DNA of 64,000 bases from Carboxylicivirga sp. M1479 (lineage in GTDB: Bacteria; Bacteroidota; Bacteroidia; Bacteroidales; Marinilabiliaceae): the NCBI RefSeq assembly GCF_007097485.1, contig NZ_VKDE01000008.1:1-64000 (forward strand). Direction: 5' to 3'. Below are positions 1 through 64,000 of the stretch, one piece after another. Position 1 is the first letter of the stretch. Each line of letters opens with the position of its first letter. The notes beneath the pieces are model-generated. The model was not told where the DNA came from. It did no database searches and saw only the letters and a list, made by a program, of their open reading frames with translations. The translations under genes were made by a program, and so were the position numbers.

Positions 1-2286
1 AATAATGCCGTAACCGGAGAAATGAATATTAAATATCCGTTCCATATCTCAGAATATGCGCATTCTATGGGTAATGCCTGTGGTAACCTGATTGATTACT
101 GGAATGCCATTGAGTCGACTAACTTCTTTTGTGGTGGCGCCATTTGGGATTGGATTGACCAGGCGGTTTATAACTACCGTGAAGATGGTACGCGTTATCT
201 GGCCTATGGAGGTGACTTTGGCGACAAACCCAACAGTGGTCAGTTTGTAATGAATGGAATTTTGTTTGCCGAGCGTGACCTGAAACCTCAGTATTATGAA
301 GTAAAAAAAGTGTATCAGCACATTGGTTTCAAAGCTTTGGATATTCAAGAAGCTACTATTGAAATTTTCAATAAGTATTACTTCAAGTCATTGTCTGATT
401 ATAATTTAAGCTGGTCGCTTTGGGAAAATGGATCAGAGATTAAAAACGGTCAGCTGGCTTTTGAGCCAATCGCAGCAAGAACGAAAACAACAGTCAAGTT
501 GCCTTATGATTTTGCCAATTTAAAAGCCGGATCAGAATACTTTATCAAGCTTCAGTTGACACTGAAAGACAATCAGCCATGGGCGGATAAAGGTTATGTA
601 GAGGCCGAAGAGCAGTTCTTACTAAAAGCAAAAACAGAAGTGCCAACTATGGCCGAAGTGGCTAAAGCAGCAGGCGGTAAAGTGAAGCTCAGTGATGCCG
701 ATGATAATATCAAGGTGGTGAGTGGTCAAAACTTCACCGCTAAATTTAACCTGGCAGATGGTTCATTATATGGATTAGTTTACAATGGACAAGCGATTAT
801 CACCGACGGTAATGGTCCAAAATTGGACGCCTTCCGTGCCTATGTGAATAATGATGTATGGACCTATAATAATTGGTATAAAAATGGTCTTCATAACCTG
901 AAACATAAAGCCATTGATTCTAAAATCAGAACTAATGCTGACGGAACGGTAACTCTGGCTTTTACAGTGGTTTCGCAAGCGCCTAATGGTGCAATTATAC
1001 ACGGTTCGCGTGACAACTTTATAACTGTTGAAGAACTTTCAGAGGAGAAATTTGGTGAAGATGACTTCCGTTTCGTGACGAACCAGATATGGACAGTTTA
1101 CCAGGATGGCTCAGTTGAGCTGCAGTCAAGCATCACTACTAATGATGCGCAATTTGTGTTGCCACGCCTGGGTTACTCAATGACGCTTCCAAAGGCCTAC
1201 GAAAACCTGACGTATTATGGGCGTGGCCCGATTGGTAACTATAACGACCGTAAGACCGCTCAGAATATTGAGAAATACACAACAAGGGTAACAGAAGAGT
1301 TTGTTAATTTCCCGAAACCACAGGATATGGCTAACCACGAGGAAACGCGTTGGTGTGCTTTAACCAATAACAGTTTAAGCGGGGCTGTATTTGTAGCTGC
1401 AGATGAGATGGTTGTTAGCGCACTACCTTACACGGCACAAGACATAGCAACAGCGGCTCATATTTATGAATTACCGGAAGCAGGAGATATAACTCTTCAT
1501 TTGGATATGAAAGTGACAGGCCTTGGTGGTGCCAGTTGTGGACAAGGTGGTCCGCTCAAGCATGACCGTGTGTATGCCGGTCAAAACGATTTTGGTTTTA
1601 TCATTCGTCCTGCCGGTAAAGATTTAGATCAAATTGCACATGTGACTCCATCAGGCGAAGTACCTGTTACGATTACGCGTTCAGCTAATGGTATGATTGA
1701 AATCTCATCAATTAATGAGGATGCTCAATATCTATATTCAATAAATGGAGGAAAAGCAAGAGATTACAGTAGTACGTTTTCTATGCGTGATGCAGGCACC
1801 ATTAAAGCCTGGTTCAAAGGCAACAAAGCTTCTGAGGTGACCATGACCTTCAATAAAATTGAAAAGATTGAGACAACTGTTGTCTTTGTAAGTAGTGAAG
1901 AGCCGGGTTCAGGCACTTCTGCTAAAAACCTGGTGGATGGCGATCCATCAACGACCTGGCACACCATGTATTCAGTCACGGTAGCGCAATTTCCGCACTG
2001 GGTCGATTTTGATTGTGGGGAAGCTAAGTCCATCAAGGGCTTTACGTATTTGCCTCGTCAGAGAGGTAGAAACGGTGATATAAAGGACTATACCATTCAT
2101 GTCAGCATGGATGGTGAAAACTGGGGTGAACCAGTACATGAAGGTCAGTTCTCTAAGGATAAAAAAGAGAAGCGTATCTTGCTTAATAAACCAGTGAAAG
2201 CGCGCTTTGTCCGTTTTACAGCTAAAAGCTCACAGAACGGACAGGACTTTGCAGGAGGTGCTGAGTTTGGTATTCTGGCTGAATGA
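1..2286 (+). CDS. GH2 beta-galactosidase with C-terminal discoidin domain (5' end outside window)
   Basis: The frame is open from base 1, so this is the 3' part of a larger gene. It opens with the LacZ nucleophile region (SEYAHSMGN); the Glu codon at 52-54 matches the LacZ nucleophile, followed by the GGAIWDWIDQ motif. The acid/base Glu (usually in GNE) must lie upstream. Next come the beta-sandwich domains of long LacZ-type enzymes (YYGRGPIGNYNDR, about codons 398-410), a chitobiase-like segment, and from about codon 620 an F5/8 type C domain (NLVDGDPSTTWHT), which usually binds carbohydrate. It should hydrolyse beta-galactosides outside the cytoplasm or in the periplasm. A sulfatase starts 35 bp downstream with no terminator between, which points to a sulfated galactan or other sulfated glycan. 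The exact substrate cannot be read from sequence. Confidence 0.93.
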   Translation, partial: NNAVTGEMNIKYPFHISEYAHSMGNACGNLIDYWNAIESTNFFCGGAIWDWIDQAVYNYREDGTRYLAYGGDFGDKPNSGQFVMNGILFAERDLKPQYYEVKKVYQHIGFKALDIQEATIEIFNKYYFKSLSDYNLSWSLWENGSEIKNGQLAFEPIAARTKTTVKLPYDFANLKAGSEYFIKLQLTLKDNQPWADKGYVEAEEQFLLKAKTEVPTMAEVAKAAGGKVKLSDADDNIKVVSGQNFTAKFNLADGSLYGLVYNGQAIITDGNGPKLDAFRAYVNNDVWTYNNWYKNGLHNLKHKAIDSKIRTNADGTVTLAFTVVSQAPNGAIIHGSRDNFITVEELSEEKFGEDDFRFVTNQIWTVYQDGSVELQSSITTNDAQFVLPRLGYSMTLPKAYENLTYYGRGPIGNYNDRKTAQNIEKYTTRVTEEFVNFPKPQDMANHEETRWCALTNNSLSGAVFVAADEMVVSALPYTAQDIATAAHIYELPEAGDITLHLDMKVTGLGGASCGQGGPLKHDRVYAGQNDFGFIIRPAGKDLDQIAHVTPSGEVPVTITRSANGMIEISSINEDAQYLYSINGGKARDYSSTFSMRDAGTIKAWFKGNKASEVTMTFNKIEKIETTVVFVSSEEPGSGTSAKNLVDGDPSTTWHTMYSVTVAQFPHWVDFDCGEAKSIKGFTYLPRQRGRNGDIKDYTIHVSMDGENWGEPVHEGQFSKDKKEKRILLNKPVKARFVRFTAKSSQNGQDFAGGAEFGILAE

Positions 2287-2321
2287 AACTTAATGCAGTA
2301 TCAAATTAATAATAAACAAAG

Positions 2322-3737
2322 ATGAAACGAATTATATTAAGCAGGTTATTTATTTTTACGATCTCGATACTTATTCAAGTTGCGTTTTCAATTGTAAATG
2401 CCAAAGAAAAAAGCAATCAACCAAATTTTATTATCATTTTGGCTGATGACCTTGGGTATGGGGATGTTGGTTTCACGGGGAGTACACAAATTAAAACACC
2501 ACATATTGATAGGTTGGCAAGTGATGGTGTTATTTTTGAGCAAGGTTACGTATCTTCTGCTGTTTGTGCACCTTCCCGAGCGGGTTTGATGACAGGACGT
2601 AACCAAGTTAATTTTGGCTTTGATAATAACTTACCTGTTAGTACATTACCACAGTACAAAAAAGAAAATAGTGGTTTACCCCTTAACGAAAAAACCATAG
2701 CCAACCGATTGGAAGATTTAGGTTATGTAACGGGATTGATTGGTAAATGGCATTTAGGAGATCAGGAGCATTTTCATCCAACAAAAAGAGGATTTCAGGA
2801 GGTTTGGACCTACCCGGTAGGAGGACACGATTATTTCAAATCTAAACCTGATGGCAGAGGCTATCTAGCTCCATTGGAGAGTAACTATAAAGAACCGCAG
2901 GCAATAACTTATTTGACGGATGATAAAGGGGATGAGTGTGTGGATTTTATCAAAAGACATAAAGATGAGCCCTTCTTTCTTTATGCTTCCTTCAATGCGC
3001 CACATACTCCTATGCAAGCAACGGAGGATGACATTGAACTATATCTACATGTTGAAAACAAAAAAAGGCGCACCTACTGTGCCATGGTTCATCGACTGGA
3101 TGTAAATATCGGACGTATAGTTAAGGAATTGGAAAAAAACAAAATTTACGATAACACCGTGATAGTTTTCTTAAGTGATAACGGTGGTCCTTGTGACTCC
3201 AATGCCTCTATCAATGCGCCATATCGAGGACAAAAAGGAATTCTATTAGAAGGAGGTGTACGCGTTCCTTACACCATTAAATTCACTAAAAGTGACCCAT
3301 CTGGCATTACCTTTAAAGAACCTGTCACAAGTTTGGATCTAACACCTACATTTGTTAGTATGGCAGGAGGTGAAATTACAGAGGCAGACGAACTAGATGG
3401 GATAAATCTACTTCCTTATGTTAGTGGTGATATTGCCAATGCTCCTCATGATGATCTCAAATGGCGTTTTACAATTAGTGCTACCATGAGGGAAGGTGAT
3501 TGGAAGTTGATTCGCTTACCAGACCGCTTGCCAATGCTATATAATTTAAAAGAAGATCCTTCGGAGTTAAATGATTTAGCAGCTCAGCATCCTGAACGAG
3601 TAATTAGCATGCTTAAAAAATTAGGTGATTGGGATGTTACTCGTCCACATGAATGGTTTAAAGAAGGGCCTAATTGGAGAAAAAATCAGATTAGTAAATA
3701 TGATAAGGATTACAAGTTGGTTCAACCTAAAAAATAG
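2322..3737 (+). CDS. Secreted formylglycine-dependent sulfatase (arylsulfatase family)
   Basis: A 471-aa protein with a signal peptide of about 27 residues (hydrophobic IFTISILIQVAFSIV). It shows the sulfatase N-terminal metal motif (ADDLGYGDVG, residues 41-50) and the formylglycine signature VCAPSRAGLMTGR, in which Cys82 would be converted to formylglycine by an anaerobic sulfatase-maturating or FGE-type enzyme encoded elsewhere. LSDNGGP near residue 285 and GKWHLGD near residue 142 are further family signatures. It hydrolyses sulfate esters on a glycan. The 35-bp gap to the GH2 gene suggests one transcript for desulfation and galactoside cleavage. Length is normal. The sulfatase subfamily and linkage position are not resolved. 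Confidence 0.94.
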   Translation: MKRIILSRLFIFTISILIQVAFSIVNAKEKSNQPNFIIILADDLGYGDVGFTGSTQIKTPHIDRLASDGVIFEQGYVSSAVCAPSRAGLMTGRNQVNFGFDNNLPVSTLPQYKKENSGLPLNEKTIANRLEDLGYVTGLIGKWHLGDQEHFHPTKRGFQEVWTYPVGGHDYFKSKPDGRGYLAPLESNYKEPQAITYLTDDKGDECVDFIKRHKDEPFFLYASFNAPHTPMQATEDDIELYLHVENKKRRTYCAMVHRLDVNIGRIVKELEKNKIYDNTVIVFLSDNGGPCDSNASINAPYRGQKGILLEGGVRVPYTIKFTKSDPSGITFKEPVTSLDLTPTFVSMAGGEITEADELDGINLLPYVSGDIANAPHDDLKWRFTISATMREGDWKLIRLPDRLPMLYNLKEDPSELNDLAAQHPERVISMLKKLGDWDVTRPHEWFKEGPNWRKNQISKYDKDYKLVQPKK

Positions 3738-4395
3738 AAGTTGATTAATAATCATATGAAAAGACAAGGTTAGAAGTAATATTTCAGGTTATAATTATGT
3801 GATTGCTGACAGTGACAGCTATTATCAGGCTAACAGTGATTCGAGCTTAACCATTTAAGTCTTCTAAAATAGCATATTTTAACAAAAGAGATACGAATAT
3901 GGTGTCAAGGTAAATTATTGAGAACCAAGAACGCTCAAAGAGCTGCTAGGTATGATATGTAGATGACTCAGACAACCTTTAAATATTGTTTCTTAGGAAT
4001 GCTTGCGACATTACTACAAGTTCTATCAAGCCAATATTTCACTAGAAATCGATGTTTACAAGTGGTAATTAATTATTTTTGATTAAGTCCCGTGAAGCAA
4101 TCTGTGCTTGGGTCAAGAAATTTTAATTCTTGGTACATCTAGTGTATAGCAAACTAGAAAGTGTAGTTTTCATTTATAAAACTTGTCATAACTCCATTTT
4201 TAGGTTCGGTTCCTTTTTGCTACATTTGGAGGGAAATGAGTTCATTAAAACGCATTTGAAACGGGTATTTTTTAGCCAATTTTGGTGGACTTACAGAGGA
4301 CTTAAAATAATGAATTCGTAAAATATTGAGAATAGGGCACTTAAAGCAAATTTTCAGTTCCCTCTCTCTCCGCTGATAGCGAAAGAAATTCTAAG
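3738..4395. other. Gene-free stretch with possible coding relic
   Basis: No convincing gene in about 650 bases. At roughly 3773-3859 the + frame reads a short coding-like tail (SDSYYQANSDSSLTI then stop) with no start, which may be the scar of a lost gene. Short open frames further right have no family-like features. A shared terminator closes the stretch. Confidence 0.4.
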
Positions 4396-4430
4396 AAAAA
4401 CCCTGTAAGTCAATACTTACGGGGTTTTTT
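4396..4430. terminator. Bidirectional Rho-independent terminator
   Basis: The stem CCCtGTAAGT / ACTTACgGGG has the loop CAAT, an A-run on the left and TTTTTT on the right. It can end minus-strand transcription from the DJ-1 gene and any + transcript from the sulfatase side. Confidence 0.85.
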
Positions 4431-4450
4431 AATGCGCAATAATTGGTGAT

Positions 4451-5035
4451 TTATATAAAGCGCATGTGTTTTTTAATCTCCATCATTGTTTCGTGAGATG
4501 TTAGTTTCTTCAGTAATAGGAATGCAACGTCTAAACCAGTGGCAGGCCCGGTGGAGGTAATGACATTCCCATCTACAACAATGCTTTGATCCAATACTTT
4601 AATGCCCATTTCGCTTAATTGCTTTCTTCTGTGTCCTCCTGATAAATCATACGTTGTGGCAGTACGATTTTTGAGAATGCCGCTTTTGCCTATTGGCATG
4701 GCTCCAACGCATACTGATGCGATTATTTTATTCTTTTGATCAAAGGAGCGAATTAGCTCTAGAAAACGTTCGTCGTAAGCATCATCATAAAACCCGGCTT
4801 CGTCAAAACCACCTGGAATGGCAAGTGCATCGTAATCGTCGACGTTTATTTTGTCAAAGCTAATCTCCGGTTCAACAGTCATGTTCCAGGTGCACTTTAT
4901 TTTTGACCTTAGTCCGGCAGTTGTTAATTCGACAGGTTCGTTGCCTTCTAGTCTTGTCCAGCCAATAACATCGGTAAAAACTGCTGCTTCAAGTTCCTCA
5001 AATCCCTGACAAAGAAATAATAATACACGTTTCAT
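4451..5035 (-). CDS. DJ-1/PfpI family protein
   Basis: A 194-aa single-domain protein of the DJ-1/ThiJ/PfpI superfamily. The nucleophile-elbow cysteine is Cys109 in SVCVGAMPIGKSG, and the conserved acidic residue near the N terminus is Glu16 in GFEELEAA. IPGGFDEAGFY near residue 73 is the usual glycine loop. Members act as stress-related chaperones, glyoxalases or deglycases; the real substrate is not predictable here. The gene appears monocistronic, lying between a terminator at 4396-4430 and another at 5071-5097. It starts at the only sensible ATG. Confidence 0.93.
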   Translation of the reverse strand: MKRVLLFLCQGFEELEAAVFTDVIGWTRLEGNEPVELTTAGLRSKIKCTWNMTVEPEISFDKINVDDYDALAIPGGFDEAGFYDDAYDERFLELIRSFDQKNKIIASVCVGAMPIGKSGILKNRTATTYDLSGGHRRKQLSEMGIKVLDQSIVVDGNVITSTGPATGLDVAFLLLKKLTSHETMMEIKKHMRFI

Positions 5036-5070
5036 GATTGTTGTTTTAGGTAATACTAAGGTAAATAAAA

Positions 5071-5097
5071 AAGCCCTATTTGTAAGTTATAGGGCTT
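5071..5097 (-). terminator. Rho-independent terminator of the PepSY/lipoprotein pair
   Basis: Perfect 9-bp stem AAGCCCTAT / ATAGGGCTT. Read on the minus strand it is followed by a T-rich tract. It sits 12 bases after the stop of the PepSY-type membrane gene and upstream of the DJ-1 start. Confidence 0.85.
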
Positions 5098-5108
5098 TGT
5101 GAGATGTT

Positions 5109-5654
5109 TTACATTAAGAAGGCAAATATAAGTGGAATGATAAGTCCTGCCATGAGGTACCATTTGCCACGTTTTCTGAGTCCGTTTTTACCTTTCGCTA
5201 AAAACAAGCCAGATAATGCAAAGAAAATAAGTGAAAAGGCAAAGATATCTCCAATTATTGTCCAACCTCCAGCTTTGTTATAATGTAGTTTATTTATGAA
5301 ATAGATGAACGGTTTCTTGCGATGCTCTTCATAAACAACTTCGCCATTGGAACTTTGATAAACACCAATTCCGCCATCGAGCATTAATCTGTAATGTTCT
5401 TCGTCAATGGGGAGGATGCGTTTAACCTCTGGGAAGTTGTTTTGGTTTTGCAATGATTTTATAAGTGTCGTTTTGTCAAGATGAGCTTCTATTTGAAATG
5501 TTCCTTCTATGGTTTCATAGGCTGGGTCGGTACTTTCCATATGGTTAAGTATATAGCCTGAAATGCCATAAATAATGGTGATGCCAACCATTAGGTAGCC
5601 AAGATCTCTATGGATGATGCGCAGCCATTTTCTTGTTTTACTTGACCATTTCAT
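5109..5654 (-). CDS. PepSY-associated transmembrane protein
   Basis: A 181-aa inner-membrane protein. An amphipathic start (MKWSSKTRKWLRIIHRDLG) leads into TM1 (about residues 21-37, ending GISGYILNHM). A periplasmic PepSY-like part of some 90 residues follows, then two C-terminal helices (IIGDIFAFSLIFFALSGLFL and LMAGLIIPLIFAFLM). HRDLGY and SGYILNH recall the iron-uptake/reductase-associated PepSY_TM family. I start at the ATG at 5654; a TTG at 5669 would only deepen the overlap with the upstream lipoprotein gene, whose stop is at 5638. The overlap implies translational coupling. A role in metal or redox handling at the membrane is inferred from the family. Confidence 0.85.
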   Translation of the reverse strand: MKWSSKTRKWLRIIHRDLGYLMVGITIIYGISGYILNHMESTDPAYETIEGTFQIEAHLDKTTLIKSLQNQNNFPEVKRILPIDEEHYRLMLDGGIGVYQSSNGEVVYEEHRKKPFIYFINKLHYNKAGGWTIIGDIFAFSLIFFALSGLFLAKGKNGLRKRGKWYLMAGLIIPLIFAFLM

Positions 5655-6156
5655 AATTAGTGCCTTCAATAAAATATATAGAGTAGTGGTCTTTGTTGTT
5701 GGACTTCATCCAGCTACGCATGTCGTTTATGTTGTTCATCTCTGTGGCGCAGGTTTCAGCGGTTCCATCTTCTTTTGCTTTTTCATTAACCTCATGTTCC
5801 ATTTGGTCAATGTACTCTTTGGATAAGCGTCTCTCTTTTAATATGCCTTCCACTTCAATTGTATTACCAACAAGATCGCGGTTGAAGCCTGTGATTTTAC
5901 CACCTGCTTCAACTCTGATTGTAAATTGCTCATTGTCGCCAACTAGAAAGCATCGTTTGCCAGAGTGCTTACAAGTGTGAGTAACGTGTCCTTTTACTTT
6001 AATAGTTTGATCGACTAGAGTTTCTGCCTGACCTAATAGTTTATCAACAGATACAGATTTGATTGTGTTTTGGTCCGATTCGCTTGTTTTCTTTTGTGAC
6101 GAGTTGCAAGCAATGAGTGCGATTGCAACAAATAGTAAACTTAAGGTCTTTTTCAT
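5638..6156 (-). CDS. Small lipoprotein, OB-fold-like
   Basis: A 172-aa lipoprotein precursor with signal peptide MKKTLSLLFVAIALIAC; the lipobox is LIAC with the lipidated cysteine at residue 17. The middle (VDQTIKVKGHVTHTCKHSGKRCFL, given here only by its key parts VKGHVTHTC and GKRCFL) resembles the OB-fold-like domain of small Bacteroidetes lipoproteins. Cysteines and histidines in THTCKHSGKRC could bind a metal, but this is inference. Its last bases overlap the PepSY-type gene, so the two are probably coexpressed, a pairing that favours a cofactor or metal role. No specific function is recognised. Confidence 0.8.
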   Translation of the reverse strand: MKKTLSLLFVAIALIACNSSQKKTSESDQNTIKSVSVDKLLGQAETLVDQTIKVKGHVTHTCKHSGKRCFLVGDNEQFTIRVEAGGKITGFNRDLVGNTIEVEGILKERRLSKEYIDQMEHEVNEKAKEDGTAETCATEMNNINDMRSWMKSNNKDHYSIYFIEGTNYEMVK

Positions 6157-6452
6157 GGTGTGATTTAATTTAGTTGTTTAAGTTAATTGTTGTAATCAAA
6201 ACTACATATTTACATTGTAATGAGAATTACAAATACTGAATTAATTGTAGTGTGTTAATCGGCTTTAACAAGTGCTTAACATCTTTAACGATATTCATGT
6301 CACCCTAATTATGAAAATAAGTGTCTTATATAAACATGATATTTGTACCGATGTGCGGATCGAGTATTGCGAATCGCTTTTTGGTCGTATATTTACCATT
6401 CAATTTAAATGTGTGCTGGGAAACTAGTTCGAGACTTAAAAACTTAAGCAAA

Positions 6453-6911
6453 ATGATGAAGAAAAACATTTTTGCCTTGATGATGCTCCTAATATTTGGG
6501 GCGGTAGGCGTGAGTGCTCAAATGCAAGAGCCTGTAAAGTGGAAGTTTGAAATTAAAGAAGTTAATCAGTATGAAGTGCAGGTTGTGGCTCATGCAACTG
6601 TAGAAGATGGATGGAAGACTTATGGCTTGAATGTACCTGAAGGTGGTCCGGTTGCAACGGAGTTTACTTTCGAAGACATGGTTAATGCTAAAGAAATTAA
6701 AAAGCCAGTTGAGGTAACTAAGCCAACAGTAAAGCACGATGAAGTATTTGATATGGAGGTTCCTTATTTTAAGCATGAGGCTACACTTACTCATAATGTG
6801 CGTATTACAAATCGACCAGCAACAGTAAAAGGGTATTTGACATTTATGTGTTGCGATAATGAAACATGTTTGCCACCAACTGATGTGGAATTTGAATTTC
6901 AAGTAAAGTAA
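6453..6911 (+). CDS. Stand-alone DsbD N-terminal (alpha) domain protein
   Basis: A 152-aa periplasmic protein with signal peptide MMKKNIFALMMLLIFGAVGVSA. The mature part matches the DsbD N-terminal domain: it opens with PVKWKFEIKE and ends in the redox strand FMCCDNETCLPPTDVEF, with a cysteine pair where DsbD-alpha has its active-site disulfide. Full DsbD also has a membrane and a thioredoxin domain, both absent here. It may accept electrons from a separate membrane partner or pass them to periplasmic thiols. The frame is open further upstream, but the signal peptide fixes the start at 6453. It has its own terminator and no operon partner. Confidence 0.86.
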   Translation: MMKKNIFALMMLLIFGAVGVSAQMQEPVKWKFEIKEVNQYEVQVVAHATVEDGWKTYGLNVPEGGPVATEFTFEDMVNAKEIKKPVEVTKPTVKHDEVFDMEVPYFKHEATLTHNVRITNRPATVKGYLTFMCCDNETCLPPTDVEFEFQVK

Positions 6912-6933
6912 TTGAGATTTAAAATGATATTTG

Positions 6934-6958
6934 AAACCCGCTTTTTGCGGGTTTTTTT
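6934..6958 (+). terminator. Rho-independent terminator
   Basis: AAACCCGC, loop TTTTT, GCGGGTTT, then a T-run. It lies 22 bases after the DsbD-alpha stop. Confidence 0.9.
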
Positions 6959-7034
6959 ATGCCTTTAAACGAAGTGTTGTTTGTTGCTTAGTGATTGTTA
7001 ACATTAAAAGTTAGAAGAGACTTGTTTATAAGGC

Positions 7035-7042
7035 TACATTTG
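7035..7042 (+). promoter_or_regulatory. Candidate Bacteroidetes -7 promoter box
   Basis: TACATTTG fits the Bacteroidetes -7 consensus TAnnTTTG and lies 28 bases before the ATG of the HAD gene. The expected -33 TTTG is weak. Confidence 0.45.
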
Positions 7043-7070
7043 TTCTCATAAAAACAAAAATAATAGGAAT

Positions 7071-7868
7071 ATGGTGAAGATGATTGTATCTGACATGGAT
7101 GGAACCTTGCTAAATTCAAAAAAGCAACTGCCAGGTGATTTTACCGAAGTGTATAGGATGATGCAAGATGCAAAAATACGTTTTGTAGTTGCTAGTGGTC
7201 GTCAGTATTATACTTTGGTTGATGAATTTGATCACTTAAAACATGATATTTCTTTTATTGCTGAGAATGGAGGCTTTATAGACCATGATAATCAAAAATT
7301 GGTGGTTAAGTCGCTTGACGAGATGGAAATGAAGCCATTGGTTAAAAGCTTGCTGGCTAATGAAGGTGCGAATGTGGTGTTGTGTGGCGCAGAAGGAGCT
7401 TATATTCAGCGTGGAGCATCGGATGAATTTATGACAGAGTTGATAAAGTATTATGCGCGTTATAGTGTGGTTGATGATTTGCTAGAAGTGAAAGACAAGA
7501 TACTTAAAATTGCAGTTAATCATTTTGACGCCTTGGAGCAAGAAGTATACCCTAATTTGCTTAAGAATTTTGGTGATAGATTTCAAATCAGTACTTCAAG
7601 TCCGATCTGGCTCGATGTAATGGCTACAGGAATTAATAAAGGAAAGGCCATTGAAAGGTTGCAAGATGATTGGGACATCACACCTGAGGAGACCATGGTG
7701 TTTGGTGATTACCTAAATGATTTAGAGATGCTTCAAAGGGCAAAGTATAGTTATGCTATGGAAAATGCCCACCCTCAGATAAAAGAGGTTGCTAGGTTTG
7801 AGGCTTTGAGTAATGATGATAATGGTGTTATCTTGGCGATACGACAGTATTTGAGTAGAGATAATTAG
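7071..7868 (+). CDS. Cof-type HAD-superfamily phosphatase
   Basis: A 265-aa cytoplasmic HAD hydrolase of the Cof/type IIB class. Motif I is DMDGT with catalytic Asp8 and Asp10. Motif II is VASGRQ near residue 42, the motif III Lys lies in GINKGKAIERL, and motif IV is FGDYLNDLEML near residue 215. A cap domain is inserted between motifs II and III, as the class requires. Relatives dephosphorylate sugar phosphates, pyridoxal phosphate or FMN; the substrate here is unknown. It stands alone between a terminator at 6934-6958 and its own at 7934-7966, with a promoter box upstream. Confidence 0.93.
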   Translation: MVKMIVSDMDGTLLNSKKQLPGDFTEVYRMMQDAKIRFVVASGRQYYTLVDEFDHLKHDISFIAENGGFIDHDNQKLVVKSLDEMEMKPLVKSLLANEGANVVLCGAEGAYIQRGASDEFMTELIKYYARYSVVDDLLEVKDKILKIAVNHFDALEQEVYPNLLKNFGDRFQISTSSPIWLDVMATGINKGKAIERLQDDWDITPEETMVFGDYLNDLEMLQRAKYSYAMENAHPQIKEVARFEALSNDDNGVILAIRQYLSRDN

Positions 7869-7933
7869 TGAGTGATCATTTGTTTATGAAGAGAAAGTAA
7901 AGAATAGGGACTTTATAAGGATAGGATAGTGGT

Positions 7934-7966
7934 AAAACCAATGCAGATATGTGTTGGTTTTTTTGT
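7934..7966 (+). terminator. Rho-independent terminator of the HAD gene
   Basis: Stem AAAACCAA / TTGGTTTT followed by a T-rich stretch, about 65 bases after the HAD stop. Confidence 0.8.
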
Positions 7967-7986
7967 TTTAGTAGTGATGTGTTGTA

Positions 7987-8157
7987 AAAAAAAAAGTAGG
8001 ACAGATACGTTTACCTGTCCTTACCCTTAAATCAGCTAACTAAATCCAAGTTTTTATGAAAAAATCCATTACAAAGATGAAGATTATTTTGGGGTATGCA
8101 AGTGTAATTGTGTTAAATAATTGTAAAATGATCAATAAATTGGGGGTTGATGATTGA
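7987..8157 (+). repeat. Leader-like repeat, copy 1, with a 33-codon open frame
   Basis: About 110 bases (to 8095) nearly identical to 8523-8631, then weaker similarity. It contains an A-run, a hairpin (AGGACAG..CTGTCCT, 7998-8021), the string AACTAAATCCAAGTTTTT and an ATG at 8056. The frame reads MKKSITKMKIILGYASVIVL and stops at 8157. MKKSITKMKII resembles the N terminus of SusC-like TonB-dependent receptors, so the unit may be a decayed 5' leader and signal peptide of such a gene; that identification is inference. On the minus strand the hairpin plus T-run also looks like a terminator. Confidence 0.7.
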
Positions 8158-8522
8158 AAAGTGTGGTAAAACTTAAGTTAATACCCACTAAAGAAGGGGT
8201 GGTGTCTGAGAAAGTATAATAATTACTAATGATTTTTATTTTTAGAGGGGGTAATGGCTTGTGTTTTTTTAAAATATATTGAATTGTATTAAAATGAGTA
8301 GGGGGTGTATGTATTTTAAAGTAAAATAGCGCTTTTACTTGCAGACTGATATAAATTGTACTTGCCTATGTAAATTCTTTACTCAAATTGGGAAGAGGTA
8401 TAGTTGAGAAATAATAATGTAAGGGCTAAGAAGAATTTGGGTAGTGCTGTTGTATTACAATGCAATGTGGAATGAGCACTTAGCGTTATATGCGGTGAGG
8501 ATTTTTTAATCGGAAACGTCTT

Positions 8523-8714
8523 TAAAAAAAAGTAGGACAGATACGTTTATCTGTCCTTACCCTTAAATCAGCTAACTAAATCCAAGTTTTTATGAAAAAA
8601 TCCATTACAAAGATGGAGATTATTTTGGGGTTGACAAGGTTAAAAGTGTTAAATAATTACAAAATAACCATTAATTATAGGGGTGTGTATGTGAAAAAGT
8701 TGATTTTAAAGTGA
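8523..8714 (+). repeat. Leader-like repeat, copy 2, with a 40-codon open frame
   Basis: The second copy is offset 536 bases from the first. Its hairpin is perfect: AGGACAGATA (8534-8543), loop CGTT, TATCTGTCCT (8548-8557), where copy 1 has an A.C mismatch. The ATG at 8592 starts MKKSITKMEIILGLTRLKVL, which stops at 8714 after diverging from copy 1. Patchy similarity (GTGTCTGA, then G-runs and TTTTTA tracts) continues beyond both copies, so the duplicated unit was probably about 0.5 kb. Confidence 0.7.
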
Positions 8715-8879
8715 TTTTGTGGTGTGTCTGAAGGGGGTGTTGTGATGATAAATTATAAAATAAAAGCGTTTGTTCTTTGTTTTTAAGGGGGGGTGTTGTA
8801 TTTAGTTTTAAAAAGTATCGATTCTATTCAAAATTCACAGGGTGTATTTATAATTAATACTTTTTAATACTTTTTGCTT

Positions 8880-10232
8880 CTAAGTTGAAAGTAAGGCTGC
8901 TTTTCTGTGTAGTTTCATTACTCTGAAATGAAACAAGAGGGCGCATATTCCCAAACCAAGTGGAAAGCCTAACCAAATACCAATTTCGCCATACCCGCCT
9001 ACAAAGGCAGCCCAATAGCTGAATGGTATAGCAATAAAGAAGTATGAGATGATTGTTAGAATACCGGGAACTGTAGCATCTGCCATGCCTCTTAATATGC
9101 TTGAATAAATAATTTGTATCGCATCGAACAATTGGAAAATAACCAATACAATTATCATTTTCGACGCCATTTCTATAACTTCTGGATCTGTTGAAAAAAG
9201 CAATGGAAGCTTGTTTCTCATCAAGATAAGCCCTGCAGAAATAATTACAACCATTATTATCACTATTTGTAGCGAGGCCGTAGATGCCTGTCGCATTAGT
9301 GTTGGAACCTGTCGTGCCGAAAACTGACTGATACGAATGGTTGTGCCTGATCCAATACCTTGATAGAGCATAAAGCCCAATGTGGATATACTTAATACAA
9401 TTTGGTGGGCTGCTAGCCCTGTTTCGCTAATCCAACCAATCATTATACCTGCAACAATAAAGGCTGAGGCTTCAGAGAATAAGTGTAATCCCATGGGAAT
9501 GCCTAGCTTAATAATTTTCCCAGTGGATTGGATAAGGGTTTTTGTTGATGTGATAATGTGCTCTATCGTAAGTACTTTGAGTTTTCGAATGGAGATGAGT
9601 ATGGCTATTGCCATTATTAGCCTGGCGAGCAAGGTAGACCAGCCTGCGCCATATAAACCCAATTCAGGAGCTCCAAATTTGCCAAAAATAAGCAGGTAAT
9701 TGCCGGCAATGTTAATGATATTGGCACCCAATGTTATAACCATTGCTAGGCGTGTATTGGAAAGCCCCTCTGCAACTTGTTTGCCACTTAAAAAGATCAT
9801 TAGCGGCAGTATGGATAAGCTAATAATACTAAAAAAGGATTGCGATTGGAAGAGTATGTTTTTGGGTTGCCCCATTAAAGGCATAAAAACATAAATAGCT
9901 ATACATACCGCTATTAATATTAAGGCCATTATAAAATTGGTGATAAATGCCGCTTTTTGTAAAGCCTTTAGTTCGCTACTGTTGCCATTACCATAGGCTT
10001 TACCAATTAAAGGTGTAATAGCCATAGCAAAACCCATCCCAAATATTAAAGGTAAAGCAAACAAGGTGTTGGCAAATGAAGCGGCAGCTAATTCGGTTTT
10101 GCCAAGTTGTCCAATCATCATGTTATCAATCAGTCCAACCGTTATTTGCCCAATTTGCGCAATAATTACAGGCAAAGCAAGCTTTTGAGTTTCGGCATAA
10201 TGAGGTCGAAACAAACGCCAATATCGTTTCAT
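8880..10232 (-). CDS. MATE family efflux transporter
   Basis: A 450-aa inner-membrane protein with about 12 hydrophobic helices in two similar halves, as in the MATE/DinF superfamily. Family features include PVIIAQIGQITVGLIDNMMIG at the start (key part GLIDNMMIGQLG), TPLIGKAYGNGN in the first half and LYQGIGSGTTIRISQ at the start of the second. MATE proteins export cationic drugs or metabolites using Na+ or H+; the substrate is not predictable. Length matches the NorM type. A degenerate REP-like hairpin lies just upstream of the start. The leader-like repeats lie beyond its 3' end and could terminate its transcript. Confidence 0.94.
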   Translation of the reverse strand: MKRYWRLFRPHYAETQKLALPVIIAQIGQITVGLIDNMMIGQLGKTELAAASFANTLFALPLIFGMGFAMAITPLIGKAYGNGNSSELKALQKAAFITNFIMALILIAVCIAIYVFMPLMGQPKNILFQSQSFFSIISLSILPLMIFLSGKQVAEGLSNTRLAMVITLGANIINIAGNYLLIFGKFGAPELGLYGAGWSTLLARLIMAIAILISIRKLKVLTIEHIITSTKTLIQSTGKIIKLGIPMGLHLFSEASAFIVAGIMIGWISETGLAAHQIVLSISTLGFMLYQGIGSGTTIRISQFSARQVPTLMRQASTASLQIVIIMVVIISAGLILMRNKLPLLFSTDPEVIEMASKMIIVLVIFQLFDAIQIIYSSILRGMADATVPGILTIISYFFIAIPFSYWAAFVGGYGEIGIWLGFPLGLGICALLFHFRVMKLHRKAALLST

Positions 10233-10550
10233 AATACGTGTAAATTATATTTTGATGTACCATTGGGCGAGACCTTGCCCTTTTAAACACCTGCAAAATT
10301 CAAGGCTTGCAAAACATTGTTTTGGGCTTCAAGGTGAGAAGCTTTGAACGTTTGGTCGTTGATGTTTAAAAGTCGCCAAAGATTGAGCGCAAAAATAAGC
10401 AGTTTTTGTGTTAAGTGGCGTTAAAAAATATTTTGAACTAGTAATTATTTGTTGCCATAAAGTTGAGATTGTAGCACTAGATCGCTAATGAACTATCTAC
10501 AAAGTTTTGCTTTTGAATACATTATAAGTGCTTGTTGCTCCGCAAATAGA
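10233..10550. other. Intergenic stretch with possible third REP-like copy
   Basis: No gene seen. Read on the minus strand, 10251-10312 contains GCCTTGAATTT and then GGGC-loop-GCCCAATGGTACATCAAA. This parallels, with decay, the repeats at 26361-26452 and 40544-40636, and like them it points toward the downstream gene (MATE). The match is partial, so assignment is tentative. Confidence 0.35.
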
Positions 10551-12464
10551 TTAATTGTAAGTGCGAAGTACTGCTTGCATTTTTGCAGCTGAATCTTTTA
10601 GGCCTCCTTCACGATTTCGTAATAGCCAAATTGTTTGGTGCGACTTAATTAGCTCACTTAGCTCATTTCTCAATAGTTCTTTTTCGATTTCTGGAATGCT
10701 TGAAAAATTACCATCCTCTGTATTCAGTTTGGCCAAAGCTAATTTACAGGAATGAAGTGCCAATTGGCTGGCTTGGTTTATTCCCTGCAAAACGATTTCT
10801 GAATCGGGGCATGCTAATTCGGCTCTACTGAGAAGTGCCATTTGTTCTTGAATATAGTTGATGGTAAGAGTAGTTTTATGGCTAGTGGTACGTTTTAACC
10901 ATCGATCGGTTTTAATTGAACGCTTGTTGCGTTTTAGCAATTGGTGAAAGATGTTGCTGTTGTCGGTGATCGCACCCATCTTTAGGTAGGCATTACCTAG
11001 GTTCACAAGCGCTTGACCACTGTAATTAGTACGATCATTAAATACCTGAATTGATACTTGTTGAGCAATGTTTATGTTGCTATTGTTCTCAACATTCCAA
11101 CTTAAAGCTGCGCCATATAATAAAGCCGGGTAACACACCGAAAGCGGTTGCCAATGCCCCTGATCGCCCCAATTGGTGTTTAAAAAGCCCCTTGCCCCAT
11201 GCTTTTTGCCATTGATGGCTGCATTTTTTAGGTTGGCAAAACCATTGCTGTTCCTACCGATAATGGTATTCCAGGTTGACGTGCCAGGGCAAACATAATA
11301 AGGTAAGCCAGCTTCTTTAAACTTGGGACAGTGTTTATCAAAGGGATAATTTGCTTCATAACCCCATATCAGCGCCACCATATCTTTGGGTAATTCTGGA
11401 ATTAATTCGGGATGATGTAAAATAATATCTCCCCAAAACTGAGTAGTTTTACCATAAGTGTCAACTTCCTTTTTTAATTTCATTACAAAGTCGAGGTATA
11501 CTCTTCCTTTTCCTATTTCATTACATAAAGCTTTTGATTTTCCTACACCTAATTCTACAGTTTCATCGCATCCAATGTTAAAATATTGACTAGTGAAATT
11601 TGGTAGTAACTCGCTGTATAATTCACTCATCAATTCAAACGATCCAGTTTCAACAGGACTTAAGCTTGTGCGCGACATCATGCCCCAAATGGTTTTTCCT
11701 GGCTTTGGTAGTTCAGCCAAATGTTCATATTCCTGATGCTTTAGCCAGCGCTTCATGTGGCCAAATGAATTCTGATTGGGCACCAGATCTATAAAACGTT
11801 CGCTGCAATAGTGATCTAATTCTTTGATTTGCTCTGCCGTCATCGGACTAGCATCTTTCCATACCGTTTTATGATTTTGATAGGCAAAAGTATGTTCAGT
11901 ATAAAGTTGTATTTCGTTTATTTTCCACGATGCCAACTTATCAATAATCGAATACAATGTTTGCATACTTGGCACTTTATCTCGGCTGATATCGAGCATA
12001 ACTCCACGTCGTTCAAAATCGGGTTCATCGCTAATTATTAAAGTTGGCCAGTAACCAACAACTTCGGCAAACTGGCCTATTTGCTGTAAGCTAAGCAAGC
12101 CATAATATAATCCTTGTGCACTACCTCCTTGAATAATGATGCCATTAGTAGTGATGCTGAGTTGATAGGCTTGTTGTTTTAATGAATCGTTTATTGATGC
12201 CTTTAATATGCTTGGCTTAATGGCGATAGATAATGGTGTTAGCTGTGCTTTAATTCCTGTTTGTTCTAGTGAATAAAGGATCTTTAGTAATGGCTTGTTA
12301 AGTTGTGAGGCCTTGCTTTGAATAAAAATGTCGCCCTTTTGAGACATTAGTTTTCCATTATTTAATGTAATGGTTTGGGGTAAGGGCAATAAATAATCAT
12401 GTAAATCGGCTGCAAAGCTATTGGGAGTAATTAATAAAATAAGGAATAAGACGAGGGTTCTCAT
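10551..12464 (-). CDS. Glycoside hydrolase family 20-type beta-N-acetylhexosaminidase
   Basis: A 637-aa exported enzyme with signal peptide MRTLVLFLILLITPNSFAA. Residues about 25-140 form the zincin-like N-terminal GH20b domain (YYGLLSLQQIGQ), and residues about 148-460 the catalytic barrel (FERRGVMLDISRDKVPS). The GH20 Asp-Glu pair is in FNIGCDETVELG (Asp300, Glu301). A helical region of about 170 residues follows. Family members remove terminal GlcNAc or GalNAc by substrate-assisted catalysis. IGCDET differs from the common IGGDE, so this is a divergent subfamily. The gene stands alone; peptidoglycan recycling or host/algal glycan degradation are both possible. Confidence 0.85.
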   Translation of the reverse strand: MRTLVLFLILLITPNSFAADLHDYLLPLPQTITLNNGKLMSQKGDIFIQSKASQLNKPLLKILYSLEQTGIKAQLTPLSIAIKPSILKASINDSLKQQAYQLSITTNGIIIQGGSAQGLYYGLLSLQQIGQFAEVVGYWPTLIISDEPDFERRGVMLDISRDKVPSMQTLYSIIDKLASWKINEIQLYTEHTFAYQNHKTVWKDASPMTAEQIKELDHYCSERFIDLVPNQNSFGHMKRWLKHQEYEHLAELPKPGKTIWGMMSRTSLSPVETGSFELMSELYSELLPNFTSQYFNIGCDETVELGVGKSKALCNEIGKGRVYLDFVMKLKKEVDTYGKTTQFWGDIILHHPELIPELPKDMVALIWGYEANYPFDKHCPKFKEAGLPYYVCPGTSTWNTIIGRNSNGFANLKNAAINGKKHGARGFLNTNWGDQGHWQPLSVCYPALLYGAALSWNVENNSNINIAQQVSIQVFNDRTNYSGQALVNLGNAYLKMGAITDNSNIFHQLLKRNKRSIKTDRWLKRTTSHKTTLTINYIQEQMALLSRAELACPDSEIVLQGINQASQLALHSCKLALAKLNTEDGNFSSIPEIEKELLRNELSELIKSHQTIWLLRNREGGLKDSAAKMQAVLRTYN

Positions 12465-12570
12465 GCTTGTCAGAATTATCTGTGAATGATCGAATTTAGT
12501 AATTACCCTTAATTAATCAAGCTTTGTGTGGCATGAAATAAGCGCCATGACTTAAATATTCTTCATTTAC

Positions 12571-12601
12571 CTTGTTCGCGTTTCTTAAAGCATTAGATTT
12601 G
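12571..12601 (+). promoter_or_regulatory. Bacteroidetes-type promoter of cstA
   Basis: The -7 box TAGATTTG is at 12594-12601. A -33 element CTTG is at 12571-12574, giving a 19-bp spacer. Both fit the TTTG/N19-21/TAnnTTTG pattern, 28 bases before the cstA start. Confidence 0.6.
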
Positions 12602-12629
12602 TTTATCAAACCATAAAAAAACAACAGTT

Positions 12630-14075
12630 ATGTGGACTTTTATTGGGGCCATTGTAGCCTTAATACTTGGCTTTATCTTTTACGGAAGATTTATTGAGCG
12701 TTTCTTTGGTGCTGATGATAGTCGTCCAACACCAGCTATTAAACACAACGATGGGGTAGACTTTTCACCCATGCCCACCTGGAAAGTATTTACTATACAG
12801 TTTTTAAATATAGCAGGTTTGGGGCCTATTTTTGGCGCAATATTAGGCGCAATGTACGGTCCAATGGCCTATTTATGGATTGTTTTTGGCTGTATATTTA
12901 TGGGGGCCACTCACGATTATTTTTCGGGTATGTTATCCATAAGGCATGGAGGAGCGAGTATTCCTGAAATTGTAGGTAAGTATCTGGGAAAAGGGTTTCA
13001 GAATTTCTTACGGGTATTCACCTTGTTGCTACTAGTATTTGTTGGGGTTGCTTTTGTGTCTGGTCCGGCAGGACTGCTGGCCAACCTTACAGGTGGAGGC
13101 TTAACGATTTGGTTGTATGTTATTTTCGCTTATTACCTGGTCGCAACTCTTTTGCCTATTAATAAGATTATAGGTAAAATATATCCTCTTTTTGGAGCAG
13201 CATTAATTATTATGGCCCTTGCTATTGCAGTTGCCATGTTGTTGGGTGGTATTTCAGGTACTGTTGAAATGCCCGAATTATCAATTTCTAGTTTTGCGAA
13301 TTGGCACCATAATCCAAGTGAAAACATCTTGTTTCCGATGATGTTTATTGTTATTTCCTGTGGTGCATTAAGTGGATTTCATAGTACTCAAGCTCCTATG
13401 ATGGCGCGTACGATAAAAAAAGAAAGCTATGGTAGGTATGTATTTTATGGGGCTATGATCGCCGAGGGGATAGTGGCAATTATATGGGCCACCGCTGCCA
13501 TGACATTCTTTGGGGATGCCAATGGATTAAATGCGACCATGCAGATAGATGGTCATAACCCTGCCTGGGTAGTGAACGAAATTAGTGTTGCCTGGCTTGG
13601 GAGTGTAGGAGCGATTTTCGCCATAATTGGTGTTATAGCTTGTCCTATAACAACAGGTGACACAGCTTTTAGAAGTGCACGCCTAACGATAGCCGATGTA
13701 TTTAAATTTGATCAATCGACCATCAAACGAAGACTAATTATAAGCGTTCCGCTTTTCGCCGTTGGTTTTGTGTTATCACAATTGGAGTTTGCAACTATCT
13801 GGAAGTATTTGGGCTTGTCCAATCAAATTTTAGCCGTCGTGGTACTCTGGACTGGAGCTATGTATTTGGTAAAAGTTAAAAAAGCACACTGGTACTTATC
13901 ACTACCAGCTGTATTTATGACTGTGGTATGTTTGTCTTACCTTTTGGTAGCACCTTTTAAAAATGGAGGCTTTGCAATGGATACTTCTCTTGGTTTTAGT
14001 TTAGGTTTAATAGGTGGAGTTTTAGCATTATTTTTGTTTTTTATAAAAGCCAGGCGTCACTATAAGGTAAGTTGA
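12630..14075 (+). CDS. cstA: Carbon starvation protein CstA family transporter
   Basis: A 481-aa polytopic membrane protein with at least 11 hydrophobic segments. CstA-family features are QFLNIAGLGPIFGAILGAMYG (key part IAGLGPIFGAI), MGATHDYFSGMLSIRHGGAS and SGFHSTQAPMMART. It is shorter than E. coli CstA (about 700 aa) and corresponds to the compact form found in many Bacteroidetes and Firmicutes. CstA proteins import peptides or pyruvate during carbon limitation; the choice between them is open. It has a good promoter at 12571-12601. A 7-bp hairpin (TTATGGC/GCCATAA, 14118-14136) lies in the gap before the next gene. Confidence 0.94.
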   Translation: MWTFIGAIVALILGFIFYGRFIERFFGADDSRPTPAIKHNDGVDFSPMPTWKVFTIQFLNIAGLGPIFGAILGAMYGPMAYLWIVFGCIFMGATHDYFSGMLSIRHGGASIPEIVGKYLGKGFQNFLRVFTLLLLVFVGVAFVSGPAGLLANLTGGGLTIWLYVIFAYYLVATLLPINKIIGKIYPLFGAALIIMALAIAVAMLLGGISGTVEMPELSISSFANWHHNPSENILFPMMFIVISCGALSGFHSTQAPMMARTIKKESYGRYVFYGAMIAEGIVAIIWATAAMTFFGDANGLNATMQIDGHNPAWVVNEISVAWLGSVGAIFAIIGVIACPITTGDTAFRSARLTIADVFKFDQSTIKRRLIISVPLFAVGFVLSQLEFATIWKYLGLSNQILAVVVLWTGAMYLVKVKKAHWYLSLPAVFMTVVCLSYLLVAPFKNGGFAMDTSLGFSLGLIGGVLALFLFFIKARRHYKVS

Positions 14076-14179
14076 AATAGGCTACAGTAATTCTTTGACA
14101 TAAAGAGAGATGATTGATTATGGCGTATTGCCATAAAGAACAAAAATAGAGCAACTAAAAAACAATACAATTGAGGTCA

Positions 14180-15298
14180 ATGAATAAACGCTTGATTGAA
14201 AATAACGAGAAGCAGTGGATTATAGATGCCTTGAGCGGCAAACGACCTGCCTTAACAGAGCTTTATGATGTGGATGTTCTTGTGGAGTCGGCAGTGAAGA
14301 ATGGTTTAGCGGCTGTGCTTTTTCAAATGATAAATGAGAAGAAGCTTGACTTTACTTCTGAGTTGAAAGAACAGTTGAAAAAGGCCTATTTCTCAAACAT
14401 GGTCAGAAATATGACCATTAGTAGTGTGTGGCAAGAGTTAATACATGTATTTGCCGATAAACACTATCGATACATTCCATTAAAAGGCATTTTTTTATCG
14501 CAGTATATTTACGATGATATGACTTTGCGCGCCATGAGTGATATTGATGTACTAATGTTGCCGGAGCATGCCGAAAAAATGTACTTGACAATGCTTGAAA
14601 TGGGGGCTGTTACATCTGAACCTCATTACGTGGCAAAAGACGACACAAGTGATCATCACCTGCCAGGACTGAGTTATAAAGGAGTATATATTGAGTTACA
14701 TCGAGGTATTTTGCCCGCTGACGCTAGTTTTAATATACCATCGGAGTTTATTTGGAGTAAAGCAATTGATAATAATGGAAGTCTTCGAATACATCCGCAC
14801 ATTAATTTGATATACCTATGCTTGCATCTGTATTATACTGTACGTCAAGGGGGAATCCGCTTATCCTGGTTGTATGACTTTATAATTTATAGTCAATCCG
14901 ATGAATTTATGCAGTGTCAAGGAGATTTTATGCGAGTACTTAGGGATTTAAAGTGTGCGGATCCCGTATTGGCGGTTTTGTATACTACGGAAAAGCTTTT
15001 TGATCATTCATTCTCGTTTATAGAGTACAATGTTTCGTCAAAGACTATTAGAAACGTTCAGAAACGAATGATTTATTTTATCAATAATGAACTTGAGAGT
15101 AGTACCGAATATGGTTACGAAATTGCCTTTGAACGATTAAAGAATCAAAAGGGAATAGCAGCTAAGCTTGAATTTATCAAAGAGAGGATTTTTAAACCAG
15201 AAAACGCTCAGTCAGGTACTATGAAACGCTTGGCTACCTTGGGCGGTCGTTTCTTGGGTATGGTTTGGCAGAAAATTACAAGTCCTTTTCGTTTCTAA
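14180..15298 (+). CDS. Uncharacterised nucleotidyltransferase-fold protein (NTP_transf_5-like)
   Basis: A 372-aa soluble protein. The start is the ATG at 14180, preceded by GAGG, rather than an in-frame TTG at 14171. RYIPLKGIFLSQYIYDD followed by MSDIDVLML gives the GhG/DxD-like metal motif of the nucleotidyltransferase superfamily (Asp pair in DIDVL), and IELHRGI carries a third likely acidic site. Such proteins in Bacteroidetes are often near polysaccharide or coenzyme PQQ-type peptide loci, but none is adjacent here. It may be cotranscribed with cstA (104-bp gap, no clear terminator). The substrate is unknown. Confidence 0.8.
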   Translation: MNKRLIENNEKQWIIDALSGKRPALTELYDVDVLVESAVKNGLAAVLFQMINEKKLDFTSELKEQLKKAYFSNMVRNMTISSVWQELIHVFADKHYRYIPLKGIFLSQYIYDDMTLRAMSDIDVLMLPEHAEKMYLTMLEMGAVTSEPHYVAKDDTSDHHLPGLSYKGVYIELHRGILPADASFNIPSEFIWSKAIDNNGSLRIHPHINLIYLCLHLYYTVRQGGIRLSWLYDFIIYSQSDEFMQCQGDFMRVLRDLKCADPVLAVLYTTEKLFDHSFSFIEYNVSSKTIRNVQKRMIYFINNELESSTEYGYEIAFERLKNQKGIAAKLEFIKERIFKPENAQSGTMKRLATLGGRFLGMVWQKITSPFRF

Positions 15299-15360
15299 AA
15301 GGCAATAAGCCCATTTCTCATATCTCCTTTATTGCATTGTAACTTGTTGCTATCCAGTAA

Positions 15361-16332
15361 TTACACTTCCTGATAAACAGGTATGATATCTTTGACGCGC
15401 TGTGCAAAAAAGTCTTTAGTAGCAGTGTAATTTCGTGTGAAACCTAAAAAGAAACCTCCACCGCCCGATCCGCATAGTTTAAGCGTGTAAAGCTGGTTGT
15501 TCAGTCCTTCACTCCATAAGGATTGAATGTGTTGAGGAATCATCTCATTGAAGTTTTTCAATTGAAATCTTGAGAGGGGTATTAAATTATTGAACATCAT
15601 ATCTAACTGTCCATTAAGCATCGATTTTATGCATTGATTGGTAAGTGGAATGAGTTGTGTATTAATTTTCTCTTTGAATTTTATATCCTTTGTTTTATCC
15701 ATGAATAGCTTTACCAATGGCCCTGTTTTGCCAGTTGTTTCGGCATCAACCAAAAAGATTGCATCTTCGTTTAGTATATCTCTTCTTGGAATACTAACCG
15801 ATGAAATATGCTGGGCATTTTCAAGTACAATAGGGTGTTTTAAGTAGCAAATTAAGGGGTCAATGCCTGAACTGGTACCATGATAAAACGATTCAATTTG
15901 AGCAAAGGCCTTTTTTAATTGAAACAGATCATCATCGCTCATGCCCGCACTAGCCTCAATTGCCTTGTTGGCATACTCATGGTAAAGAGCGGCAACCAAT
16001 GCGCCGCTACTTCCTAATCCATAACCTTCTGGTATTGATGATTCAAAGTACAAACCCTTTTCAATATCGCTTGCCAATCGGCTTGTATCAATATCGGCCA
16101 CCAATTGGTTGCTTTTTTCTAAAATTGAGATGTACTCAAATAACTCTTTAAGCTGCAAATTAGAGTGTTTTGCAAAGTTGAGGTTGGTGTAGCTATTGTG
16201 GTTAATAAAGCGTAATTCGCCGTTGAAGTGGGAGTACGGAATGGTTAAGCCCATTGAACCCATAATAATGCTGTACTCGCCAAAGAGCATTACTTTTGAA
16301 TAATATATTTCTTTCTTTTGTTCGCTTTGCAT
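15361..16332 (-). CDS. Mevalonate kinase (GHMP kinase family)
   Basis: A 323-aa cytoplasmic GHMP kinase. The ATP-binding glycine/serine loop is PEGYGLGSSGALVAAL (about residues 101-116). HGTSSGIDPLICYL near residue 172 is the family mid-motif with the catalytic Asp, and LCGSGGGGFFLGF near the C terminus is motif 3. KVMLFGEYSIIMGSMGL at the start resembles mevalonate kinase KVILFGEHAVVYG. It would phosphorylate mevalonate. I start at the ATG at 16332, just after the stop of mvaD (16349); a longer frame would overlap mvaD. It is the last gene of the nine-gene mevalonate/acyl-CoA run. Confidence 0.85.
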   Translation of the reverse strand: MQSEQKKEIYYSKVMLFGEYSIIMGSMGLTIPYSHFNGELRFINHNSYTNLNFAKHSNLQLKELFEYISILEKSNQLVADIDTSRLASDIEKGLYFESSIPEGYGLGSSGALVAALYHEYANKAIEASAGMSDDDLFQLKKAFAQIESFYHGTSSGIDPLICYLKHPIVLENAQHISSVSIPRRDILNEDAIFLVDAETTGKTGPLVKLFMDKTKDIKFKEKINTQLIPLTNQCIKSMLNGQLDMMFNNLIPLSRFQLKNFNEMIPQHIQSLWSEGLNNQLYTLKLCGSGGGGFFLGFTRNYTATKDFFAQRVKDIIPVYQEV

Positions 16333-16348
16333 GCTTTGTATTCTTGGT

Positions 16349-17386
16349 TTAATCCTTCGAGATGTGATCATAAATAACCTCGCCATTTTCACATAGAACC
16401 TTTAGGTGTTCTTGTATAAATGGTTTAATGATCTTGCTTTGTGATGATGGGTAAATGAGGTGGATATTAGGGCCGGCATCCAAGGTAAATGTCAATGGTA
16501 TGTGATGATGTTCTCTAAACTTTTTAATGCGCTTGATGGCTCTTAGCGTCTCAGGTGCCATCAGTGTATAAGCTGGTGATGAGCTCATCATCAGACCATG
16601 TAAACTCAAAGCTTCTTCTTCACAAATGGTAGCGAAAGCATCAAAATCGCCTGTTTTTAAGGCCTTTAATAGAAGTTCTGTGTTTTTATTGGCTTGTTGT
16701 ATGCGTCCTTCGCGGTAAGGGTGTTTCTCCATTAGTTGATGACCAACTGTACTGCTTACCGATTTGGCACCCTTTCGAATAACCAATATCGAGTCCTGTA
16801 AATCCTTAAATGTAGAATGAATATCCGCTTGTATGGAGATACCGTATTGGTTACTCGCTTGCTTATTTAAGGGTGTTTCTCCCCAAAGAGCCCACCCTGC
16901 CTGGGTTGAACGACAAGCGCTGCCTGAACCTAAGCGAGCCATAATTGATGTTAACTCCTCTTTAGCTTGATGAATAGCATTGGCATCAATTTGCATTTGA
17001 ATATCATAAAGTGCTTTAGCAATGGAAGCCATTGAGCTGGCTGACGATGCGATACCACTGGAATGAGGAAAAGTATTGGCGCTCTCAATACGTAAGTGAC
17101 CTGTTTTTAGGAACGGTAAATATTCATGTAGCCGATTAACAAGTGTTTGTAATTTGGGTACAAATGAACTTTTGCTTTGGCCTTCGAATAGAAACTCAAT
17201 TGTTAAGGCCCCTGTTCCTGCCGTATATTTAATGTTTGTGTTGGTTAGTGCTTGCGAAAGGGTAAAGCTGATGCTTGGATTAACAGGTTCTTGAATTGCT
17301 TGTTTTCCCCAGTACTTTACAATAGCGATGTTTGAGGGGGCGCTGGATGCTGCAGTAAAAGAAGTATTCGTTACAGATGAATTCAT
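16349..17386 (-). CDS. mvaD: Diphosphomevalonate decarboxylase
   Basis: A 345-aa GHMP-superfamily enzyme. The N-terminal signature NIAIVKYWGKQ (residues about 19-29) is diagnostic for diphosphomevalonate decarboxylase. FPHSSGIASSASSMASI is the ATP loop, and GSACRSTQAGWALWG is the Ser-rich catalytic stretch. The invariant Asp appears in FTLDAGPNIHLIYP. It makes isopentenyl diphosphate from mevalonate 5-diphosphate with loss of CO2. One base separates its start from the stop of the upstream GHMP kinase, so the genes are coupled. Confidence 0.95.
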   Translation of the reverse strand: MNSSVTNTSFTAASSAPSNIAIVKYWGKQAIQEPVNPSISFTLSQALTNTNIKYTAGTGALTIEFLFEGQSKSSFVPKLQTLVNRLHEYLPFLKTGHLRIESANTFPHSSGIASSASSMASIAKALYDIQMQIDANAIHQAKEELTSIMARLGSGSACRSTQAGWALWGETPLNKQASNQYGISIQADIHSTFKDLQDSILVIRKGAKSVSSTVGHQLMEKHPYREGRIQQANKNTELLLKALKTGDFDAFATICEEEALSLHGLMMSSSPAYTLMAPETLRAIKRIKKFREHHHIPLTFTLDAGPNIHLIYPSSQSKIIKPFIQEHLKVLCENGEVIYDHISKD

Positions 17387-17387
17387 G

Positions 17388-18311
17388 TTATTGAATTTTT
17401 AGCTCATTAAACTTAAAAACAGGCGAGCAGCCCTTATTGCCGAAGTAGGAGTTGATGTATGCTTCATCTTCCTTGGAAACCACCATCATAAAATCGCCTC
17501 CCCAGGCACCTAATGATTTAACGTAACCTTTAAAATCATTATAACGATCAGGTTTAATCGCTTTTAAATCAACCTTGTTGGCTACAATTTTTTCATGTTC
17601 TTCGATCAGCTGTCCAAAATCATCTAAAGCTTCACATACAATCATTTTATCTGTGAGGTGGTTAATTTGTTGGATGTCCTTGGGATTGACCTCTAGTTGA
17701 TTAAAGCGACTAATTTCGTTTTTACTACTTTGTTTGTTGCCAGTGTAGATGAAATATATGTTGTTAGCAAACAATGGAGAAAAATTGATCTGCTCTACTT
17801 TGGGAGCGCCATAAATTAATTGATAAGTAATGGGGGAGTTGGCCGTGGCACAGGCAATGTCGTAACCAGAACCACCAAATGTATCTTCCAATAAGAAATA
17901 GGGCTGAACCCCCAACCATTGAGATAATAAAGAGATTAAGGTAGAGCTGCTTCCCCAACCCCAGTCAGGGTTAAATTCAAGATGTGTTTCTACCTTTTTA
18001 TGGGCCATAATGTCTTTAACATCTGGTCGGTAATTAACACATGTTTTTAATATGGATGCCAGTTTTTGAGCCAGTTTTGTATTGTCTGTCTTAATAATTT
18101 GAAGTGTTTCGTCATATTCAGCGGTAAACCAATGTCCTAGTTTGTTAGATGCCTGCCAAGTTAGAAAGGGCGTTTGATTACTCTCAACTTTTAGTGATTG
18201 ACCGTATTTAAGTGGGAGTGCCAGTGCTTTAGCGCCTGCCAAAACCAGATATTCAGCTGAGAGTAGTAACTTTCCGTGTGCGTAATATGATTCTATTGTT
18301 TCGTTTTGCAT
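17388..18311 (-). CDS. GYDIA-family GHMP kinase, candidate phosphomevalonate kinase
   Basis: A 307-aa GHMP kinase. HGKLLLSAEYLVLAGAKAL at the start is the motif 1 region. WGWGSSSTLISLL (117-129) is the ATP loop, and GGSGYDIACA (146-155) contains the GYDIA string that names this Bacteroidetes family. Mevalonate kinase and the decarboxylase are encoded next door, and the only missing kinase step is mevalonate-5-phosphate to the diphosphate, so phosphomevalonate kinase is the natural inference. The C-terminal AWGGDFMMV is a variant of GHMP motif 3. It abuts the HMG-CoA reductase gene with no gap. Confidence 0.82.
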   Translation of the reverse strand: MQNETIESYYAHGKLLLSAEYLVLAGAKALALPLKYGQSLKVESNQTPFLTWQASNKLGHWFTAEYDETLQIIKTDNTKLAQKLASILKTCVNYRPDVKDIMAHKKVETHLEFNPDWGWGSSSTLISLLSQWLGVQPYFLLEDTFGGSGYDIACATANSPITYQLIYGAPKVEQINFSPLFANNIYFIYTGNKQSSKNEISRFNQLEVNPKDIQQINHLTDKMIVCEALDDFGQLIEEHEKIVANKVDLKAIKPDRYNDFKGYVKSLGAWGGDFMMVVSKEDEAYINSYFGNKGCSPVFKFNELKIQ

Positions 18312-19616
18312 TTATCCCCTTTGTTCATTCAAAAAATTCTCAACCGTTGTGTAACTAACCACGCTATCTTTAAAATGTTTGGTGGCCAGTATTTTTTCAT
18401 CAGCCGAGGCATCCAATGCATTTAGTACATTGCTTAAATGCAGTTTCATATGGCCTTTTTGTATGCCAGTTGTTACCAATGAAGCTACAGCACCAAAGTT
18501 GTTGGCTAATCCTGCTGCTGCGCTAATGGCCATTAATTGTTCGGCAGATGGCTTCTTAAGTATTTGCATGGCCGCTTTTGCAAGAGGATGCGTATTGGTT
18601 AGTCCGCCTACGGTTCCCATCGCCAATGGTACTTTAAGGGTGTATTCAAAATGTGTTTCGCTAAGCTGTATTGTAGTGAGCGAAGAATAGGTTTTGTCTT
18701 TTGATGCATAGGCCTGCGCACCTGCTTCAATGGCTCTGAAATCGTTGCCTGTGGCCAATACAACGGCATCAATGCCATTAAAAATTCCTTTGTTGTGAGT
18801 AACGGCTCTATACGGGTCGTTAATAGCTATGTCAACGGCTGTTTTAAATCGTTGAGCAAACTCTAATGGTGTAAAGTTGCCTGCATAAGGTAAGAGGTTT
18901 TCAATTTCGCATTTTACAGTGCATTCAACCAAACACTCGGGTGTGTAATTGCTCAGTATCGACATGATAACGCTCGCCTCTTCATTGGCTTTAAGCTCCT
19001 TGTGTTGATTGATAAAATTGACCAAATGAGGGGCGATGGCTTCCAGACAAGTGTTGATGAAATTAGCTCCCATTGAATCGGCTGTTCGAAACTGTATCAA
19101 TGCCTGATGGGTGTTTTCCATATTAGGCACCGATTTAAACTCAAGGCCAACAATACCTCCCCCGCGTTGGCGCATCTTAAATGTGATGTCATCCGTTAGC
19201 GAATGAATCAATTCTAGTATCTCATGCTTATAGTTTTCGAGTTGTTGAATTGAGCCCTTCCAATTGAAGAATATTTGACCGTTTTTAAGGGTGTCGATTA
19301 TTTTTGTTTTGAAACCGCCGTTTTTAGCCCAAAAACTTGCTGCTTTTGATGCGGCTGCCACCACCGAACTCTCTTCAATAACCATTGGCACCATGTATAA
19401 CTCATCGTTAATAAGAAAATTGGGCGCAATGCTGAATGGCAAATAATAATTAGAGATGATGTTCTCTGAAATATCGTTAAATAAATGTTGCTTCTCTTTA
19501 TGGAGAAAGTCTTGAAAGGCATTTTCGTACTCGGGAGCCAGGTTTTGTTGCTCTATAAGGACCTTTACTTTTTCCTCACGACTCAGTTTTGAAAATCCTT
19601 TTATGAGTGATTGCAT
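18312..19616 (-). CDS. mvaA: Class II hydroxymethylglutaryl-CoA reductase
   Basis: A 434-aa class II HMG-CoA reductase, the soluble bacterial form without a membrane domain. Signatures are RTADSMGANFINTCLEA (HMG-binding), NKGIFNGIDAVVLATGND (catalytic Lys and Asp), and a Glu in the N-terminal VIEESSVVAAASKAA segment. GTVGGLTNTHPLA is the C-terminal nucleotide-domain loop. It interconverts HMG-CoA and mevalonate. In Pseudomonas mevalonii such enzymes are degradative, but downstream mevalonate kinase and mvaD make a biosynthetic direction likely here. Cofactor preference is not readable with confidence. It lies 6 bp from the IPP isomerase stop. Confidence 0.95.
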   Translation of the reverse strand: MQSLIKGFSKLSREEKVKVLIEQQNLAPEYENAFQDFLHKEKQHLFNDISENIISNYYLPFSIAPNFLINDELYMVPMVIEESSVVAAASKAASFWAKNGGFKTKIIDTLKNGQIFFNWKGSIQQLENYKHEILELIHSLTDDITFKMRQRGGGIVGLEFKSVPNMENTHQALIQFRTADSMGANFINTCLEAIAPHLVNFINQHKELKANEEASVIMSILSNYTPECLVECTVKCEIENLLPYAGNFTPLEFAQRFKTAVDIAINDPYRAVTHNKGIFNGIDAVVLATGNDFRAIEAGAQAYASKDKTYSSLTTIQLSETHFEYTLKVPLAMGTVGGLTNTHPLAKAAMQILKKPSAEQLMAISAAAGLANNFGAVASLVTTGIQKGHMKLHLSNVLNALDASADEKILATKHFKDSVVSYTTVENFLNEQRG

Positions 19617-19622
19617 ATAAGC

Positions 19623-20618
19623 TTATTTTACTTTTAAAAAGTTATTCGCCAAGTGCCAGCCGTCTTTTAAAGTCTCTATATAAATCTGAAGCTTTTCATA
19701 GTCGCCCATAGCATGGCGCAAAAAGGCAGAACCCATACCATAAATAGCTGGTATTTTAGAAATAGACGTTAGGTAGTAACCATCTAGTAAATTGCTGATG
19801 CCACCCGAAATAATCAATTGCTTAACTTTTAATTGCTCTTCAGGTAGTTCGTCAACAAGCTGATTAACCATGCGTGTCATGTCCTCTGCGGTATGTCCAA
19901 CATGTATAAAGGGATTAAAAACTTCAGCAGAGATGGCATTGGAACGGTTAAGCTCTACCAATGAAAAATTAGTGCCTCCCATGGCCGAAAATTCAATGGC
20001 TTCAATGGGTAGCTGCAATAACTGACGCAGGCTATTTTGTCCAAATCCTTGCCCAACCTCTTTCACCACCAGTTTTAGTGAAGTGCGCTCAAGAAAATCT
20101 TGCAATAACTCTATTGCAGGTCTTTTTATGATGTCACCTTCGGGTTGAAAAGCTTCCTGTAAGGGGTTAATGTGTATGATTAAACCATCGGCATCTAACT
20201 TTTCAACCAGCTCACCCAATTTATCGGTTGATTGATCTTCTAGCATGGCTTCCAACTGACAAATGCCTATGTTGGCAAGCAAAGGAGCTTCATCACCCAT
20301 TATGGGGCGCACATTAAAGTCATTGAAATGTTCAGGTGAATCTAATAATATACGACAGGAACCCAATCCCATGCCCAAGCCAAATTCGGCACATGCTTGC
20401 GCCAGATTTTTATTAATGGTGCCCGCTCGCTTGGTGCCGCCAGTCATGCTCGAGACCCACAATGGCATCTGCATTTTTTTACCTAAAAACGTATAGGATT
20501 GCTCTTGTTGCTCATGGGTGCCAAATAAAGGCTCATAATCAAAGCGTTTATCAACATACTTGCCATCTAATTTCGAACTAAAGGCTAAATCAATATGGTC
20601 GCGTTTCCTGTCTTCCAT
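19623..20618 (-). CDS. fni: Type 2 isopentenyl-diphosphate delta-isomerase
   Basis: A 331-aa FMN-dependent enzyme. The start MEDRKRDHIDLAF has the family RKxDH motif. MPLWVSSMTGGTKRAGTINK is the FMN-binding loop, EVGQGFG and EFSAMGGTNFSLVE line the active site, and IISGGISN is the phosphate-binding strand. It converts isopentenyl diphosphate to dimethylallyl diphosphate and needs FMN and NAD(P)H. It sits between the acyl-CoA dehydrogenase (36-bp gap) and HMG-CoA reductase (6-bp gap), joining the isoprenoid and acyl-CoA halves of the run. Confidence 0.94.
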   Translation of the reverse strand: MEDRKRDHIDLAFSSKLDGKYVDKRFDYEPLFGTHEQQEQSYTFLGKKMQMPLWVSSMTGGTKRAGTINKNLAQACAEFGLGMGLGSCRILLDSPEHFNDFNVRPIMGDEAPLLANIGICQLEAMLEDQSTDKLGELVEKLDADGLIIHINPLQEAFQPEGDIIKRPAIELLQDFLERTSLKLVVKEVGQGFGQNSLRQLLQLPIEAIEFSAMGGTNFSLVELNRSNAISAEVFNPFIHVGHTAEDMTRMVNQLVDELPEEQLKVKQLIISGGISNLLDGYYLTSISKIPAIYGMGSAFLRHAMGDYEKLQIYIETLKDGWHLANNFLKVK

Positions 20619-20654
20619 TCCTTTTTGTTTAATAAGGGTAAAAATAAGCTGAAC

Positions 20655-21803
20655 TTATTCTATTCCCAAATGCTTGCTGATAACAATGCGTAAAATTTCA
20701 GAAGTTCCTTCGCCTATCTGCAAAATGCGTTGGTCGCGATAGAAGCGTTCTATAGCTGAGGACTTCAATAAACCTTGACCAGAGAATATTTGCACTGCTT
20801 CATCGGAAATTTCCTTGGCAATATCGCTGCAATATAATTTTGCCATGGCTGCTTCTTTGCCAAATGGTTTGCCTGCATCTTTTAATGCACATGCATTGTA
20901 CAAGGTATTACGAGCTAACTCCAGCTTCAAAGCCATATCAGCCAGCTTAAATGACGTGACTTGGTATTGCGATATCTTCTTTCCAAACTGTTCGCGCTTT
21001 TTGGCATAATCCATGGCCATTTCAAAGGCTCCTTGTGCCAGGCCAAGTCCCATGGCTGCAATTGATAAACGACCAGAATCGAGTGTTTTAAGCATTTGGC
21101 CTAAACCTTTGTCCTTTTTACCTAGCAATTGGTCTTTGGCTACTTTAATATCTTTGAATGTTAATTCTGCTGTATCAGAAGCACGCCACATCATTTTGCC
21201 ATACATGCGTTTTGTTTCAAAGCCTTCACTTTCTCTATCTACCAAAATGGTTGAAAACCGTTTCTTTCCATTCTCCTCATTGCTTACGGCGAGTACTGTT
21301 GTACCTATCATTAATTCGTTGCTACCGTTGGTAATGTACCTTTTGTTACCATTTACTAACCAGTGGTCGCCATTATCCTGGGCAATGCTTTGCACGCCCT
21401 GGGCATCGGAGCCAGCCGTTACCTCGGTTAATCCAAAAGCCCAAAGTGCGTCTCCTGATGTGAGTTGAGGGACGTATTTCTGGCGTTGTGCATCAGTGCC
21501 AAAGTTATAAATCGGAGCGAGGCCAAGACTGTTATGGGCAGCCATGGTAGCGGCCTGTGAGCTGTCTACCCGCGCTAACTCTTCAACTGCAATAATGTAT
21601 GATAAGGTATCCAGACCTTGTCCCCCAAATTCAGTGGGTAGGTCAATACCGTATAAACCTGCTTGTCCCATCTTTTTTGATAATTCTACCGAGAATGTTT
21701 CGTGTTCATCCAATTCGGCAGCAAGTGGTGCTATTTCTTTTTCTGCGAAATCTCTTACTTTTAATCTGAATTGTTCGTGCTTTTCTGTACTAAGTATTGA
21801 CAT
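20655..21803 (-). CDS. Acyl-CoA dehydrogenase (short-chain type active site)
   Basis: A 382-aa FAD-dependent acyl-CoA dehydrogenase of normal length, with the N-terminal helical, middle beta and C-terminal helical domains. AFGLTEVTAGSDAQG is the FAD/substrate strand. The catalytic base is Glu365 in QIGEGTSEI, as in short- and medium-chain dehydrogenases. Isovaleryl-CoA dehydrogenases have Ala there (GAGTSE) and place the base in a DLER segment; here that segment reads LDSGRLSI. So despite its neighbours it does not have the canonical isovaleryl-CoA active site. It may still use a branched short acyl-CoA. A 141-bp gap separates it from the carboxylase genes and could hold a promoter. Confidence 0.93.
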   Translation of the reverse strand: MSILSTEKHEQFRLKVRDFAEKEIAPLAAELDEHETFSVELSKKMGQAGLYGIDLPTEFGGQGLDTLSYIIAVEELARVDSSQAATMAAHNSLGLAPIYNFGTDAQRQKYVPQLTSGDALWAFGLTEVTAGSDAQGVQSIAQDNGDHWLVNGNKRYITNGSNELMIGTTVLAVSNEENGKKRFSTILVDRESEGFETKRMYGKMMWRASDTAELTFKDIKVAKDQLLGKKDKGLGQMLKTLDSGRLSIAAMGLGLAQGAFEMAMDYAKKREQFGKKISQYQVTSFKLADMALKLELARNTLYNACALKDAGKPFGKEAAMAKLYCSDIAKEISDEAVQIFSGQGLLKSSAIERFYRDQRILQIGEGTSEILRIVISKHLGIE

Positions 21804-21944
21804 ATTTTATGGCTTATTTTTATCGTTCTATGGTATTTGTAACTGTGCTTTTTTCTCGTTTGATGATAAAGACTGAGACTCAATGTTTCAAACTAGTCCT
21901 TTTGGTTTTATGCATGTTTGCGCATATTCTGGTTGATCATAATT

Positions 21945-23867
21945 CTATTGGTATTTTAGTAATGTTTGATTGAGTTTTACTTGTTGACCAGCGGCGATGT
22001 ACACCGCTTTAATGGTGCCATCTTTCCATGCTTTAATATGGTTTTCCGTTTTCATGGCTTCCAATACCAGCAGCAAATCGCCTTTTTTAACTTTCTGTCC
22101 ATTTTCAATGTTTACCTTCATTACCTGCGATGGAATTGGAGCCAGGTATTTATTACCGTTGAATGTTGATTCTTTATTTTCGGCAGGTTTGTAAGGGGGC
22201 AACCAGTCATGCACCGTTACAATATTTGAATTATTCTGATGGATGATCTCCACCTTGTCATCTTCCTCAAAGCAGTAAAATTGATGTACTTGTTGCTTGT
22301 AAGTGAATTCAAGTGTATGATTTGACAGGGTAATTCCATTCAAATCATATGTTTGATTTTGTAGAAGAATACTTATTTCTTCTCCATGTTGGCTAACAGA
22401 AGCAGATAGCTCCTTAGCACTTAAGGAAAATCGAAACTGTTGCAATTGTCGCCAAAAACGATTTTGTAATTTTTTATGCCGATAAGCCAGGTAGGCCATT
22501 GCAATAAGACTTGAATGATCGTTGTTGCTTGTGAGTTCATCCAAATTATTCTCACAAAAGCGAGTGTCGACCGCTGCCTTACTAAATGTTTTATGCTTAA
22601 GGATGTTATTGATAAAGCCAGCATTGGTCTTTAATCCTTGGATGATTAATTGATGGTTGGCTTTGAGTGCTTTTTCAACGGCCTTATCTCTGTTTGAGGC
22701 ATGCACAATTATTTTGGCCAACATAGGATCGAACTGAGAATGAATCTCAATAGCCTCCAGAAAACCAATTTCAATACGTGCTTCATTGCTTTTGGGCAAA
22801 AGTAAAGCTTGTATTTTCCCAGGCTTGGGTTGGAAGTTGTTATTGGGATCTTCGGCACAAATACGCAGCTCAATGGCATGGCCAAGGAGCGGAACATCTT
22901 CTTGCTGAAGAGTTAATGGTTTTTGGTTGGCAATGAGGAACTGCCATTTGACCAAGTCAATGCCCGTTACTTCCTCGGTAACACAATGTTCTACTTGAAT
23001 GCGGGTATTCATCTCCAAAAAGTAGTGCTGACCTTTTTCATCCACTAAAAATTCTATGGTGCCAGCACTTTTATAGCCAATTGTTTGGCAAATTTTGAGC
23101 GCATCGGCATATAAACGCTGCTTAATGGCATCTGGTAGGTTATGAGCAGGAGCTTCTTCAATAATCTTCTGAAAACGTCTTTGGATAGAGCATTCACGCT
23201 CATACAAATGAATTGTTTTTCCAGTATGGTCAGCCAATACCTGCACCTCTATGTGCCGTGCTTTTGCTATGTATTGCTCAACATAAAGGCGATCGTCGCC
23301 AAAATAGCGTTGGGCCTGCTTACTAAGAATAGGTAGCTGTAAAACTAAGTCATCTTTGCTGTTGCAAACCTGCATGCCTTTGCCACCGCCTCCCATGGCC
23401 GCCTTAACCAGCACAGGGTAGGACAATGAATCGGCCTCCGATAAAATCGTTTGTAGTTTGCCTTGCCACGATTGGGTAAGTGGGATGCCAGCTTCTCTGG
23501 CAATGGTGCGGGCCACTTGCTTGTCGCCCATTTGTTGCAAATTAATAACAGAGGGGCCGATGAATATGAGTTTATTGGCCAAGCAAGCTTTTGCTAAGAG
23601 GTGGCTTTCCGATAAAAATCCATATCCTGGATGTATGCTATCGGCATCATATTGTTTGGCTAATTCAATAATTAGGGGGATGTTCAAATAGTTATCTTCG
23701 AAAGGACCATCTTTAAAAAAGTGCACTTCATCACTGAGCTGTGCAGGAAGCGTGTCTTTCTCCAATTCAGATAAAAGAACAAGCGTAGACAGTTCGAGTT
23801 CATGAGCTGCTTTTATGATGCGCACGGCAATTTCGCCCCTGTTGGGTATCAATACTTTCCTCATCAT
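21945..23867 (-). CDS. Biotin-dependent acyl-CoA carboxylase alpha subunit (3-methylcrotonyl-CoA type)
   Basis: A 640-aa biotin carboxylase with a fused carrier domain. The start is KVLIPNRGEIAVRI, the ATP-grasp glycine loop is KAAMGGGGKGMQV near residue 155, and the active-site stretch EMNTRIQVEHCVTEEVTG lies near residue 285. The C-terminal BCCP domain carries the biotinyl lysine in LEAMKTENH near residue 605. Length and layout match MccA/LiuD. It carboxylates its own biotin with ATP and bicarbonate and works with the beta subunit at 24659-26260. The hydratase between them points to 3-methylcrotonyl-CoA rather than propionyl-CoA as substrate. Confidence 0.92.
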   Translation of the reverse strand: MMRKVLIPNRGEIAVRIIKAAHELELSTLVLLSELEKDTLPAQLSDEVHFFKDGPFEDNYLNIPLIIELAKQYDADSIHPGYGFLSESHLLAKACLANKLIFIGPSVINLQQMGDKQVARTIAREAGIPLTQSWQGKLQTILSEADSLSYPVLVKAAMGGGGKGMQVCNSKDDLVLQLPILSKQAQRYFGDDRLYVEQYIAKARHIEVQVLADHTGKTIHLYERECSIQRRFQKIIEEAPAHNLPDAIKQRLYADALKICQTIGYKSAGTIEFLVDEKGQHYFLEMNTRIQVEHCVTEEVTGIDLVKWQFLIANQKPLTLQQEDVPLLGHAIELRICAEDPNNNFQPKPGKIQALLLPKSNEARIEIGFLEAIEIHSQFDPMLAKIIVHASNRDKAVEKALKANHQLIIQGLKTNAGFINNILKHKTFSKAAVDTRFCENNLDELTSNNDHSSLIAMAYLAYRHKKLQNRFWRQLQQFRFSLSAKELSASVSQHGEEISILLQNQTYDLNGITLSNHTLEFTYKQQVHQFYCFEEDDKVEIIHQNNSNIVTVHDWLPPYKPAENKESTFNGNKYLAPIPSQVMKVNIENGQKVKKGDLLLVLEAMKTENHIKAWKDGTIKAVYIAAGQQVKLNQTLLKYQ

Positions 23868-23871
23868 TGGC

Positions 23872-24678
23872 TTACTTTATGTACCACTTAGGCTGTCGCT
23901 TCTCAAAAAAGGCCGTGACGCCTTCTTGTCCTTCTTCACTGTTGCGTGCTTCCGCTATTTTGTTGATGCATAGTGTTTCCTGCTCATGAGAATCTAAGTT
24001 CTTGGATAATTGACTGATGAGTTGCTTGGTCGATTCCATAGCCTGTGCACTGTTGTTTTTAAATTGTTGGCATAGCTTGTCAACCCGTGTTTGTATTTCT
24101 TTACTGTGAGCTACCTCGTGTATCAAGCCTATTCTTTTGGCTTTTTTAGCTGTAAATACTTCGGCACTTAGCATTAAGGCCCTCGCCTGTGAATGGCCTA
24201 TTTTTTGAATAACGAAAGGGGCAATGGTTGCTGGTACAAGGCCTAGTTTAACTTCCGAAAAAGCCAATTGAACATCCTTCTCGGCAATCACATAATCGGC
24301 ACATGCCAATAGACCCAAAGCACCGCCCATGGCATATTTTTCTACCCACATAATTAGTGGCTTGGGAAAAGAGTTAAGCTTTGTAAAGAGCTCGTAAAAT
24401 AAGCCAGCATCTGCCTTATTCTCTTCTTCGCTTTGATGAAGTCCATCTTTCATCCATTGCAAATCGGCACCCGAGCAAAATACACCTCCTGCACCTCTCA
24501 TCACCACTACTTTTTGTTTGGGATCTGTAGCAATCGTATCCAAAACATTTATTAGCTTTTTAAGCATGCATTTCGAAAGTGCATTTTTTCGAGTCGTATC
24601 GTTGAGTAGAATGCGACTGATGCCATGTGATTGGTTTAACTGAACCAATAGATTATCGTTACATTCTGAAGATGCCAT
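23872..24678 (-). CDS. Enoyl-CoA hydratase, probable 3-methylglutaconyl-CoA hydratase
   Basis: A 268-aa crotonase-fold protein. The oxyanion-hole strands are [16 protein letters not shown] and [14 protein letters not shown], and the catalytic region is [26 protein letters not shown] and [12 protein letters not shown] match the LiuC/AUH subgroup that hydrates 3-methylglutaconyl-CoA to HMG-CoA. It lies between the two carboxylase subunits: it overlaps the beta-subunit gene by 20 bp, and 4 bp separate its stop from the alpha-subunit gene. This makes translational coupling likely. It is the step that feeds HMG-CoA to the reductase downstream. Confidence 0.9.
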
Positions 24679-26260
24679 ATTTTGTATCGTCTTTTTGTTC
24701 TTTACTAATAATATTTAATACTAATCCTGCTATTTGTCGGCTCGACTCAGGTATGATTATTCCATCGTCCCAAAGGCGACTTGTACTATAATAAGGCGAG
24801 CCCTCTGCTTCGTATTTTTTAATGATAGATGCTTCAATTTGAGCTAAGTCCTGTTCATTTACCTCTTTATTAAGTGCCGTTGCCTGATCACGTTTAATGG
24901 TAGTTAATACTTGTGCGGCCTGCTTGGCGCCCATCACTGAGATGCGCGCATTGGGCCACATGAACAGGAAGCGGGGATCGTAAGCCCGTCCGGCCATGGC
25001 ATAGTTACCTGCCCCATAGGAGCCACCCATTAAAATTGTGAAATACGGTACTTTGGAATTGGCCAATGCATTTACCATTTTGGCCCCGTCTTTAGCAATG
25101 CCCTTGTGTTCGTAGTTTTTACCCACCATAAACCCAGTAATGTTCTGCAGAAATAGCATGGGTATATTGCGCTCGTTGCACAACTGTATAAAGTGCGTGC
25201 CTTTTAGAGCCGATTCAGAAAACAGGATGCCATTGTTAGCCAATATGCCCACTTTTTTGCCTTCTATTTGGGCAAAGGCTGTTACGAGTGTTGTGCCATA
25301 TTCACTTTTAAACTCATGGAACGCACTGTCATCAACCAAACGGGCAATAATTTCATGTACATTCGGAAAGGGTTTGCCTGATTCGGGAATGAGGCCAAGC
25401 AACTCTTTAGTTGCATATTTAGGTGCTTGAAAGTTATTTTCTTGAACGTCATTCTGCTGTGGGAGTGTTTCAATAATGTTTCTGCAAATGTGCAAGGCGT
25501 GCTCATCGTTATCGGCCAGATGATCTGCCACACCCGATATTTGCGTATGAACAGCACCGCCTCCTAATTCTTCAGCACTTACTTCTTCGCCCGTTGCTGC
25601 TTTAACCAATGGGGGACCAGCCAAAAATATAGTGCCCTGCTCTTTAACAATTATTGTTTCGTCACTCATGGCTGGAACGTAAGCTCCACCAGCGGTGCAG
25701 GAGCCCATTACAATGGCTATTTGTGCGATGCCTTGTGCCGACATGCGTGATTGATTAAAGAATATGCGTCCAAAATCATCACGATCGGGAAATACCTCAG
25801 CTTGTTGTGGCAGAAATACACCGCCACTATCCACCATGTATATGCAGGGCAGATTATTTTGCTGTGCTATCTCTTGTGCTCGCAGGTGTTTTTTTATGGT
25901 TTCGCTAATGTACGTGCCTCCTTTAACGGTGGCGTCGTTGGCAATTACCATTACCCTGCGACCGTGTACCATGCCAATGCCGGTAATAATACCTGCTGCC
26001 GGAAAAGCATCATCGTACAGACCGTTAGCAGCCAATGCCGATAATTCTAAAAAGTAGGAATCTTTATCCAGTAAATAGTCGATTCGCTGACGTACTGGTA
26101 ATTTCCCTTTGGCCATGTGTTTCTGCAGCGCTTTATTACCTCCTCCTTGTTGAATGTGTTGTAGCTTTTGAAAGTATTCGTCAGCTAAAGATTGATTCAA
26201 CTGTTGGTTTTTAATAAAGGCTTCAGAATTGGTATTTATGCTTGAATTGTACTTAAACAT
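24659..26260 (-). CDS. Acyl-CoA carboxylase beta subunit (3-methylcrotonyl-CoA type carboxyltransferase)
   Basis: A 533-aa carboxyltransferase with two crotonase-like halves. [21 protein letters not shown] (key part [10 protein letters not shown]) is the usual start, [19 protein letters not shown] the N-half acyl-CoA loop, [15 protein letters not shown] the central loop, and [19 protein letters not shown] the C-half loop. Length and motifs fit MccB/LiuB. It transfers CO2 from biotin on the alpha subunit to 3-methylcrotonyl-CoA, giving 3-methylglutaconyl-CoA. It is the first gene of the nine-gene run. A REP-like repeat lies about 100 bp upstream of its start. Confidence 0.93.
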
Positions 26261-26360
26261 CTTTTATTCTCTATTCGCCAATTATAACCTTTTCAAAGGC
26301 TAAATGTTCAGGTGAAAAGTGGGAATAATGCCTATTTAAAAGGAATAATGTGCGTATTAA

Positions 26361-26452
26361 TTTCATCTATTGGGCTATCCGCCCAAACCGGACTTACTTT
26401 TTGTTCTTGATCACAAAAACTAAGGAAAAAAGATCAAGGCTACTTTTTAAAT
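26361..26452 (-). repeat. REP-like dispersed repeat, copy A
   Basis: Read on the minus strand: TTTAAAAAGTAGCCTTGA, a stem CTTGATC/GATCAAG (26406-26412 with 26432-26438), then AAGTCC, then GTTTGGGCGGATAGCCCAAT, itself a hairpin TTGGGC/GCCCAA. Copy B at 40544-40636 shares both ends and keeps the first stem with different paired bases. The copy points toward the beta-carboxylase start at 26260. Confidence 0.75.
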
Positions 26453-26925
26453 AGTTTTCTTATTTATCTCAAACTTAAGTTCGGCCGGATGATTTCCGAA
26501 TCAAGTTCGGAACTTTCCGGTCTCCCTAAAGTTTTCAACAAAACGAAAGCTATTTAAAATAGAGGCCATAAGGTTGGCATATTATTGAATCTTGATTAGA
26601 ATGAGAGATAGTTATACAAACCAAGTGAAGGTTATTATTTTCACGATAATACCCTTGGCTGCTAAGTTTGTTAAACAATTAATAATGTATAAAGCCTTTA
26701 CTTTTATGAGGGGCATTGTGGTGGTGATCTTACTTAACACTTTACCATTGTAGTCTGGTGCTTCATTTTAGAAGCTCTATTTGGTGCTGAAACTGAAGAA
26801 GTAGAGAGGGGAGGATTATAAACAATTGTGTAAATAACAGTGTGCGTAATTTGTCAATCACTACTGAGCTAGGTTGTGGGTATTCGCTGACAGGTAGTTT
26901 ACTGTTGTTTTTTGTTAGCGAAAGA
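26453..26925. other. Gene-free stretch
   Basis: No gene recognised. TTCGG-rich short inverted strings occur around 26476-26521 (AAGTTCGG, CCGGA). A hairpin TTCGCT/AGCGAA (26883-26888 with 26917-26922) precedes the tandem array. Open frames here are short and have no family features. Confidence 0.4.
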
Positions 26926-27145
26926 CTAAAATGTGCCGATATCAAACGATATTTTGGAAAACAACGACTAAAATGCCCGATACTGTTGGTATTTGTCTGT
27001 TTTAGTAGTAAAAAGTGCCGATACCATTTGTATTTATGAGTCTAAGAACCAAAAAGGCTAAATACCATTGATTTTTGTGCTTTTTACTCTTAAGTGAGTC
27101 GATACAGTTTGTATCGAGAGAAAAATAAAAGATTATCGATATTAG
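26926..27145. repeat. Degenerate ~41-bp tandem repeat array, five to six units
   Basis: Units start near 26926, 26968, 27008, 27049 and 27090, with a weaker one near 27125. Each begins TAAAA(n)TGCC and has a small palindromic core such as CGATACnnnnGTAT, with core starts at about 26937, 26978, 27019, 27058, 27100 and 27137. The last full core, CGATAC..GTATCG, is a perfect stem. Units differ at many positions, so it is an old array. It directly abuts the inverted repeat at 27147. Confidence 0.7.
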
Positions 27146-27146
27146 G

Positions 27147-27325
27147 CTTTAACCCGCAATATGCATTAGAAAATCTATTACACATTGAAATTGCTTCAAA
27201 ACAAGTCACACCGTTGTTTCATCTCAACTCACCAGAACGATGCTATGCCTCGTTTCGATAAAACCTTGTTTTATTGCACTTTCAATGTTCATAACGACAT
27301 TCTAATACATAATGCGGGTTTAACG
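27147..27325. repeat. MITE-like imperfect inverted repeat of about 180 bp
   Basis: The left arm (about 27148-27206, starting TTTAACCCGCAATATGCATT) and right arm (about 27264-27324, ending ATGCGGGTTTAACG) pair over some 55-60 bases with mismatches. Shared blocks are AACCCGCA, TATTAGAA or CATTAGAA, ACATTGAAA and AAAACAAG. The intervening 57 bases are not coding. No clear target duplication was seen, so mobility is inference. Confidence 0.65.
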
Positions 27326-27339
27326 TAAAACGAAATAAC

Positions 27340-27364
27340 AAAAAAGCCTGACTACTGCCAGGCT
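27340..27364 (-). terminator. Rho-independent terminator of lolA
   Basis: AAGCCTG, loop, CAGGCTT, followed on the minus strand by TTTTTT. It lies 25 bases beyond the lolA stop. Confidence 0.85.
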
Positions 27365-27388
27365 TCACTATGGTATTGATATTTTCTC

Positions 27389-28048
27389 TTACCTCATGTC
27401 AATGACATCAACATCTGGATGAGCTGATGGGTCAAAAACAAAGGTTTTATCGTCAATTTGTTTCGTTGTCTGCATGTTTTTTACAATCACGGTGTAGTTG
27501 TTACCGTCTTTGCCAACCTGTCGGATAGAGTATATCTGAAGATTATCTTTCAGAACCAGTAATTTGATACGCGAAAAAGGTTTGTCGCGATTAATCGGGT
27601 ACAAATCAATCTCATGACATGGCTTTCCATTAATTGAGCCCTCGGCTACATAATTGTAGGTATAACCCTCTTCGTAAATAGTAAAAATGGTTGCTGGGTT
27701 TAATGTTTCTTCGTCATCCAAATCAGGAATGGTAATGTTAACCTCGTAGGCATCTAGCATGTGGGTATATAGCACTTTGCCATCAAAATAAGAATCAACA
27801 TCCATTAGGTTAACCTTATATTTGTTGCCTTTTAAAATGATGTCACCATCATATGTTTCCGATATTTCTTCCTGCAGATTTTCTAGTGTAAACGAAAAGT
27901 CGGCAACAATGGAAGGATAGCTTTTAGTTTTTGCCGATACCTGATCAAGTATGGCTTTGGCTTTTTCTTGCGATTGGGCGAAGCCCATTAGGCTTATGAA
28001 AGCCAGTAGAAGTGTAAATACGTATTTCATGTTATATGTTTTTTTCAT
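27389..28048 (-). CDS. Outer-membrane lipoprotein carrier LolA-like protein
   Basis: A periplasmic protein of 219 aa (start at the ATG at 28048; an ATG at 28030 is also possible) with signal peptide MKYVFTLLLAFISLMGFA. The mature part has the LolA fold pattern: KAKAILDQVSAKTKSYPSIVADF (key part LDQVSAKTKSYPS) followed by successive beta strands such as GDIILKGNKYKV and SYFDGKVLYTH. LolA carries lipoproteins across the periplasm to the outer membrane. It is 55 bp downstream of ftsK on the same strand, an arrangement common in Bacteroidetes. A terminator follows. Confidence 0.88.
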   Translation of the reverse strand: MKKTYNMKYVFTLLLAFISLMGFAQSQEKAKAILDQVSAKTKSYPSIVADFSFTLENLQEEISETYDGDIILKGNKYKVNLMDVDSYFDGKVLYTHMLDAYEVNITIPDLDDEETLNPATIFTIYEEGYTYNYVAEGSINGKPCHEIDLYPINRDKPFSRIKLLVLKDNLQIYSIRQVGKDGNNYTVIVKNMQTTKQIDDKTFVFDPSAHPDVDVIDMR

Positions 28049-28103
28049 TTTTATGCGTTTAGATGTACCCGAATCAATCAATAACTATTCCAAAAAACAA
28101 GTC

Positions 28104-30584
28104 TTAATTAAATTGTGCTAAATGTTTTTCTAATTCCAATTCATCTTGTATTAATACCTGACGTGCCTTACTTCCTTCGAATGGTCCCACAATACCGGCA
28201 GCTTCCAATTGGTCAATAATACGGCCTGCACGGTTGTATCCTATCGAGAAACGTCTTTGTATTAATGATGTAGAGCCACTTTGGTTGGCAACAACCACCC
28301 TTGCTGCGTCTTCAAACATTTGATCGCGCTTACTTAAATCAACATCGCCAGCGGCAGGTTCACCATTTCCTTCACCCACATATTCCGGTAATAAAAAGGC
28401 CGATGTGTAACCACGTTGAGAGCCGATAAAATCATTGATTCTCTCCACTTCAGGAGTGTCAACAAAGGCACATTGCACACGAACCAGGTCACTTCCTTGC
28501 GAAATAAGCATATCACCACGGCCAATTAACTGGTTGGCACCAGGCGAATCTAATATTGTACGCGAATCAATCATCGAAGCCACCTTAAAGGCTACACGAG
28601 TAGGGAAGTTAGCCTTAATAACACCAGTAATAATATTGGCCGACGGACGCTGTGTGGCCACAATCATGTGAATACCAACGGCACGTGCCAGCTGGGCTAT
28701 ACGGGCAATTGGCAACTCAACTTCTTTACCAGCCGTCATTATCAAATCGGCAAACTCATCAATTATAACCACAATGTATGGTAAAAAGCGGTGGCCGTTC
28801 TCAGGGTTGAGCTGTCGCTTAACAAACTTATGGTTGTATTCTTTTATGTTACGAGCATGTGCTGTCTTTAATAGTTCGTAGCGGCTGTCCATTTCAATGG
28901 CCAATGAGTTAAGTGTGTTAACCACTTTCTGAACATCGGTAATAATCGGATCTTCCTCATCGGGCATTTTGGCCAAAAAGTGTCGCTCTATCTTTGAGTA
29001 GATGTTTAATTCTACCTTTTTAGGATCTACCATCACAAATTTTAATTGCGATGGATGTTTCTTATAAAGCAAAGATGAGATAATGGCGTTCAATCCTACC
29101 GACTTACCCTGACCTGTAGCACCTGCCACCAACATGTGTGGAGCTTTAGCCAAGTCAATTACAAAGGTTTCGTTCGAAATGGTTTTACCCAATGCAATTG
29201 GCAATTCGTACTTGGTGTTTTGAAACTTTTTGGCATTAATAATTGAACGCATCGAAACTACCTCAGGATCAGAGTTAGGTACTTCAATACCAATGGTACC
29301 TCTACCTGGTATTGGCGCTATAATACGAATACCGAGTGCTGCCAGTGATAAGGCAATGTCATCTTCCAGGTTTTTAATTTTTGAAATACGAACACCTGGA
29401 GCGGGCACTATCTCATACAAGGTAACTGTTGGTCCAACAGTGGCTTTTATGTTTTTAATCTGGATTTTATAATCCTCCAGTGTTTTAACAATTTTGTTTT
29501 TATTGGATTCCAACTCTTCCATAGATACCTCAGCATTGTCGGCACTGTGGTCATCCAATAATTCATAATTAGGTAGTTGGTACGATGATAAATCAAGTGT
29601 TGGATCGTAATCACCAAGAGGAGCATTATCAGAAGAACTCAGAACTTCTTCTTCCTCGTGCTTTTCAATGGTTAAATCAAGGTTTATGTCATCGTCAACA
29701 GGTGCATCAACGGTAGGAGAGAACTCCATGGTTGAACCTTTTTCTGCTTCAGCAACTATTTCCTCCTTTAGGGTTTCAGATTCTTGCTCAATAGATTCTT
29801 CAATGCCAGCTATGTCAATTTCTATTTCTTTGTCAAACGATGGTTGATCGTCTTCATCAATATCTTCAGTGTAAGTAGGCGTTGCAACTTCATTGGCTAC
29901 GCTGGTGTCGGTAGTTGTTTGTTCATTTGTTTTGTCAGCAGTTTGTGTCTCTTTGTCTTTATTAAGAGGGCGATTAACAAATCGGTAAAACGACTCAAAG
30001 GTAACAGAGAGATAGGCTACTAAACTTACAATTAGTAAAATAACCGTTCCAACACCTCCAATAGCAGCCGTTAGCCATTTACTCATGAAAAAACCATGTG
30101 CTCCACCCAATAGCAGGTATTGATCGTTAATGGAACTAATGAAAATAAAACCCAGAGCAACAGATAGCCATACCGAAGCCACAAAGCAGTGAACCATAGT
30201 TTTACGCAATGGCAATATGCGTGCACCCAACAGTCTAAAACCAATTACAAAAAGAATAAGCACGACTGAAAAAGCGGCGATGCCAATTCCTTGGTTGATA
30301 AAAATATCAGCTAATAAGGCGCCCCGATGACCGGTCCAGTTTTGCACAACCACATCTGAACTTTTAAAAAGCTCCCATCTGTTAATGTCAAAAATGCTTT
30401 TATCAGCAAAGCCAGTAAACAGAAAAGAGAAAAAAGCTAACAGAAAATAAAAGGCTATACCAATGGTAACTAAACCAGATATAAAACGGAATTTAAAATC
30501 TTTGAAGTTCTTCTGCCAAGCATTAATAGCTGCCTGGAGGGCATTGGTTTTTGGTTTATTTTTCTTGGTCTTCTTTTGGGCCAT
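28104..30584 (-). CDS. ftsK: DNA translocase FtsK/SpoIIIE
   Basis: An 826-aa protein with four N-terminal TM helices (about residues 35-185). An acidic linker of about 150 residues rich in Asp and Glu follows, then the alpha/beta motor and a C-terminal gamma winged helix. Walker A is GATGQGKS near residue 488, Walker B lies in VVIIDEFADL, and IPGRGTIGIEVPN is the FtsK alpha-domain signature. The C terminus (RRFSIGYNRAGRIIDQLEAAG, key part SIGYNRAGRI) is the gamma domain that reads KOPS-like sites. It pumps DNA at the septum for chromosome dimer resolution. Length is typical for Bacteroidetes. It is followed by lolA. Confidence 0.96.
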   Translation of the reverse strand: MAQKKTKKNKPKTNALQAAINAWQKNFKDFKFRFISGLVTIGIAFYFLLAFFSFLFTGFADKSIFDINRWELFKSSDVVVQNWTGHRGALLADIFINQGIGIAAFSVVLILFVIGFRLLGARILPLRKTMVHCFVASVWLSVALGFIFISSINDQYLLLGGAHGFFMSKWLTAAIGGVGTVILLIVSLVAYLSVTFESFYRFVNRPLNKDKETQTADKTNEQTTTDTSVANEVATPTYTEDIDEDDQPSFDKEIEIDIAGIEESIEQESETLKEEIVAEAEKGSTMEFSPTVDAPVDDDINLDLTIEKHEEEEVLSSSDNAPLGDYDPTLDLSSYQLPNYELLDDHSADNAEVSMEELESNKNKIVKTLEDYKIQIKNIKATVGPTVTLYEIVPAPGVRISKIKNLEDDIALSLAALGIRIIAPIPGRGTIGIEVPNSDPEVVSMRSIINAKKFQNTKYELPIALGKTISNETFVIDLAKAPHMLVAGATGQGKSVGLNAIISSLLYKKHPSQLKFVMVDPKKVELNIYSKIERHFLAKMPDEEDPIITDVQKVVNTLNSLAIEMDSRYELLKTAHARNIKEYNHKFVKRQLNPENGHRFLPYIVVIIDEFADLIMTAGKEVELPIARIAQLARAVGIHMIVATQRPSANIITGVIKANFPTRVAFKVASMIDSRTILDSPGANQLIGRGDMLISQGSDLVRVQCAFVDTPEVERINDFIGSQRGYTSAFLLPEYVGEGNGEPAAGDVDLSKRDQMFEDAARVVVANQSGSTSLIQRRFSIGYNRAGRIIDQLEAAGIVGPFEGSKARQVLIQDELELEKHLAQFN

Positions 30585-30618
30585 ATGCTTATGTGTTGTC
30601 AGAGGTCTTGTTTACTGA

Positions 30619-30652
30619 CAAAAATAATAAAACAACAACCAATAGAATCAAA
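30619..30652 (-). promoter_or_regulatory. Candidate ftsK promoter
   Basis: On the minus strand, a -7 box TATTTTTG (30626 to 30619) and a TTTG (30652 to 30649) are separated by 22 bp, slightly longer than the usual 19-21. Confidence 0.35.
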
Positions 30653-30713
30653 CCAAAGCTAGTTTTTGGAAAGAAGATGTAATTGAGCTGAAAGTGAGGG
30701 GCTAAGCCAATGC

Positions 30714-31397
30714 TTATAATTGTATTAATGAGGCCACAATTTCGTCTATTTCACCGCGTTCACTGTGTTTGTAGTTTTTAGGAATATCAAATGAACTGTT
30801 CTTTACCTTTTTAATGTCCACATCTTGAGCACTAAACTGCAATTCCAGATCCTGAAAGCTAACTTGAAACTCCATTAAGGCTCCTGGAATATCATCAAAT
30901 GGACTGTTTTCTTTCGGGCGATTAATTTTAATTTCCTCGGTATAATAAACAGTAATATTTTTCAATTCAGAGTTAGTGAAGTGTACAATGGCCTTGTTAC
31001 ACAATATACCCGCTATCTCTTTTGTTTCGTTGCTTATAAAATCAACATTTGTTTTCTCCAGTCTTTCAAATAAAAACAGGTGTTCGTCCTGCTCATGCTT
31101 ATGAAATAGGCGTTGGTCGAATATGCGAAAAAGGGTTGCAGAGCTATCGCCATCGGCTTTTGAAATATACTCCAGGTTATACAAACTTAATTCACCTTTA
31201 ATCGACAGCTTGTAATTTTTCCCTTTAAAGGTGCTCACCATTTTACTGGGTAATAAGGATGAATAGCTTTTATCCTCCAGTTCGTTAGGGTAAATTATTT
31301 TGTAGGTAATAACGCCCTCATCCATTTCTGTTGGTTGAATATTAACGCAACTGGTTAATACTAAAAATGAAAAAAAAACGAATAAGAGTCGACGCAT
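30714..31397 (-). CDS. Hypothetical lipoprotein, GLPGLI/DUF4412-like
   Basis: A 227-aa lipoprotein precursor; the signal peptide MRRLLFVFFSFLVLTSC has lipobox LTSC and lipidated Cys17. The body is beta-rich. EGVITYKIIY near residue 27 and the central KEIAGILCNKAIVHF resemble the pattern of GLPGLI and DUF4412 proteins, where a conserved G-x-x-C-x-K-A strand is typical. No catalytic motif is visible. It lies 130 bp upstream of ftsK on the same strand but has no clear functional link. Function unknown; surface or periplasmic anchoring is likely. Confidence 0.75.
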   Translation of the reverse strand: MRRLLFVFFSFLVLTSCVNIQPTEMDEGVITYKIIYPNELEDKSYSSLLPSKMVSTFKGKNYKLSIKGELSLYNLEYISKADGDSSATLFRIFDQRLFHKHEQDEHLFLFERLEKTNVDFISNETKEIAGILCNKAIVHFTNSELKNITVYYTEEIKINRPKENSPFDDIPGALMEFQVSFQDLELQFSAQDVDIKKVKNSSFDIPKNYKHSERGEIDEIVASLIQL

Positions 31398-31819
31398 AAA
31401 AAAGTGTTTTATCAGGCATCAAAAATAGGAAATATAAAGATGAGGCCTATTACCGTTAGTTGGTTAAAATGCATGGTTTGTCAAAAAAAACAGTGCATTC
31501 AAATAAGCAGGTTTTTGAACATATCGCTTGTTCCTTTGTGTTTTGTCAGCACATAATGACTGGATGATAGCTATTTAATGATATGTTGTTGTTTTAATTG
31601 TTGACGAAAATGTATTTACTCCTTAAACTAGCATAGTAAAGTTGAAGAATGAACTAACAATACTGCTGCGAACTTCTGTTTGTAGCTTGATGTAAACATG
31701 CTAAACAACAGCTTATGACAGATGAATGATAATAGTCATAAAAATTATGGGTAAAAGTTTGTTATATCGCAAAACGAAGACCTATTAATTATAAACCAAA
31801 TAAATTAAATCTAAAAGCC
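31398..31819. other. Divergent intergenic region before carbamate kinase
   Basis: A 420-base AT-rich gap between divergent genes with no open frame of interest. A -7-like AAAGTTTG occurs near 31751, one base off TAnnTTTG. Nothing else is clear. Confidence 0.4.
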
Positions 31820-32800
31820 ATGGGCAAATTAGCAGTTATTGCACTTGGAGGAAATGCTCTTTTGAGAGATAACCAAACTGGTACTATCGAAGAACAAGAG
31901 CAAAATACTACCGATACACTTGAAAACATCGTATTCTTACTGGAAGAGGGGTACGACATTGTTCTATCACATGGAAACGGACCGCAAGTAGGAAGCATTG
32001 TTATGCGTAACGATGCCGGAGAGCAGATGTATAACATTCCGCAAATGCCATTAGATGTTTGTGTGGCCGATTCGCAAGGCGGAATTGGTTACATGATTGA
32101 GCGATCATTAAAAAATGTGTTGCGTAAACATGGTATTAAACGCAATGTACTAACCTTAATGACTACTGTAGAGGTCGATCCTAACGATCCTGCTTTTAAA
32201 AATCCAACCAAGCGAATTGGTAAAATTGTAAGCAAAGAAGAAGCTGATAAGCTTCATGCTGATAAAGGTTGGGAATTTAAAGAAGAAACGAAATCAACTA
32301 GCGGATACCGCCGTGTTGTGCCTTCGCCGCAGCCTAAAGAAGTGGGTAACTGGGAAGTGATTGAGAAAAATGCACGTCAGGGAACCATTGTTATTGCAGT
32401 TGGTGGTGGCGGTGTACCTGTTTACACCGATGAAAAAGGCGATATCCGTCCAGCCGAAGCCGTAATCGACAAAGATTTAGCCAACTCATTATTAGCACGA
32501 CAAATTAAAGCAGATCGTTTCTATATTTTAACCGATGTACCATTTGTTTATGCTAACTTTGGCGAGCCAAATCAAAAAAAGTTGGAATTCTTAAATATTG
32601 AGGATACCAAATCATACATGAGCAATGGCACTTTTGCCGAAGGTAGTATGGCGCCAAAAATGAACGCTGCTCTTCAGTTTGTTGAAGGTGGTGGAGATAT
32701 GAGCGTTATTACCGAAGCAACTAAATTGGTTGATAAATCGTATGGCACCAAAATTACTGCCGAGTACGACGAAGCTGATTTAAACAAGTACGCTAAGTAG
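31820..32800 (+). CDS. arcC: Carbamate kinase
   Basis: A 326-aa amino-acid-kinase-fold enzyme. VIALGGNALL at the start, LSHGNGPQVG near residue 53, PSPQPKEVGN near residue 171, VAVGGGGVPV-like IAVGGGGVPVY near residue 193 and EGSMAPKMNAA near residue 275 are all carbamate kinase signatures. It forms ATP and carbamate from carbamoyl phosphate and ADP. Ornithine carbamoyltransferase follows 58 bp downstream, so the pair would turn citrulline into ornithine, ammonia, CO2 and ATP. Arginine deiminase and an exchanger are not in the window. Confidence 0.95.
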   Translation: MGKLAVIALGGNALLRDNQTGTIEEQEQNTTDTLENIVFLLEEGYDIVLSHGNGPQVGSIVMRNDAGEQMYNIPQMPLDVCVADSQGGIGYMIERSLKNVLRKHGIKRNVLTLMTTVEVDPNDPAFKNPTKRIGKIVSKEEADKLHADKGWEFKEETKSTSGYRRVVPSPQPKEVGNWEVIEKNARQGTIVIAVGGGGVPVYTDEKGDIRPAEAVIDKDLANSLLARQIKADRFYILTDVPFVYANFGEPNQKKLEFLNIEDTKSYMSNGTFAEGSMAPKMNAALQFVEGGGDMSVITEATKLVDKSYGTKITAEYDEADLNKYAK

Positions 32801-32858
32801 AGTAGAAAGCTACTGGCATTAATGCAACCAAATAAATAAATATATAAAACAAAGAATT

Positions 32859-33860
32859 ATGGCATTCAATCTTAAAAATCGGAACTTCCTTAAATTATTA
32901 GATTTTTCGCAGGAAGAATTAAAGTTTATGCTAAAACTGGCGCAGGACTTAAAAGCTGCTAAATATGCAGGCATTGAGCAACCACGTATGACAGGTAAAA
33001 ACATAGCTCTGATTTTTGAAAAGTCATCGACTCGTACACGATGTGCTTTTGAAGTAGCAGCTCTTGACCAAGGCGCTCACGTTACTTATTTAGGACCTTC
33101 AGGTTCTCAGATTGGAAATAAAGAATCGATGAAAGATACGGCTCGTGTATTAGGTCGTATGTATGATGGTATCGAGTACCGTGGTTTTGGTCAGGCAATT
33201 GTAGAAGAGTTAGCTGAGTATGCAGGTGTTCCTGTTTGGAATGGTTTAACAGATGAGTTTCACCCAACCCAAATCTTAGCTGATTTCTTAACAATGATGG
33301 AGCACAGTAGTGTACCATTAAACCAGGTATCATATGCTTACCTTGGCGATGCTCGTAACAACATGGCTAACTCATTAATGGTTGGAGGTGCTATTATGGG
33401 AATGGACGTACGTATTGTTGGTCCTAAATCATTACAGCCAGATGCTGACTTGGTTGAAAAATGTGAAGAAATTGCTAAAGAAACAGGTGCTAACATTACC
33501 ATTACTGATGATGTTAAAGCAGGTGTTGAAGGATGTGACTTCTTATATACTGATGTATGGGTTTCAATGGGAGAAGCTGACGAAGTATGGAAAGAGCGCA
33601 TTGAGTTGTTGAAACCATACCAGGTAAATACATCGGCAATGGAAGCAACAGGCAATCCAAACTGTAAATTCTTACATTGTTTACCAGCATTCCACAACCG
33701 CGAAACTAAAGTGGGAGAAGAAATTTTCCAGAAGTTTGGTTTAGACGGTATGGAAGTAACTGAAGATGTATTTGAATCGCCAGCATCAATAGTATTTGAT
33801 CAGGCTGAAAACCGTATGCACACTATTAAAGCAGTAATGGTTGCTACATTAGGTTCGTAA
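32859..33860 (+). CDS. Ornithine carbamoyltransferase
   Basis: A 333-aa transcarbamoylase. The carbamoyl-phosphate site is [13 protein letters not shown] (SSTRTR at 56-61), with DEFHPTQ(I/L)LAD near residue 130 and the ornithine-loop [11 protein letters not shown] near residue 272. The start [15 protein letters not shown] is typical of the long OTC form (argF/argI/arcB). It links carbamoyl phosphate and ornithine to citrulline, or runs in reverse. Its position behind carbamate kinase favours the catabolic direction (arcB role). A strong terminator follows at 33883-33914. Confidence 0.95.
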
Positions 33861-33882
33861 TTAAACAATAATTACATATACG

Positions 33883-33914
33883 GAGGCATCTCTATTGAGG
33901 TGCCTCTTTTTTTT
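33883..33914 (+). terminator. Rho-independent terminator after the carbamoyltransferase
   Basis: GAGGCA..CTC, loop TATT, GAG..TGCCTC, then a run of eight T. Confidence 0.93.
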
Positions 33915-34008
33915 GCCACGAATTCAAATAGAGCGTATCGCTTTTCAAATTTATGCCCATCGTTTTGAATTTAATGGTTTGCTTTGGATAATTACTTAAG
34001 TCGTTCGC

Positions 34009-34365
34009 ATGTCTTATCCAAAGCACAAAATAATTCTTTCCACTCAAAACACTTTCTTCTTTATTGAGGAACAATCTATTTTGTATTGTAAAAGCAACAA
34101 TTGCTTTACCACCTTTTACCTTGAAAACGGCGAAGAAATAACTGTATCGTGCTCCATAAAAAAGGTAGAAAAACTACTCGATGAATTGTTTTTTGTGCGC
34201 ATTCATCAATCCTTTATTATTAATGTGAATCATATCAGCAGAGTGCACAAAGCTACAGTTTGTAAGGTGCTGATGCGTAATGGAGAATTATTACCGATCA
34301 GTTCGCGCCGTAAGCGCTACATTATGCAGTTTCTTCATAATTCAGTACGAATACAAATTCCCTAA
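34009..34365 (+). CDS. Orphan LytTR DNA-binding domain protein
   Basis: A 118-aa protein made only of a LytTR domain: SILYCKSNNCFTTFYLENGE, FFVRIHQSFIINVNHI and LLPISSRRKRYIM match the three usual LytTR blocks. There is no receiver domain, membrane segment or sensor, so activity may depend on expression level or a small ligand. LytTR proteins bind pairs of 9-bp direct repeats. It closely parallels the output domain of the response regulator at 37683-38429 (YCKSDNSYTTF, FVRPHQSFLVN). The collagen-like lipoprotein 140 bp downstream on the same strand is the obvious candidate target, by position only. Confidence 0.9.
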   Translation: MSYPKHKIILSTQNTFFFIEEQSILYCKSNNCFTTFYLENGEEITVSCSIKKVEKLLDELFFVRIHQSFIINVNHISRVHKATVCKVLMRNGELLPISSRRKRYIMQFLHNSVRIQIP

Positions 34366-34504
34366 CTACACTTTCAAATGTTAAGCTTCTTCACAAAATG
34401 GGGCATATATTTTTGTGATGATCATAGAGTCAAAAGTGAATGAGAGAAGCCATTTTTTTGATAACGAATGATATTCACACATGTATAAAACTAATCAAAC
34501 TGAA

Positions 34505-35563
34505 ATGATGAAAAAGATGAATGACAGAATTGTAAAAGCTTGTTTAATACTGCTTAGCGTAGCTCTTTTTTCGTGTAGTGGTGATGATGGCGAAATTGGC
34601 CCAGAAGGCGCACAAGGACAAGTTGGACTGCAAGGTATGGTAGGACCTGCTGGCGCCGACGGATCGGTAATTTACAGCGGTGAAGGTGTACCTTTAGATG
34701 AAACGGGACTTAAAGGAGATTATTACTTTGATGCCAGCAATGGTAGTATTTATGGACCTAAGCCAAGCGACGAAAGTTGGAGTGATTCTGGTGTGTTTTC
34801 ACTGATGGGCAGCAATGGTGCAGATGGAAAAGATGGTGAAAATGGCAAAGATGGAACGGATGGTGTTGATGGCATTGATGGAAAGGATGGAGTAGATGGT
34901 AAAGATGGCGTGGATGGAAGCGATGGTGTTGATGGCAAAAACGGAAGTCAAATATTGGCTGGAGGAGGTATGCCTGATAATACCATTGGTAATTTAGGCG
35001 ACTTTTATTTAGATATTGAAACCTATACGCTTTATGGTCCTAAGGCAAAATCCCTTGAAATGAAAGGTAAGACCGTGTGGGGACCTGGATTGGTATTAAA
35101 AGGTGCTGATGGTAATGCCAATGTGCGCACCTTTAAATTAACCGTTACAACGGAGGATTGGAAAGTGACTCAGAACACAACATCAAATGAGTATAAATGG
35201 GCCGATTACAATGCAATTTTTCCTGCATTAACCCAGGATGTGTACGACAATGGAATTGTTCTGGTATATTGGAAAAATGGCTACTATCAATACCCACTGC
35301 CTTTTATCTCCTATACCATGAAGCAAAACTTAATGCAGCGAACGTATGCTTTGGTTTACGATAATTACGAAGACGTGTACCAATTAAAAATTAAAAAAAT
35401 GCTAGAAGCTCGTAACGATAAAACGGAATTATTATCTGTTGCAAGAAACCATTACATGATTAAATTGATTACAGGAAATGAAGCAGAACAGTTGAGAGCT
35501 GCCACAAATAGTCAACCAGACTTATACAAGGCTGCAGAGCAATTAGGATTGCTCAACGATTAA
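34505..35563 (+). CDS. Collagen-like repeat lipoprotein
   Basis: A 352-aa lipoprotein (start at ATG 34505; the lipobox FSC is followed by SGDDGE). It contains two collagen-like Gly-X-Y runs, a short one after the lipid site (GPEGAQGQVGLQG) and a longer one at about residues 112-150 built on GKDGVDG/GSDGVDG. Each run is followed by a similar module: GEGVPLDETGLKGDYYFD ending YGPK, and GGGMPDNTIGNLGDFYLD ending YGPK. The C-terminal 150 residues are globular and unrecognised. Probably a surface-exposed stalk protein. No proline-rich Y position is needed for bacterial collagen triple helices, so trimerisation is possible but unproven. Confidence 0.85.
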   Translation: MMKKMNDRIVKACLILLSVALFSCSGDDGEIGPEGAQGQVGLQGMVGPAGADGSVIYSGEGVPLDETGLKGDYYFDASNGSIYGPKPSDESWSDSGVFSLMGSNGADGKDGENGKDGTDGVDGIDGKDGVDGKDGVDGSDGVDGKNGSQILAGGGMPDNTIGNLGDFYLDIETYTLYGPKAKSLEMKGKTVWGPGLVLKGADGNANVRTFKLTVTTEDWKVTQNTTSNEYKWADYNAIFPALTQDVYDNGIVLVYWKNGYYQYPLPFISYTMKQNLMQRTYALVYDNYEDVYQLKIKKMLEARNDKTELLSVARNHYMIKLITGNEAEQLRAATNSQPDLYKAAEQLGLLND

Positions 35564-35607
35564 CTTTAACCTCATGGATAGGTGAAGTGATTGCTAGAGT
35601 CGGGAAT

Positions 35608-35640
35608 AGCCGGAATGATGTTGTCAACTGAATTCCGGCT
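35608..35640 (+). terminator. Hairpin after the collagen-like gene
   Basis: Stem AGCCGGAAT / ATTCCGGCT with a 15-base loop, followed by a broken T-rich stretch. Plausible but weak terminator. Confidence 0.55.
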
Positions 35641-35778
35641 TTATTAGCTATTTTAAATTTTGCTTTCTAAAAAGAGATGATTTAAAATATGCTTGGTGGC
35701 AAATGGTTCGGAAAACACGTAACTTATCTTAAAATACCAGATATGAATAATGGTGCTTATTTGCATTATAAAATTAAA

Positions 35779-35802
35779 GCCAGTGATAGAAATTTCACTG
35801 GC
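35779..35802 (+). other. Perfect 8-bp hairpin in the leader of 35830
   Basis: GCCAGTGA, loop of 8, TCACTGGC, ending 27 bases before the ATG. It may be a 5'-UTR structure. Read on the minus strand it also has a T-rich tail, but no minus gene ends here. Confidence 0.5.
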
Positions 35803-35829
35803 ATTGTTGTACCACCTAATACTTTAAAA

Positions 35830-36882
35830 ATGAAAAACTTATTATTGCTTTTGTGTCTGCTAATTAGTGTGGGCACCCAAGCGCAACAGGCCAAACAGTT
35901 TCTTTTAAAATCAGGCTATGTTAAACTAGAACTAACAGGCAACTCAATTGGTGTAAAAGAGTTATGGTGGGATAATTATGGCCAATCAAGCTCTGAGTTG
36001 ATGAAATATACAACTACTACCAAGGTGTTTGGTATTAAGAGTGTTGAGGAAACGCATTCATTAACAATTGTGAAAGATGGAAAGTTCTGGGTGAGAGATT
36101 ACATCAATGGAACAGCTACCAAGGGTGAAGTACCGGCTTATCAGGAGATGTATTCGGCCTATGAATCCATTACAGATGAGGAGAAAAAGGCCATGGCAGA
36201 TAACATGATAGCAAGTATGGGTGGCGAGAAGCTTGGTAATGAAAAGGTGGATGCCTATTTGTGTGAAGTATATAAGATGATGGGAGCAAAAGTGTGGATA
36301 CATAAAGGCATAACACTTAAAAGTGAAACCAATGTAATGGGTATTAAAATGCATGAGAAATACTCTGAGTTTGTACCTAATAAATCGGTTGCTTCTAGCA
36401 AGTTTACACCCGCCAGCGACGTCAAATACCAACAAATAGGTCAAATGCAGCAAGACATGTGGAGTGGGATGGATATGGGAGAATTTGGAGATGACGATAC
36501 TGATGATGATAGTGAAACGATTGTTCCCGTTAAGTATTCTTTTGAAAAGTTTAAAAAAGTTATGGATGCCTGTACCATAGAAGGGTACAATTGCGCTGGA
36601 ACAACCTCTATGGATGGTATGCATGCATCTACCTTTATGAAAGGCATGAGTGCTGTAATGATTATTGCCTCATCCACGCAAAATATGGAAGGAATTGAGG
36701 AAGTAGGTTTCGAAGCATTTACCATAGATGGTAAAGTTTGCTATTACGGAAGTGATGAGGAGGAAGATGGGACCGCCTTAATTATCGAATATCCTCAGCA
36801 TGAAATGTTTATTTCCATTGCTGGTGTGCCAGATATGTCAAAAGATCAATTGGTAAAGATTGCTCAAACTCTAGAATTTTAG
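35830..36882 (+). CDS. Hypothetical exported protein
   Basis: A 350-aa protein with signal peptide MKNLLLLLCLLISVGTQA; this fixes the start at 35830 although the frame is open further upstream. The first half resembles envelope proteins of the DUF4412 type (SGYVKLELTG, YSEFVPN). An acidic insert (GEFGDDDTDDDSE) sits near residue 220. The second half (FEKFKKVMDACTIEGYNCAG, then MIIASSTQNMEGIEEVG) has no known motif. Met and Asp are unusually frequent. No function is assigned. A bidirectional terminator follows. Confidence 0.75.
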   Translation: MKNLLLLLCLLISVGTQAQQAKQFLLKSGYVKLELTGNSIGVKELWWDNYGQSSSELMKYTTTTKVFGIKSVEETHSLTIVKDGKFWVRDYINGTATKGEVPAYQEMYSAYESITDEEKKAMADNMIASMGGEKLGNEKVDAYLCEVYKMMGAKVWIHKGITLKSETNVMGIKMHEKYSEFVPNKSVASSKFTPASDVKYQQIGQMQQDMWSGMDMGEFGDDDTDDDSETIVPVKYSFEKFKKVMDACTIEGYNCAGTTSMDGMHASTFMKGMSAVMIIASSTQNMEGIEEVGFEAFTIDGKVCYYGSDEEEDGTALIIEYPQHEMFISIAGVPDMSKDQLVKIAQTLEF

Positions 36883-36884
36883 CA

Positions 36885-36921
36885 TAAAAAAAGCCGCTCA
36901 TCATCACAATGAGCGGCTTTT
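36885..36921. terminator. Bidirectional terminator between convergent genes
   Basis: A-run, AAGCCGCTCA, loop, TGAGCGGCTT, TTT. It serves the + gene ending at 36882 and the minus gene ending at 36941. Confidence 0.93.
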
Positions 36922-36940
36922 GAAAAAAACTAAATATGAG

Positions 36941-37513
36941 TTAAAAATGATACAAAATACCAGCACCAATACTAAAATAATTGGCACCACCTAAGATGTA
37001 TTTTATTTCGCCTGTTAGGTTCAAGGCTTCAGTTAATGGTAAACGACCTCCAAATCCAAGGTTAAATCCAAATTCACTGCCTTTTGATTCCATGGCATCA
37101 GCCAGGCTTGAAAAAGGGTTTTCGCCATAAAAATCTTCGTATTCGCTAGAGCCACCGTAGTAGTCATCATACTCATCATAATCCGACGTACCGATTCCAT
37201 CAATTTCAATTTTATAAAAGGTAATGTTGATACCCGCTAAACCATAAAGACATTTGCCCTCGTTATTGAGAAATACGTAATGTCCGTTAAAGTCAAGTGC
37301 TGAGTAATTTACATTGTTTTTCTCGAAGAAATAAGTGAATCCGGCATCTGCTTCCCATGTTTCATTAATGAGGTATAAACCTTTTACATTAATACCAATG
37401 TTATCAATATCGGTAGCGTAAGTAAGACCAGCGCCAGCCATAAATTTTGAATCCTGAGCCGACATAAAAGTGGCTGAAGCGATAAAACAGGCAATAAATA
37501 ATAGCTTTTTCAT
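36941..37513 (-). CDS. Outer-membrane beta-barrel protein
   Basis: A 190-aa exported protein with signal peptide MKKLLFIACFIASATFMSA. Alternating strands (AGAGLTYATD, NVKGLYLINE, ADAGFTYFF) and the C-terminal YFSIGAGILYHF, with a terminal Phe, fit an eight-strand OMP_b-brl family barrel. A loop of about 45 residues is very rich in Asp, Tyr and Gly (DYDEYDDYYGGSSEYEDFYG), an acidic surface loop. No specific function. It is monocistronic by its terminators. Confidence 0.85.
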   Translation of the reverse strand: MKKLLFIACFIASATFMSAQDSKFMAGAGLTYATDIDNIGINVKGLYLINETWEADAGFTYFFEKNNVNYSALDFNGHYVFLNNEGKCLYGLAGINITFYKIEIDGIGTSDYDEYDDYYGGSSEYEDFYGENPFSSLADAMESKGSEFGFNLGFGGRLPLTEALNLTGEIKYILGGANYFSIGAGILYHF

Positions 37514-37682
37514 TTTGAATCGTGTTTAAGTTTGATATTCTTTTAATTACAATCCAAAAATAAGGTGGAATAGCGATCAAAGCCGGGTGTACTTGAATGT
37601 GTCAGATATTAGTTTGAATGTGTATTACCTTTGTCAGAATCTGCATTTTTATTTATCGATAGGTTTACACTCGCATAGATTT

Positions 37683-38429
37683 TTAACTTGAACTCAGACT
37701 ATTGATCAGAGCTTGTTTTTTGCGCGCTGATACTGGAATTTCTTTGCCGTTATTTAAAATAACAAAGCCTCCATCGCTTTTATCTATTTTGCTGATATAT
37801 TGAATATTGACCAAGAAGGACTGGTGTGGGCGTACAAAATTAAATTCCTCGAGCAAGCCAGCATACTCTTTCATGGGTTTTGATACTATAATATCGTGAG
37901 CGTTTTCAAGTATAAAAGTGGTGTAGCTATTATCACTTTTACAATACATTATGCGCGAAATATCAACAAGATGCATGGCTTCAGCTGTGCGCAAAACAAT
38001 CTTTTTGTTTTGTGTCTTCTTTTCGTAGTGTTCCAGAAAATTACCATACTGCTGCTCGGTGTTGTGCTCTTTTAGCTGTTCCAAAGCATTATTAATACTA
38101 TCGATAAACTCAAACTCGTTAACTGGTTTCAGAATGTAGTCAATGGCACTGAATTTAAATGCTTTAATGGCAAAATCGTTAAAGCCCGTAATAAATATCA
38201 ATTTGAAGTTATAAGGGCGAATCTTTTGCAGGATGTTAAAACCGGTACCTCCCTTAATCTCTATATCGAGTAATACAAGGTCGGGGTTTGTGTTGGTTAT
38301 CAATTCAATGCCCGAATCAACAGAGTCTGCTTCGCCAGCAATGTTTATTTCAGGAAAATTTTCTTTCAATAAACTGCTATTGAGTTCACGCATTTGCTGA
38401 TCATCGTCAATTATAACTGCTTGTATCAT
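37683..38429 (-). CDS. LytTR-family response regulator
   Basis: A 248-aa regulator. The receiver domain (residues 1-120) has the acidic pair in IIDDDQ and phospho-acceptor Asp55 in LVLLDIEIKGG. The Thr/Lys sites are FITGF and DYILKPV. The LytTR output domain covers residues about 140-245 (RIMYCKSDNSYTTF, FNFVRPHQSFLVN, KEIPVSARKK). It partners the sensor kinase immediately upstream: 1 base separates the kinase stop at 38431 from this start. Targets are not readable from sequence; the divergent S9 peptidase gene is a neighbour. Confidence 0.95.
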   Translation of the reverse strand: MIQAVIIDDDQQMRELNSSLLKENFPEINIAGEADSVDSGIELITNTNPDLVLLDIEIKGGTGFNILQKIRPYNFKLIFITGFNDFAIKAFKFSAIDYILKPVNEFEFIDSINNALEQLKEHNTEQQYGNFLEHYEKKTQNKKIVLRTAEAMHLVDISRIMYCKSDNSYTTFILENAHDIIVSKPMKEYAGLLEEFNFVRPHQSFLVNIQYISKIDKSDGGFVILNNGKEIPVSARKKQALINSLSSS

Positions 38430-38430
38430 A

Positions 38431-40374
38431 TTAGTTTAAAATAGGTAGGTAAACTTTTACTTGTGTGCCTTGGCCTCCAATATCTGAAAGGTCTAGTATC
38501 TCCGGTGCTGGTAAATTTGGGATGTCATTTTTTATTATAGCCATCCGCTGATTAAATATTTCAGTTGCTTTAGACTTGTGCTCTTCGTTGCTTGTTTGGC
38601 AAGTACTATTAATGCCAATGCCATTGTCTTTAATAATGGCACATATATAATTGTTCTCTTCGTTAAGATGTAACGAGATTTGGCCATTTTCACTTAGGTG
38701 CTTAACGCCATGTTTAATAGCATTTTCTATAAAGGGTTGTAACAACATTGGAGGTACTTGAATAAATTCAGTTTCCAAGTCCTCCGTGTAGTCGATGGAG
38801 TAGTCAAATGCCTTGTTAACTCTCATTTGTTCCAATTCCAGATAGTTTTTTAGTGTATCAATCTCTTCAATAAGTGCTACTTCATCATTGCTTGAGTTGT
38901 TAAGAATTGACCTTGTTAGTCGTGCAAAATTACCCATGTATCGTGCGGCTGCTTTGGGTTCATTTTTATACATATAGTTTTGGATGCTCCCCAAAGCGTT
39001 AAAAATAAAATGTGGGTTCATTAAAGATTTTAATAATTGCTGACGAAGCTTTTCTTGCTGTTGGTGTGCATTTCTCTTGCGTACTTTTAGAATAAACAAG
39101 ACAAAAGCGAGCATTAGTATCAAGATGAAGATAACCGCAAAGCCCAGGCGCAACCGTTGGTTTTTGATTTCGTTATCCGCTGAAAGAATCTTTATTTGTT
39201 GCTCTTTCTTTTCTGTTTGGTAATTAATGTCAAGACTCTGAATTTCTTTACGGTACTTCGCCGCATTGATGCTGTCTTTCCATTGGTTAGTCTGCTGTTG
39301 ATACAAATAGGCGTTTTGCCAATTACTCTGAAGTTTCGATAACTCGGTTAATGCCTCATTTATTATTATCAACTGCTCAATAGAATGCACATCTTGAGCC
39401 ATTTGTTCAGCAAGTTTTAACTCTTCCTCAGCTTTTGATAAATCATTTTTTTTAAGGCTGATTTTACCCATATAAGCGTGGCAAAGCGATAGGTATCGCT
39501 TGGTTTTATACCGTTCATGTATTTCAATGGCTTTACCAAATAAGTCAATGGCTTGTTGGAAGTCTTCCTTTTGATAATAAGCAATGCCCATTAGGTGGTA
39601 AGTTACGGCCATTCCTTTGTCATAATTCAGTTTCTTTTTTAGTTCTAAGGCCAGCTGAAAATAAACCAATGCTGAATCAGGCTGCAGGCGCTGCAAATGT
39701 ATTTCGCCTATCAATCCATGATTAAACGACATGGTGCGCTTATCGTTGCGTTCAAGTGCCATTTGATTGGATGCCGACAAGTGGTATAAGGCCTTGGCAT
39801 ACTCTTGCTGTGCCAAATATGTGGCACCTAAAGTATTGTGTGTATAAGAAGCCCCTTTTGTATCTTTCAGTCGTTCCTGAATGGCAAGTGCTTTGTAAAA
39901 GAAAGGTACGGCAAGTGTATATAAATCCTGTTTTCGGTATACTTGACCCAGGTTGTTGTAGTTGTAGCACATTTGATTACTATCCTGTAAGTCAAGTGCT
40001 ATAGTCAAGGATTGTTGATGATACAAAAAGGCAGAATTGTATTTTTCATTATATCGCTCTTGTAAACCCATGTAATCTAAACTCTTCATCAGGCTTGGCT
40101 GGTTGTTGTTCGCTTTACAATATTCAATAAAATCAGCCATTAAGGGTTGGTAGTTGTTTTCTAACTTTCGTCTTTTTCGCCTAATCTTCAACAATATTTC
40201 ACGCATTTTGGCGGTGTCCGCAGCATTGTCTTTTAACTCTTGGGAAATTGAGTTATATATGGCTTTAGCAGCTTGCTCATCTGGCAGAGCCTTGGCAAAA
40301 GTGCAGGGGAAACAGATTAAAATCAATAAGAAAGTCACAGCAAGGCGACTGCCTGATAGTTGGGGTTTGTTCAT
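38431..40374 (-). CDS. TPR-containing LytS/YehU-type sensor histidine kinase
   Basis: A 647-aa protein. The start at 40374 gives signal peptide MNKPQLSGSRLAVTFLLILI.., which a longer upstream frame would bury. The periplasmic part (about residues 60-360) holds six or more tetratricopeptide repeats (YNNLGQVYRKQ, YNTLGATYLAQ-like HNTLGATYLAQ, YHLMGIAYYQKE). One TM helix near residues 415-435 (FAVIFILILMLAFVLFIL) follows. The His_kinase dimerisation motif LLKSLMNPHFIFNALGSIQN has the phospho-His near residue 455, and an ATPase domain ends the protein (IIKDNGIGIN). It senses through protein contacts in the periplasm. Operonic with the LytTR regulator. Confidence 0.95.
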   Translation of the reverse strand: MNKPQLSGSRLAVTFLLILICFPCTFAKALPDEQAAKAIYNSISQELKDNAADTAKMREILLKIRRKRRKLENNYQPLMADFIEYCKANNNQPSLMKSLDYMGLQERYNEKYNSAFLYHQQSLTIALDLQDSNQMCYNYNNLGQVYRKQDLYTLAVPFFYKALAIQERLKDTKGASYTHNTLGATYLAQQEYAKALYHLSASNQMALERNDKRTMSFNHGLIGEIHLQRLQPDSALVYFQLALELKKKLNYDKGMAVTYHLMGIAYYQKEDFQQAIDLFGKAIEIHERYKTKRYLSLCHAYMGKISLKKNDLSKAEEELKLAEQMAQDVHSIEQLIIINEALTELSKLQSNWQNAYLYQQQTNQWKDSINAAKYRKEIQSLDINYQTEKKEQQIKILSADNEIKNQRLRLGFAVIFILILMLAFVLFILKVRKRNAHQQQEKLRQQLLKSLMNPHFIFNALGSIQNYMYKNEPKAAARYMGNFARLTRSILNNSSNDEVALIEEIDTLKNYLELEQMRVNKAFDYSIDYTEDLETEFIQVPPMLLQPFIENAIKHGVKHLSENGQISLHLNEENNYICAIIKDNGIGINSTCQTSNEEHKSKATEIFNQRMAIIKNDIPNLPAPEILDLSDIGGQGTQVKVYLPILN

Positions 40375-40437
40375 AAATATACGGTTTTTGCATTCACTCA
40401 GGTAAATGCAATAAGTCTGGTTACAAGCGATAAGATA

Positions 40438-40445
40438 CAAACTTA
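40438..40445 (-). promoter_or_regulatory. Candidate -7 box of the sensor kinase operon
   Basis: On the minus strand TAAGTTTG fits TAnnTTTG, about 64 bases before the kinase start. A matching -33 was not found. Confidence 0.4.
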
Positions 40446-40543
40446 AAAAACATATATCGTATAAGCGTTGCATTTTTGATTAAGCAAAGGTTTAGAGCGT
40501 TTAGAGGCAATTATTCATTGATTAGCTACTATGCTTGAGTATA

Positions 40544-40636
40544 ATTTAAAAAGCAGCCTTGAATTTCTTTGCTTTCGTTTCTTGCTTCAAGGCAAGAAAT
40601 GAAGTCCAGTTTGGGCGGATAGCCCAATTGATCAAA
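40544..40636 (+). repeat. REP-like dispersed repeat, copy B
   Basis: ATTTAAAAAGCAGCCTTGAA, then TTCAAGGC closing an 8-bp stem (40556-40563 with 40586-40593), then GAAGTCC and GTTTGGGCGGATAGCCCAAT. Copy A at 26361-26452 has the same plan, with a 20-base identical core. It lies 150 bp upstream of the S9 peptidase start and points toward it. Confidence 0.75.
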
Positions 40637-40786
40637 CTATATAGGACAACATTGATCTTATTTCATATTTATAAAAGTCAAGTTATTTTAGAATTTAAAC
40701 TAAACATCAAATCCATGTTATTGAGCATCTATGTTATATTATCGTTACTATTATTTATCTTCAAGCCTTCAAACAATTCTATAACA

Positions 40787-43630
40787 ATGTATAAATCTTT
40801 AATCAGAACCACATTATCGCTGGTGATATGCTGCATGTTTGCACAGTCATCATTGGCCGATGGAAAAAAGAACCTGGATGCATCCGTTTATGACGGATGG
40901 AAATCCATAGACAGAGGGTATGTTATTTCAAATGACGCTAGCTTTGTTTCGTACGTCATCAAACCTCAAAAAGGAGATACTTACCTTTATTTGTATAATG
41001 TAAAAACCGAATCACTGGATTCTATTCCACGCGGTAAATCGCCTGTTTTTTCGCAAAGCAACGAATTTATTGCTTTTAGGGTAGCTGCACAGGCAGATTC
41101 TATACGAGCGTTGAAATTAAAGAAAACTAAGAAAGACAAGATGCCAAAAGACAGCTTGTTTATTCGCACTTTGTCAAGCGGTGAAACTAAAACAGTTGCC
41201 AATCTTAATAAATGGAGTGCACCCAAAAAGGGAGGCGATTGGTTAGCCTATATGCTTGAGAAAGAAGTGAAGAAAAAAGAAGAGAAGAAGGACACTGCTC
41301 AAGTGGAGAAAAAGGAAGATAAAAAAGAAGAAAAAGATAAAAAGAAGGACAAGAAAAAATCGTTTAAGTCCAAAGGAAAACCTCTTGTATTTTATAGACC
41401 AGTTACCGGCGATAGCTTGTACATCGAAAAGGTAAAGCATTACTCATTAGCTGATAACGGTTCTGCTGCATACATAGTACAAAGTGTAGGCGATACTACT
41501 GAGGTATCAAAAGTATTGAAGTTCAACCCACAATCCTTTACAGTTGATACTCTGTTTAAGCAAATAGGTAAAATTGAAAAATTAGCCAGTGCTTTTGATG
41601 GTGCTCAATGTGCCTTTTTATTCTCGCCTGATACGGCAGATACGAAAGTTTATCGCTTGTATCATATGGGAATGAAGATGAAGTCGCCACAAATGATTGT
41701 GGACACCATGCATGCTTCTATGCCTGTTGAATGGTCGGTTCGTACTAAAGGCAGTTTGAATTTTTCAGAGAACGGTCAACGTTTGTTTTTTGATGCAGGC
41801 AAGCGTCCTGCTGAGGAACCAAAAGATACTTTAACGGCCGATGAGAAAATGCATGTCGATATCTGGAACTGGAAAGACTTGGATATTCAGCCAATGCAAA
41901 AAAAGAACCTCAGACGTGAAAAAGATCCGACTTATACCTTTGTATACCACATTAAGAAAAAGCGCATTGTGCAGCTTGAGGATAAGGACCTAAAATCGGT
42001 AGAAGTATTGGCTAAAGGCAATTCAAACATTGCTATTGGTAATGACAATACACCCTATCGTTGGGCCCGTACTTATTCAGGAAAATGGACTTCAGATGTG
42101 TATAAGATTGATGTATTAACAGGTGAAAAAACGCTGTTAGTTAAAGATCAGTCGGGCGAAGGAGATATATCAGAGGATGGCCAATGGGGCGTTTATTATC
42201 AACCTACAGACGGCCAGTATTATTCTGTAAATGTGAAAAGCGGAACGCACCAACTAATTTCGAAAGGAACTTCGGTTAGTTTTGCTGATGAATTGCACGA
42301 TACACCTAATGATGCTCGTGCCTATGGTGTTGTTGGCTTCTCTACAGATAAGAAGAGTGTTTTAGTTTACGACCGTTACGATATTTGGAAATTAGATTTG
42401 AGTGGCAAAACCCAAGCCATCTGTTTAACTCAGGAGCAAGGACGAAAGAACACAACGGAGTATCGTTACGTCAAGTTAGATAAGGAAGAAAAGTACATCG
42501 ATCTCAATCAGGAATTGTTATTGAAAACATTTAACGATGTTAACAAGCAATCGGGTTACTCCACATTAAAATCACAGAAATTAGGCGAAATAATGATGGG
42601 TGATTATAGCGTTTATACACCTATGAAAGCGAAAGATGCCGATGTGTTATTGTGGCGTAAGTCTACCTATAAAGAGTATGCTGAGTTACAAGTGAGCGAC
42701 CTTAAATTCAATAACTCGAAAGTTATTAGTAATACCAACCCTCAGCAAAAAAACTATGTTTGGGGTGATATAAAATTGGTTGATTGGGTAGCGTCCGACG
42801 GCTTAACTCATCAAGGCTTATTGATTACACCTGAAAACCTTGATCCGAACAAAAAGTACCCGATGGTATCGTATTTCTATGAGCGTTATTCTGATAATTT
42901 ACACGGTTATCGATCGCCTGCACCTAGTCGATCAACCGTTAACTGGAATTTTTATGCTTCCAATGGCTATGTGATATTTGTGCCAGATGTATTTTATCGC
43001 GATGGTGATCCTGGTTTATGTGCCTACGAAGCTATTGTAAGTGGTTGTCTAGCTATGGCTGATCGTCATGATTTTATTGACCGTGAGAACATGGGTATTC
43101 AAGGACAAAGCTGGGGAGGTTATCAAGTGGCGCATTTGGTTACCCGTACTAACTTGTTTAAAGCGGGTATGGCAGGAGCACCAGTAAGTAACATGACCAG
43201 TGCCTACGGTGGAATTCGCTGGGGCTCGGGTATGAGTCGTCAGTTTCAGTATGAGAAAACACAAAGTCGTATTGGCGGAACGCTATGGGAAAAAACGAAC
43301 AAGTACATCGAAAACTCACCTGTGTTTTTTGCACCTCAGGTAGAAACACCACTATTAATGATGCATAACGATAACGATGGTGCGGTACCTTGGTATCAGG
43401 GTATTGAGTATTACATGGCCTTGCGTCGTTTGCAAAAACCGGTGTGGATGTTGGTGTATAACGATGAAGAACACAACCTTACACGTCGAGCAAACTCAAA
43501 GGATTTAAGCATTAGAATGATGCAGTTTTTTAATCATTACTTAAAGGGTGAGCCTATGCCAGTGTGGATGCACGATGGTGTACCTGCTGTTAAAAAAGGA
43601 AAAGACTACGGCTATGATTTGGTAGAGTAG
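40787..43630 (+). CDS. Prolyl oligopeptidase family (S9) serine peptidase
   Basis: A 947-aa exported peptidase with signal peptide MYKSLIRTTLSLVICCMFAQSSLA, which supports this start over upstream ATGs. Residues about 40-690 form the beta-propeller. The C-terminal alpha/beta hydrolase domain has the nucleophile Ser in GIQGQSWGGY (about 774), Asp in HNDNDGAVPW (about 863) and His in DEEHNLTRR (about 896). It resembles DPP4-like S9 enzymes of Bacteroidetes. An unusual Lys/Glu-rich charged insert of about 40 residues (near residue 160-200, e.g. KKEEKKDTAQVEKKED) interrupts the propeller. It probably degrades peptides in the periplasm. Confidence 0.93.
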   Translation: MYKSLIRTTLSLVICCMFAQSSLADGKKNLDASVYDGWKSIDRGYVISNDASFVSYVIKPQKGDTYLYLYNVKTESLDSIPRGKSPVFSQSNEFIAFRVAAQADSIRALKLKKTKKDKMPKDSLFIRTLSSGETKTVANLNKWSAPKKGGDWLAYMLEKEVKKKEEKKDTAQVEKKEDKKEEKDKKKDKKKSFKSKGKPLVFYRPVTGDSLYIEKVKHYSLADNGSAAYIVQSVGDTTEVSKVLKFNPQSFTVDTLFKQIGKIEKLASAFDGAQCAFLFSPDTADTKVYRLYHMGMKMKSPQMIVDTMHASMPVEWSVRTKGSLNFSENGQRLFFDAGKRPAEEPKDTLTADEKMHVDIWNWKDLDIQPMQKKNLRREKDPTYTFVYHIKKKRIVQLEDKDLKSVEVLAKGNSNIAIGNDNTPYRWARTYSGKWTSDVYKIDVLTGEKTLLVKDQSGEGDISEDGQWGVYYQPTDGQYYSVNVKSGTHQLISKGTSVSFADELHDTPNDARAYGVVGFSTDKKSVLVYDRYDIWKLDLSGKTQAICLTQEQGRKNTTEYRYVKLDKEEKYIDLNQELLLKTFNDVNKQSGYSTLKSQKLGEIMMGDYSVYTPMKAKDADVLLWRKSTYKEYAELQVSDLKFNNSKVISNTNPQQKNYVWGDIKLVDWVASDGLTHQGLLITPENLDPNKKYPMVSYFYERYSDNLHGYRSPAPSRSTVNWNFYASNGYVIFVPDVFYRDGDPGLCAYEAIVSGCLAMADRHDFIDRENMGIQGQSWGGYQVAHLVTRTNLFKAGMAGAPVSNMTSAYGGIRWGSGMSRQFQYEKTQSRIGGTLWEKTNKYIENSPVFFAPQVETPLLMMHNDNDGAVPWYQGIEYYMALRRLQKPVWMLVYNDEEHNLTRRANSKDLSIRMMQFFNHYLKGEPMPVWMHDGVPAVKKGKDYGYDLVE

Positions 43631-43651
43631 CCTGGAGTTGAAATAAATGAT

Positions 43652-43686
43652 AAAGCGTCACAGTAGTTATATTGTGGCGCTTTTTT
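43652..43686 (+). terminator. Rho-independent terminator after the S9 peptidase
   Basis: AAGCGTCACA pairing with TTGTGGCGCTT, followed by TTTTTT. Confidence 0.88.
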
Positions 43687-43800
43687 AGTTTGTGATATTG
43701 GTTTTTAAAAAGTTGACCTTTACGTATTTTTTCATTTAACTTAGTGTGCATGTGTACAGTAGCTTGTGCAAAACTTTTATTTTAATCTAATTCAAACAAA

Positions 43801-44298
43801 ATGAGAAAAGTTTTATTATTACTAATGGTGGCTGTATTGTCTATTGGGGCAGTAGGGCAGGAGAAAGAAAGTAAAGGCATGTGGGTTGGTGGTGGCATTG
43901 GCTTTCATGGAGGCGATAACGATGGTTGGAACCTTAGTCCGCAGTGGGGCATGATGTTTAATGAGAATATGGGTGTTGGAGCCAATCTGGTATTTTCCGA
44001 TGACGATTGGATGGTTGAACCCTACTTTAGGTATTATCTGGGAGTAACAGATAACTTTAAGTTTTTTGGCGATGGAGCCCTCGCATTTGGAGGTAATGAT
44101 GACTCAAGTCAGTTTCGTATTCAGGTACGACCTGGCGTGCAGTATTGGTTTACTCCCAAATGGTCATTGGCAGCAGCCACCCCTGTCCTGTCTTTTCATA
44201 GTGTCAACTACGACGATGATAATAGAGAAGATATCAGTACATCATTTTTTGGACTTGATGCCACGGACTTAAGCTTTTCTCTCTATTTTCATTTTTAG
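43801..44298 (+). CDS. Small outer-membrane beta-barrel protein
   Basis: A 165-aa exported protein with signal peptide MRKVLLLLMVAVLSIGAVG. Strands such as GMWVGGGIGFHGG, QWGMMFNENMGVGANLVF and WMVEPYFRYYLG, with C-terminal LSFSLYFHF, fit an eight-strand barrel of the OMP_b-brl/OmpW-like type. No specific ligand or role can be read. It is monocistronic between terminators at 43652-43686 and 44326-44366. Confidence 0.85.
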   Translation: MRKVLLLLMVAVLSIGAVGQEKESKGMWVGGGIGFHGGDNDGWNLSPQWGMMFNENMGVGANLVFSDDDWMVEPYFRYYLGVTDNFKFFGDGALAFGGNDDSSQFRIQVRPGVQYWFTPKWSLAAATPVLSFHSVNYDDDNREDISTSFFGLDATDLSFSLYFHF

Positions 44299-44325
44299 GA
44301 GCACAACCCGTAAGAGAATATTAGT

Positions 44326-44366
44326 AAGCGACGTAATTAGGTAGTTACGTCGCTTTGTTGTTTTTT
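44326..44366 (+). terminator. Rho-independent terminator
   Basis: Perfect 11-bp stem AAGCGACGTAA / TTACGTCGCTT, loop of 8, then TGTTGTTTTTT. Confidence 0.9.
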
Positions 44367-44408
44367 GTAAATCATAAATACACAAGCTTTCTTTACGTGC
44401 AAAAAACT

Positions 44409-44416
44409 TACCTTTG
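44409..44416 (+). promoter_or_regulatory. -7 box touching the start codon: likely leaderless transcript
   Basis: TACCTTTG fits the Bacteroidetes -7 consensus exactly. Only 4 bases (CGCG) separate it from the ATG at 44421, so transcription would start at or very near the initiator codon. This also supports the chosen start. Confidence 0.55.
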
Positions 44417-44420
44417 CGCG

Positions 44421-45710
44421 ATGAAAATATTTGATAAGCTCACATCGGAGGAAGCTCGCACATTTCGACTGCATCTTTTCTATAGTAGTATAGATGGGAT
44501 TGCAAGCGGGGCCTTGATTCTTAACGAGTTTATCTTTATCAAGTCGTTGAAAGGAACCAATGTACAGCTGGCTTTTTTGTTCCAGTTTAGCATGGTGGTG
44601 TTTTTATTCGCCATGGTGGCCAATGAGGTGATGCGCCGCTTGACCAACCGAAAGCGTTTTTTGCGTATTACTGGTATTATTACCCGTTTACCTTTGGTGG
44701 GTTTTGCCTTTTTTCCCAATGTTACTGGCGACAATGGTTTGAGTTCCACTTACCACCTTATATTCTTAGCTGTATTCTTGTTATTTCACACCTCTAAAAT
44801 AGCCGTTGTTCCTTCCATCAATCAATACCTAAAAGGGAACTACAGGCATGAGTTATTTGGTAAGTTATTTGGTTATTCGACCACGCTCAATAAAATATTT
44901 GTACTGATATCAACCTTTGCGGTGGGAGAATTATTGCATTTTAACCCCAACTCATACAAGGTGTTTTATCCGGTTGTGGGTGTCCTGGGAGTTGTTTCTG
45001 TTTATCAGCTCACTAAAATTAACTTCATACAAAGGGCAGAGTTGGTAACTACACCTGTTTGGCATGCAGTTGGCAATTCGTTTCGCCGCATTCTGCAGAT
45101 TTTAAAGAATAATCAACCATTTCGTCATTTGGAAATAGGCTTTATTCTTTATGGTTTTGCATGGATGAGTACCCATGCAGTGGTAACCATTTTTTACAAA
45201 GAGGCTCTTGATGTTAATTACCCAACGGTAGCACTTTATAATATACTGTTTAATGTGGTGGCCATCCTCTTATTGCCTTTGTTTGGCAAGTTAATAGGTA
45301 AGCGTGATCCCCGACGTTTTGGGATCTTAACCTTTGGTTCATTAATGCTGTTTATTGTTTTCACGGCTTTAACAGAGTACTATCCTTTTTATTTTGAAGT
45401 AGGAAATTATAAACTATACTACTTGTTTTTAGTAGCCCTGTTTTTTAATGGTGTTTTTATGGGGAGTATGCCCATATTGTGGGGCATCGGTAGTAGTTAT
45501 TTTTGCAAACCCCACGAGGCAGCCGATTATCAATCGGTACACCTGTTCTTAACCGGATTCAGGGCTTTGTTTGCACCCATTATAGGTATTAAACTGTATG
45601 AGTTGTATGGTTTTAGCTTTACCTATGGGGTAGGGGTAATATTATTACTAATGGCCATTGGCTTAATGATTTACTCCGAAAAATACTTCCGTAAAACAAA
45701 CAATTCGTAA
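44421..45710 (+). CDS. MFS-type membrane transporter
   Basis: A 429-aa integral membrane protein with about 12 hydrophobic segments, organised like a major facilitator (LFGKLFGYSTTLNKIFVLIST mid-region, key part GYSTTLNKIF; GKRDPRRFGILTFG as the cytoplasmic loop after TM8). The A-motif of classic MFS is weak, so the family is divergent. The start at 44421 is supported by the -7 box just upstream; a longer frame exists but overlaps the preceding terminator. Another MFS gene follows 29 bp downstream, probably in one operon. Substrate unknown. Confidence 0.85.
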   Translation: MKIFDKLTSEEARTFRLHLFYSSIDGIASGALILNEFIFIKSLKGTNVQLAFLFQFSMVVFLFAMVANEVMRRLTNRKRFLRITGIITRLPLVGFAFFPNVTGDNGLSSTYHLIFLAVFLLFHTSKIAVVPSINQYLKGNYRHELFGKLFGYSTTLNKIFVLISTFAVGELLHFNPNSYKVFYPVVGVLGVVSVYQLTKINFIQRAELVTTPVWHAVGNSFRRILQILKNNQPFRHLEIGFILYGFAWMSTHAVVTIFYKEALDVNYPTVALYNILFNVVAILLLPLFGKLIGKRDPRRFGILTFGSLMLFIVFTALTEYYPFYFEVGNYKLYYLFLVALFFNGVFMGSMPILWGIGSSYFCKPHEAADYQSVHLFLTGFRALFAPIIGIKLYELYGFSFTYGVGVILLLMAIGLMIYSEKYFRKTNNS

Positions 45711-45739
45711 ACACTAAAAACATTAAACGTAAGAAACCC

Positions 45740-46915
45740 ATGTATTCAGGCAATATAACAAGGCTCTATCTGATTAAAATAGCCAAATGGTTTATGCTTA
45801 CCATGCCTATTCTGATGTTATTTTTTCAGGACTTGGGTTTTACCGTTGAGGAATCGTTTCAGCTGAAAGCTATTTACAGTATTGCTATTGTGGTATTTGA
45901 AATTCCCTCGGGATATGCTGCCGATGTTCTTGGACGCCGACGCACACTAATTATTGGAAGTATTTTGGGTACCCTGGGTTTTGCTATTTATTCCACCACA
46001 TCGGGTTTTTACGCCTTTTTAGCAGCAGAACTTATATTGGGTATAGGACAAAGTTTTATTAGTGGTGCCGATTCAGCTTTGTTGTATGATAGCCTTAAAG
46101 CTGATGGTCGTGAGAATGATTACCTCAAGTTTGAAGGACGTAATTTTTCTGTCGGTAACTTTAGCGAAGCCATTGCCGGTCTTATGGGAGGTGCTCTGGC
46201 CGAAATTAGTTTACGTACACCCTTCTTTTTTCAAACTGGAATTGCTTTTATTGCCATACCGGCCGCTTTTATGTTGGTTGAACCACAGTTGTATACACGA
46301 ACACAAAAGGCCACTTGGGGCGACATCTTTAGGGTAATCAAATATGCCATGGTGGAGAATAAAAGTTTACGCTATAACATTATTTACTCATCCATAATTG
46401 GCTCCGCAACATTAACCATGGCATGGGTGTATCCGCTTTACCTCAAAGAAATTGGTTTTCGAGAAATCCACATTGGTTCAGCGAGTATGGCCTTGAATCT
46501 TGTGGTAGGTATGACCACATTATTCGCTTATAAGATTGAGCGAAAGTTACGACCCAAGTCTACTGTTTGGGGAACAACCCTAGTTATTACAGGTGCATTT
46601 ATTGCGGCAGGTTGGCTGCACTCACTGTACGTGCTGCCAGTGCTGGCCTTCTTTTATTTCTCGCGGGGAATTGCTACGCCTGTGCTCAAAGATTATATCA
46701 ACCGTATTACAGCCTCCGATATGCGTGCGACTGTGTTGTCCATTCGTAGTTTAATTATCAGGGCTAACTTTTCAATTTTAGCGCCGCTGTTTGGTTACAT
46801 GACTGATCGCTTGTCTTTGAGTCAGGCCTTTATCATTATTGGCTTAATATTTATGGTGCTCACAGGCTCAAGCATCTTTTTATTTCTTCGTTCTTTGGAA
46901 AAAGACCAGAGCTAA
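45740..46915 (+). CDS. MFS transporter
   Basis: A 391-aa transporter with 12 predicted TM segments. The A-motif is clear: GYAADVLGRRRTLIIGS after TM2 (residues about 54-70), preceded by FEIPSG typical of this clade. LGIGQSFISGADSALLYDSL covers TM4-5. It belongs to the FEIPSG-type MFS subgroup often annotated as drug or unknown-solute exporters. Coupled to the preceding gene by a 29-bp gap and followed by the YgjV-like fusion gene, which may share the transcript. Substrate not predictable. Confidence 0.92.
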   Translation: MYSGNITRLYLIKIAKWFMLTMPILMLFFQDLGFTVEESFQLKAIYSIAIVVFEIPSGYAADVLGRRRTLIIGSILGTLGFAIYSTTSGFYAFLAAELILGIGQSFISGADSALLYDSLKADGRENDYLKFEGRNFSVGNFSEAIAGLMGGALAEISLRTPFFFQTGIAFIAIPAAFMLVEPQLYTRTQKATWGDIFRVIKYAMVENKSLRYNIIYSSIIGSATLTMAWVYPLYLKEIGFREIHIGSASMALNLVVGMTTLFAYKIERKLRPKSTVWGTTLVITGAFIAAGWLHSLYVLPVLAFFYFSRGIATPVLKDYINRITASDMRATVLSIRSLIIRANFSILAPLFGYMTDRLSLSQAFIIIGLIFMVLTGSSIFLFLRSLEKDQS

Positions 46916-46968
46916 CAAAGAATTGCTATTTTGCAGCTTGATTGAAGAACCTCAAAAGCTATACCAAC

Positions 46969-47613
46969 ATGTCTACACTCTATTTTGATTTACCTTTAAT
47001 TGAATGGATCGGTTATGCAGCATCTACCTTGGTGTTGATTTCATTAAGCCTTTCATCCATCGTAAAACTTCGAATTTACAACTTGATTGGGGCAGCCATT
47101 TTCTCTTTTTATGGCTTCTATATTGATGCCTTACCGGTGGGAATTATGAACCTGGTTATCTGCTTTTTTAATATTTACTATTTGCGATCATTGGTATTTA
47201 AAAAGGAGTTGTTCGATGGTTTGTACCTGGATGATATAGATGCCTACACCCAAAAATTTTTAACCTTCCATCGGAGGGATATACAAAGGTTTTTTCCAGA
47301 TTTTAATCGCACAGCATTGGATGAGGTTATGGTATTGATGGCCATGCGCGATATGAAGATAGCGGGAATTATGATTGCCACAAAGCCCAAAGGTGGTGAG
47401 AGTGAGGTGTTATTAGATTACGTGATACCACAATATCGCGATTATAAAACCGGTAAACACTTGCTAAAGAAATTTAGTAGCACATTAATTAAAAAAGGGA
47501 CTGAATACTTGGTAAGTGTTTCGGATAATAAATTGCACATTAAGTATTTACATAAGATTGGGTTCGAGAGGGAAGAAAGCTCAAACCGCTTTCGATTAGC
47601 TCTAAGAAAATAA
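46969..47613 (+). CDS. YgjV-like inner-membrane domain fused to GNAT-like domain
   Basis: A 214-aa protein starting at ATG 46969 (an upstream TTG at 46942 adds no conserved sequence). Residues about 8-75 carry three TM helices (IEWIGYAASTLVLISLS, IFSFYGFYIDALPVGIMN, LVICFFNIYYLRSL) like the YgjV family. The cytoplasmic part (about 100-210) has an acetyltransferase-like order of strands and helices: VMVLMAMRDMKIAGIMIA, LDYVIPQYRDYKTGKHLL, then a SDNKLHIKYLHKIGFERE end resembling the GNAT substrate/CoA region. The R/Q-x-x-G-x-G/A loop is degenerate (YRDYKTGK). Function unknown. Confidence 0.82.
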   Translation: MSTLYFDLPLIEWIGYAASTLVLISLSLSSIVKLRIYNLIGAAIFSFYGFYIDALPVGIMNLVICFFNIYYLRSLVFKKELFDGLYLDDIDAYTQKFLTFHRRDIQRFFPDFNRTALDEVMVLMAMRDMKIAGIMIATKPKGGESEVLLDYVIPQYRDYKTGKHLLKKFSSTLIKKGTEYLVSVSDNKLHIKYLHKIGFEREESSNRFRLALRK

Positions 47614-47619
47614 GCCTAT

Positions 47620-48468
47620 TTACTCAATAAAGTCCCTTAATTCACGCTTGCAAGCCCTCAGGTTACGTGGCTTAATGGGTAAATGTTCGCGCTCAGTAAT
47701 TCGTTTGTACAAATCATGACACATTACAATGCCCCGTTCTAATAGTTGTTTTTTTTCTTTACGCGTAATGGATGATAAACAGGTAAGCGGGTGTAAATTC
47801 TCCAATTCGATCCAGTCTTTGAGATTTCCTTTACTTGGATAGTCCCAGCCTAAAAGTGTTAATCCGTAATCACGACCAAATTTAATGGCATCGCTTGTAA
47901 AGCGTGTATTGGTCACAATCCATCCCTGTGTATTGGTTTCTTTCAGTTCATTGTTAAAATGGCGTGCCCGAATTAAATCATCAAAGCGTGAGCGTATGTA
48001 CATAGGTACTTTGACATTGGTTTTGGTGCCTTGGTAATTATGAAACTTACATTCAACAAAAATATGTTTGTGCTCGCTGGTGGCCACTACATCTAACTCG
48101 TGGCGTACACTATAACCATTTACTAATTTCCCCACTTCAACCTCAAAACCACGTGCTTTAAATAGTTCGCCTACAAACTGCTCAAAAGGATAACCCGATG
48201 GCCCCAACTGCAATACCGCCTGTTTAAGTCGGTAATTAACTGCTGTTTTACGTTCTTGTTTTTGTAGTATGCGATAGGCTTTGGTGTAAATGTCGCTGGT
48301 AAGCATGCCATCGTGTAATTCCATGCTAATGGCTTGTAGTATTTGATTAGCCAATGCTTCATCAGCACCTGAGCGCATTAATGAATCCACTAGTTTTTGT
48401 CCATCGAAGTAGACCTGATCGCCCGAGGCTTTTTTAATTAAATAGTTAGATAGTGGCTTTGTGTGCAT
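47620..48468 (-). CDS. ATP-cone plus Mrr-like restriction endonuclease-fold protein
   Basis: A 282-aa protein with an unusual domain pair. Residues about 5-90 are an ATP-cone (VYFDGQKLVDSLMRSGADEALANQIL, key parts FDGQKLVDSLMRSG and DIYTKAYRILQ), the nucleotide-sensing module of ribonucleotide reductases and NrdR. Residues about 93-210 fit the Mrr/PD-(D/E)xK nuclease fold: FEQFVGELFKARGFEVEVG, Asp126 in HELDVV, Glu139 and Lys141 in VECKFHN. A helical tail of 70 residues (LLERGIVMCHDLYKRI) follows. It may cleave DNA under (d)ATP control; that is inference. It is convergent with the YgjV gene, only 6 bp apart. Confidence 0.85.
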   Translation of the reverse strand: MHTKPLSNYLIKKASGDQVYFDGQKLVDSLMRSGADEALANQILQAISMELHDGMLTSDIYTKAYRILQKQERKTAVNYRLKQAVLQLGPSGYPFEQFVGELFKARGFEVEVGKLVNGYSVRHELDVVATSEHKHIFVECKFHNYQGTKTNVKVPMYIRSRFDDLIRARHFNNELKETNTQGWIVTNTRFTSDAIKFGRDYGLTLLGWDYPSKGNLKDWIELENLHPLTCLSSITRKEKKQLLERGIVMCHDLYKRITEREHLPIKPRNLRACKRELRDFIE

Positions 48469-48636
48469 GCTGTACCTTTTGAGTAAAGATAAAGAAAAGG
48501 GTGGATAATAGAGCTCAAAAGAGCATACTTGATCCAGAGATTAAAAAAAACGATTATAAACCTAATCAAGCATAAATATAAGGAGTTGAAAGAGAGGCAA
48601 TAATTTAACGGTATTAACTCTATCAAATTCACAAAA

Positions 48637-48679
48637 AGAATCGCACCTATAGGCTCAATGGTCTATAAGGTGCGATTCT
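48637..48679 (-). terminator. Rho-independent terminator of the sulfatase
   Basis: Stem AGAATCGCACC / GGTGCGATTCT, extended by TATA pairs, followed on the minus strand by TTTTTG. It lies about 30 bases beyond the sulfatase stop at 48713. Confidence 0.88.
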
Positions 48680-48712
48680 AAAATATCTTAACTGTGAGTA
48701 ATAAAGGAAGCT

Positions 48713-50145
48713 TTATTTCGGCAGATAAGGATCTACCTGACCTGCCTTAATAGGTGCATGTTGCTGTAATGATATTTTATGTTCAACCAACTGTTTTAAA
48801 GCAGCTTTAGGAACCCATGTATTCGGAAAGAGCACATTGTCGCGTTCTTGTGGATCGGTATACAAGTTGTAGATGCGTGGCATTGTATAAGTATTCATTT
48901 CGCTATTCCACGCTTCTTGCTCTTTAAAATGAAGCTTCCAGTTTCGCCATTTAACACCAAAAATACTGTTGCCCATGTAAACGATAAAGCCTTCTCGCCC
49001 TGATTCTTCTTTCTTGCCAAGCATAAAATCACTAACATCAATACCGTCAATTACTCTATCATTAGGTACTGTGGCGCCAGTTAGTTTAGCCAGCGTAGGA
49101 TATAAGTCCATGGCATGAACTATTTCATCGCTTGACTTACCAGCTGGTATTTTATTGGGCCAACGGATAACAAAAGGTACACGTAATGCACCTTCAAAGC
49201 CAGTAAACAAAGTACCTCTCCAAGGTCCTGCAGAACCATGAAAAGCAGCCTCAACAGTAAAGTTGGTGCCACCTGCCTGATTTGCTTCAGGGCCATTGTC
49301 TGCCGTAAAAATAAATATGGTGTTATCAGCCACGCCTAGCTCATCAATTTTGTCTATTAACTCACCAGTATAGCTGTCTATCTGCATTAGTAGGTCAGCC
49401 CATAAGCCATTGCCTGATTTATCTTTGAAATCGGGGTGAGGCATGGTTGGAAAGTGTGTAGCTGTGTAGGGAAGGTATACAAAAAATGGTTTTTTCTTAT
49501 CAACAGATTTTTCCATGAAGGCCTTGGCCTTATCGGTTAAATCTCTATCTATTAATGGACGATAATCTAGTCGGTAAGGACGAACCTTTTTAGGTGTTTT
49601 TCCTTTGTACCCTTCCATCACAAAGGTTTCTGGTAGGTTGCTTTCAGCAAATCCTTCAACGGAAGAATAAACCGACTCATCCGTTGAATTGGGAATGCCA
49701 TACCACTCGTCAAAACCTTGATCTATTGGAAATCGTCCCTTGGTTCTGCCAAGGTGCCACTTGCCAAACATTCCTGTGGCATAGCCTCGGTCAGAAAGCA
49801 TCTCAGCCATGGTCACTTCCCATTGCACTAAACCGTAAACACCTTCTCCTAATGGAACTGTAGCATTACCACTTCTGATAGCATACCTTCCGGTCATTAA
49901 TGCTGATCTTGATGGTGTACATTGTACTTCAATATTAAAGTTTGTTAGCCGCAATCCTTCACTAGCCAATTGATCCATTCGTGGCGTGGCAGCACCTCTT
50001 AAGATGCCTCCGCCATTAAAGCCTGGTTCGCCAAAACCGAAATTATCGAGGAAAACTATGACAACATTGGGTTTGTCTTGTGCCCAACTGTTAAATGAAG
50101 TTGAAAGTAATATAAAACAGCGAGAATAAATGTTTTATAATTCAT
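48713..50145 (-). pseudogene. Sulfatase with a one-base frameshift in the signal peptide
   Basis: The body (about 465 codons) is an intact formylglycine sulfatase: VFLDNFGFGEPGFNGGG metal motif, NIEVQCTPSRSALMTGR formylglycine site, GKWHLGRTKGRF and FTADNGPEANQ. Its own frame has no ATG before a stop at the 5' side. The natural start, ATG at 50145 (MNYKTFILAV), is one frame off. If the T-run read on the minus strand at 50114-50117 had five Ts instead of four, the product would read MNYKTFILAV then FILLSTSFNSWAQDKPN, a perfect signal peptide joined to the enzyme. Translation from the internal Met at 49978 would lose the metal-binding Asp and the signal. True mutation or a sequencing error cannot be told apart here. 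The gene stands alone with its own terminator. Confidence 0.75.
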
Positions 50146-50253
50146 AGTATTTTTTTAATGGGTTATTAATGATTATTTAGTTCTAATGTTTAACACTTAA
50201 GGTGTGCGAAAAGTTTTTAGAATATTTTGTGTTAATTGATCCTTTTATAGGCC

Positions 50254-51867
50254 TTATGCCTTATTCTTTTTCACATACTTAATCACATTGTTGGCTGCTA
50301 GCTTACCAGTTAATATTGACATGGGTACGCCAGCCGGACTAAAAGCCCATTGACCAGCTTGGAATATGTTTGGAATAGGCGTAAAGGTGGAGCGGTCGGA
50401 ATATTGGATTTTATGCATCACAGGAATGGCCTCTTGAAACGACCATCCGGTAATGGCACCTTCAGAACTGCCAACCCGTTCTTTAATGCCAAGTGGGGTA
50501 AAGGAAAATTGTTTCATTACCTTGTTAGCTAGCATTGGATAAATGCTATTGCTTAATACCTGTATCATTCTGTTCTCTAACTCTGTTTTAAATTCATTGT
50601 ACCAGCCATCTTTTTTAATCTGTTCAAATAAGTCGTAATCGGCTAAGAAGCTAACAATCATACCTGTTTTGCCTGCTGGAACCAAGGTTTCATCCTTTAA
50701 ACCCGGAATTGATATTTCATAGGTGTTTAAGGCCGTGAATTTATCAAGCCATTTATATACGTCTTGCTTACTGGTTTCTGTCCACTGTTTAAGCATCGTT
50801 TTTAGTTCTTCCCAATGGGTATCGCCAAGGCCCTGCTTTGAAGGAGTGTAGAAGAAATGACCGTGAGCAACTTGACGAAAACTGTCGAGTGGTTCATCAA
50901 TTTGCAGGTATAAACTAAAGACTGAATCGCCTCCACGGCTTGCTAAAATTGGGTTTTTCTGCTTTTCAAAAGCGAGGACTACTTTGGGCCTTAGCTTATT
51001 GGTATTTGTTTGTTGGTAAAAGGTTTTTAAGTCTGCCGCCCACACCAAATTTTTATAGGTAAAGCATGCCCCTGTGTTATCTGTTATTTCATTTGCTCCA
51101 GCATCAACGCTTATAACGCTAGTTTGCGTTAATAATTCACCTCCATATTCTAAATACTTATTATGCATTGCTTCGGCCAGTTTGCCCACACCACCAAGAG
51201 GATAAAAATAATCGAGGTATAAAGAGAAATAGCTAAGGGCAAAAAATGTGGGTGTGTTCTTAAAAAAATGCTGGGCCAGCACATCTCTTAACGACGCATT
51301 GGTGAGGATGTCTTTTAGGTAGTCTTCAATAGGCATGTTCATGCGGTTGATTTTACCCATGGTAAAAATGAATTTAGGTAACCACGGTAGAAGTTGTTTA
51401 AAGAGATAGTTGGTGTCGTTTTTAAGATCTTTAAAGGCGGGGTTTTCTAGCCCATACAGCACTTCCATGTGTTTCATTACTTTGTGAATGATGACCATCA
51501 AATTGTCAATCTCATCTTCATTGTCGGGAAAAAGCTTGATAAGCATTTGTTGGTAGTCCTTGAGACTATTGATGTCCTTGATGTTGATGATTTCATTTTC
51601 AACACCCACAGATACAGGACTTCTTACAAAATCGAGCTCTATGCCTAATTCTTTCAGCATCGGAAAAATGACACCTGCATCTTCAAGGGCTCTAACACCT
51701 GCTTCAAACTGAAAACCATCGCGCGAAAAGGTGTTTACCAAGCCACCAACTTCTTTGTTTTTTTCAATGAGCAATACTTTTTGACCAGCGCGTGCTAAAT
51801 AGGTGGCCGATGTTAAGCCAGCAATGCCTCCGCCAACCACTATGCTATCATATTTATTTTGTGTCAT
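50254..51867 (-). CDS. CrtI/retinol-saturase-like FAD-dependent oxidoreductase
   Basis: A 537-aa flavoprotein. The dinucleotide-binding start is SIVVGGGIAGLTSATYLA (Gly12, Gly14, Gly17), followed by LIEKNKEVGGLVNTF. The C-terminal FAD motif is IFQAGQWAFSPAGVPMSILTG. The layout matches phytoene desaturases, carotenoid isomerases and all-trans-retinol 13,14-reductases. Likely substrates are isoprenoid or other hydrophobic polyenes, but none is fixed by sequence. It follows the SDR gene by 6 bp, and a retinol-dehydrogenase-like SDR with a retinol-saturase-like enzyme makes a plausible two-step module. Confidence 0.9.
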   Translation of the reverse strand: MTQNKYDSIVVGGGIAGLTSATYLARAGQKVLLIEKNKEVGGLVNTFSRDGFQFEAGVRALEDAGVIFPMLKELGIELDFVRSPVSVGVENEIINIKDINSLKDYQQMLIKLFPDNEDEIDNLMVIIHKVMKHMEVLYGLENPAFKDLKNDTNYLFKQLLPWLPKFIFTMGKINRMNMPIEDYLKDILTNASLRDVLAQHFFKNTPTFFALSYFSLYLDYFYPLGGVGKLAEAMHNKYLEYGGELLTQTSVISVDAGANEITDNTGACFTYKNLVWAADLKTFYQQTNTNKLRPKVVLAFEKQKNPILASRGGDSVFSLYLQIDEPLDSFRQVAHGHFFYTPSKQGLGDTHWEELKTMLKQWTETSKQDVYKWLDKFTALNTYEISIPGLKDETLVPAGKTGMIVSFLADYDLFEQIKKDGWYNEFKTELENRMIQVLSNSIYPMLANKVMKQFSFTPLGIKERVGSSEGAITGWSFQEAIPVMHKIQYSDRSTFTPIPNIFQAGQWAFSPAGVPMSILTGKLAANNVIKYVKKNKA

Positions 51868-51873
51868 CTTTTT

Positions 51874-52857
51874 TTACTTAGGAATGCTACTGTCAGTTCT
51901 GTCTTCATCTAATTGTGCCAGTTTCAAACTAATTGGCCATAAGCGTTTAGCCTCCTCATAATCAAGAGCAGGAGGAGCGGGCTCTTCTTGCGTGGTAAGG
52001 TTGAAGAACTTTCCACCCATATTATCAAGTTCATCAGATACTCCCAAATAATAAATGGCTTCAGCCGATATGTTGGTAGGCTTAAGTGTTTTGTCGAGCA
52101 TATTTCGTTTAAACCATTTATATATAACACCATTCTCCTGACCCGTATCAGACTTAACAGCACCAGGATGCATGGCCACAATGCTGACGCCTGAGTTTTT
52201 GAATTGCTCATTGAAAAGGAGCATGGTCTGTAGCTGGGCTAACTTAGCAGAGCCATAACTCTTAAGGCCCGAATATCGACGTTTATCCCAGTTTAAATCC
52301 GAGACTTGAAGTCCCCAGGCGGCAAAACGATGCCCTTCTGAATTGATTAAAATAATACGTGCTTGCTTTTGCTGTTTTAACTTTTGTCGTAGCTTATAAT
52401 TGATGATAAAGGAAGAGAGGTAGTGTACCACCAATACCTTTTCCAGACCATCGCCTGTTACTTCTTTCTTGGTTAAATAAACGCCAGCATTATGAATGAG
52501 CACATCAATGGGGCTATTAAGCTGTGCCAGTTCATCGGCCACCCGATGAATGTCTGCAAGAATACTGAGATCGGCAATTTTGTAGCTACAGGAAACCATG
52601 TGTTGTTCTTCTATCTCCTGCTTTAGCTGCTCCGACTTTTGTAGGTTGCGGTTAATGCAAAGTAAATGGGCTCCTTGTGAAGCAAATTTGTGTGCCGTTA
52701 TGCGTCCAATACCCGATGTGGCACCTGTTATCACCACTAATTTATCCTTGAAATGGGCATTACAGATATGCGGATCGCGCTGGTTGTTTTTAAGCATGGC
52801 CCACACATTAGAAAACTCGTATTGCTTAAAATATTTCTTAAAGTTTTTGTTTTTCAT
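51874..52857 (-). CDS. Short-chain dehydrogenase/reductase (retinol dehydrogenase-like)
   Basis: A 327-aa SDR. The cofactor loop is VVITGATSGIGRITAHKFA near residue 47, followed by LLCINRN, where Asn-Arg suggests NADP(H). IHNAGVYLTK is the NNAG-type motif, RIILINSEGHRFA holds the catalytic Ser, and YGSAKLAQLQ holds the Tyr-x-x-x-Lys pair. An N-terminal extension of about 40 residues (KYFKQYEFSNVWAMLKNN) precedes the fold and may contact a membrane. The ATG at 52857 is preferred over a TTG one codon upstream. It is operonic with the FAD oxidoreductase. Confidence 0.92.
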   Translation of the reverse strand: MKNKNFKKYFKQYEFSNVWAMLKNNQRDPHICNAHFKDKLVVITGATSGIGRITAHKFASQGAHLLCINRNLQKSEQLKQEIEEQHMVSCSYKIADLSILADIHRVADELAQLNSPIDVLIHNAGVYLTKKEVTGDGLEKVLVVHYLSSFIINYKLRQKLKQQKQARIILINSEGHRFAAWGLQVSDLNWDKRRYSGLKSYGSAKLAQLQTMLLFNEQFKNSGVSIVAMHPGAVKSDTGQENGVIYKWFKRNMLDKTLKPTNISAEAIYYLGVSDELDNMGGKFFNLTTQEEPAPPALDYEEAKRLWPISLKLAQLDEDRTDSSIPK

Positions 52858-52903
52858 CAATCCTCTAATGCTTAGTTTTAATTTTTTGAAAGAACAGAAT
52901 AAT

Positions 52904-53241
52904 AACCTGAGTTCGATTTAAATTTTAAAACTCAGATTGAAATAAAAAGCTGATATACAAGTAATAATTTTATTGGAATAGTGAACTATTTCTATAAAAT
53001 TTGACGTAGTAGATCAGTTTTTTATTCAAAGCTTGATAATTCCACTTACAATTATTGCATTAAGTGAAAACAGAAATAAAGTTTGCTTTCGTTATGTTGA
53101 GCGTTGCAATAAACAAGAACTAAACAGCAATTTTCTTCGTGTGGCCGACTCAAAATAGCCCGCTATTATTTCTTCGACACACACTTGAAACTTGCTATTT
53201 TTGAGCGTTCTGAGTTCAAAATTTCACGTCGAACTCAGGTT
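52904..53241. mobile_element. 338-bp MITE-like element with 30-bp terminal inverted repeats
   Basis: The left end (52904-52933, AACCTGAGTTCGA...AACTC pattern) and right end (53212-53241) are inverted copies of about 30 bases. The first 13 bases, AACCTGAGTTCGA, are identical and the rest match with a few changes. The interior has a second inverted pair (ACTCAAAATAGC and GCTATTTTTGAG) and no coding frame. The right end stops 6 bases before the stop codon of the barrel gene. It is non-autonomous if mobile; no transposase with these ends is in the window. Confidence 0.65.
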
Positions 53242-53247
53242 AATGGA

Positions 53248-53997
53248 CTACCAAAAATACATTCCCAAGGAAATGGTGTAGCTTTGGTTTCTCAATGGTG
53301 CTGTGTCTGGCTCATTTGGCGCTACCGGCATTTGTAAGGTGTTCCAACCAATAACTTGTCGGTAGTCGATAAAAAAGTTTTGTTTGAGCAGTTTAAAATG
53401 CGCTCCAAGGCCATAAATAAAGCTGTAATCAAACTCATCTAATCCTTCAATGTCTTGTGTTGATTGCTGTGTTGTTGTTACATCCGGGCCTGGTTCAAAA
53501 TTAATACCATCGGTGGTGGTGAAAGTGGGTGTATTGGTGTCCACATTCAAAGTGTATTCGCCATTCAACAACATGGATAGAGCAAAGCCACTACAGCCGT
53601 AAATGCCGACATTTCCAATGCGTGCAAAAGTGTAACGGAATACGATAGGCATCTCAAAATAGTTTATTTGGTACTCGGTTGATGTGTTAACCAAGGTATT
53701 GCCCATTTCAGGAGACAGTGTCATGCTAATGTTTTGTACCGATCCTTTATTGCTGTATATAAATTCTTGCTGTACCGCAAAGGATGTGGTAATAGGGAAA
53801 AGTAGCATGATACCACCGCTAAAGCCATTGAGAGCATCAGAACTAACATCGTAGGTTAAATCAGGCGGGGTAATGCCATATTGGGTGGCAATGTTATAAC
53901 CGCCTTTGATACCGAATCGAATGCCGGTTTTATCTTGTGATTTTATGGTTAAGGCAATGCTTACCAGTGTTAAGATGGTCAAAAGGGTTTTTCTCAT
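53248..53997 (-). CDS. Outer-membrane beta-barrel protein (PorT/OMP_b-brl_2-like)
   Basis: A 249-aa exported protein with signal peptide MRKTLLTILTLVSIALTIKS. GIRFGIKGGYNIAT at the mature start, VQQEFIYSNKGS, INYFEMPIVFRYTF and C-terminal SYTISLGMYFW are the hallmark strands of the OMP_b-brl_2 barrels common in Bacteroidetes, including PorT. A long loop rich in Thr (DTNTPTFTTTDG, TTQQSTQD) lies in the middle. Specific function unknown. It follows the NTF2-like gene by 80 bp on the same strand; the MITE-like element sits immediately beyond its stop. Confidence 0.88.
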   Translation of the reverse strand: MRKTLLTILTLVSIALTIKSQDKTGIRFGIKGGYNIATQYGITPPDLTYDVSSDALNGFSGGIMLLFPITTSFAVQQEFIYSNKGSVQNISMTLSPEMGNTLVNTSTEYQINYFEMPIVFRYTFARIGNVGIYGCSGFALSMLLNGEYTLNVDTNTPTFTTTDGINFEPGPDVTTTQQSTQDIEGLDEFDYSFIYGLGAHFKLLKQNFFIDYRQVIGWNTLQMPVAPNEPDTAPLRNQSYTISLGMYFW

Positions 53998-54077
53998 AGT
54001 GGATGATTTAGGAGATTTAGTTTAATATTAGTTTATAAAATAACCTTAAGGGTTTAGGGTGTATATTCGCTTGATGA

Positions 54078-54551
54078 TTAGCCGAATTTTTTTTTCATAA
54101 AGCGACGATAGGCTTTTCCAAAACGGGGGATGTTGTCAAAAATATCTCCCCACAAATCATAGTAATCGCGCTGCTCAATGATTTTGCCTGCCTGATTCAA
54201 TGTCAGGCGTGATGCACCATACATTATGGAGTTGGGGTATTTTTTAAAGCCGATGGTCATTTCCCACTCAATAAATACGATATTATCCTGCAACAAGGAG
54301 TGGGTTAAGTTCATTTTTAAATCTGATGAGCGTTTGGTGAGGCGCTCCGTCATGGCCTTAAAATCATCCATGCCTTGCAGCTGCTGAATGGAGTCCCGAA
54401 AAAGTATCGTGTTATCGTAAAATGGTAAAATATGCGACCAGTCGGGTTTACCATCAGTGTTATAGGTTTGTGACCAAAGGAGTTGAACGGTTTCAATGCT
54501 CCTTATTGACTGATCTTCTATGTCTATTTTAACGGCATCTGTCAATTCCAT
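54078..54551 (-). CDS. NTF2/SnoaL-like protein
   Basis: A 157-aa soluble protein with the NTF2-like cone pattern: an N-terminal helix (SIETVQLLWSQTYNT), WSHILPFYDNTILFRD, the strands SIMYGASRLTLNQAGKI, and EQRDYYDLWGDIFDNIP, where an Asp/Tyr pair faces the pocket. Similar proteins lie beside SDR and FAD oxidoreductase genes in light- or oxidative-stress clusters of other bacteria, so this may be an isomerase-like or small-ligand-binding partner; the role is inferred from context. It lies 16 bp after DUF2141. Confidence 0.85.
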   Translation of the reverse strand: MELTDAVKIDIEDQSIRSIETVQLLWSQTYNTDGKPDWSHILPFYDNTILFRDSIQQLQGMDDFKAMTERLTKRSSDLKMNLTHSLLQDNIVFIEWEMTIGFKKYPNSIMYGASRLTLNQAGKIIEQRDYYDLWGDIFDNIPRFGKAYRRFMKKKFG

Positions 54552-54567
54552 AAATGAGGCTTAGGTA

Positions 54568-54984
54568 TTAGAAATAAGTGATCACACAGTTGTGGGTGGT
54601 ATCATTTTGTAAGGTAAATACTGTTTTCTCGAATGAGGGAGGACCAAAAGTACCCTTGGCATTATTCGAAAAACCATAACCCTCTTTGGGAATACCAATC
54701 ATGTTTGTGTCTAGTTCTTTGTTGCCGTTGGCATCGTGGAAGTATTTATAGGAATAGTTACCTGGCTTGAGTTTGTCAAACACAATGGTGCATGTTTTAT
54801 TATCGATGGCCTGAATTGATTCGGCAACGGCGTTCGACTCAGCATCTGTTACTTGCAAGAGGATGTGTCCATCGCTATTTTCGAGCTGAGTAATATTGAT
54901 GGTTAAGGTAATAGGGCCATCAAAGGACAGTAGTAAAAGACAGGTTAAATGTAGGAGCAGGTGTTTTAAACAAGGGTATCTCAT
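54568..54984 (-). CDS. DUF2141 family exported protein
   Basis: A 138-aa protein with an N-terminal hydrophobic segment (LLLHLTCLLLLSFDG). The DUF2141 pattern is clear: GHILLQVTDA near the start, LKPGNYSYKYFHDANGNKELDTN in the middle, and GIPKEGYGFSNNAKGTFGPPSFE, with paired Asp/Asn residues that could bind a metal. The family has no known biochemical role. It is the first gene of the minus-strand run that includes NTF2-like, barrel, SDR and CrtI-like genes. Confidence 0.9.
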   Translation of the reverse strand: MRYPCLKHLLLHLTCLLLLSFDGPITLTINITQLENSDGHILLQVTDAESNAVAESIQAIDNKTCTIVFDKLKPGNYSYKYFHDANGNKELDTNMIGIPKEGYGFSNNAKGTFGPPSFEKTVFTLQNDTTHNCVITYF

Positions 54985-55580
54985 CTGTTTAAGGTTATTT
55001 TTTTATCAGATGGAACTTCCAAGTAAATGTTGTCATCTTTTTTTGTATAAATATCGGATGCTACATTTCGTTGGTCGTTTCATCATAACAAGTTTGGTTT
55101 GGGTGTTTTACGTTCTTAAAATTAAGAAAATAATTAGTTAATGCAAGTGAGTGGCAGTGAGTCTACAGTCTATTGTTCGGCTTTTATCTGATCTTTCTTC
55201 GCATCTTCTTCGACATGGCTTCGTGTCTTCTCCGAGTCTTCTTCGTACCTGCATCGGTACAACAACGCTCCCAGCGAGCTTAAGCCGCAGCAGTCCCCTG
55301 GTTGGTAGGGAGCAGGTCGCTAGCTAAGTCAATAAAAAGCGTATCTGTTGATTGTTGGATAATGCCGAAAAAAGCAAATAAACCATTTGAAGGTGTTTTA
55401 AGCCATTATTTAATATTGCCCGAAAAGGATATCATAAAACTTTTTTGATTGAAAATTCTGCCGAACATTGCCGAACGAAAATCAGCCGTATTTAATCGGC
55501 TTAAGGCCACTCGTATTCAGAGATTTTGAAACGCCTGATTGCGGTATTAACTTGTGTTTACGAATTAAAAGCGAAACAAA
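54985..55580. other. Gene-free stretch with a GC-richer patch and coding relic
   Basis: 55190-55330 is visibly richer in G+C than its surroundings. It carries four imperfect TCTTCTTCG copies (about 55192-55250) and an inverted pair GCTCCC/GGGAGC. At 55362-55448 a 28-codon + frame reads MPKKANKPFEGVLSHYLILP and stops soon after. It resembles the first residues of a truncated gene, perhaps a nuclease/transposase-like family, but the identification is weak. CCGAACATTGCCGAACG is a short tandem repeat near 55470. Confidence 0.4.
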
Positions 55581-56315
55581 ATGAGAAAACACAAGTGTTT
55601 AACACACATTAATGTGGGGCGCGATGGCAATGTTATTTTTAATTTGACAGGTGAGCAAATGCGTGTTAAAAGTTATACAAAGCCTAAAGACCCTAAAACA
55701 GAAAAGCAGGTACAAGACCGTAACTTGCATAGAGAGTTGAATTTGATTAGTGCTCAAACCAAAGTTTTAAGGCAGTTTTGTTACAAAGGAACACCCAGCT
55801 ATAAGAACTCACACAATGCCTTTATAGGCCTTCACAAGCAATTCATTCGATTGGCCAGGCTTGATGCGAAAAAAGTGTATGAGAACCTGCATTGGTCAAG
55901 GGGCAGTAGAGCAGGAGTACGATCTGTTACAATTGAGCGAAGCTCCAATCATTTTTCATTGTGTTGGCATCCTGGAAATATGAGTGCCTTATCGGATGTT
56001 GATAGTCAGGTAATTTGGGTCTTGCGCAATGTTACGCACGGCTATTGGGAGTGGAAAATAAATGCTGCATTGCGTCCTGATGGGCAGTGTGACATCAACT
56101 TAATTGATGGACAATATATGGATGAGTACTTGCTATGGGTGTTTTTTTATAATCCTAAAATGAAGAAGTTTAGTGTGGATGAGCTGGTTCATGTGCCAAC
56201 ACAAGTGACCACAATTCATCAAGAATTTGGTGGTAACAATGCTAGCAAATGGAATTTATATGATAGCATTTACGAAAGCATTATTTTTAAGAGACAACAG
56301 GAGCGGATCACATAA
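55581..56315 (+). CDS. Hypothetical protein, DUF6266-like
   Basis: A 244-aa soluble protein of unknown function. The start (KCLTHINVGRDGNVIFNLTG then EQMRVKSYTKPKDPKTEKQV) recalls DUF6266 proteins of Bacteroidetes, which begin with a Gly-rich beta segment and an arm resembling phage or viral structural folds. QVIWVLRNVTHGYWEW and EYLLWVFFYNPK are further strands. No signal peptide. The stop codon TAA (56313-56315) lies inside the 9-bp target duplication of the insertion sequence that follows. A fitting terminator is found on the other side of the element at 57731. Confidence 0.8.
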   Translation: MRKHKCLTHINVGRDGNVIFNLTGEQMRVKSYTKPKDPKTEKQVQDRNLHRELNLISAQTKVLRQFCYKGTPSYKNSHNAFIGLHKQFIRLARLDAKKVYENLHWSRGSRAGVRSVTIERSSNHFSLCWHPGNMSALSDVDSQVIWVLRNVTHGYWEWKINAALRPDGQCDINLIDGQYMDEYLLWVFFYNPKMKKFSVDELVHVPTQVTTIHQEFGGNNASKWNLYDSIYESIIFKRQQERIT

Positions 56316-56318
56316 AAT
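56310..56318. repeat. Left 9-bp target site duplication of the IS
   Basis: ACATAAAAT, repeated exactly at 57708-57716. It contains the stop codon of the preceding gene. Confidence 0.93.
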
Positions 56319-57707
56319 CACTAGCCTCCGAAAGTTTTAATAAAACGTACAAAAACATAGTAGAAGCCCAATGTTTAGGTTAAAAAACAAAGATTATCCA
56401 GAAAATAAGTTTTGCTCAAAGGTCATTTTCATTTGATTCGGCGGTTTAACTTTGCGGACACCCTCCCTGACTTGGTTGCATACATAATCCAATGATAGAT
56501 AGTGATACAGACAGAATCTTATTTTCTCTGATAAATTTGAAAAAGCAACTGATATTTTCGAAATTGTTCGTTTTATGAGTTCTAATAGTAGATAGTTTAT
56601 AAGAGCCACAAAAATCTGTGACTTTACTGCATTTTCACTTGTTCCCCAGAAAGTTTTGACTTGTAGATTTTGCTTTAGCGCCTTAAAGAACAATTCAATA
56701 TCCCAACGTTTCTTGTACAACTCTGCAATCGTATTATACTCCCAATCTAATTGGTTTGTAATAACGGCTATAACTTTGTTTTCGTCTTCTTTATAAACAT
56801 GTACCAATCTTAATTTATGCTCTGAAATACCAGTCTCTATTGCCTTTGCGGAAGTAAGCTGGATTATTTCATCTTTTAATATGTTTTGGTCGATATTTTC
56901 TGGCAACTCCAATTCTTCAACTGTTTTGTACAAGGTGTTTGTTTTGATCCGGGTAACAAATACGTTTTCTGCCTTTATTCGGTTGAGCATTAAAGCAAAA
57001 TCAAAATAGGCTCTATCTTCAACCACAATAGTATCTTTAGGATAGATTAGTTGCTCTAAGCCATATCTGTCGTGGACCTTTGCTCCTGTAATATTTACCA
57101 CATCAGGTATCATTAAATTGTAATCCCAGCTTGTATGTAATTTGATACCTCCTTTTGCCGTCCGAAACTCTGCCCAATCAAACATAGACAAGCACAAGGA
57201 TATGGTTGAGCTATCTACCAGTTTAACCACCTTGCCTTTAATCTCCTTTATGATGTGGGTATTATGGTGTTGTTTTAGTACTGATTTGTAATGACTTAAT
57301 AAACGATAATACAAACTCTCAAATACGTGCCAGTCACGGTTCTTATTACCATCACTCATAGTTGAGCGTGCAGGGCTTTGGCTTAACCCAAGGTCTTGAA
57401 TAAAAATCTCACTTACACCTATGTCTGATGATATATCGCTCAAACCCTGGCACTTATTAAGCTGTCCGAAAGTTAAAGCAACAAATTGGTCGTACGTGCG
57501 GTATTTACTAACGCCCTTGTCGGTTTTGTAAGTATTGGTACAACTTTTAAACAGCCAAGGTGGTACTAAATCCAGTATTTGTCGGATTATTGGTTTATTG
57601 GTATTTTTATTTCGCCTGAAGAGTCCCATATTATTTAAGTTTTTTTGTCGAAACAAAAATATAGGATTCTGAGGGCTATTTAAAATTCCGACTTTCGGAG
57701 GCTAGTG
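56319..57707 (-). mobile_element. Complete IS4-type insertion sequence, 1389 bp
   Basis: Perfect 17-bp terminal inverted repeats, CACTAGCCTCCGAAAGT at 56319-56335 and its complement at 57691-57707. The element is bounded by an exact 9-bp duplication and holds one transposase gene on the minus strand. Intact ends, target duplication and open frame suggest a recent insertion. Confidence 0.95.
56394..57629 (-). CDS. IS4 family transposase
   Basis: A 411-aa DDE transposase. LVDSSTISLCLSMFDWAEFR carries the first Asp, with TIVVEDRAYFDFALM carrying the second, and the Y-(2)-R-(3)-E-(6)-K signature of IS4 is seen in YKKRWDIELFFKALKQNL. The N terminus (PIIRQILDLVPPWLF) is the usual IS4 helical domain. 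I start at the ATG at 57629; a TTG at 57656 is in frame but lies inside a likely promoter box (TATTTTTG, 57661 to 57654 on the minus strand). All catalytic motifs are intact. Confidence 0.95.
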   Translation of the reverse strand: MGLFRRNKNTNKPIIRQILDLVPPWLFKSCTNTYKTDKGVSKYRTYDQFVALTFGQLNKCQGLSDISSDIGVSEIFIQDLGLSQSPARSTMSDGNKNRDWHVFESLYYRLLSHYKSVLKQHHNTHIIKEIKGKVVKLVDSSTISLCLSMFDWAEFRTAKGGIKLHTSWDYNLMIPDVVNITGAKVHDRYGLEQLIYPKDTIVVEDRAYFDFALMLNRIKAENVFVTRIKTNTLYKTVEELELPENIDQNILKDEIIQLTSAKAIETGISEHKLRLVHVYKEDENKVIAVITNQLDWEYNTIAELYKKRWDIELFFKALKQNLQVKTFWGTSENAVKSQIFVALINYLLLELIKRTISKISVAFSNLSEKIRFCLYHYLSLDYVCNQVREGVRKVKPPNQMKMTFEQNLFSG

Positions 57708-57716
57708 ACATAAAAT
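57708..57716. repeat. Right 9-bp target site duplication of the IS
   Basis: ACATAAAAT, identical to 56310-56318. Confidence 0.93.
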
Positions 57717-57730
57717 AGAAAATAAATCCT

Positions 57731-57768
57731 AAAAGAGGAACACCAAGTTAATTGGATGTACCTCTTTT
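57731..57768 (+). terminator. Terminator orphaned by the IS
   Basis: AAAGAGGAACACC pairs with GGATGTACCTCTTTT with small mismatches. It would lie just past the stop of the DUF6266-like gene if the IS were removed. Confidence 0.75.
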
Positions 57769-57835
57769 AATGTATTGAAAATTAATTAAATGCTGAATTT
57801 GTCTTTATCTGAATATGATATTCTAGTCACAACGT

Positions 57836-58057
57836 TTAAATCATTGCTTCCCATCCATATAATTGCTTTATGATTTTGGGGAGTTCAAGAATTTTATCAA
57901 TTTCTTTTCCCTTTTCCATTATCATTTCAAATCTTTCGTTGTAATACCAGCTTATTTTAAGCTTGGTATTAGCACTTTGTCTATTCCTGAAATAGCGTTA
58001 CACTAAAAGTAATGTTATGGAAGAAACCATTAATAACAAGCGTGATTTATCTGACAT
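57836..58057 (-). pseudogene. Small membrane protein remnant with in-frame stop
   Basis: The ATG at 58057 starts MSDKSRLLLMVSSITLLLV, then TAA (57998-58000). The same frame continues RYFRNRQSANTKLKISWYYN and EIDKILELPKIIKQLYGWEA to a stop at 57836. A TM helix followed by a charged helical tail would make one 73-codon protein if the TAA were a sense codon. The coding look of the second half supports a broken gene. The ISWYYNERFE string faintly recalls SiaC-type (DUF1987) proteins, which is not firm. Confidence 0.45.
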
Positions 58058-58162
58058 ATTCCTAACGTGTTAGATGTTCTTTACTATCAATATACTCTAA
58101 TTCTTTGTGGGGAGGGGTTGATAGAAAAATGAACTAAAAGAGATGTAAGCTTCAATCGACCC

Positions 58163-60130
58163 TTAATTGTCAATACTACTCGATAGTAATTTTGCGCCAA
58201 ATAAAAGAACATCATCCACACGAGGAATATCTCCTCGCCAGTTTTCAAATTCAGAGTCTATTTCTTTCTTTTGTTGCGGGCACGATTTGGCATTATTTGT
58301 CAAAAGTAATTTCCTTAATCGGGAGTATAAGAATTTCTTCCCTTTGGGACCACCAAACTGATCTGCAAATCCATCAGAGAAGAGATAAATAGTATCATTG
58401 GGCATGACAGAAAAACGATGAGCAGCAAATTCCCCCACCCTTAAACATCTGCCTATACTCATCCTGTCACCCTTGATTTCATAGAGTGTTTTGTTCTTAA
58501 CTTCATCCTTATGGGCTTTAGACCCGGGTATTGGCATGCAGGTATCATCACGGATAACATATAGGGGGTTATGTGCCCCGGAGTATTCCAGTTCTTTGGT
58601 TACAGTATCAAATGAACAAAGAGCAATATCCAGTCCATCTAGTATTTCAACGTCAGAAGCCGATTGCATAAGTGCAAAAACCATTTCCTGTCTCATTCGA
58701 TTAAGGATGGCAGAAGTTTGTGTAATACCTTGCCTTATAACTATAGCATTAAGGATTGTGTTAGCCAGTACACTTAAAAAAGCTCCAGGAACACCATGCC
58801 CTGTGCAGTCGGCTACTGCAAAAATAATTTTGTCACCAATCCGGTTAATCCAAAAGAAATCACCACTAATCACATCTTTGGGTTTATTTAATATAAAGAA
58901 ATCATCAACTATCTTCGATATCTTTAATTGTGAAGGAAAAATCGCCTTCATTAAACGATTGGCATATTGAATACTGTCTGTTAAATCTCTGTATACATCC
59001 TGTAGTTGCTCCTTTTGTTGTGTCACTAATTGGCTTTGAATTGAAATTTCATCTCTCTGTAACTTAATTTTCTTAATATACTCCGCGTTCTCTGTATTTA
59101 ATTTGCTTAGCAAATTATTTTTATGGCTGATGATCACATTTGACTTTTCCTTACTTCTGTATGCACGCCATAAAAACATCAGACCGAGTATAAGAAAAAT
59201 GGTAGCAGTTGAAATGCCAATAATCTTTTTCCTTCTTAATTCCAGTTCGTGTTTGGTTTCTATTTCTTTTAAATAGGTTGTTTGTTCTGCTAAGGCTAGT
59301 TGTAGCTCCATTTTGGTATAATCATCCTGTAACTTATCTTTTTCCTTCGTAACCTCTTTAATTTCATCTTCCTTTTTTTCAATCACAGAAGTATTTCTTA
59401 GTAACTTCAACTCTTTTTCTGCTTCCCTGGCTTCTGCAAGTTCAGCTCGTAGTCTTTCGTTTTCAAGCTTATGCATTGCCTCTCCAACCTTTTTGTCCTG
59501 TGATATTTCATGAAAAGTTCTGTAAAGGTTAAAGAAATACATAGCCGTATCTACCCGGCCTGCTTTCTCGTAACTTTCACACAGCATCCCATAGCAACTT
59601 TTCATTTGTTCAATATCATTCAGTTCACGGGACATGTCTAGTGCCTCTTTTAACATTTTAATGGACTGGTCGTATTTAAAAAGATTGTTATTGACAATCG
59701 ACATGTTTATGAGAGCAGATATTGCTCCAACCTTTTCTCCTTTTGCTTTCCGGATGGAATAGGTGGTGAAAAAATTATCCAAAGCTAGGTCATATTCTTT
59801 CAGTTCTGCATGTAACAGTGCCAGGTTGCTGTTAATCATTGCCATGCCGTTTTCATTATTCAGGAATGCATTTATTTTATACGATTCATTATAAAATTCA
59901 ATAGCCTTTCTAAACTGGTTATGCTCCCAATAAAGCAAGGCTGTTTGATTCATAAAATCACTTGCTTCCCTTTTTTCAGCTGATGCTAAATGTACAGAAA
60001 TTGCTTCCTGATTTTTTTTGACCATTACTGAATCCTGCCTCGAAAGAGCTATAGGATCCAGTACTTGCGCATAGCTACAGTGGCAATAAAGTAATCCGGC
60101 AATAACTACTATGATTTTATAATTGTGCAT
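58163..60130 (-). CDS. TPR-containing SpoIIE/PP2C-type serine phosphatase
   Basis: A 655-aa membrane protein with signal peptide MHNYKIIVVIAGLLYCHCSYA. Residues about 50-215 hold TPR repeats (ALLYWEHNQFRKAIEFYNES, ALINMSIVNNNLFKYDQSI). Residues about 215-300 form a coiled coil rich in Glu and Lys, and a TM helix (IIGISTATIFLILGLMFLW) lies near residue 310. The C-terminal PP2C domain has DVISGDFFWI and FAVADCTGHGVPGAFLS with metal-binding Asp residues, and DTIYLFSDGFADQFGG. It probably dephosphorylates an anti-anti-sigma type partner in response to a periplasmic signal. The OmpL47-like gene is 9 bp upstream. Confidence 0.93.
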   Translation of the reverse strand: MHNYKIIVVIAGLLYCHCSYAQVLDPIALSRQDSVMVKKNQEAISVHLASAEKREASDFMNQTALLYWEHNQFRKAIEFYNESYKINAFLNNENGMAMINSNLALLHAELKEYDLALDNFFTTYSIRKAKGEKVGAISALINMSIVNNNLFKYDQSIKMLKEALDMSRELNDIEQMKSCYGMLCESYEKAGRVDTAMYFFNLYRTFHEISQDKKVGEAMHKLENERLRAELAEAREAEKELKLLRNTSVIEKKEDEIKEVTKEKDKLQDDYTKMELQLALAEQTTYLKEIETKHELELRRKKIIGISTATIFLILGLMFLWRAYRSKEKSNVIISHKNNLLSKLNTENAEYIKKIKLQRDEISIQSQLVTQQKEQLQDVYRDLTDSIQYANRLMKAIFPSQLKISKIVDDFFILNKPKDVISGDFFWINRIGDKIIFAVADCTGHGVPGAFLSVLANTILNAIVIRQGITQTSAILNRMRQEMVFALMQSASDVEILDGLDIALCSFDTVTKELEYSGAHNPLYVIRDDTCMPIPGSKAHKDEVKNKTLYEIKGDRMSIGRCLRVGEFAAHRFSVMPNDTIYLFSDGFADQFGGPKGKKFLYSRLRKLLLTNNAKSCPQQKKEIDSEFENWRGDIPRVDDVLLFGAKLLSSSIDN

Positions 60131-60139
60131 GGCAGAATA

Positions 60140-61912
60140 TTAATTTGAGATAAAGAAATCAATCTCTTCCACACTACTGTTCTCCAATTTATCAAAGGCA
60201 ATAATTTTAAGGGTGTTGACCTGACCCTTTATAAATCCTTCAATAGGTTTGATATACAGCTGTTCCGGCCCGTCGTTTAATGAGTAATAGATTTTGTCAA
60301 CTCCAATAACTAAGTCATTAGCCGCTAAAAAGATGGTGAGGTATGAAGGGTATACTTTATACTCTTTAGCCTTCAATTGTTTATGTCCAATTGGCGGTAT
60401 CCCAAACGTATATTGGATCTGTGGAGGCTCTTCATCCAGATAGCAATAGAAAGAACTCTTATTTCTGTTATTTACATTGTCATAAGCGAAAAACTCAATA
60501 TTGTGTAGCCCGTGTTTTTCTAATGTAAATGGCTTTTTATACCTGATTTCCTCTTTGTTTTTATTAATGCTATAGCTTATGAATTGTAAACCAGATGCTT
60601 TGTCGGTGGCTGTAAGATTTATGCTAGTCTTTTTACAAATAAAAACAGTGTCGCGTGTAGCAAAAAAAGTACCAGAAAAGTGATGGTTTATTGATGGACC
60701 TACCAGGTCTGAATAAATTTCTCTAACTACCAGATGCTTATACTGCTCGGGTGTTGGTACACCATTTTCACCCCTGGTGCCAGTTATATTATCTATATTG
60801 TCAATGGCATAGTACTTAACTTTGTGTAAGCCCTCATTGCTGGGTAGGTAAAATGGTTCTGTATAAATAGTATAGTCTTTGTTGTCAATGGAATATCGTA
60901 TTTCTTTAACGCCTGATTTATTATCAATAGCTGTAAGCTTAAGTTTTGTTCGGCCTGAGAAATAGATGTTGTCCTCAAAAACAAATCTGTCGCCCAGTAC
61001 ATCTGACGAGAGGATTGGAGCTGTATTGTCCAGGTAAAACTTGAAAACCTTTTTATCCTCAATGTTGTCTACCTTATCAGTGGCGTAATAGCTTAAAACA
61101 TGTTCACCGTCATTAAGGTCTTTAACAGGAATAACTTCGCCACAATATTTTTGGGGCTTGTTATCATCAATGGAGTAAAAAATATCAGCTACACCACTGG
61201 CCTTGTCTTCTGAAGATAATAGAATCTTAGAGTTCACTGAAATGATGTTGTTTTTTGTATCAATACCCGTAACAGAGTGGAACGTTTGAGGGGCTGAATT
61301 GTCTACCATAAATTCAATAGTCTGCTCCCCTTCAGCATTTCCCACATTATCTACAGCAAAATACTTTAATGTATATTCTCCTTCACGCTCAATGCCAATG
61401 TTGTTAGAGTATAGCTGATACTCTTCATTATTAATGGAGTAATACAGGTTTTTTACACCTGAGGTGGCATCTTTAGTGTTAATATTTATTTTAAGATCTG
61501 TACCATAGTAGGTTTTACCATCCTTATGATAGTTTGGTGCATTTAAAAGGCTGTGCTTTGATGCTGGTGGCAAGCCGTCAGCAAATATTTTATAGACAAC
61601 TTCTGTTTGTGGATATACCATATTTTTAGTTTGCGGATTGATGAGCCACGGGGAGCGAATGGTGTTTAAACCTTCTGAATCAAAATAGATCTCCTGCTTT
61701 TGTGCAGGCGCTACCACAACCTCATCATTGTTGAGAGGGTTTACCAGTTTTAGTGAAAAAGGAACATTTTTGTTCCAGTAGAGTTTGCCTGACAGGGTAT
61801 CAGTATAGTGTTGCATTTCAAACTGAGGCTGCTCCTGAGAGAAGGAGAGCGAATAAAAAAGGAATAACAGAGCAGACAAGGAAATCGTGCTCTTTAGTGT
61901 ATGGTGATTCAT
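60140..61912 (-). CDS. Exported protein with OmpL47-type Ig-like repeats
   Basis: A 590-aa exported protein with signal peptide MNHHTLKSTISLSALLFLFYSLSFS. From about residue 130 it consists of five or six repeats of the OmpL47/chitobiase-like type: (D)xxSGVKxIxYSIxNxxYxxYxxPF, then HxVxYYAxDNVxN, seen for example as ATSGVKNLYYSINNEEYQLY, KASGVADIFYSIDD and KSGVKEIRYSIDNKDYTIY. Such beta-sandwich arrays serve as surface stalks or adhesive modules. It lies 9 bp upstream of the SpoIIE phosphatase gene on the same strand, so it may be the periplasmic or surface input for that signalling protein. Confidence 0.9.
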   Translation of the reverse strand: MNHHTLKSTISLSALLFLFYSLSFSQEQPQFEMQHYTDTLSGKLYWNKNVPFSLKLVNPLNNDEVVVAPAQKQEIYFDSEGLNTIRSPWLINPQTKNMVYPQTEVVYKIFADGLPPASKHSLLNAPNYHKDGKTYYGTDLKININTKDATSGVKNLYYSINNEEYQLYSNNIGIEREGEYTLKYFAVDNVGNAEGEQTIEFMVDNSAPQTFHSVTGIDTKNNIISVNSKILLSSEDKASGVADIFYSIDDNKPQKYCGEVIPVKDLNDGEHVLSYYATDKVDNIEDKKVFKFYLDNTAPILSSDVLGDRFVFEDNIYFSGRTKLKLTAIDNKSGVKEIRYSIDNKDYTIYTEPFYLPSNEGLHKVKYYAIDNIDNITGTRGENGVPTPEQYKHLVVREIYSDLVGPSINHHFSGTFFATRDTVFICKKTSINLTATDKASGLQFISYSINKNKEEIRYKKPFTLEKHGLHNIEFFAYDNVNNRNKSSFYCYLDEEPPQIQYTFGIPPIGHKQLKAKEYKVYPSYLTIFLAANDLVIGVDKIYYSLNDGPEQLYIKPIEGFIKGQVNTLKIIAFDKLENSSVEEIDFFISN

Positions 61913-62141
61913 AGGTAATAACCTTTGGGGAGTTAGTGATTAATTTCAAAATATTTATGGTGAAAAACGGGCTTTTTGTGAATGCCAGAGGGTACAACAG
62001 ACTTTGAGTGTCATTGTTTGTCGTCTGAGCATACAGGCTCTTCATTTTTAATTTGTTAATGGGGCTTTTATATGTTGCTTTTTATTTTACGCACCCTATT
62101 GTTATAGTATAATGACAGAAACAAAAAATAAATTCATGAGA

Positions 62142-62171
62142 AAAGAGTCATCCTAAAAAGAATGACTCTTT
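62142..62171 (-). terminator. Hairpin after the TonB receptor gene
   Basis: Stem AAAGAGTCAT / ATGACTCTTT, 20 bases beyond the stop on the minus strand, with a modest T content after it. Confidence 0.7.
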
Positions 62172-62190
62172 AAAAAAGAAAACATGGTGG

Positions 62191-64000
62191 TTAAAAACTA
62201 AAATTTACTCCCCCAAGTACCATCCCTGGCACTTCGTCAAGGAAAGCAAATTCCTGTGCTTTCATATTTAGAATATTTCTGCCATTAATATACATGGTAA
62301 GTTTATCGCTGGCTTTATACGATACTTTAGCATTAAGCAGTGCCTTCGCATTAATAGTGTAGCTGTCATATTGATTCATAAATACTTGCTTGCCGTACAA
62401 ATAGCAGTTTGAAAAGATGCTGATTTTATCTGTAGGGCGGTAATCAATACCTATACTTCCCCAGTAATCGGGTGTTGATTTATGCTTAAAATCATTCTTA
62501 AATAACGACCTGTCTGGCTGCCAGTCAGAAGTTGCTGAGACAACCGCATAGTCAGGCGCTGCCGGAAGCTCACCTGATAAAGCCATTCTACCCATTTCAT
62601 TTACAAATATACCTTCTGGTGTTCCATCCTCATTGATGTGATATAGCTCATAGGCTTGTGTGCCTAAGATCTCATCTCTTGTTATCGGGTTATGATTATC
62701 CAGCTTCGTTTGCTGAACAGTTACATGGGCCTTGGCGATCAATTTGGCATTAATAACCCAGTCAACGTTTAATGAAGCACCTGTTTGTATTGATTCAACG
62801 GGTATATTTCGATAATTCATATATGCTGATACTATCGGGGAACCCATCAATGTGGGCATCATACCTGCCAAGGCAGCCGGTGCTGACATATTTATACTGT
62901 CAGGTGATAGCACGGTATAATTAGAACCGCTTGAGTAATATAGTTCCAAATCAAGCAGAATGTTCTTAGTAGGCCGCGTACGATAACCAAGTTCAAGCAT
63001 ATTCAGAGTCATCAGACTCATGTCTTTATTACCTGTAAAGTGCATATAGTCGGGCTTAGGTAAGTGAGTTCTGTCCCAAATATAATTAGAGTGTGTTTCA
63101 ACCAGAAATGGTGACTTATTAGAACGAGCATATACAAACCTCACATTATTATTATCGTTTAGCTTGTATTGGCTGATTAATTGCCACGATGGCGTCCATT
63201 TAGCAGGCTGATGAGAGTAGTTCTCCGTACGAAAGGCACCTACAAACCTTAAATTATCTGTTGCATAATAATCTAGACGGAGACTGGCAGCCATAATGTC
63301 AAGTTGACTTTTCCCATTAAGAAAACCAGTGCCTGTCTGGCTTAGATACGCATCGTCGTTATAAAAAACAGAGGTGTAGTTCACGCCCGGGCGCACACCT
63401 AAGCTCCCAAAGTTCAGGTCGTATTCAACAGTTGCATTTAACTGCCCCATATCATTTTTAAAACCCTCATTGCCAACGTAAAAATCTTGTACCCCAAACA
63501 TATAGTTAGCTTGAATATCAAAACCATGTACCAAGCCTCTCAGATCCAAATAAGCTGTGCTTGACTCACGTCCAGATGCTGATGCAGGGTTATCACCCAT
63601 GGTAGAGCTTAATATATTTGAATATTGATAACCACCTGATAAACTCACCATTCTCGTGTCAGAAGCACGGTAGTCAATAAAAGCATTCGCACCATAATTT
63701 TCTCTGGCCAGTGATGGCTCCGCGTACATTACATTAATATTATCGTTAGGATCGAAGTAGCTATTCCCATTTTTGTCCTTCAATTCGGCATACTCACTTT
63801 TACTAAAGAATTTTTGTTCTTTAAATACGTATAACTCCTCTGTGCTTCTGTTGCGGTGGTTATAATTACCTGTAAGCCCAACATACAGTTTTTCATTTAC
63901 CTTTTTTCGGAAAGCTAAATCGCCAATATAGGTGTTCAAACTACCAGCCTGCATATTACCTGATAAAAGCTTGTTATAATCGGTATGTTCTTTGGTAACA
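62191..64000 (-). CDS. TonB-dependent receptor, C-terminal part (5' end outside window)
   Basis: At least 603 codons; the frame stays open to the window edge, so the plug domain and start lie beyond 64000. Repeated amphipathic strands and periplasmic turns fill the sequence (RMVSLSGGYQYSN, GALGVRPGVNYTSVF-like GSLGVRPGVNY, NILLDLELYYSSG, DWVINAKLIAKAHVTVQQ). The end KLTMYINGRNILNMKAQEFA leads to GMVLGGVNFSF with the terminal Phe, the classic TonB receptor C terminus. It imports a ligand across the outer membrane with TonB energy; the ligand is unknown. No SusD partner is visible downstream, which argues against a glycan-utilisation SusC. Confidence 0.92.
   Translation of the reverse strand, partial: VTKEHTDYNKLLSGNMQAGSLNTYIGDLAFRKKVNEKLYVGLTGNYNHRNRSTEELYVFKEQKFFSKSEYAELKDKNGNSYFDPNDNINVMYAEPSLARENYGANAFIDYRASDTRMVSLSGGYQYSNILSSTMGDNPASASGRESSTAYLDLRGLVHGFDIQANYMFGVQDFYVGNEGFKNDMGQLNATVEYDLNFGSLGVRPGVNYTSVFYNDDAYLSQTGTGFLNGKSQLDIMAASLRLDYYATDNLRFVGAFRTENYSHQPAKWTPSWQLISQYKLNDNNNVRFVYARSNKSPFLVETHSNYIWDRTHLPKPDYMHFTGNKDMSLMTLNMLELGYRTRPTKNILLDLELYYSSGSNYTVLSPDSINMSAPAALAGMMPTLMGSPIVSAYMNYRNIPVESIQTGASLNVDWVINAKLIAKAHVTVQQTKLDNHNPITRDEILGTQAYELYHINEDGTPEGIFVNEMGRMALSGELPAAPDYAVVSATSDWQPDRSLFKNDFKHKSTPDYWGSIGIDYRPTDKISIFSNCYLYGKQVFMNQYDSYTINAKALLNAKVSYKASDKLTMYINGRNILNMKAQEFAFLDEVPGMVLGGVNFSF

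Follow-up and report, generated by a model that had tools for sequence, protein, structure and literature searches.

How does a bacterium in which no HMG-CoA synthase is detected supply an HMG-CoA reductase (HMGR) with its substrate? The question is raised by nine genes of Carboxylicivirga sp. M1479, whose open frames all lie on the minus strand between positions 15361 and 26260 of the 64,000-nt stretch of DNA that we analyzed (the window). They begin with a biotin-dependent carboxylase and end with mevalonate kinase (MK). The run very probably represents a single operon whose predicted products would catalyze every step leading from isovaleryl-CoA to IPP and DMAPP.

Layout and conservation of the nine-gene run

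The nine products were identified by sequence searches against NCBIfam, Pfam, and the PDB (Table 1). Together with the open reading frames, these searches confirmed the places given in the preliminary description, on a single strand with gaps of no more than 141 bp. The genes for MCC-beta and the hydratase overlap by 20 bp, and the successive gaps from hydratase/MCC-alpha to GYDIA kinase/decarboxylase are 4, 141, 36, 6, 0, and 1 bp. The last two genes overlap by 44 bp, given a GTG start for MK; the true start may lie downstream of it.

Table 1. Features of the run and its upstream region, listed 5′ to 3′ along the operon strand
Feature	Coordinates	Strand	Size	Evidence
Intergenic leader or promoter region, lolA to operon	26261..27388	-	1.1 kb	
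Methylcrotonyl-CoA carboxylase (MCC) beta (carboxyltransferase) subunit, first gene	24659..26260	-	533 aa	PDB
3-Methylglutaconyl-CoA hydratase, second gene	23872..24678	-	268 aa	PDB crotonases; Pfam ECH_1
MCC alpha (biotin carboxylase and biotin carrier)	21945..23867	-	640 aa	PDB; EAMKT
MCC-alpha/ACAD gap	21804..21944	-	141 bp, widest in run	
Acyl-CoA dehydrogenase (ACAD), isovaleryl-CoA as proposed substrate	20655..21803	-		IGEGTSEI; short-chain-type catalytic Glu
Type 2 isopentenyl-diphosphate isomerase (IDI2)	19623..20618	-		TIGR02151 189 bits (cut-off 281); PDB 1vcf
HMGR	18312..19616	-		TIGR00532 244 bits (cut-off 260); PDB 7n7s 409 bits
GYDIA family GHMP kinase	17388..18311	-		NF040656 341 bits (cut-off 225)
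Diphosphomevalonate decarboxylase (MVD)	16349..17386	-		TIGR01240 167 bits (cut-off 171); PDB 3lto
MK, last gene	15361..16392	-		TIGR00549 73 bits (cut-off 163)

Within the widest gap the operon strand carries no listed terminator-like site, in a scan that is itself near chance level (14 sites versus 11.5 expected). Measured between aligned parts, the same junction spans 13–80 bp in 12 of the 13 congeners and 282 bp in G009. The scan places a terminator-like site at 27366–27343, downstream of lolA. The promoter scan was also near chance (33 sites, 32.3 expected), as were the repeats of the leader, which form only weak two-copy families. Rfam gave no match across the window at gathering scores.

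The relatives set comprised 100 genomes, M1479 included, of which 51 encode HMGR; all nine genes occur in the same order at a single locus in 34 of these 51. The preliminary description had pointed to gene order in related genomes as informative, and the order proved to be conserved: besides the window itself, it is repeated in 33 of the 48 relative loci with a window-type HMGR, and is therefore not due to chance. On this comparative evidence the run is a conserved operon, presumably cotranscribed. The two halves are unlinked in G019 and G037, both of one genus, and the run is broken after IDI2 in G034 and G053.

HMGR, MK, phosphomevalonate kinase, and decarboxylase of the classical pathway are present, with the roles of MK and the GYDIA kinase assigned by weak or family-level matches. 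The GYDIA kinase, presumed from its position in the pathway to be the phosphomevalonate kinase, alone reached its specific NCBIfam cut-off; HMGR, which we take to be class II, MVD, IDI2, and MK all scored below theirs. Neither MK (E 0.001) nor the GYDIA kinase matched a PDB sequence at the thresholds used.

Source and fate of HMG-CoA

In the proposed route, a branched-chain 2-oxoacid ferredoxin oxidoreductase, whose genes lie outside the operon, would form isovaleryl-CoA from leucine or from its precursor 4-methyl-2-oxopentanoate. M1479 has a match to NF005507 (547 bits, cut-off 399), a model that we take to be VorB-type, and a gene cluster ilvC-leuA-leuC-leuD-cimA-like-leuB-ilvA. The ACAD would convert isovaleryl-CoA to 3-methylcrotonyl-CoA, the biotin carboxylase (MCC) would carboxylate the γ-methyl group with CO2, and the hydratase step would form HMG-CoA. 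Genes for these three shunt enzymes (dehydrogenase, carboxylase, and hydratase) are all in the run, the substrate of the first being putative. HMGR, MK, the GYDIA kinase, the decarboxylase, and IDI2 would then lead to IPP and DMAPP. By known chemistry, the carboxyl group added by the carboxylase would be the one lost at the decarboxylase, making CO2 a removable activating group. Since the added CO2 is later removed, the C5 skeleton of leucine would enter IPP intact, all five carbons of which would be leucine C2–C6. The route would stand in for HMG-CoA synthase, the entry to mevalonate, and for HMG-CoA lyase, the exit from leucine breakdown, beside the DXP pathway.

DXR is present in M1479 (PF02670, E 4.7e-45), and the operon would therefore be a second, parallel source of IPP. 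The leucine route suggested in the preliminary description is thus supported, as one of two sources and not as the sole one, and with DXR present the operon need not be essential.

As originally described, the run contains neither a synthase nor a lyase, and genome searches detected neither elsewhere. The synthase family PF01154 had no match in M1479 and its 13 congeners (one of which is a single contig), in the 46 other genomes that bring the family to 60, or in any of the 51 HMGR-positive genomes. When the synthase protein of another Bacteroidota genome was used as a query, M1479 and the 13 congeners again gave no match; 4 of 79 genomes did, none of them in the window's family.

For the lyase, the curated cut-off of NF004283 was reached by none of the 100 genomes, and matches with E below 1e-48 were called lyase-like. 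By this measure there is no lyase-like match in the 60 family genomes. M1479 itself has three weak matches (best E 6.2e-16), whereas the lyase-like matches of five relatives range from 3e-57 to 4e-49. Two listed matches of the three were rejected as lyases: one is a citramalate-synthase-like protein and the other a 2-isopropylmalate synthase. AtuA, another possible exit, was not detected in the window's family. Outside the family, a lyase or AtuA gene adjoins the same MCC genes in some relatives, with AtuA inserted between the MCC-alpha and ACAD genes of two of them (L202 and L205). Five HMGR-positive genomes of other families retain a lyase or AtuA, and 1 of the 51 HMGR-positive genomes has a lyase-like match.

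MCC-beta was found in 50 of the 51 HMGR-positive genomes versus 4 of the 49 others, and three of these four have a lyase-like match. Within the window's family the two genes are both present in 40 genomes, both absent in 20, and never mixed; counted by genus, 10 have both, 11 have neither, and again none is mixed. This distribution, together with a search for the synthase and lyase that detected neither, supports the earlier suggestion that leucine carbon passes into isoprenoids and not into acetoacetate.

It is unlikely, in our view, that HMG-CoA is instead made from acetyl-CoA by an unrecognized synthase, non-homologous or very divergent, with the carboxylase half serving ordinary leucine catabolism and merely sharing the operon. 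Absence based on homology is never complete, and TIGR00748, the archaeal synthase model, gave weak matches (E up to 0.1, none above cut-off) in 40 of 41 genomes. Furthermore, G098, from another family, encodes HMGR, yet the searches for MCC, synthase, lyase, and AtuA gave no match there, and some other source of HMG-CoA would have to serve at least this one HMGR. However, PF01154 does pick up Bacteroidota synthases where they are present (9 of 50 further HMGR-bearing genomes), and a hidden synthase sits poorly with the strict pairing of HMGR and MCC-beta across the family. Ordinary catabolism would also require an exit for HMG-CoA, in a family with no detected lyase or AtuA. The best of the four TIGR00748 matches in M1479 was rejected as a synthase: it is KASIII-type by Pfam and adjoins glycosyltransferase and hexapeptide-transferase genes. 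Nine matched proteins from eight genomes were inspected, and six bear the motif HQANLR, presumably of FabH type. In G079 the full operon is accompanied elsewhere by two tandem thiolase-fold proteins, both of which match TIGR00748.

Substrates and direction of the carboxylation half

The substrates, direction, and physiological use proposed for the operon are inferred. MCC-beta scored 666 and 661 bits against PDB chains labeled MCC beta (8j4z and 3u9r), and similarly against chains labeled acetyl-/propionyl-CoA carboxylase (4q0g, 675 bits; 9tps, 664 bits); geranyl-CoA carboxylase followed at 441 bits and the next propionyl-type chain at 265 bits. MCC-alpha matched a biotin carboxylase at 425 bits and MCC-alpha chains at 411 and 400 bits. 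The hydratase, presumably a LiuC/AtuE-like crotonase, ranked the crotonases 4kpk and 3i47 first, followed by the isohexenylglutaconyl-CoA hydratase 4zu2.

The ACAD resembles short-chain chains (302–334 bits) more than isovaleryl-CoA dehydrogenase chains (228–233 bits), and its top NCBIfam model, acryloyl-CoA reductase, scored under cut-off. By motif count, EGT[ST]E is present in all 55 ACAD rows kept. In isovaleryl-CoA dehydrogenase proper, the catalytic glutamate occupies the isovaleryl-type and not the short-chain-type position. The short-chain-type residue would lower confidence in the name of the ACAD, but not in its proposed reaction.

These similarities bear on whether the carboxylase, hydratase, and ACAD might use another acyl-CoA (e.g., geranyl-CoA in terpene breakdown), with a purely regulatory link to HMGR. 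The AtuE-type resemblance of the hydratase, the placement of AtuA in L202 and L205, and the two differently labeled chains that equal MCC in score are consistent with this. We regard it as highly improbable, given the margin of MCC-labeled chains over geranyl-CoA carboxylase, the family's lack of a detected AtuA, and the match between the product of MCC plus hydratase and the exact substrate of HMGR. The top of the pathway might instead run in reverse, as in the myxobacterial alternative route, so that imported mevalonate would be turned into HMG-CoA, then methylglutaconyl-CoA, and finally isovaleryl-CoA as a precursor of branched fatty acids. This would suit the word "degradative" in the name of HMGR's best model, TIGR00532, as well as the acryloyl-CoA reductase match, but it is scarcely credible here, since MK, the decarboxylase, and IDI2 would draw mevalonate toward IPP, no synthase to supply mevalonate was found, and the VorB-type protein could already provide isovaleryl-CoA.

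Several observations stand against the preferred isovaleryl-CoA-to-IPP reading: G098, the unlinked and split loci, the five genomes that keep a lyase or AtuA, the thiolase-fold pair of G079, the sub-cut-off scores, the glutamate and scores of the ACAD, and DXR.

Known shunts and other Bacteroidota

In myxobacteria the aib route, in which mvaS is involved, starts at HMG-CoA and ends at isovaleryl-CoA, whereas the genes described here suggest a flow that starts at isovaleryl-CoA and ends at IPP, and no synthase was found. The myxobacterial liu and aib routes and the window have in common the intermediates that join leucine breakdown, HMG-CoA, and isoprenoids. Deuterated dimethylacrylic acid was taken up into a myxobacterial sesquiterpene (PMC7321100). 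Isotope labeling has traced the leucine shunt through HMG-CoA to isoprenoids or sterols in Halobacterium salinarum and Leishmania mexicana (reviewed in PMC8791446, section 3.1.2). The same conversion is proposed here from gene content, and differs in having a dedicated nine-gene bacterial operon, in a genome with a DXP-pathway gene and no detected synthase or lyase. The literature searched, which left most subscription journals outside, held no report of this operon or of a leucine-fed, synthase-less bacterial mevalonate pathway. A 2026 review of bacteria that possess the two pathways contains none of the terms Bacteroid-, leucine, Marinilabil-, and Carboxylicivirga (PMC13001223).

If the route operates as proposed, the genome would encode a way into the mevalonate pathway that dispenses with HMG-CoA synthase and turns the leucine skeleton into an isoprene unit with zero net carbon loss from isovaleryl-CoA. 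Such a route would explain the missing-mvaS annotation "holes" in these Bacteroidota, whose leucine catabolism would have to be reread. Its few genes would also form a compact set with which isoprenoids could be produced from leucine or isovalerate; according to a 2021 review, the shunt had, as far as its authors knew, not yet been built in E. coli (PMC8791446).

PF01154 gave no match in 41 of the 50 further genomes that encode HMGR. DXR was sought in 29, of which 13 have neither DXR nor synthase; all 13 carry an MCC-beta-like gene, as do 49 of the 50, with or without a synthase alike. It is conceivable, if doubtful, that Bacteroidota and some Bacteriovoracaceae usually enter the mevalonate pathway from leucine or isovaleryl-CoA, and that this entry is not one family's curiosity; in the 13 genomes the leucine skeleton would then be the source of all isoprenoids. 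Other Bacteroidota clusters of IDI2, HMGR, GYDIA kinase, MVD, and MK share these lower-pathway genes with the window and, wherever the genes lie together, their order as well; 64 of 80 named loci have no MCC gene in the stretch examined, some being short contigs. In the leucine catabolic operon of a relative (G064, L203), MCC beta, hydratase, MCC alpha, and ACAD keep the order of the window and are followed by a lyase-like gene; in the window, the five mevalonate genes fill that slot.

The nine-gene run and its products

The run encodes, in order, methylcrotonyl-CoA carboxylase (MCC) beta, 3-methylglutaconyl-CoA hydratase, MCC alpha, an acyl-CoA dehydrogenase (ACAD), type 2 IPP isomerase (IDI2), HMG-CoA reductase (HMGR), a GYDIA kinase, diphosphomevalonate decarboxylase (MVD), and mevalonate kinase (MK). 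The preliminary description had given this order with small gaps, and both are borne out: adjoining genes overlap or lie 0–36 bp apart, with a single 141-bp exception. A terminator scan that was near chance as a whole listed no terminator-like site on the operon strand of the 141-bp gap, and one site upstream of the operon, following lolA.

Coordinates of the operon, its surroundings, and loci in relatives
Location	Strand	Feature
Window 15361–26260	minus	Nine-gene run
Window 14171–15298	opposite to operon	Downstream neighbour
Window 12630–14075	opposite to operon	Downstream neighbour
Window 26261–27388		Upstream 1.1 kb with no listed gene; short repeats of the TATCGGCAC-TTTTA type, weak and near chance
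Window 27366–27343		Terminator-like site after lolA
Window 34481–35563		360-aa protein, collagen triple-helix repeat match (PF01391)
L216:8152–12498 (G098)		HMGR-GYDIA-MVD-MK, adjoining a chaperonin gene
L196:2621–4709 (G079)		Two tandem thiolase-fold proteins
L065:9384–11720 (G069)		HMGR (PF00368) and an APH-type phosphotransferase domain in one protein
L202:12877–14679		AtuA-family gene between MCC alpha and ACAD
L205:6870–8687		AtuA-family gene between MCC alpha and ACAD

MCC beta matched PDB chains labelled MCC beta at 661–666 bits, two chains labelled acetyl-/propionyl-CoA carboxylase at similar scores (4q0g, 675; 9tps, 664), and geranyl-CoA carboxylase at 441 bits. For MCC alpha, MCC-alpha chains ranked second and third (411 and 400 bits) behind an unnamed biotin carboxylase. 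The top PDB matches of the hydratase are crotonases, isohexenylglutaconyl-CoA hydratase ranking third. HMGR matched 7n7s (409 bits) and MVD matched 3lto (149 bits); the GYDIA family is typed 'hypoth_equivalog'. The sole model match of MK, TIGR00549, is sub-threshold, and a PDB sequence search with MK returned no match. The ACAD is closest to short-chain type chains and carries their glutamate (EGTSE); EGT[ST]E occurs in all 55 ACAD rows kept (cut-offs above 45% identity and above 300 residues; some loci appear twice). Because human-type isovaleryl-CoA dehydrogenase uses a different catalytic glutamate, we claim for the ACAD the reaction alone and not that name. A lyase-bearing MCC cluster in the relative G064 has, in the equivalent slot, an ACAD 61% identical to that of the operon, which would fit a common substrate.

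Conservation of the operon among relatives

HMGR (PF00368) was found in 51 of 100 relatives, the window's own genome included. Among 53 loci around HMGR matches, the window left out, 48 hold a window-type HMGR, and the preliminary description's gene order is kept in 33 of these, in 33 genomes, with all nine genes on one strand (intervening genes ignored); counting the window, 34 of the 51 HMGR genomes have it. Insertions of up to 5.1 kb interrupt the run in some relatives. Eight of the 15 incomplete loci are bounded by a contig end on one or both sides (L056, L057, L058, L060, L067, L080, L083, and L085). L048 has genes 1–7 and lacks the final two; at L039 the contig ends within the decarboxylase, and about 9 kb upstream is without the carboxylase half. 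The remaining five (L041, L044, L066, L068, and L086) have HMGR with no adjoining carboxylase half. That half lies at a separate place in G034 and G053 (MCC beta-hydratase-MCC alpha-ACAD-IDI2) and in G019 and G037 (MCC beta-hydratase-MCC alpha-one frame-ACAD). The full order extends beyond the family, to G079, G090, and Tangfeifania. In a 67-row MCC-beta tree the family rows form one supported set (39 rows, 100/97, including the named MAG L096), and rows of other lineages, linked or unlinked, fall outside it.

MCC beta was counted at E <1e-100 and at least 58% identity (54 genomes); the lower set lies at E >1e-78 and, among matches listed, at most 36% identity, the best E per genome being complete. 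Both genes occur in 50 of the 100 relatives, HMGR alone in one (G098), MCC beta alone in four (G071, G085, G091, and G097), and neither in 45 (Fisher p 1.8e-22, the relatives not being independent). Within the 60-genome family the split is 40 with both, 20 with neither, and none mixed; by genus it is 10, 11, and none.

Source and fate of HMG-CoA

The preliminary description had noted that the run lacks HMG-CoA synthase and lyase, and the genome-wide searches agree. No synthase (PF01154) match was found in any of the 51 HMGR genomes, including the window's own (5.4 Mb, 130 contigs, completeness 100%) and family genomes of few contigs such as G002 (1), G047 (1), and G043 (4); the one match among 100 relatives is in G071, which has no HMGR. 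The curated cut-off for lyase (NF004283) was reached by none of the 100. Strong matches, at E 3e-57 to 4e-49, occur in G064, G076, G085, G091, and G097, which include three of the four MCC-only genomes and none of the family; most other genomes match weakly (E ≥1e-18). Two of the three weak matches in the window's genome correspond to leucine- and citramalate-synthesis enzymes. AtuA, another possible exit from HMG-CoA, occurs in four relatives and in none of the family; 5 of the 51 HMGR genomes have a possible exit of one kind or the other (AtuA in G069, G072, G075, and G089; lyase in G064). The AtuA-family genes at L202 and L205, in relatives without a strong lyase match, are candidates for this alternative exit.

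MCC adds a carboxyl to the gamma-methyl of 3-methylcrotonyl-CoA, and this group ends up as the free carboxyl of HMG-CoA. HMGR then reduces the thioester, and the free carboxyl is lost at the decarboxylase step. CO2 would thus enter and then leave, and on chemical grounds all five carbons of isovaleryl-CoA would pass to IPP. The genome encodes a protein of VorB type (547 bits to NF005507, cut-off 399) and has an ilv/leu cluster; either external leucine or the cell's own synthesis could therefore supply isovaleryl-CoA. A search for DXR matched 99 of the 100 relatives, this genome included, and the leucine-fed route would therefore stand beside the DXP pathway. We can only guess at the reason: it might be an oxygen-tolerant backup for the iron-sulphur steps of that pathway, or an outlet for excess branched acyl-CoA. 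The review PMC8791446 describes a leucine shunt shown by labelling in Halobacterium and Leishmania, and PMC7321100 a myxobacterial sesquiterpene that incorporates labelled dimethylacrylic acid. Our literature search found no report of this nine-gene operon.

Exceptions and the wider sample

Several relatives count against the leucine-fed route. G098 has mevalonate genes and no match to MCC, synthase, lyase, or AtuA, and the neighbouring genes read give no explanation of its HMG-CoA source. G069, G075, and G093 owe their HMGR to loci without window-type mevalonate genes. G079, which has the full operon, also has a tandem pair of thiolase-fold proteins that match an archaeal HMG-CoA synthase model weakly and lack the FabH motif.

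In a wider sample (50 of 80 named loci, many of them MAGs of unstated completeness), 9 of the 50 genomes match the synthase. DXR is absent from 16 of 29 chosen from these, and three of the 16 (G109, G134, and G147) match the synthase. The other 13, for example Saprospira grandis (L122) and Psychroflexus halocasei (L168), have HMGR with neither detected, possibly a general gap in the annotation of the Bacteroidota mevalonate pathway; a divergent synthase could be present there. All 13 have an MCC-beta-like match, five at 58–61% identity and eight at 45–50%, the latter perhaps being other carboxylases. Such matches do not discriminate here, since 49 of the 50 genomes have one, synthase-bearing genomes included. 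Two of the 13, an Oligoflexia bacterium (G102) and a Bacteriovoracaceae bacterium (G103), have MCC beta, the hydratase, a two-frame MCC alpha, and a lyase-like gene together (L209 and L210).

G090 and G096 (L063 and L064) each have two HMGRs, one window-type and one of 386–394 aa at a locus where no window-type mevalonate gene was matched; the PF00368 score of the second is far above that of the first. The single 778-aa protein of G069 is possibly a reductase-kinase fusion, judging by its domains.
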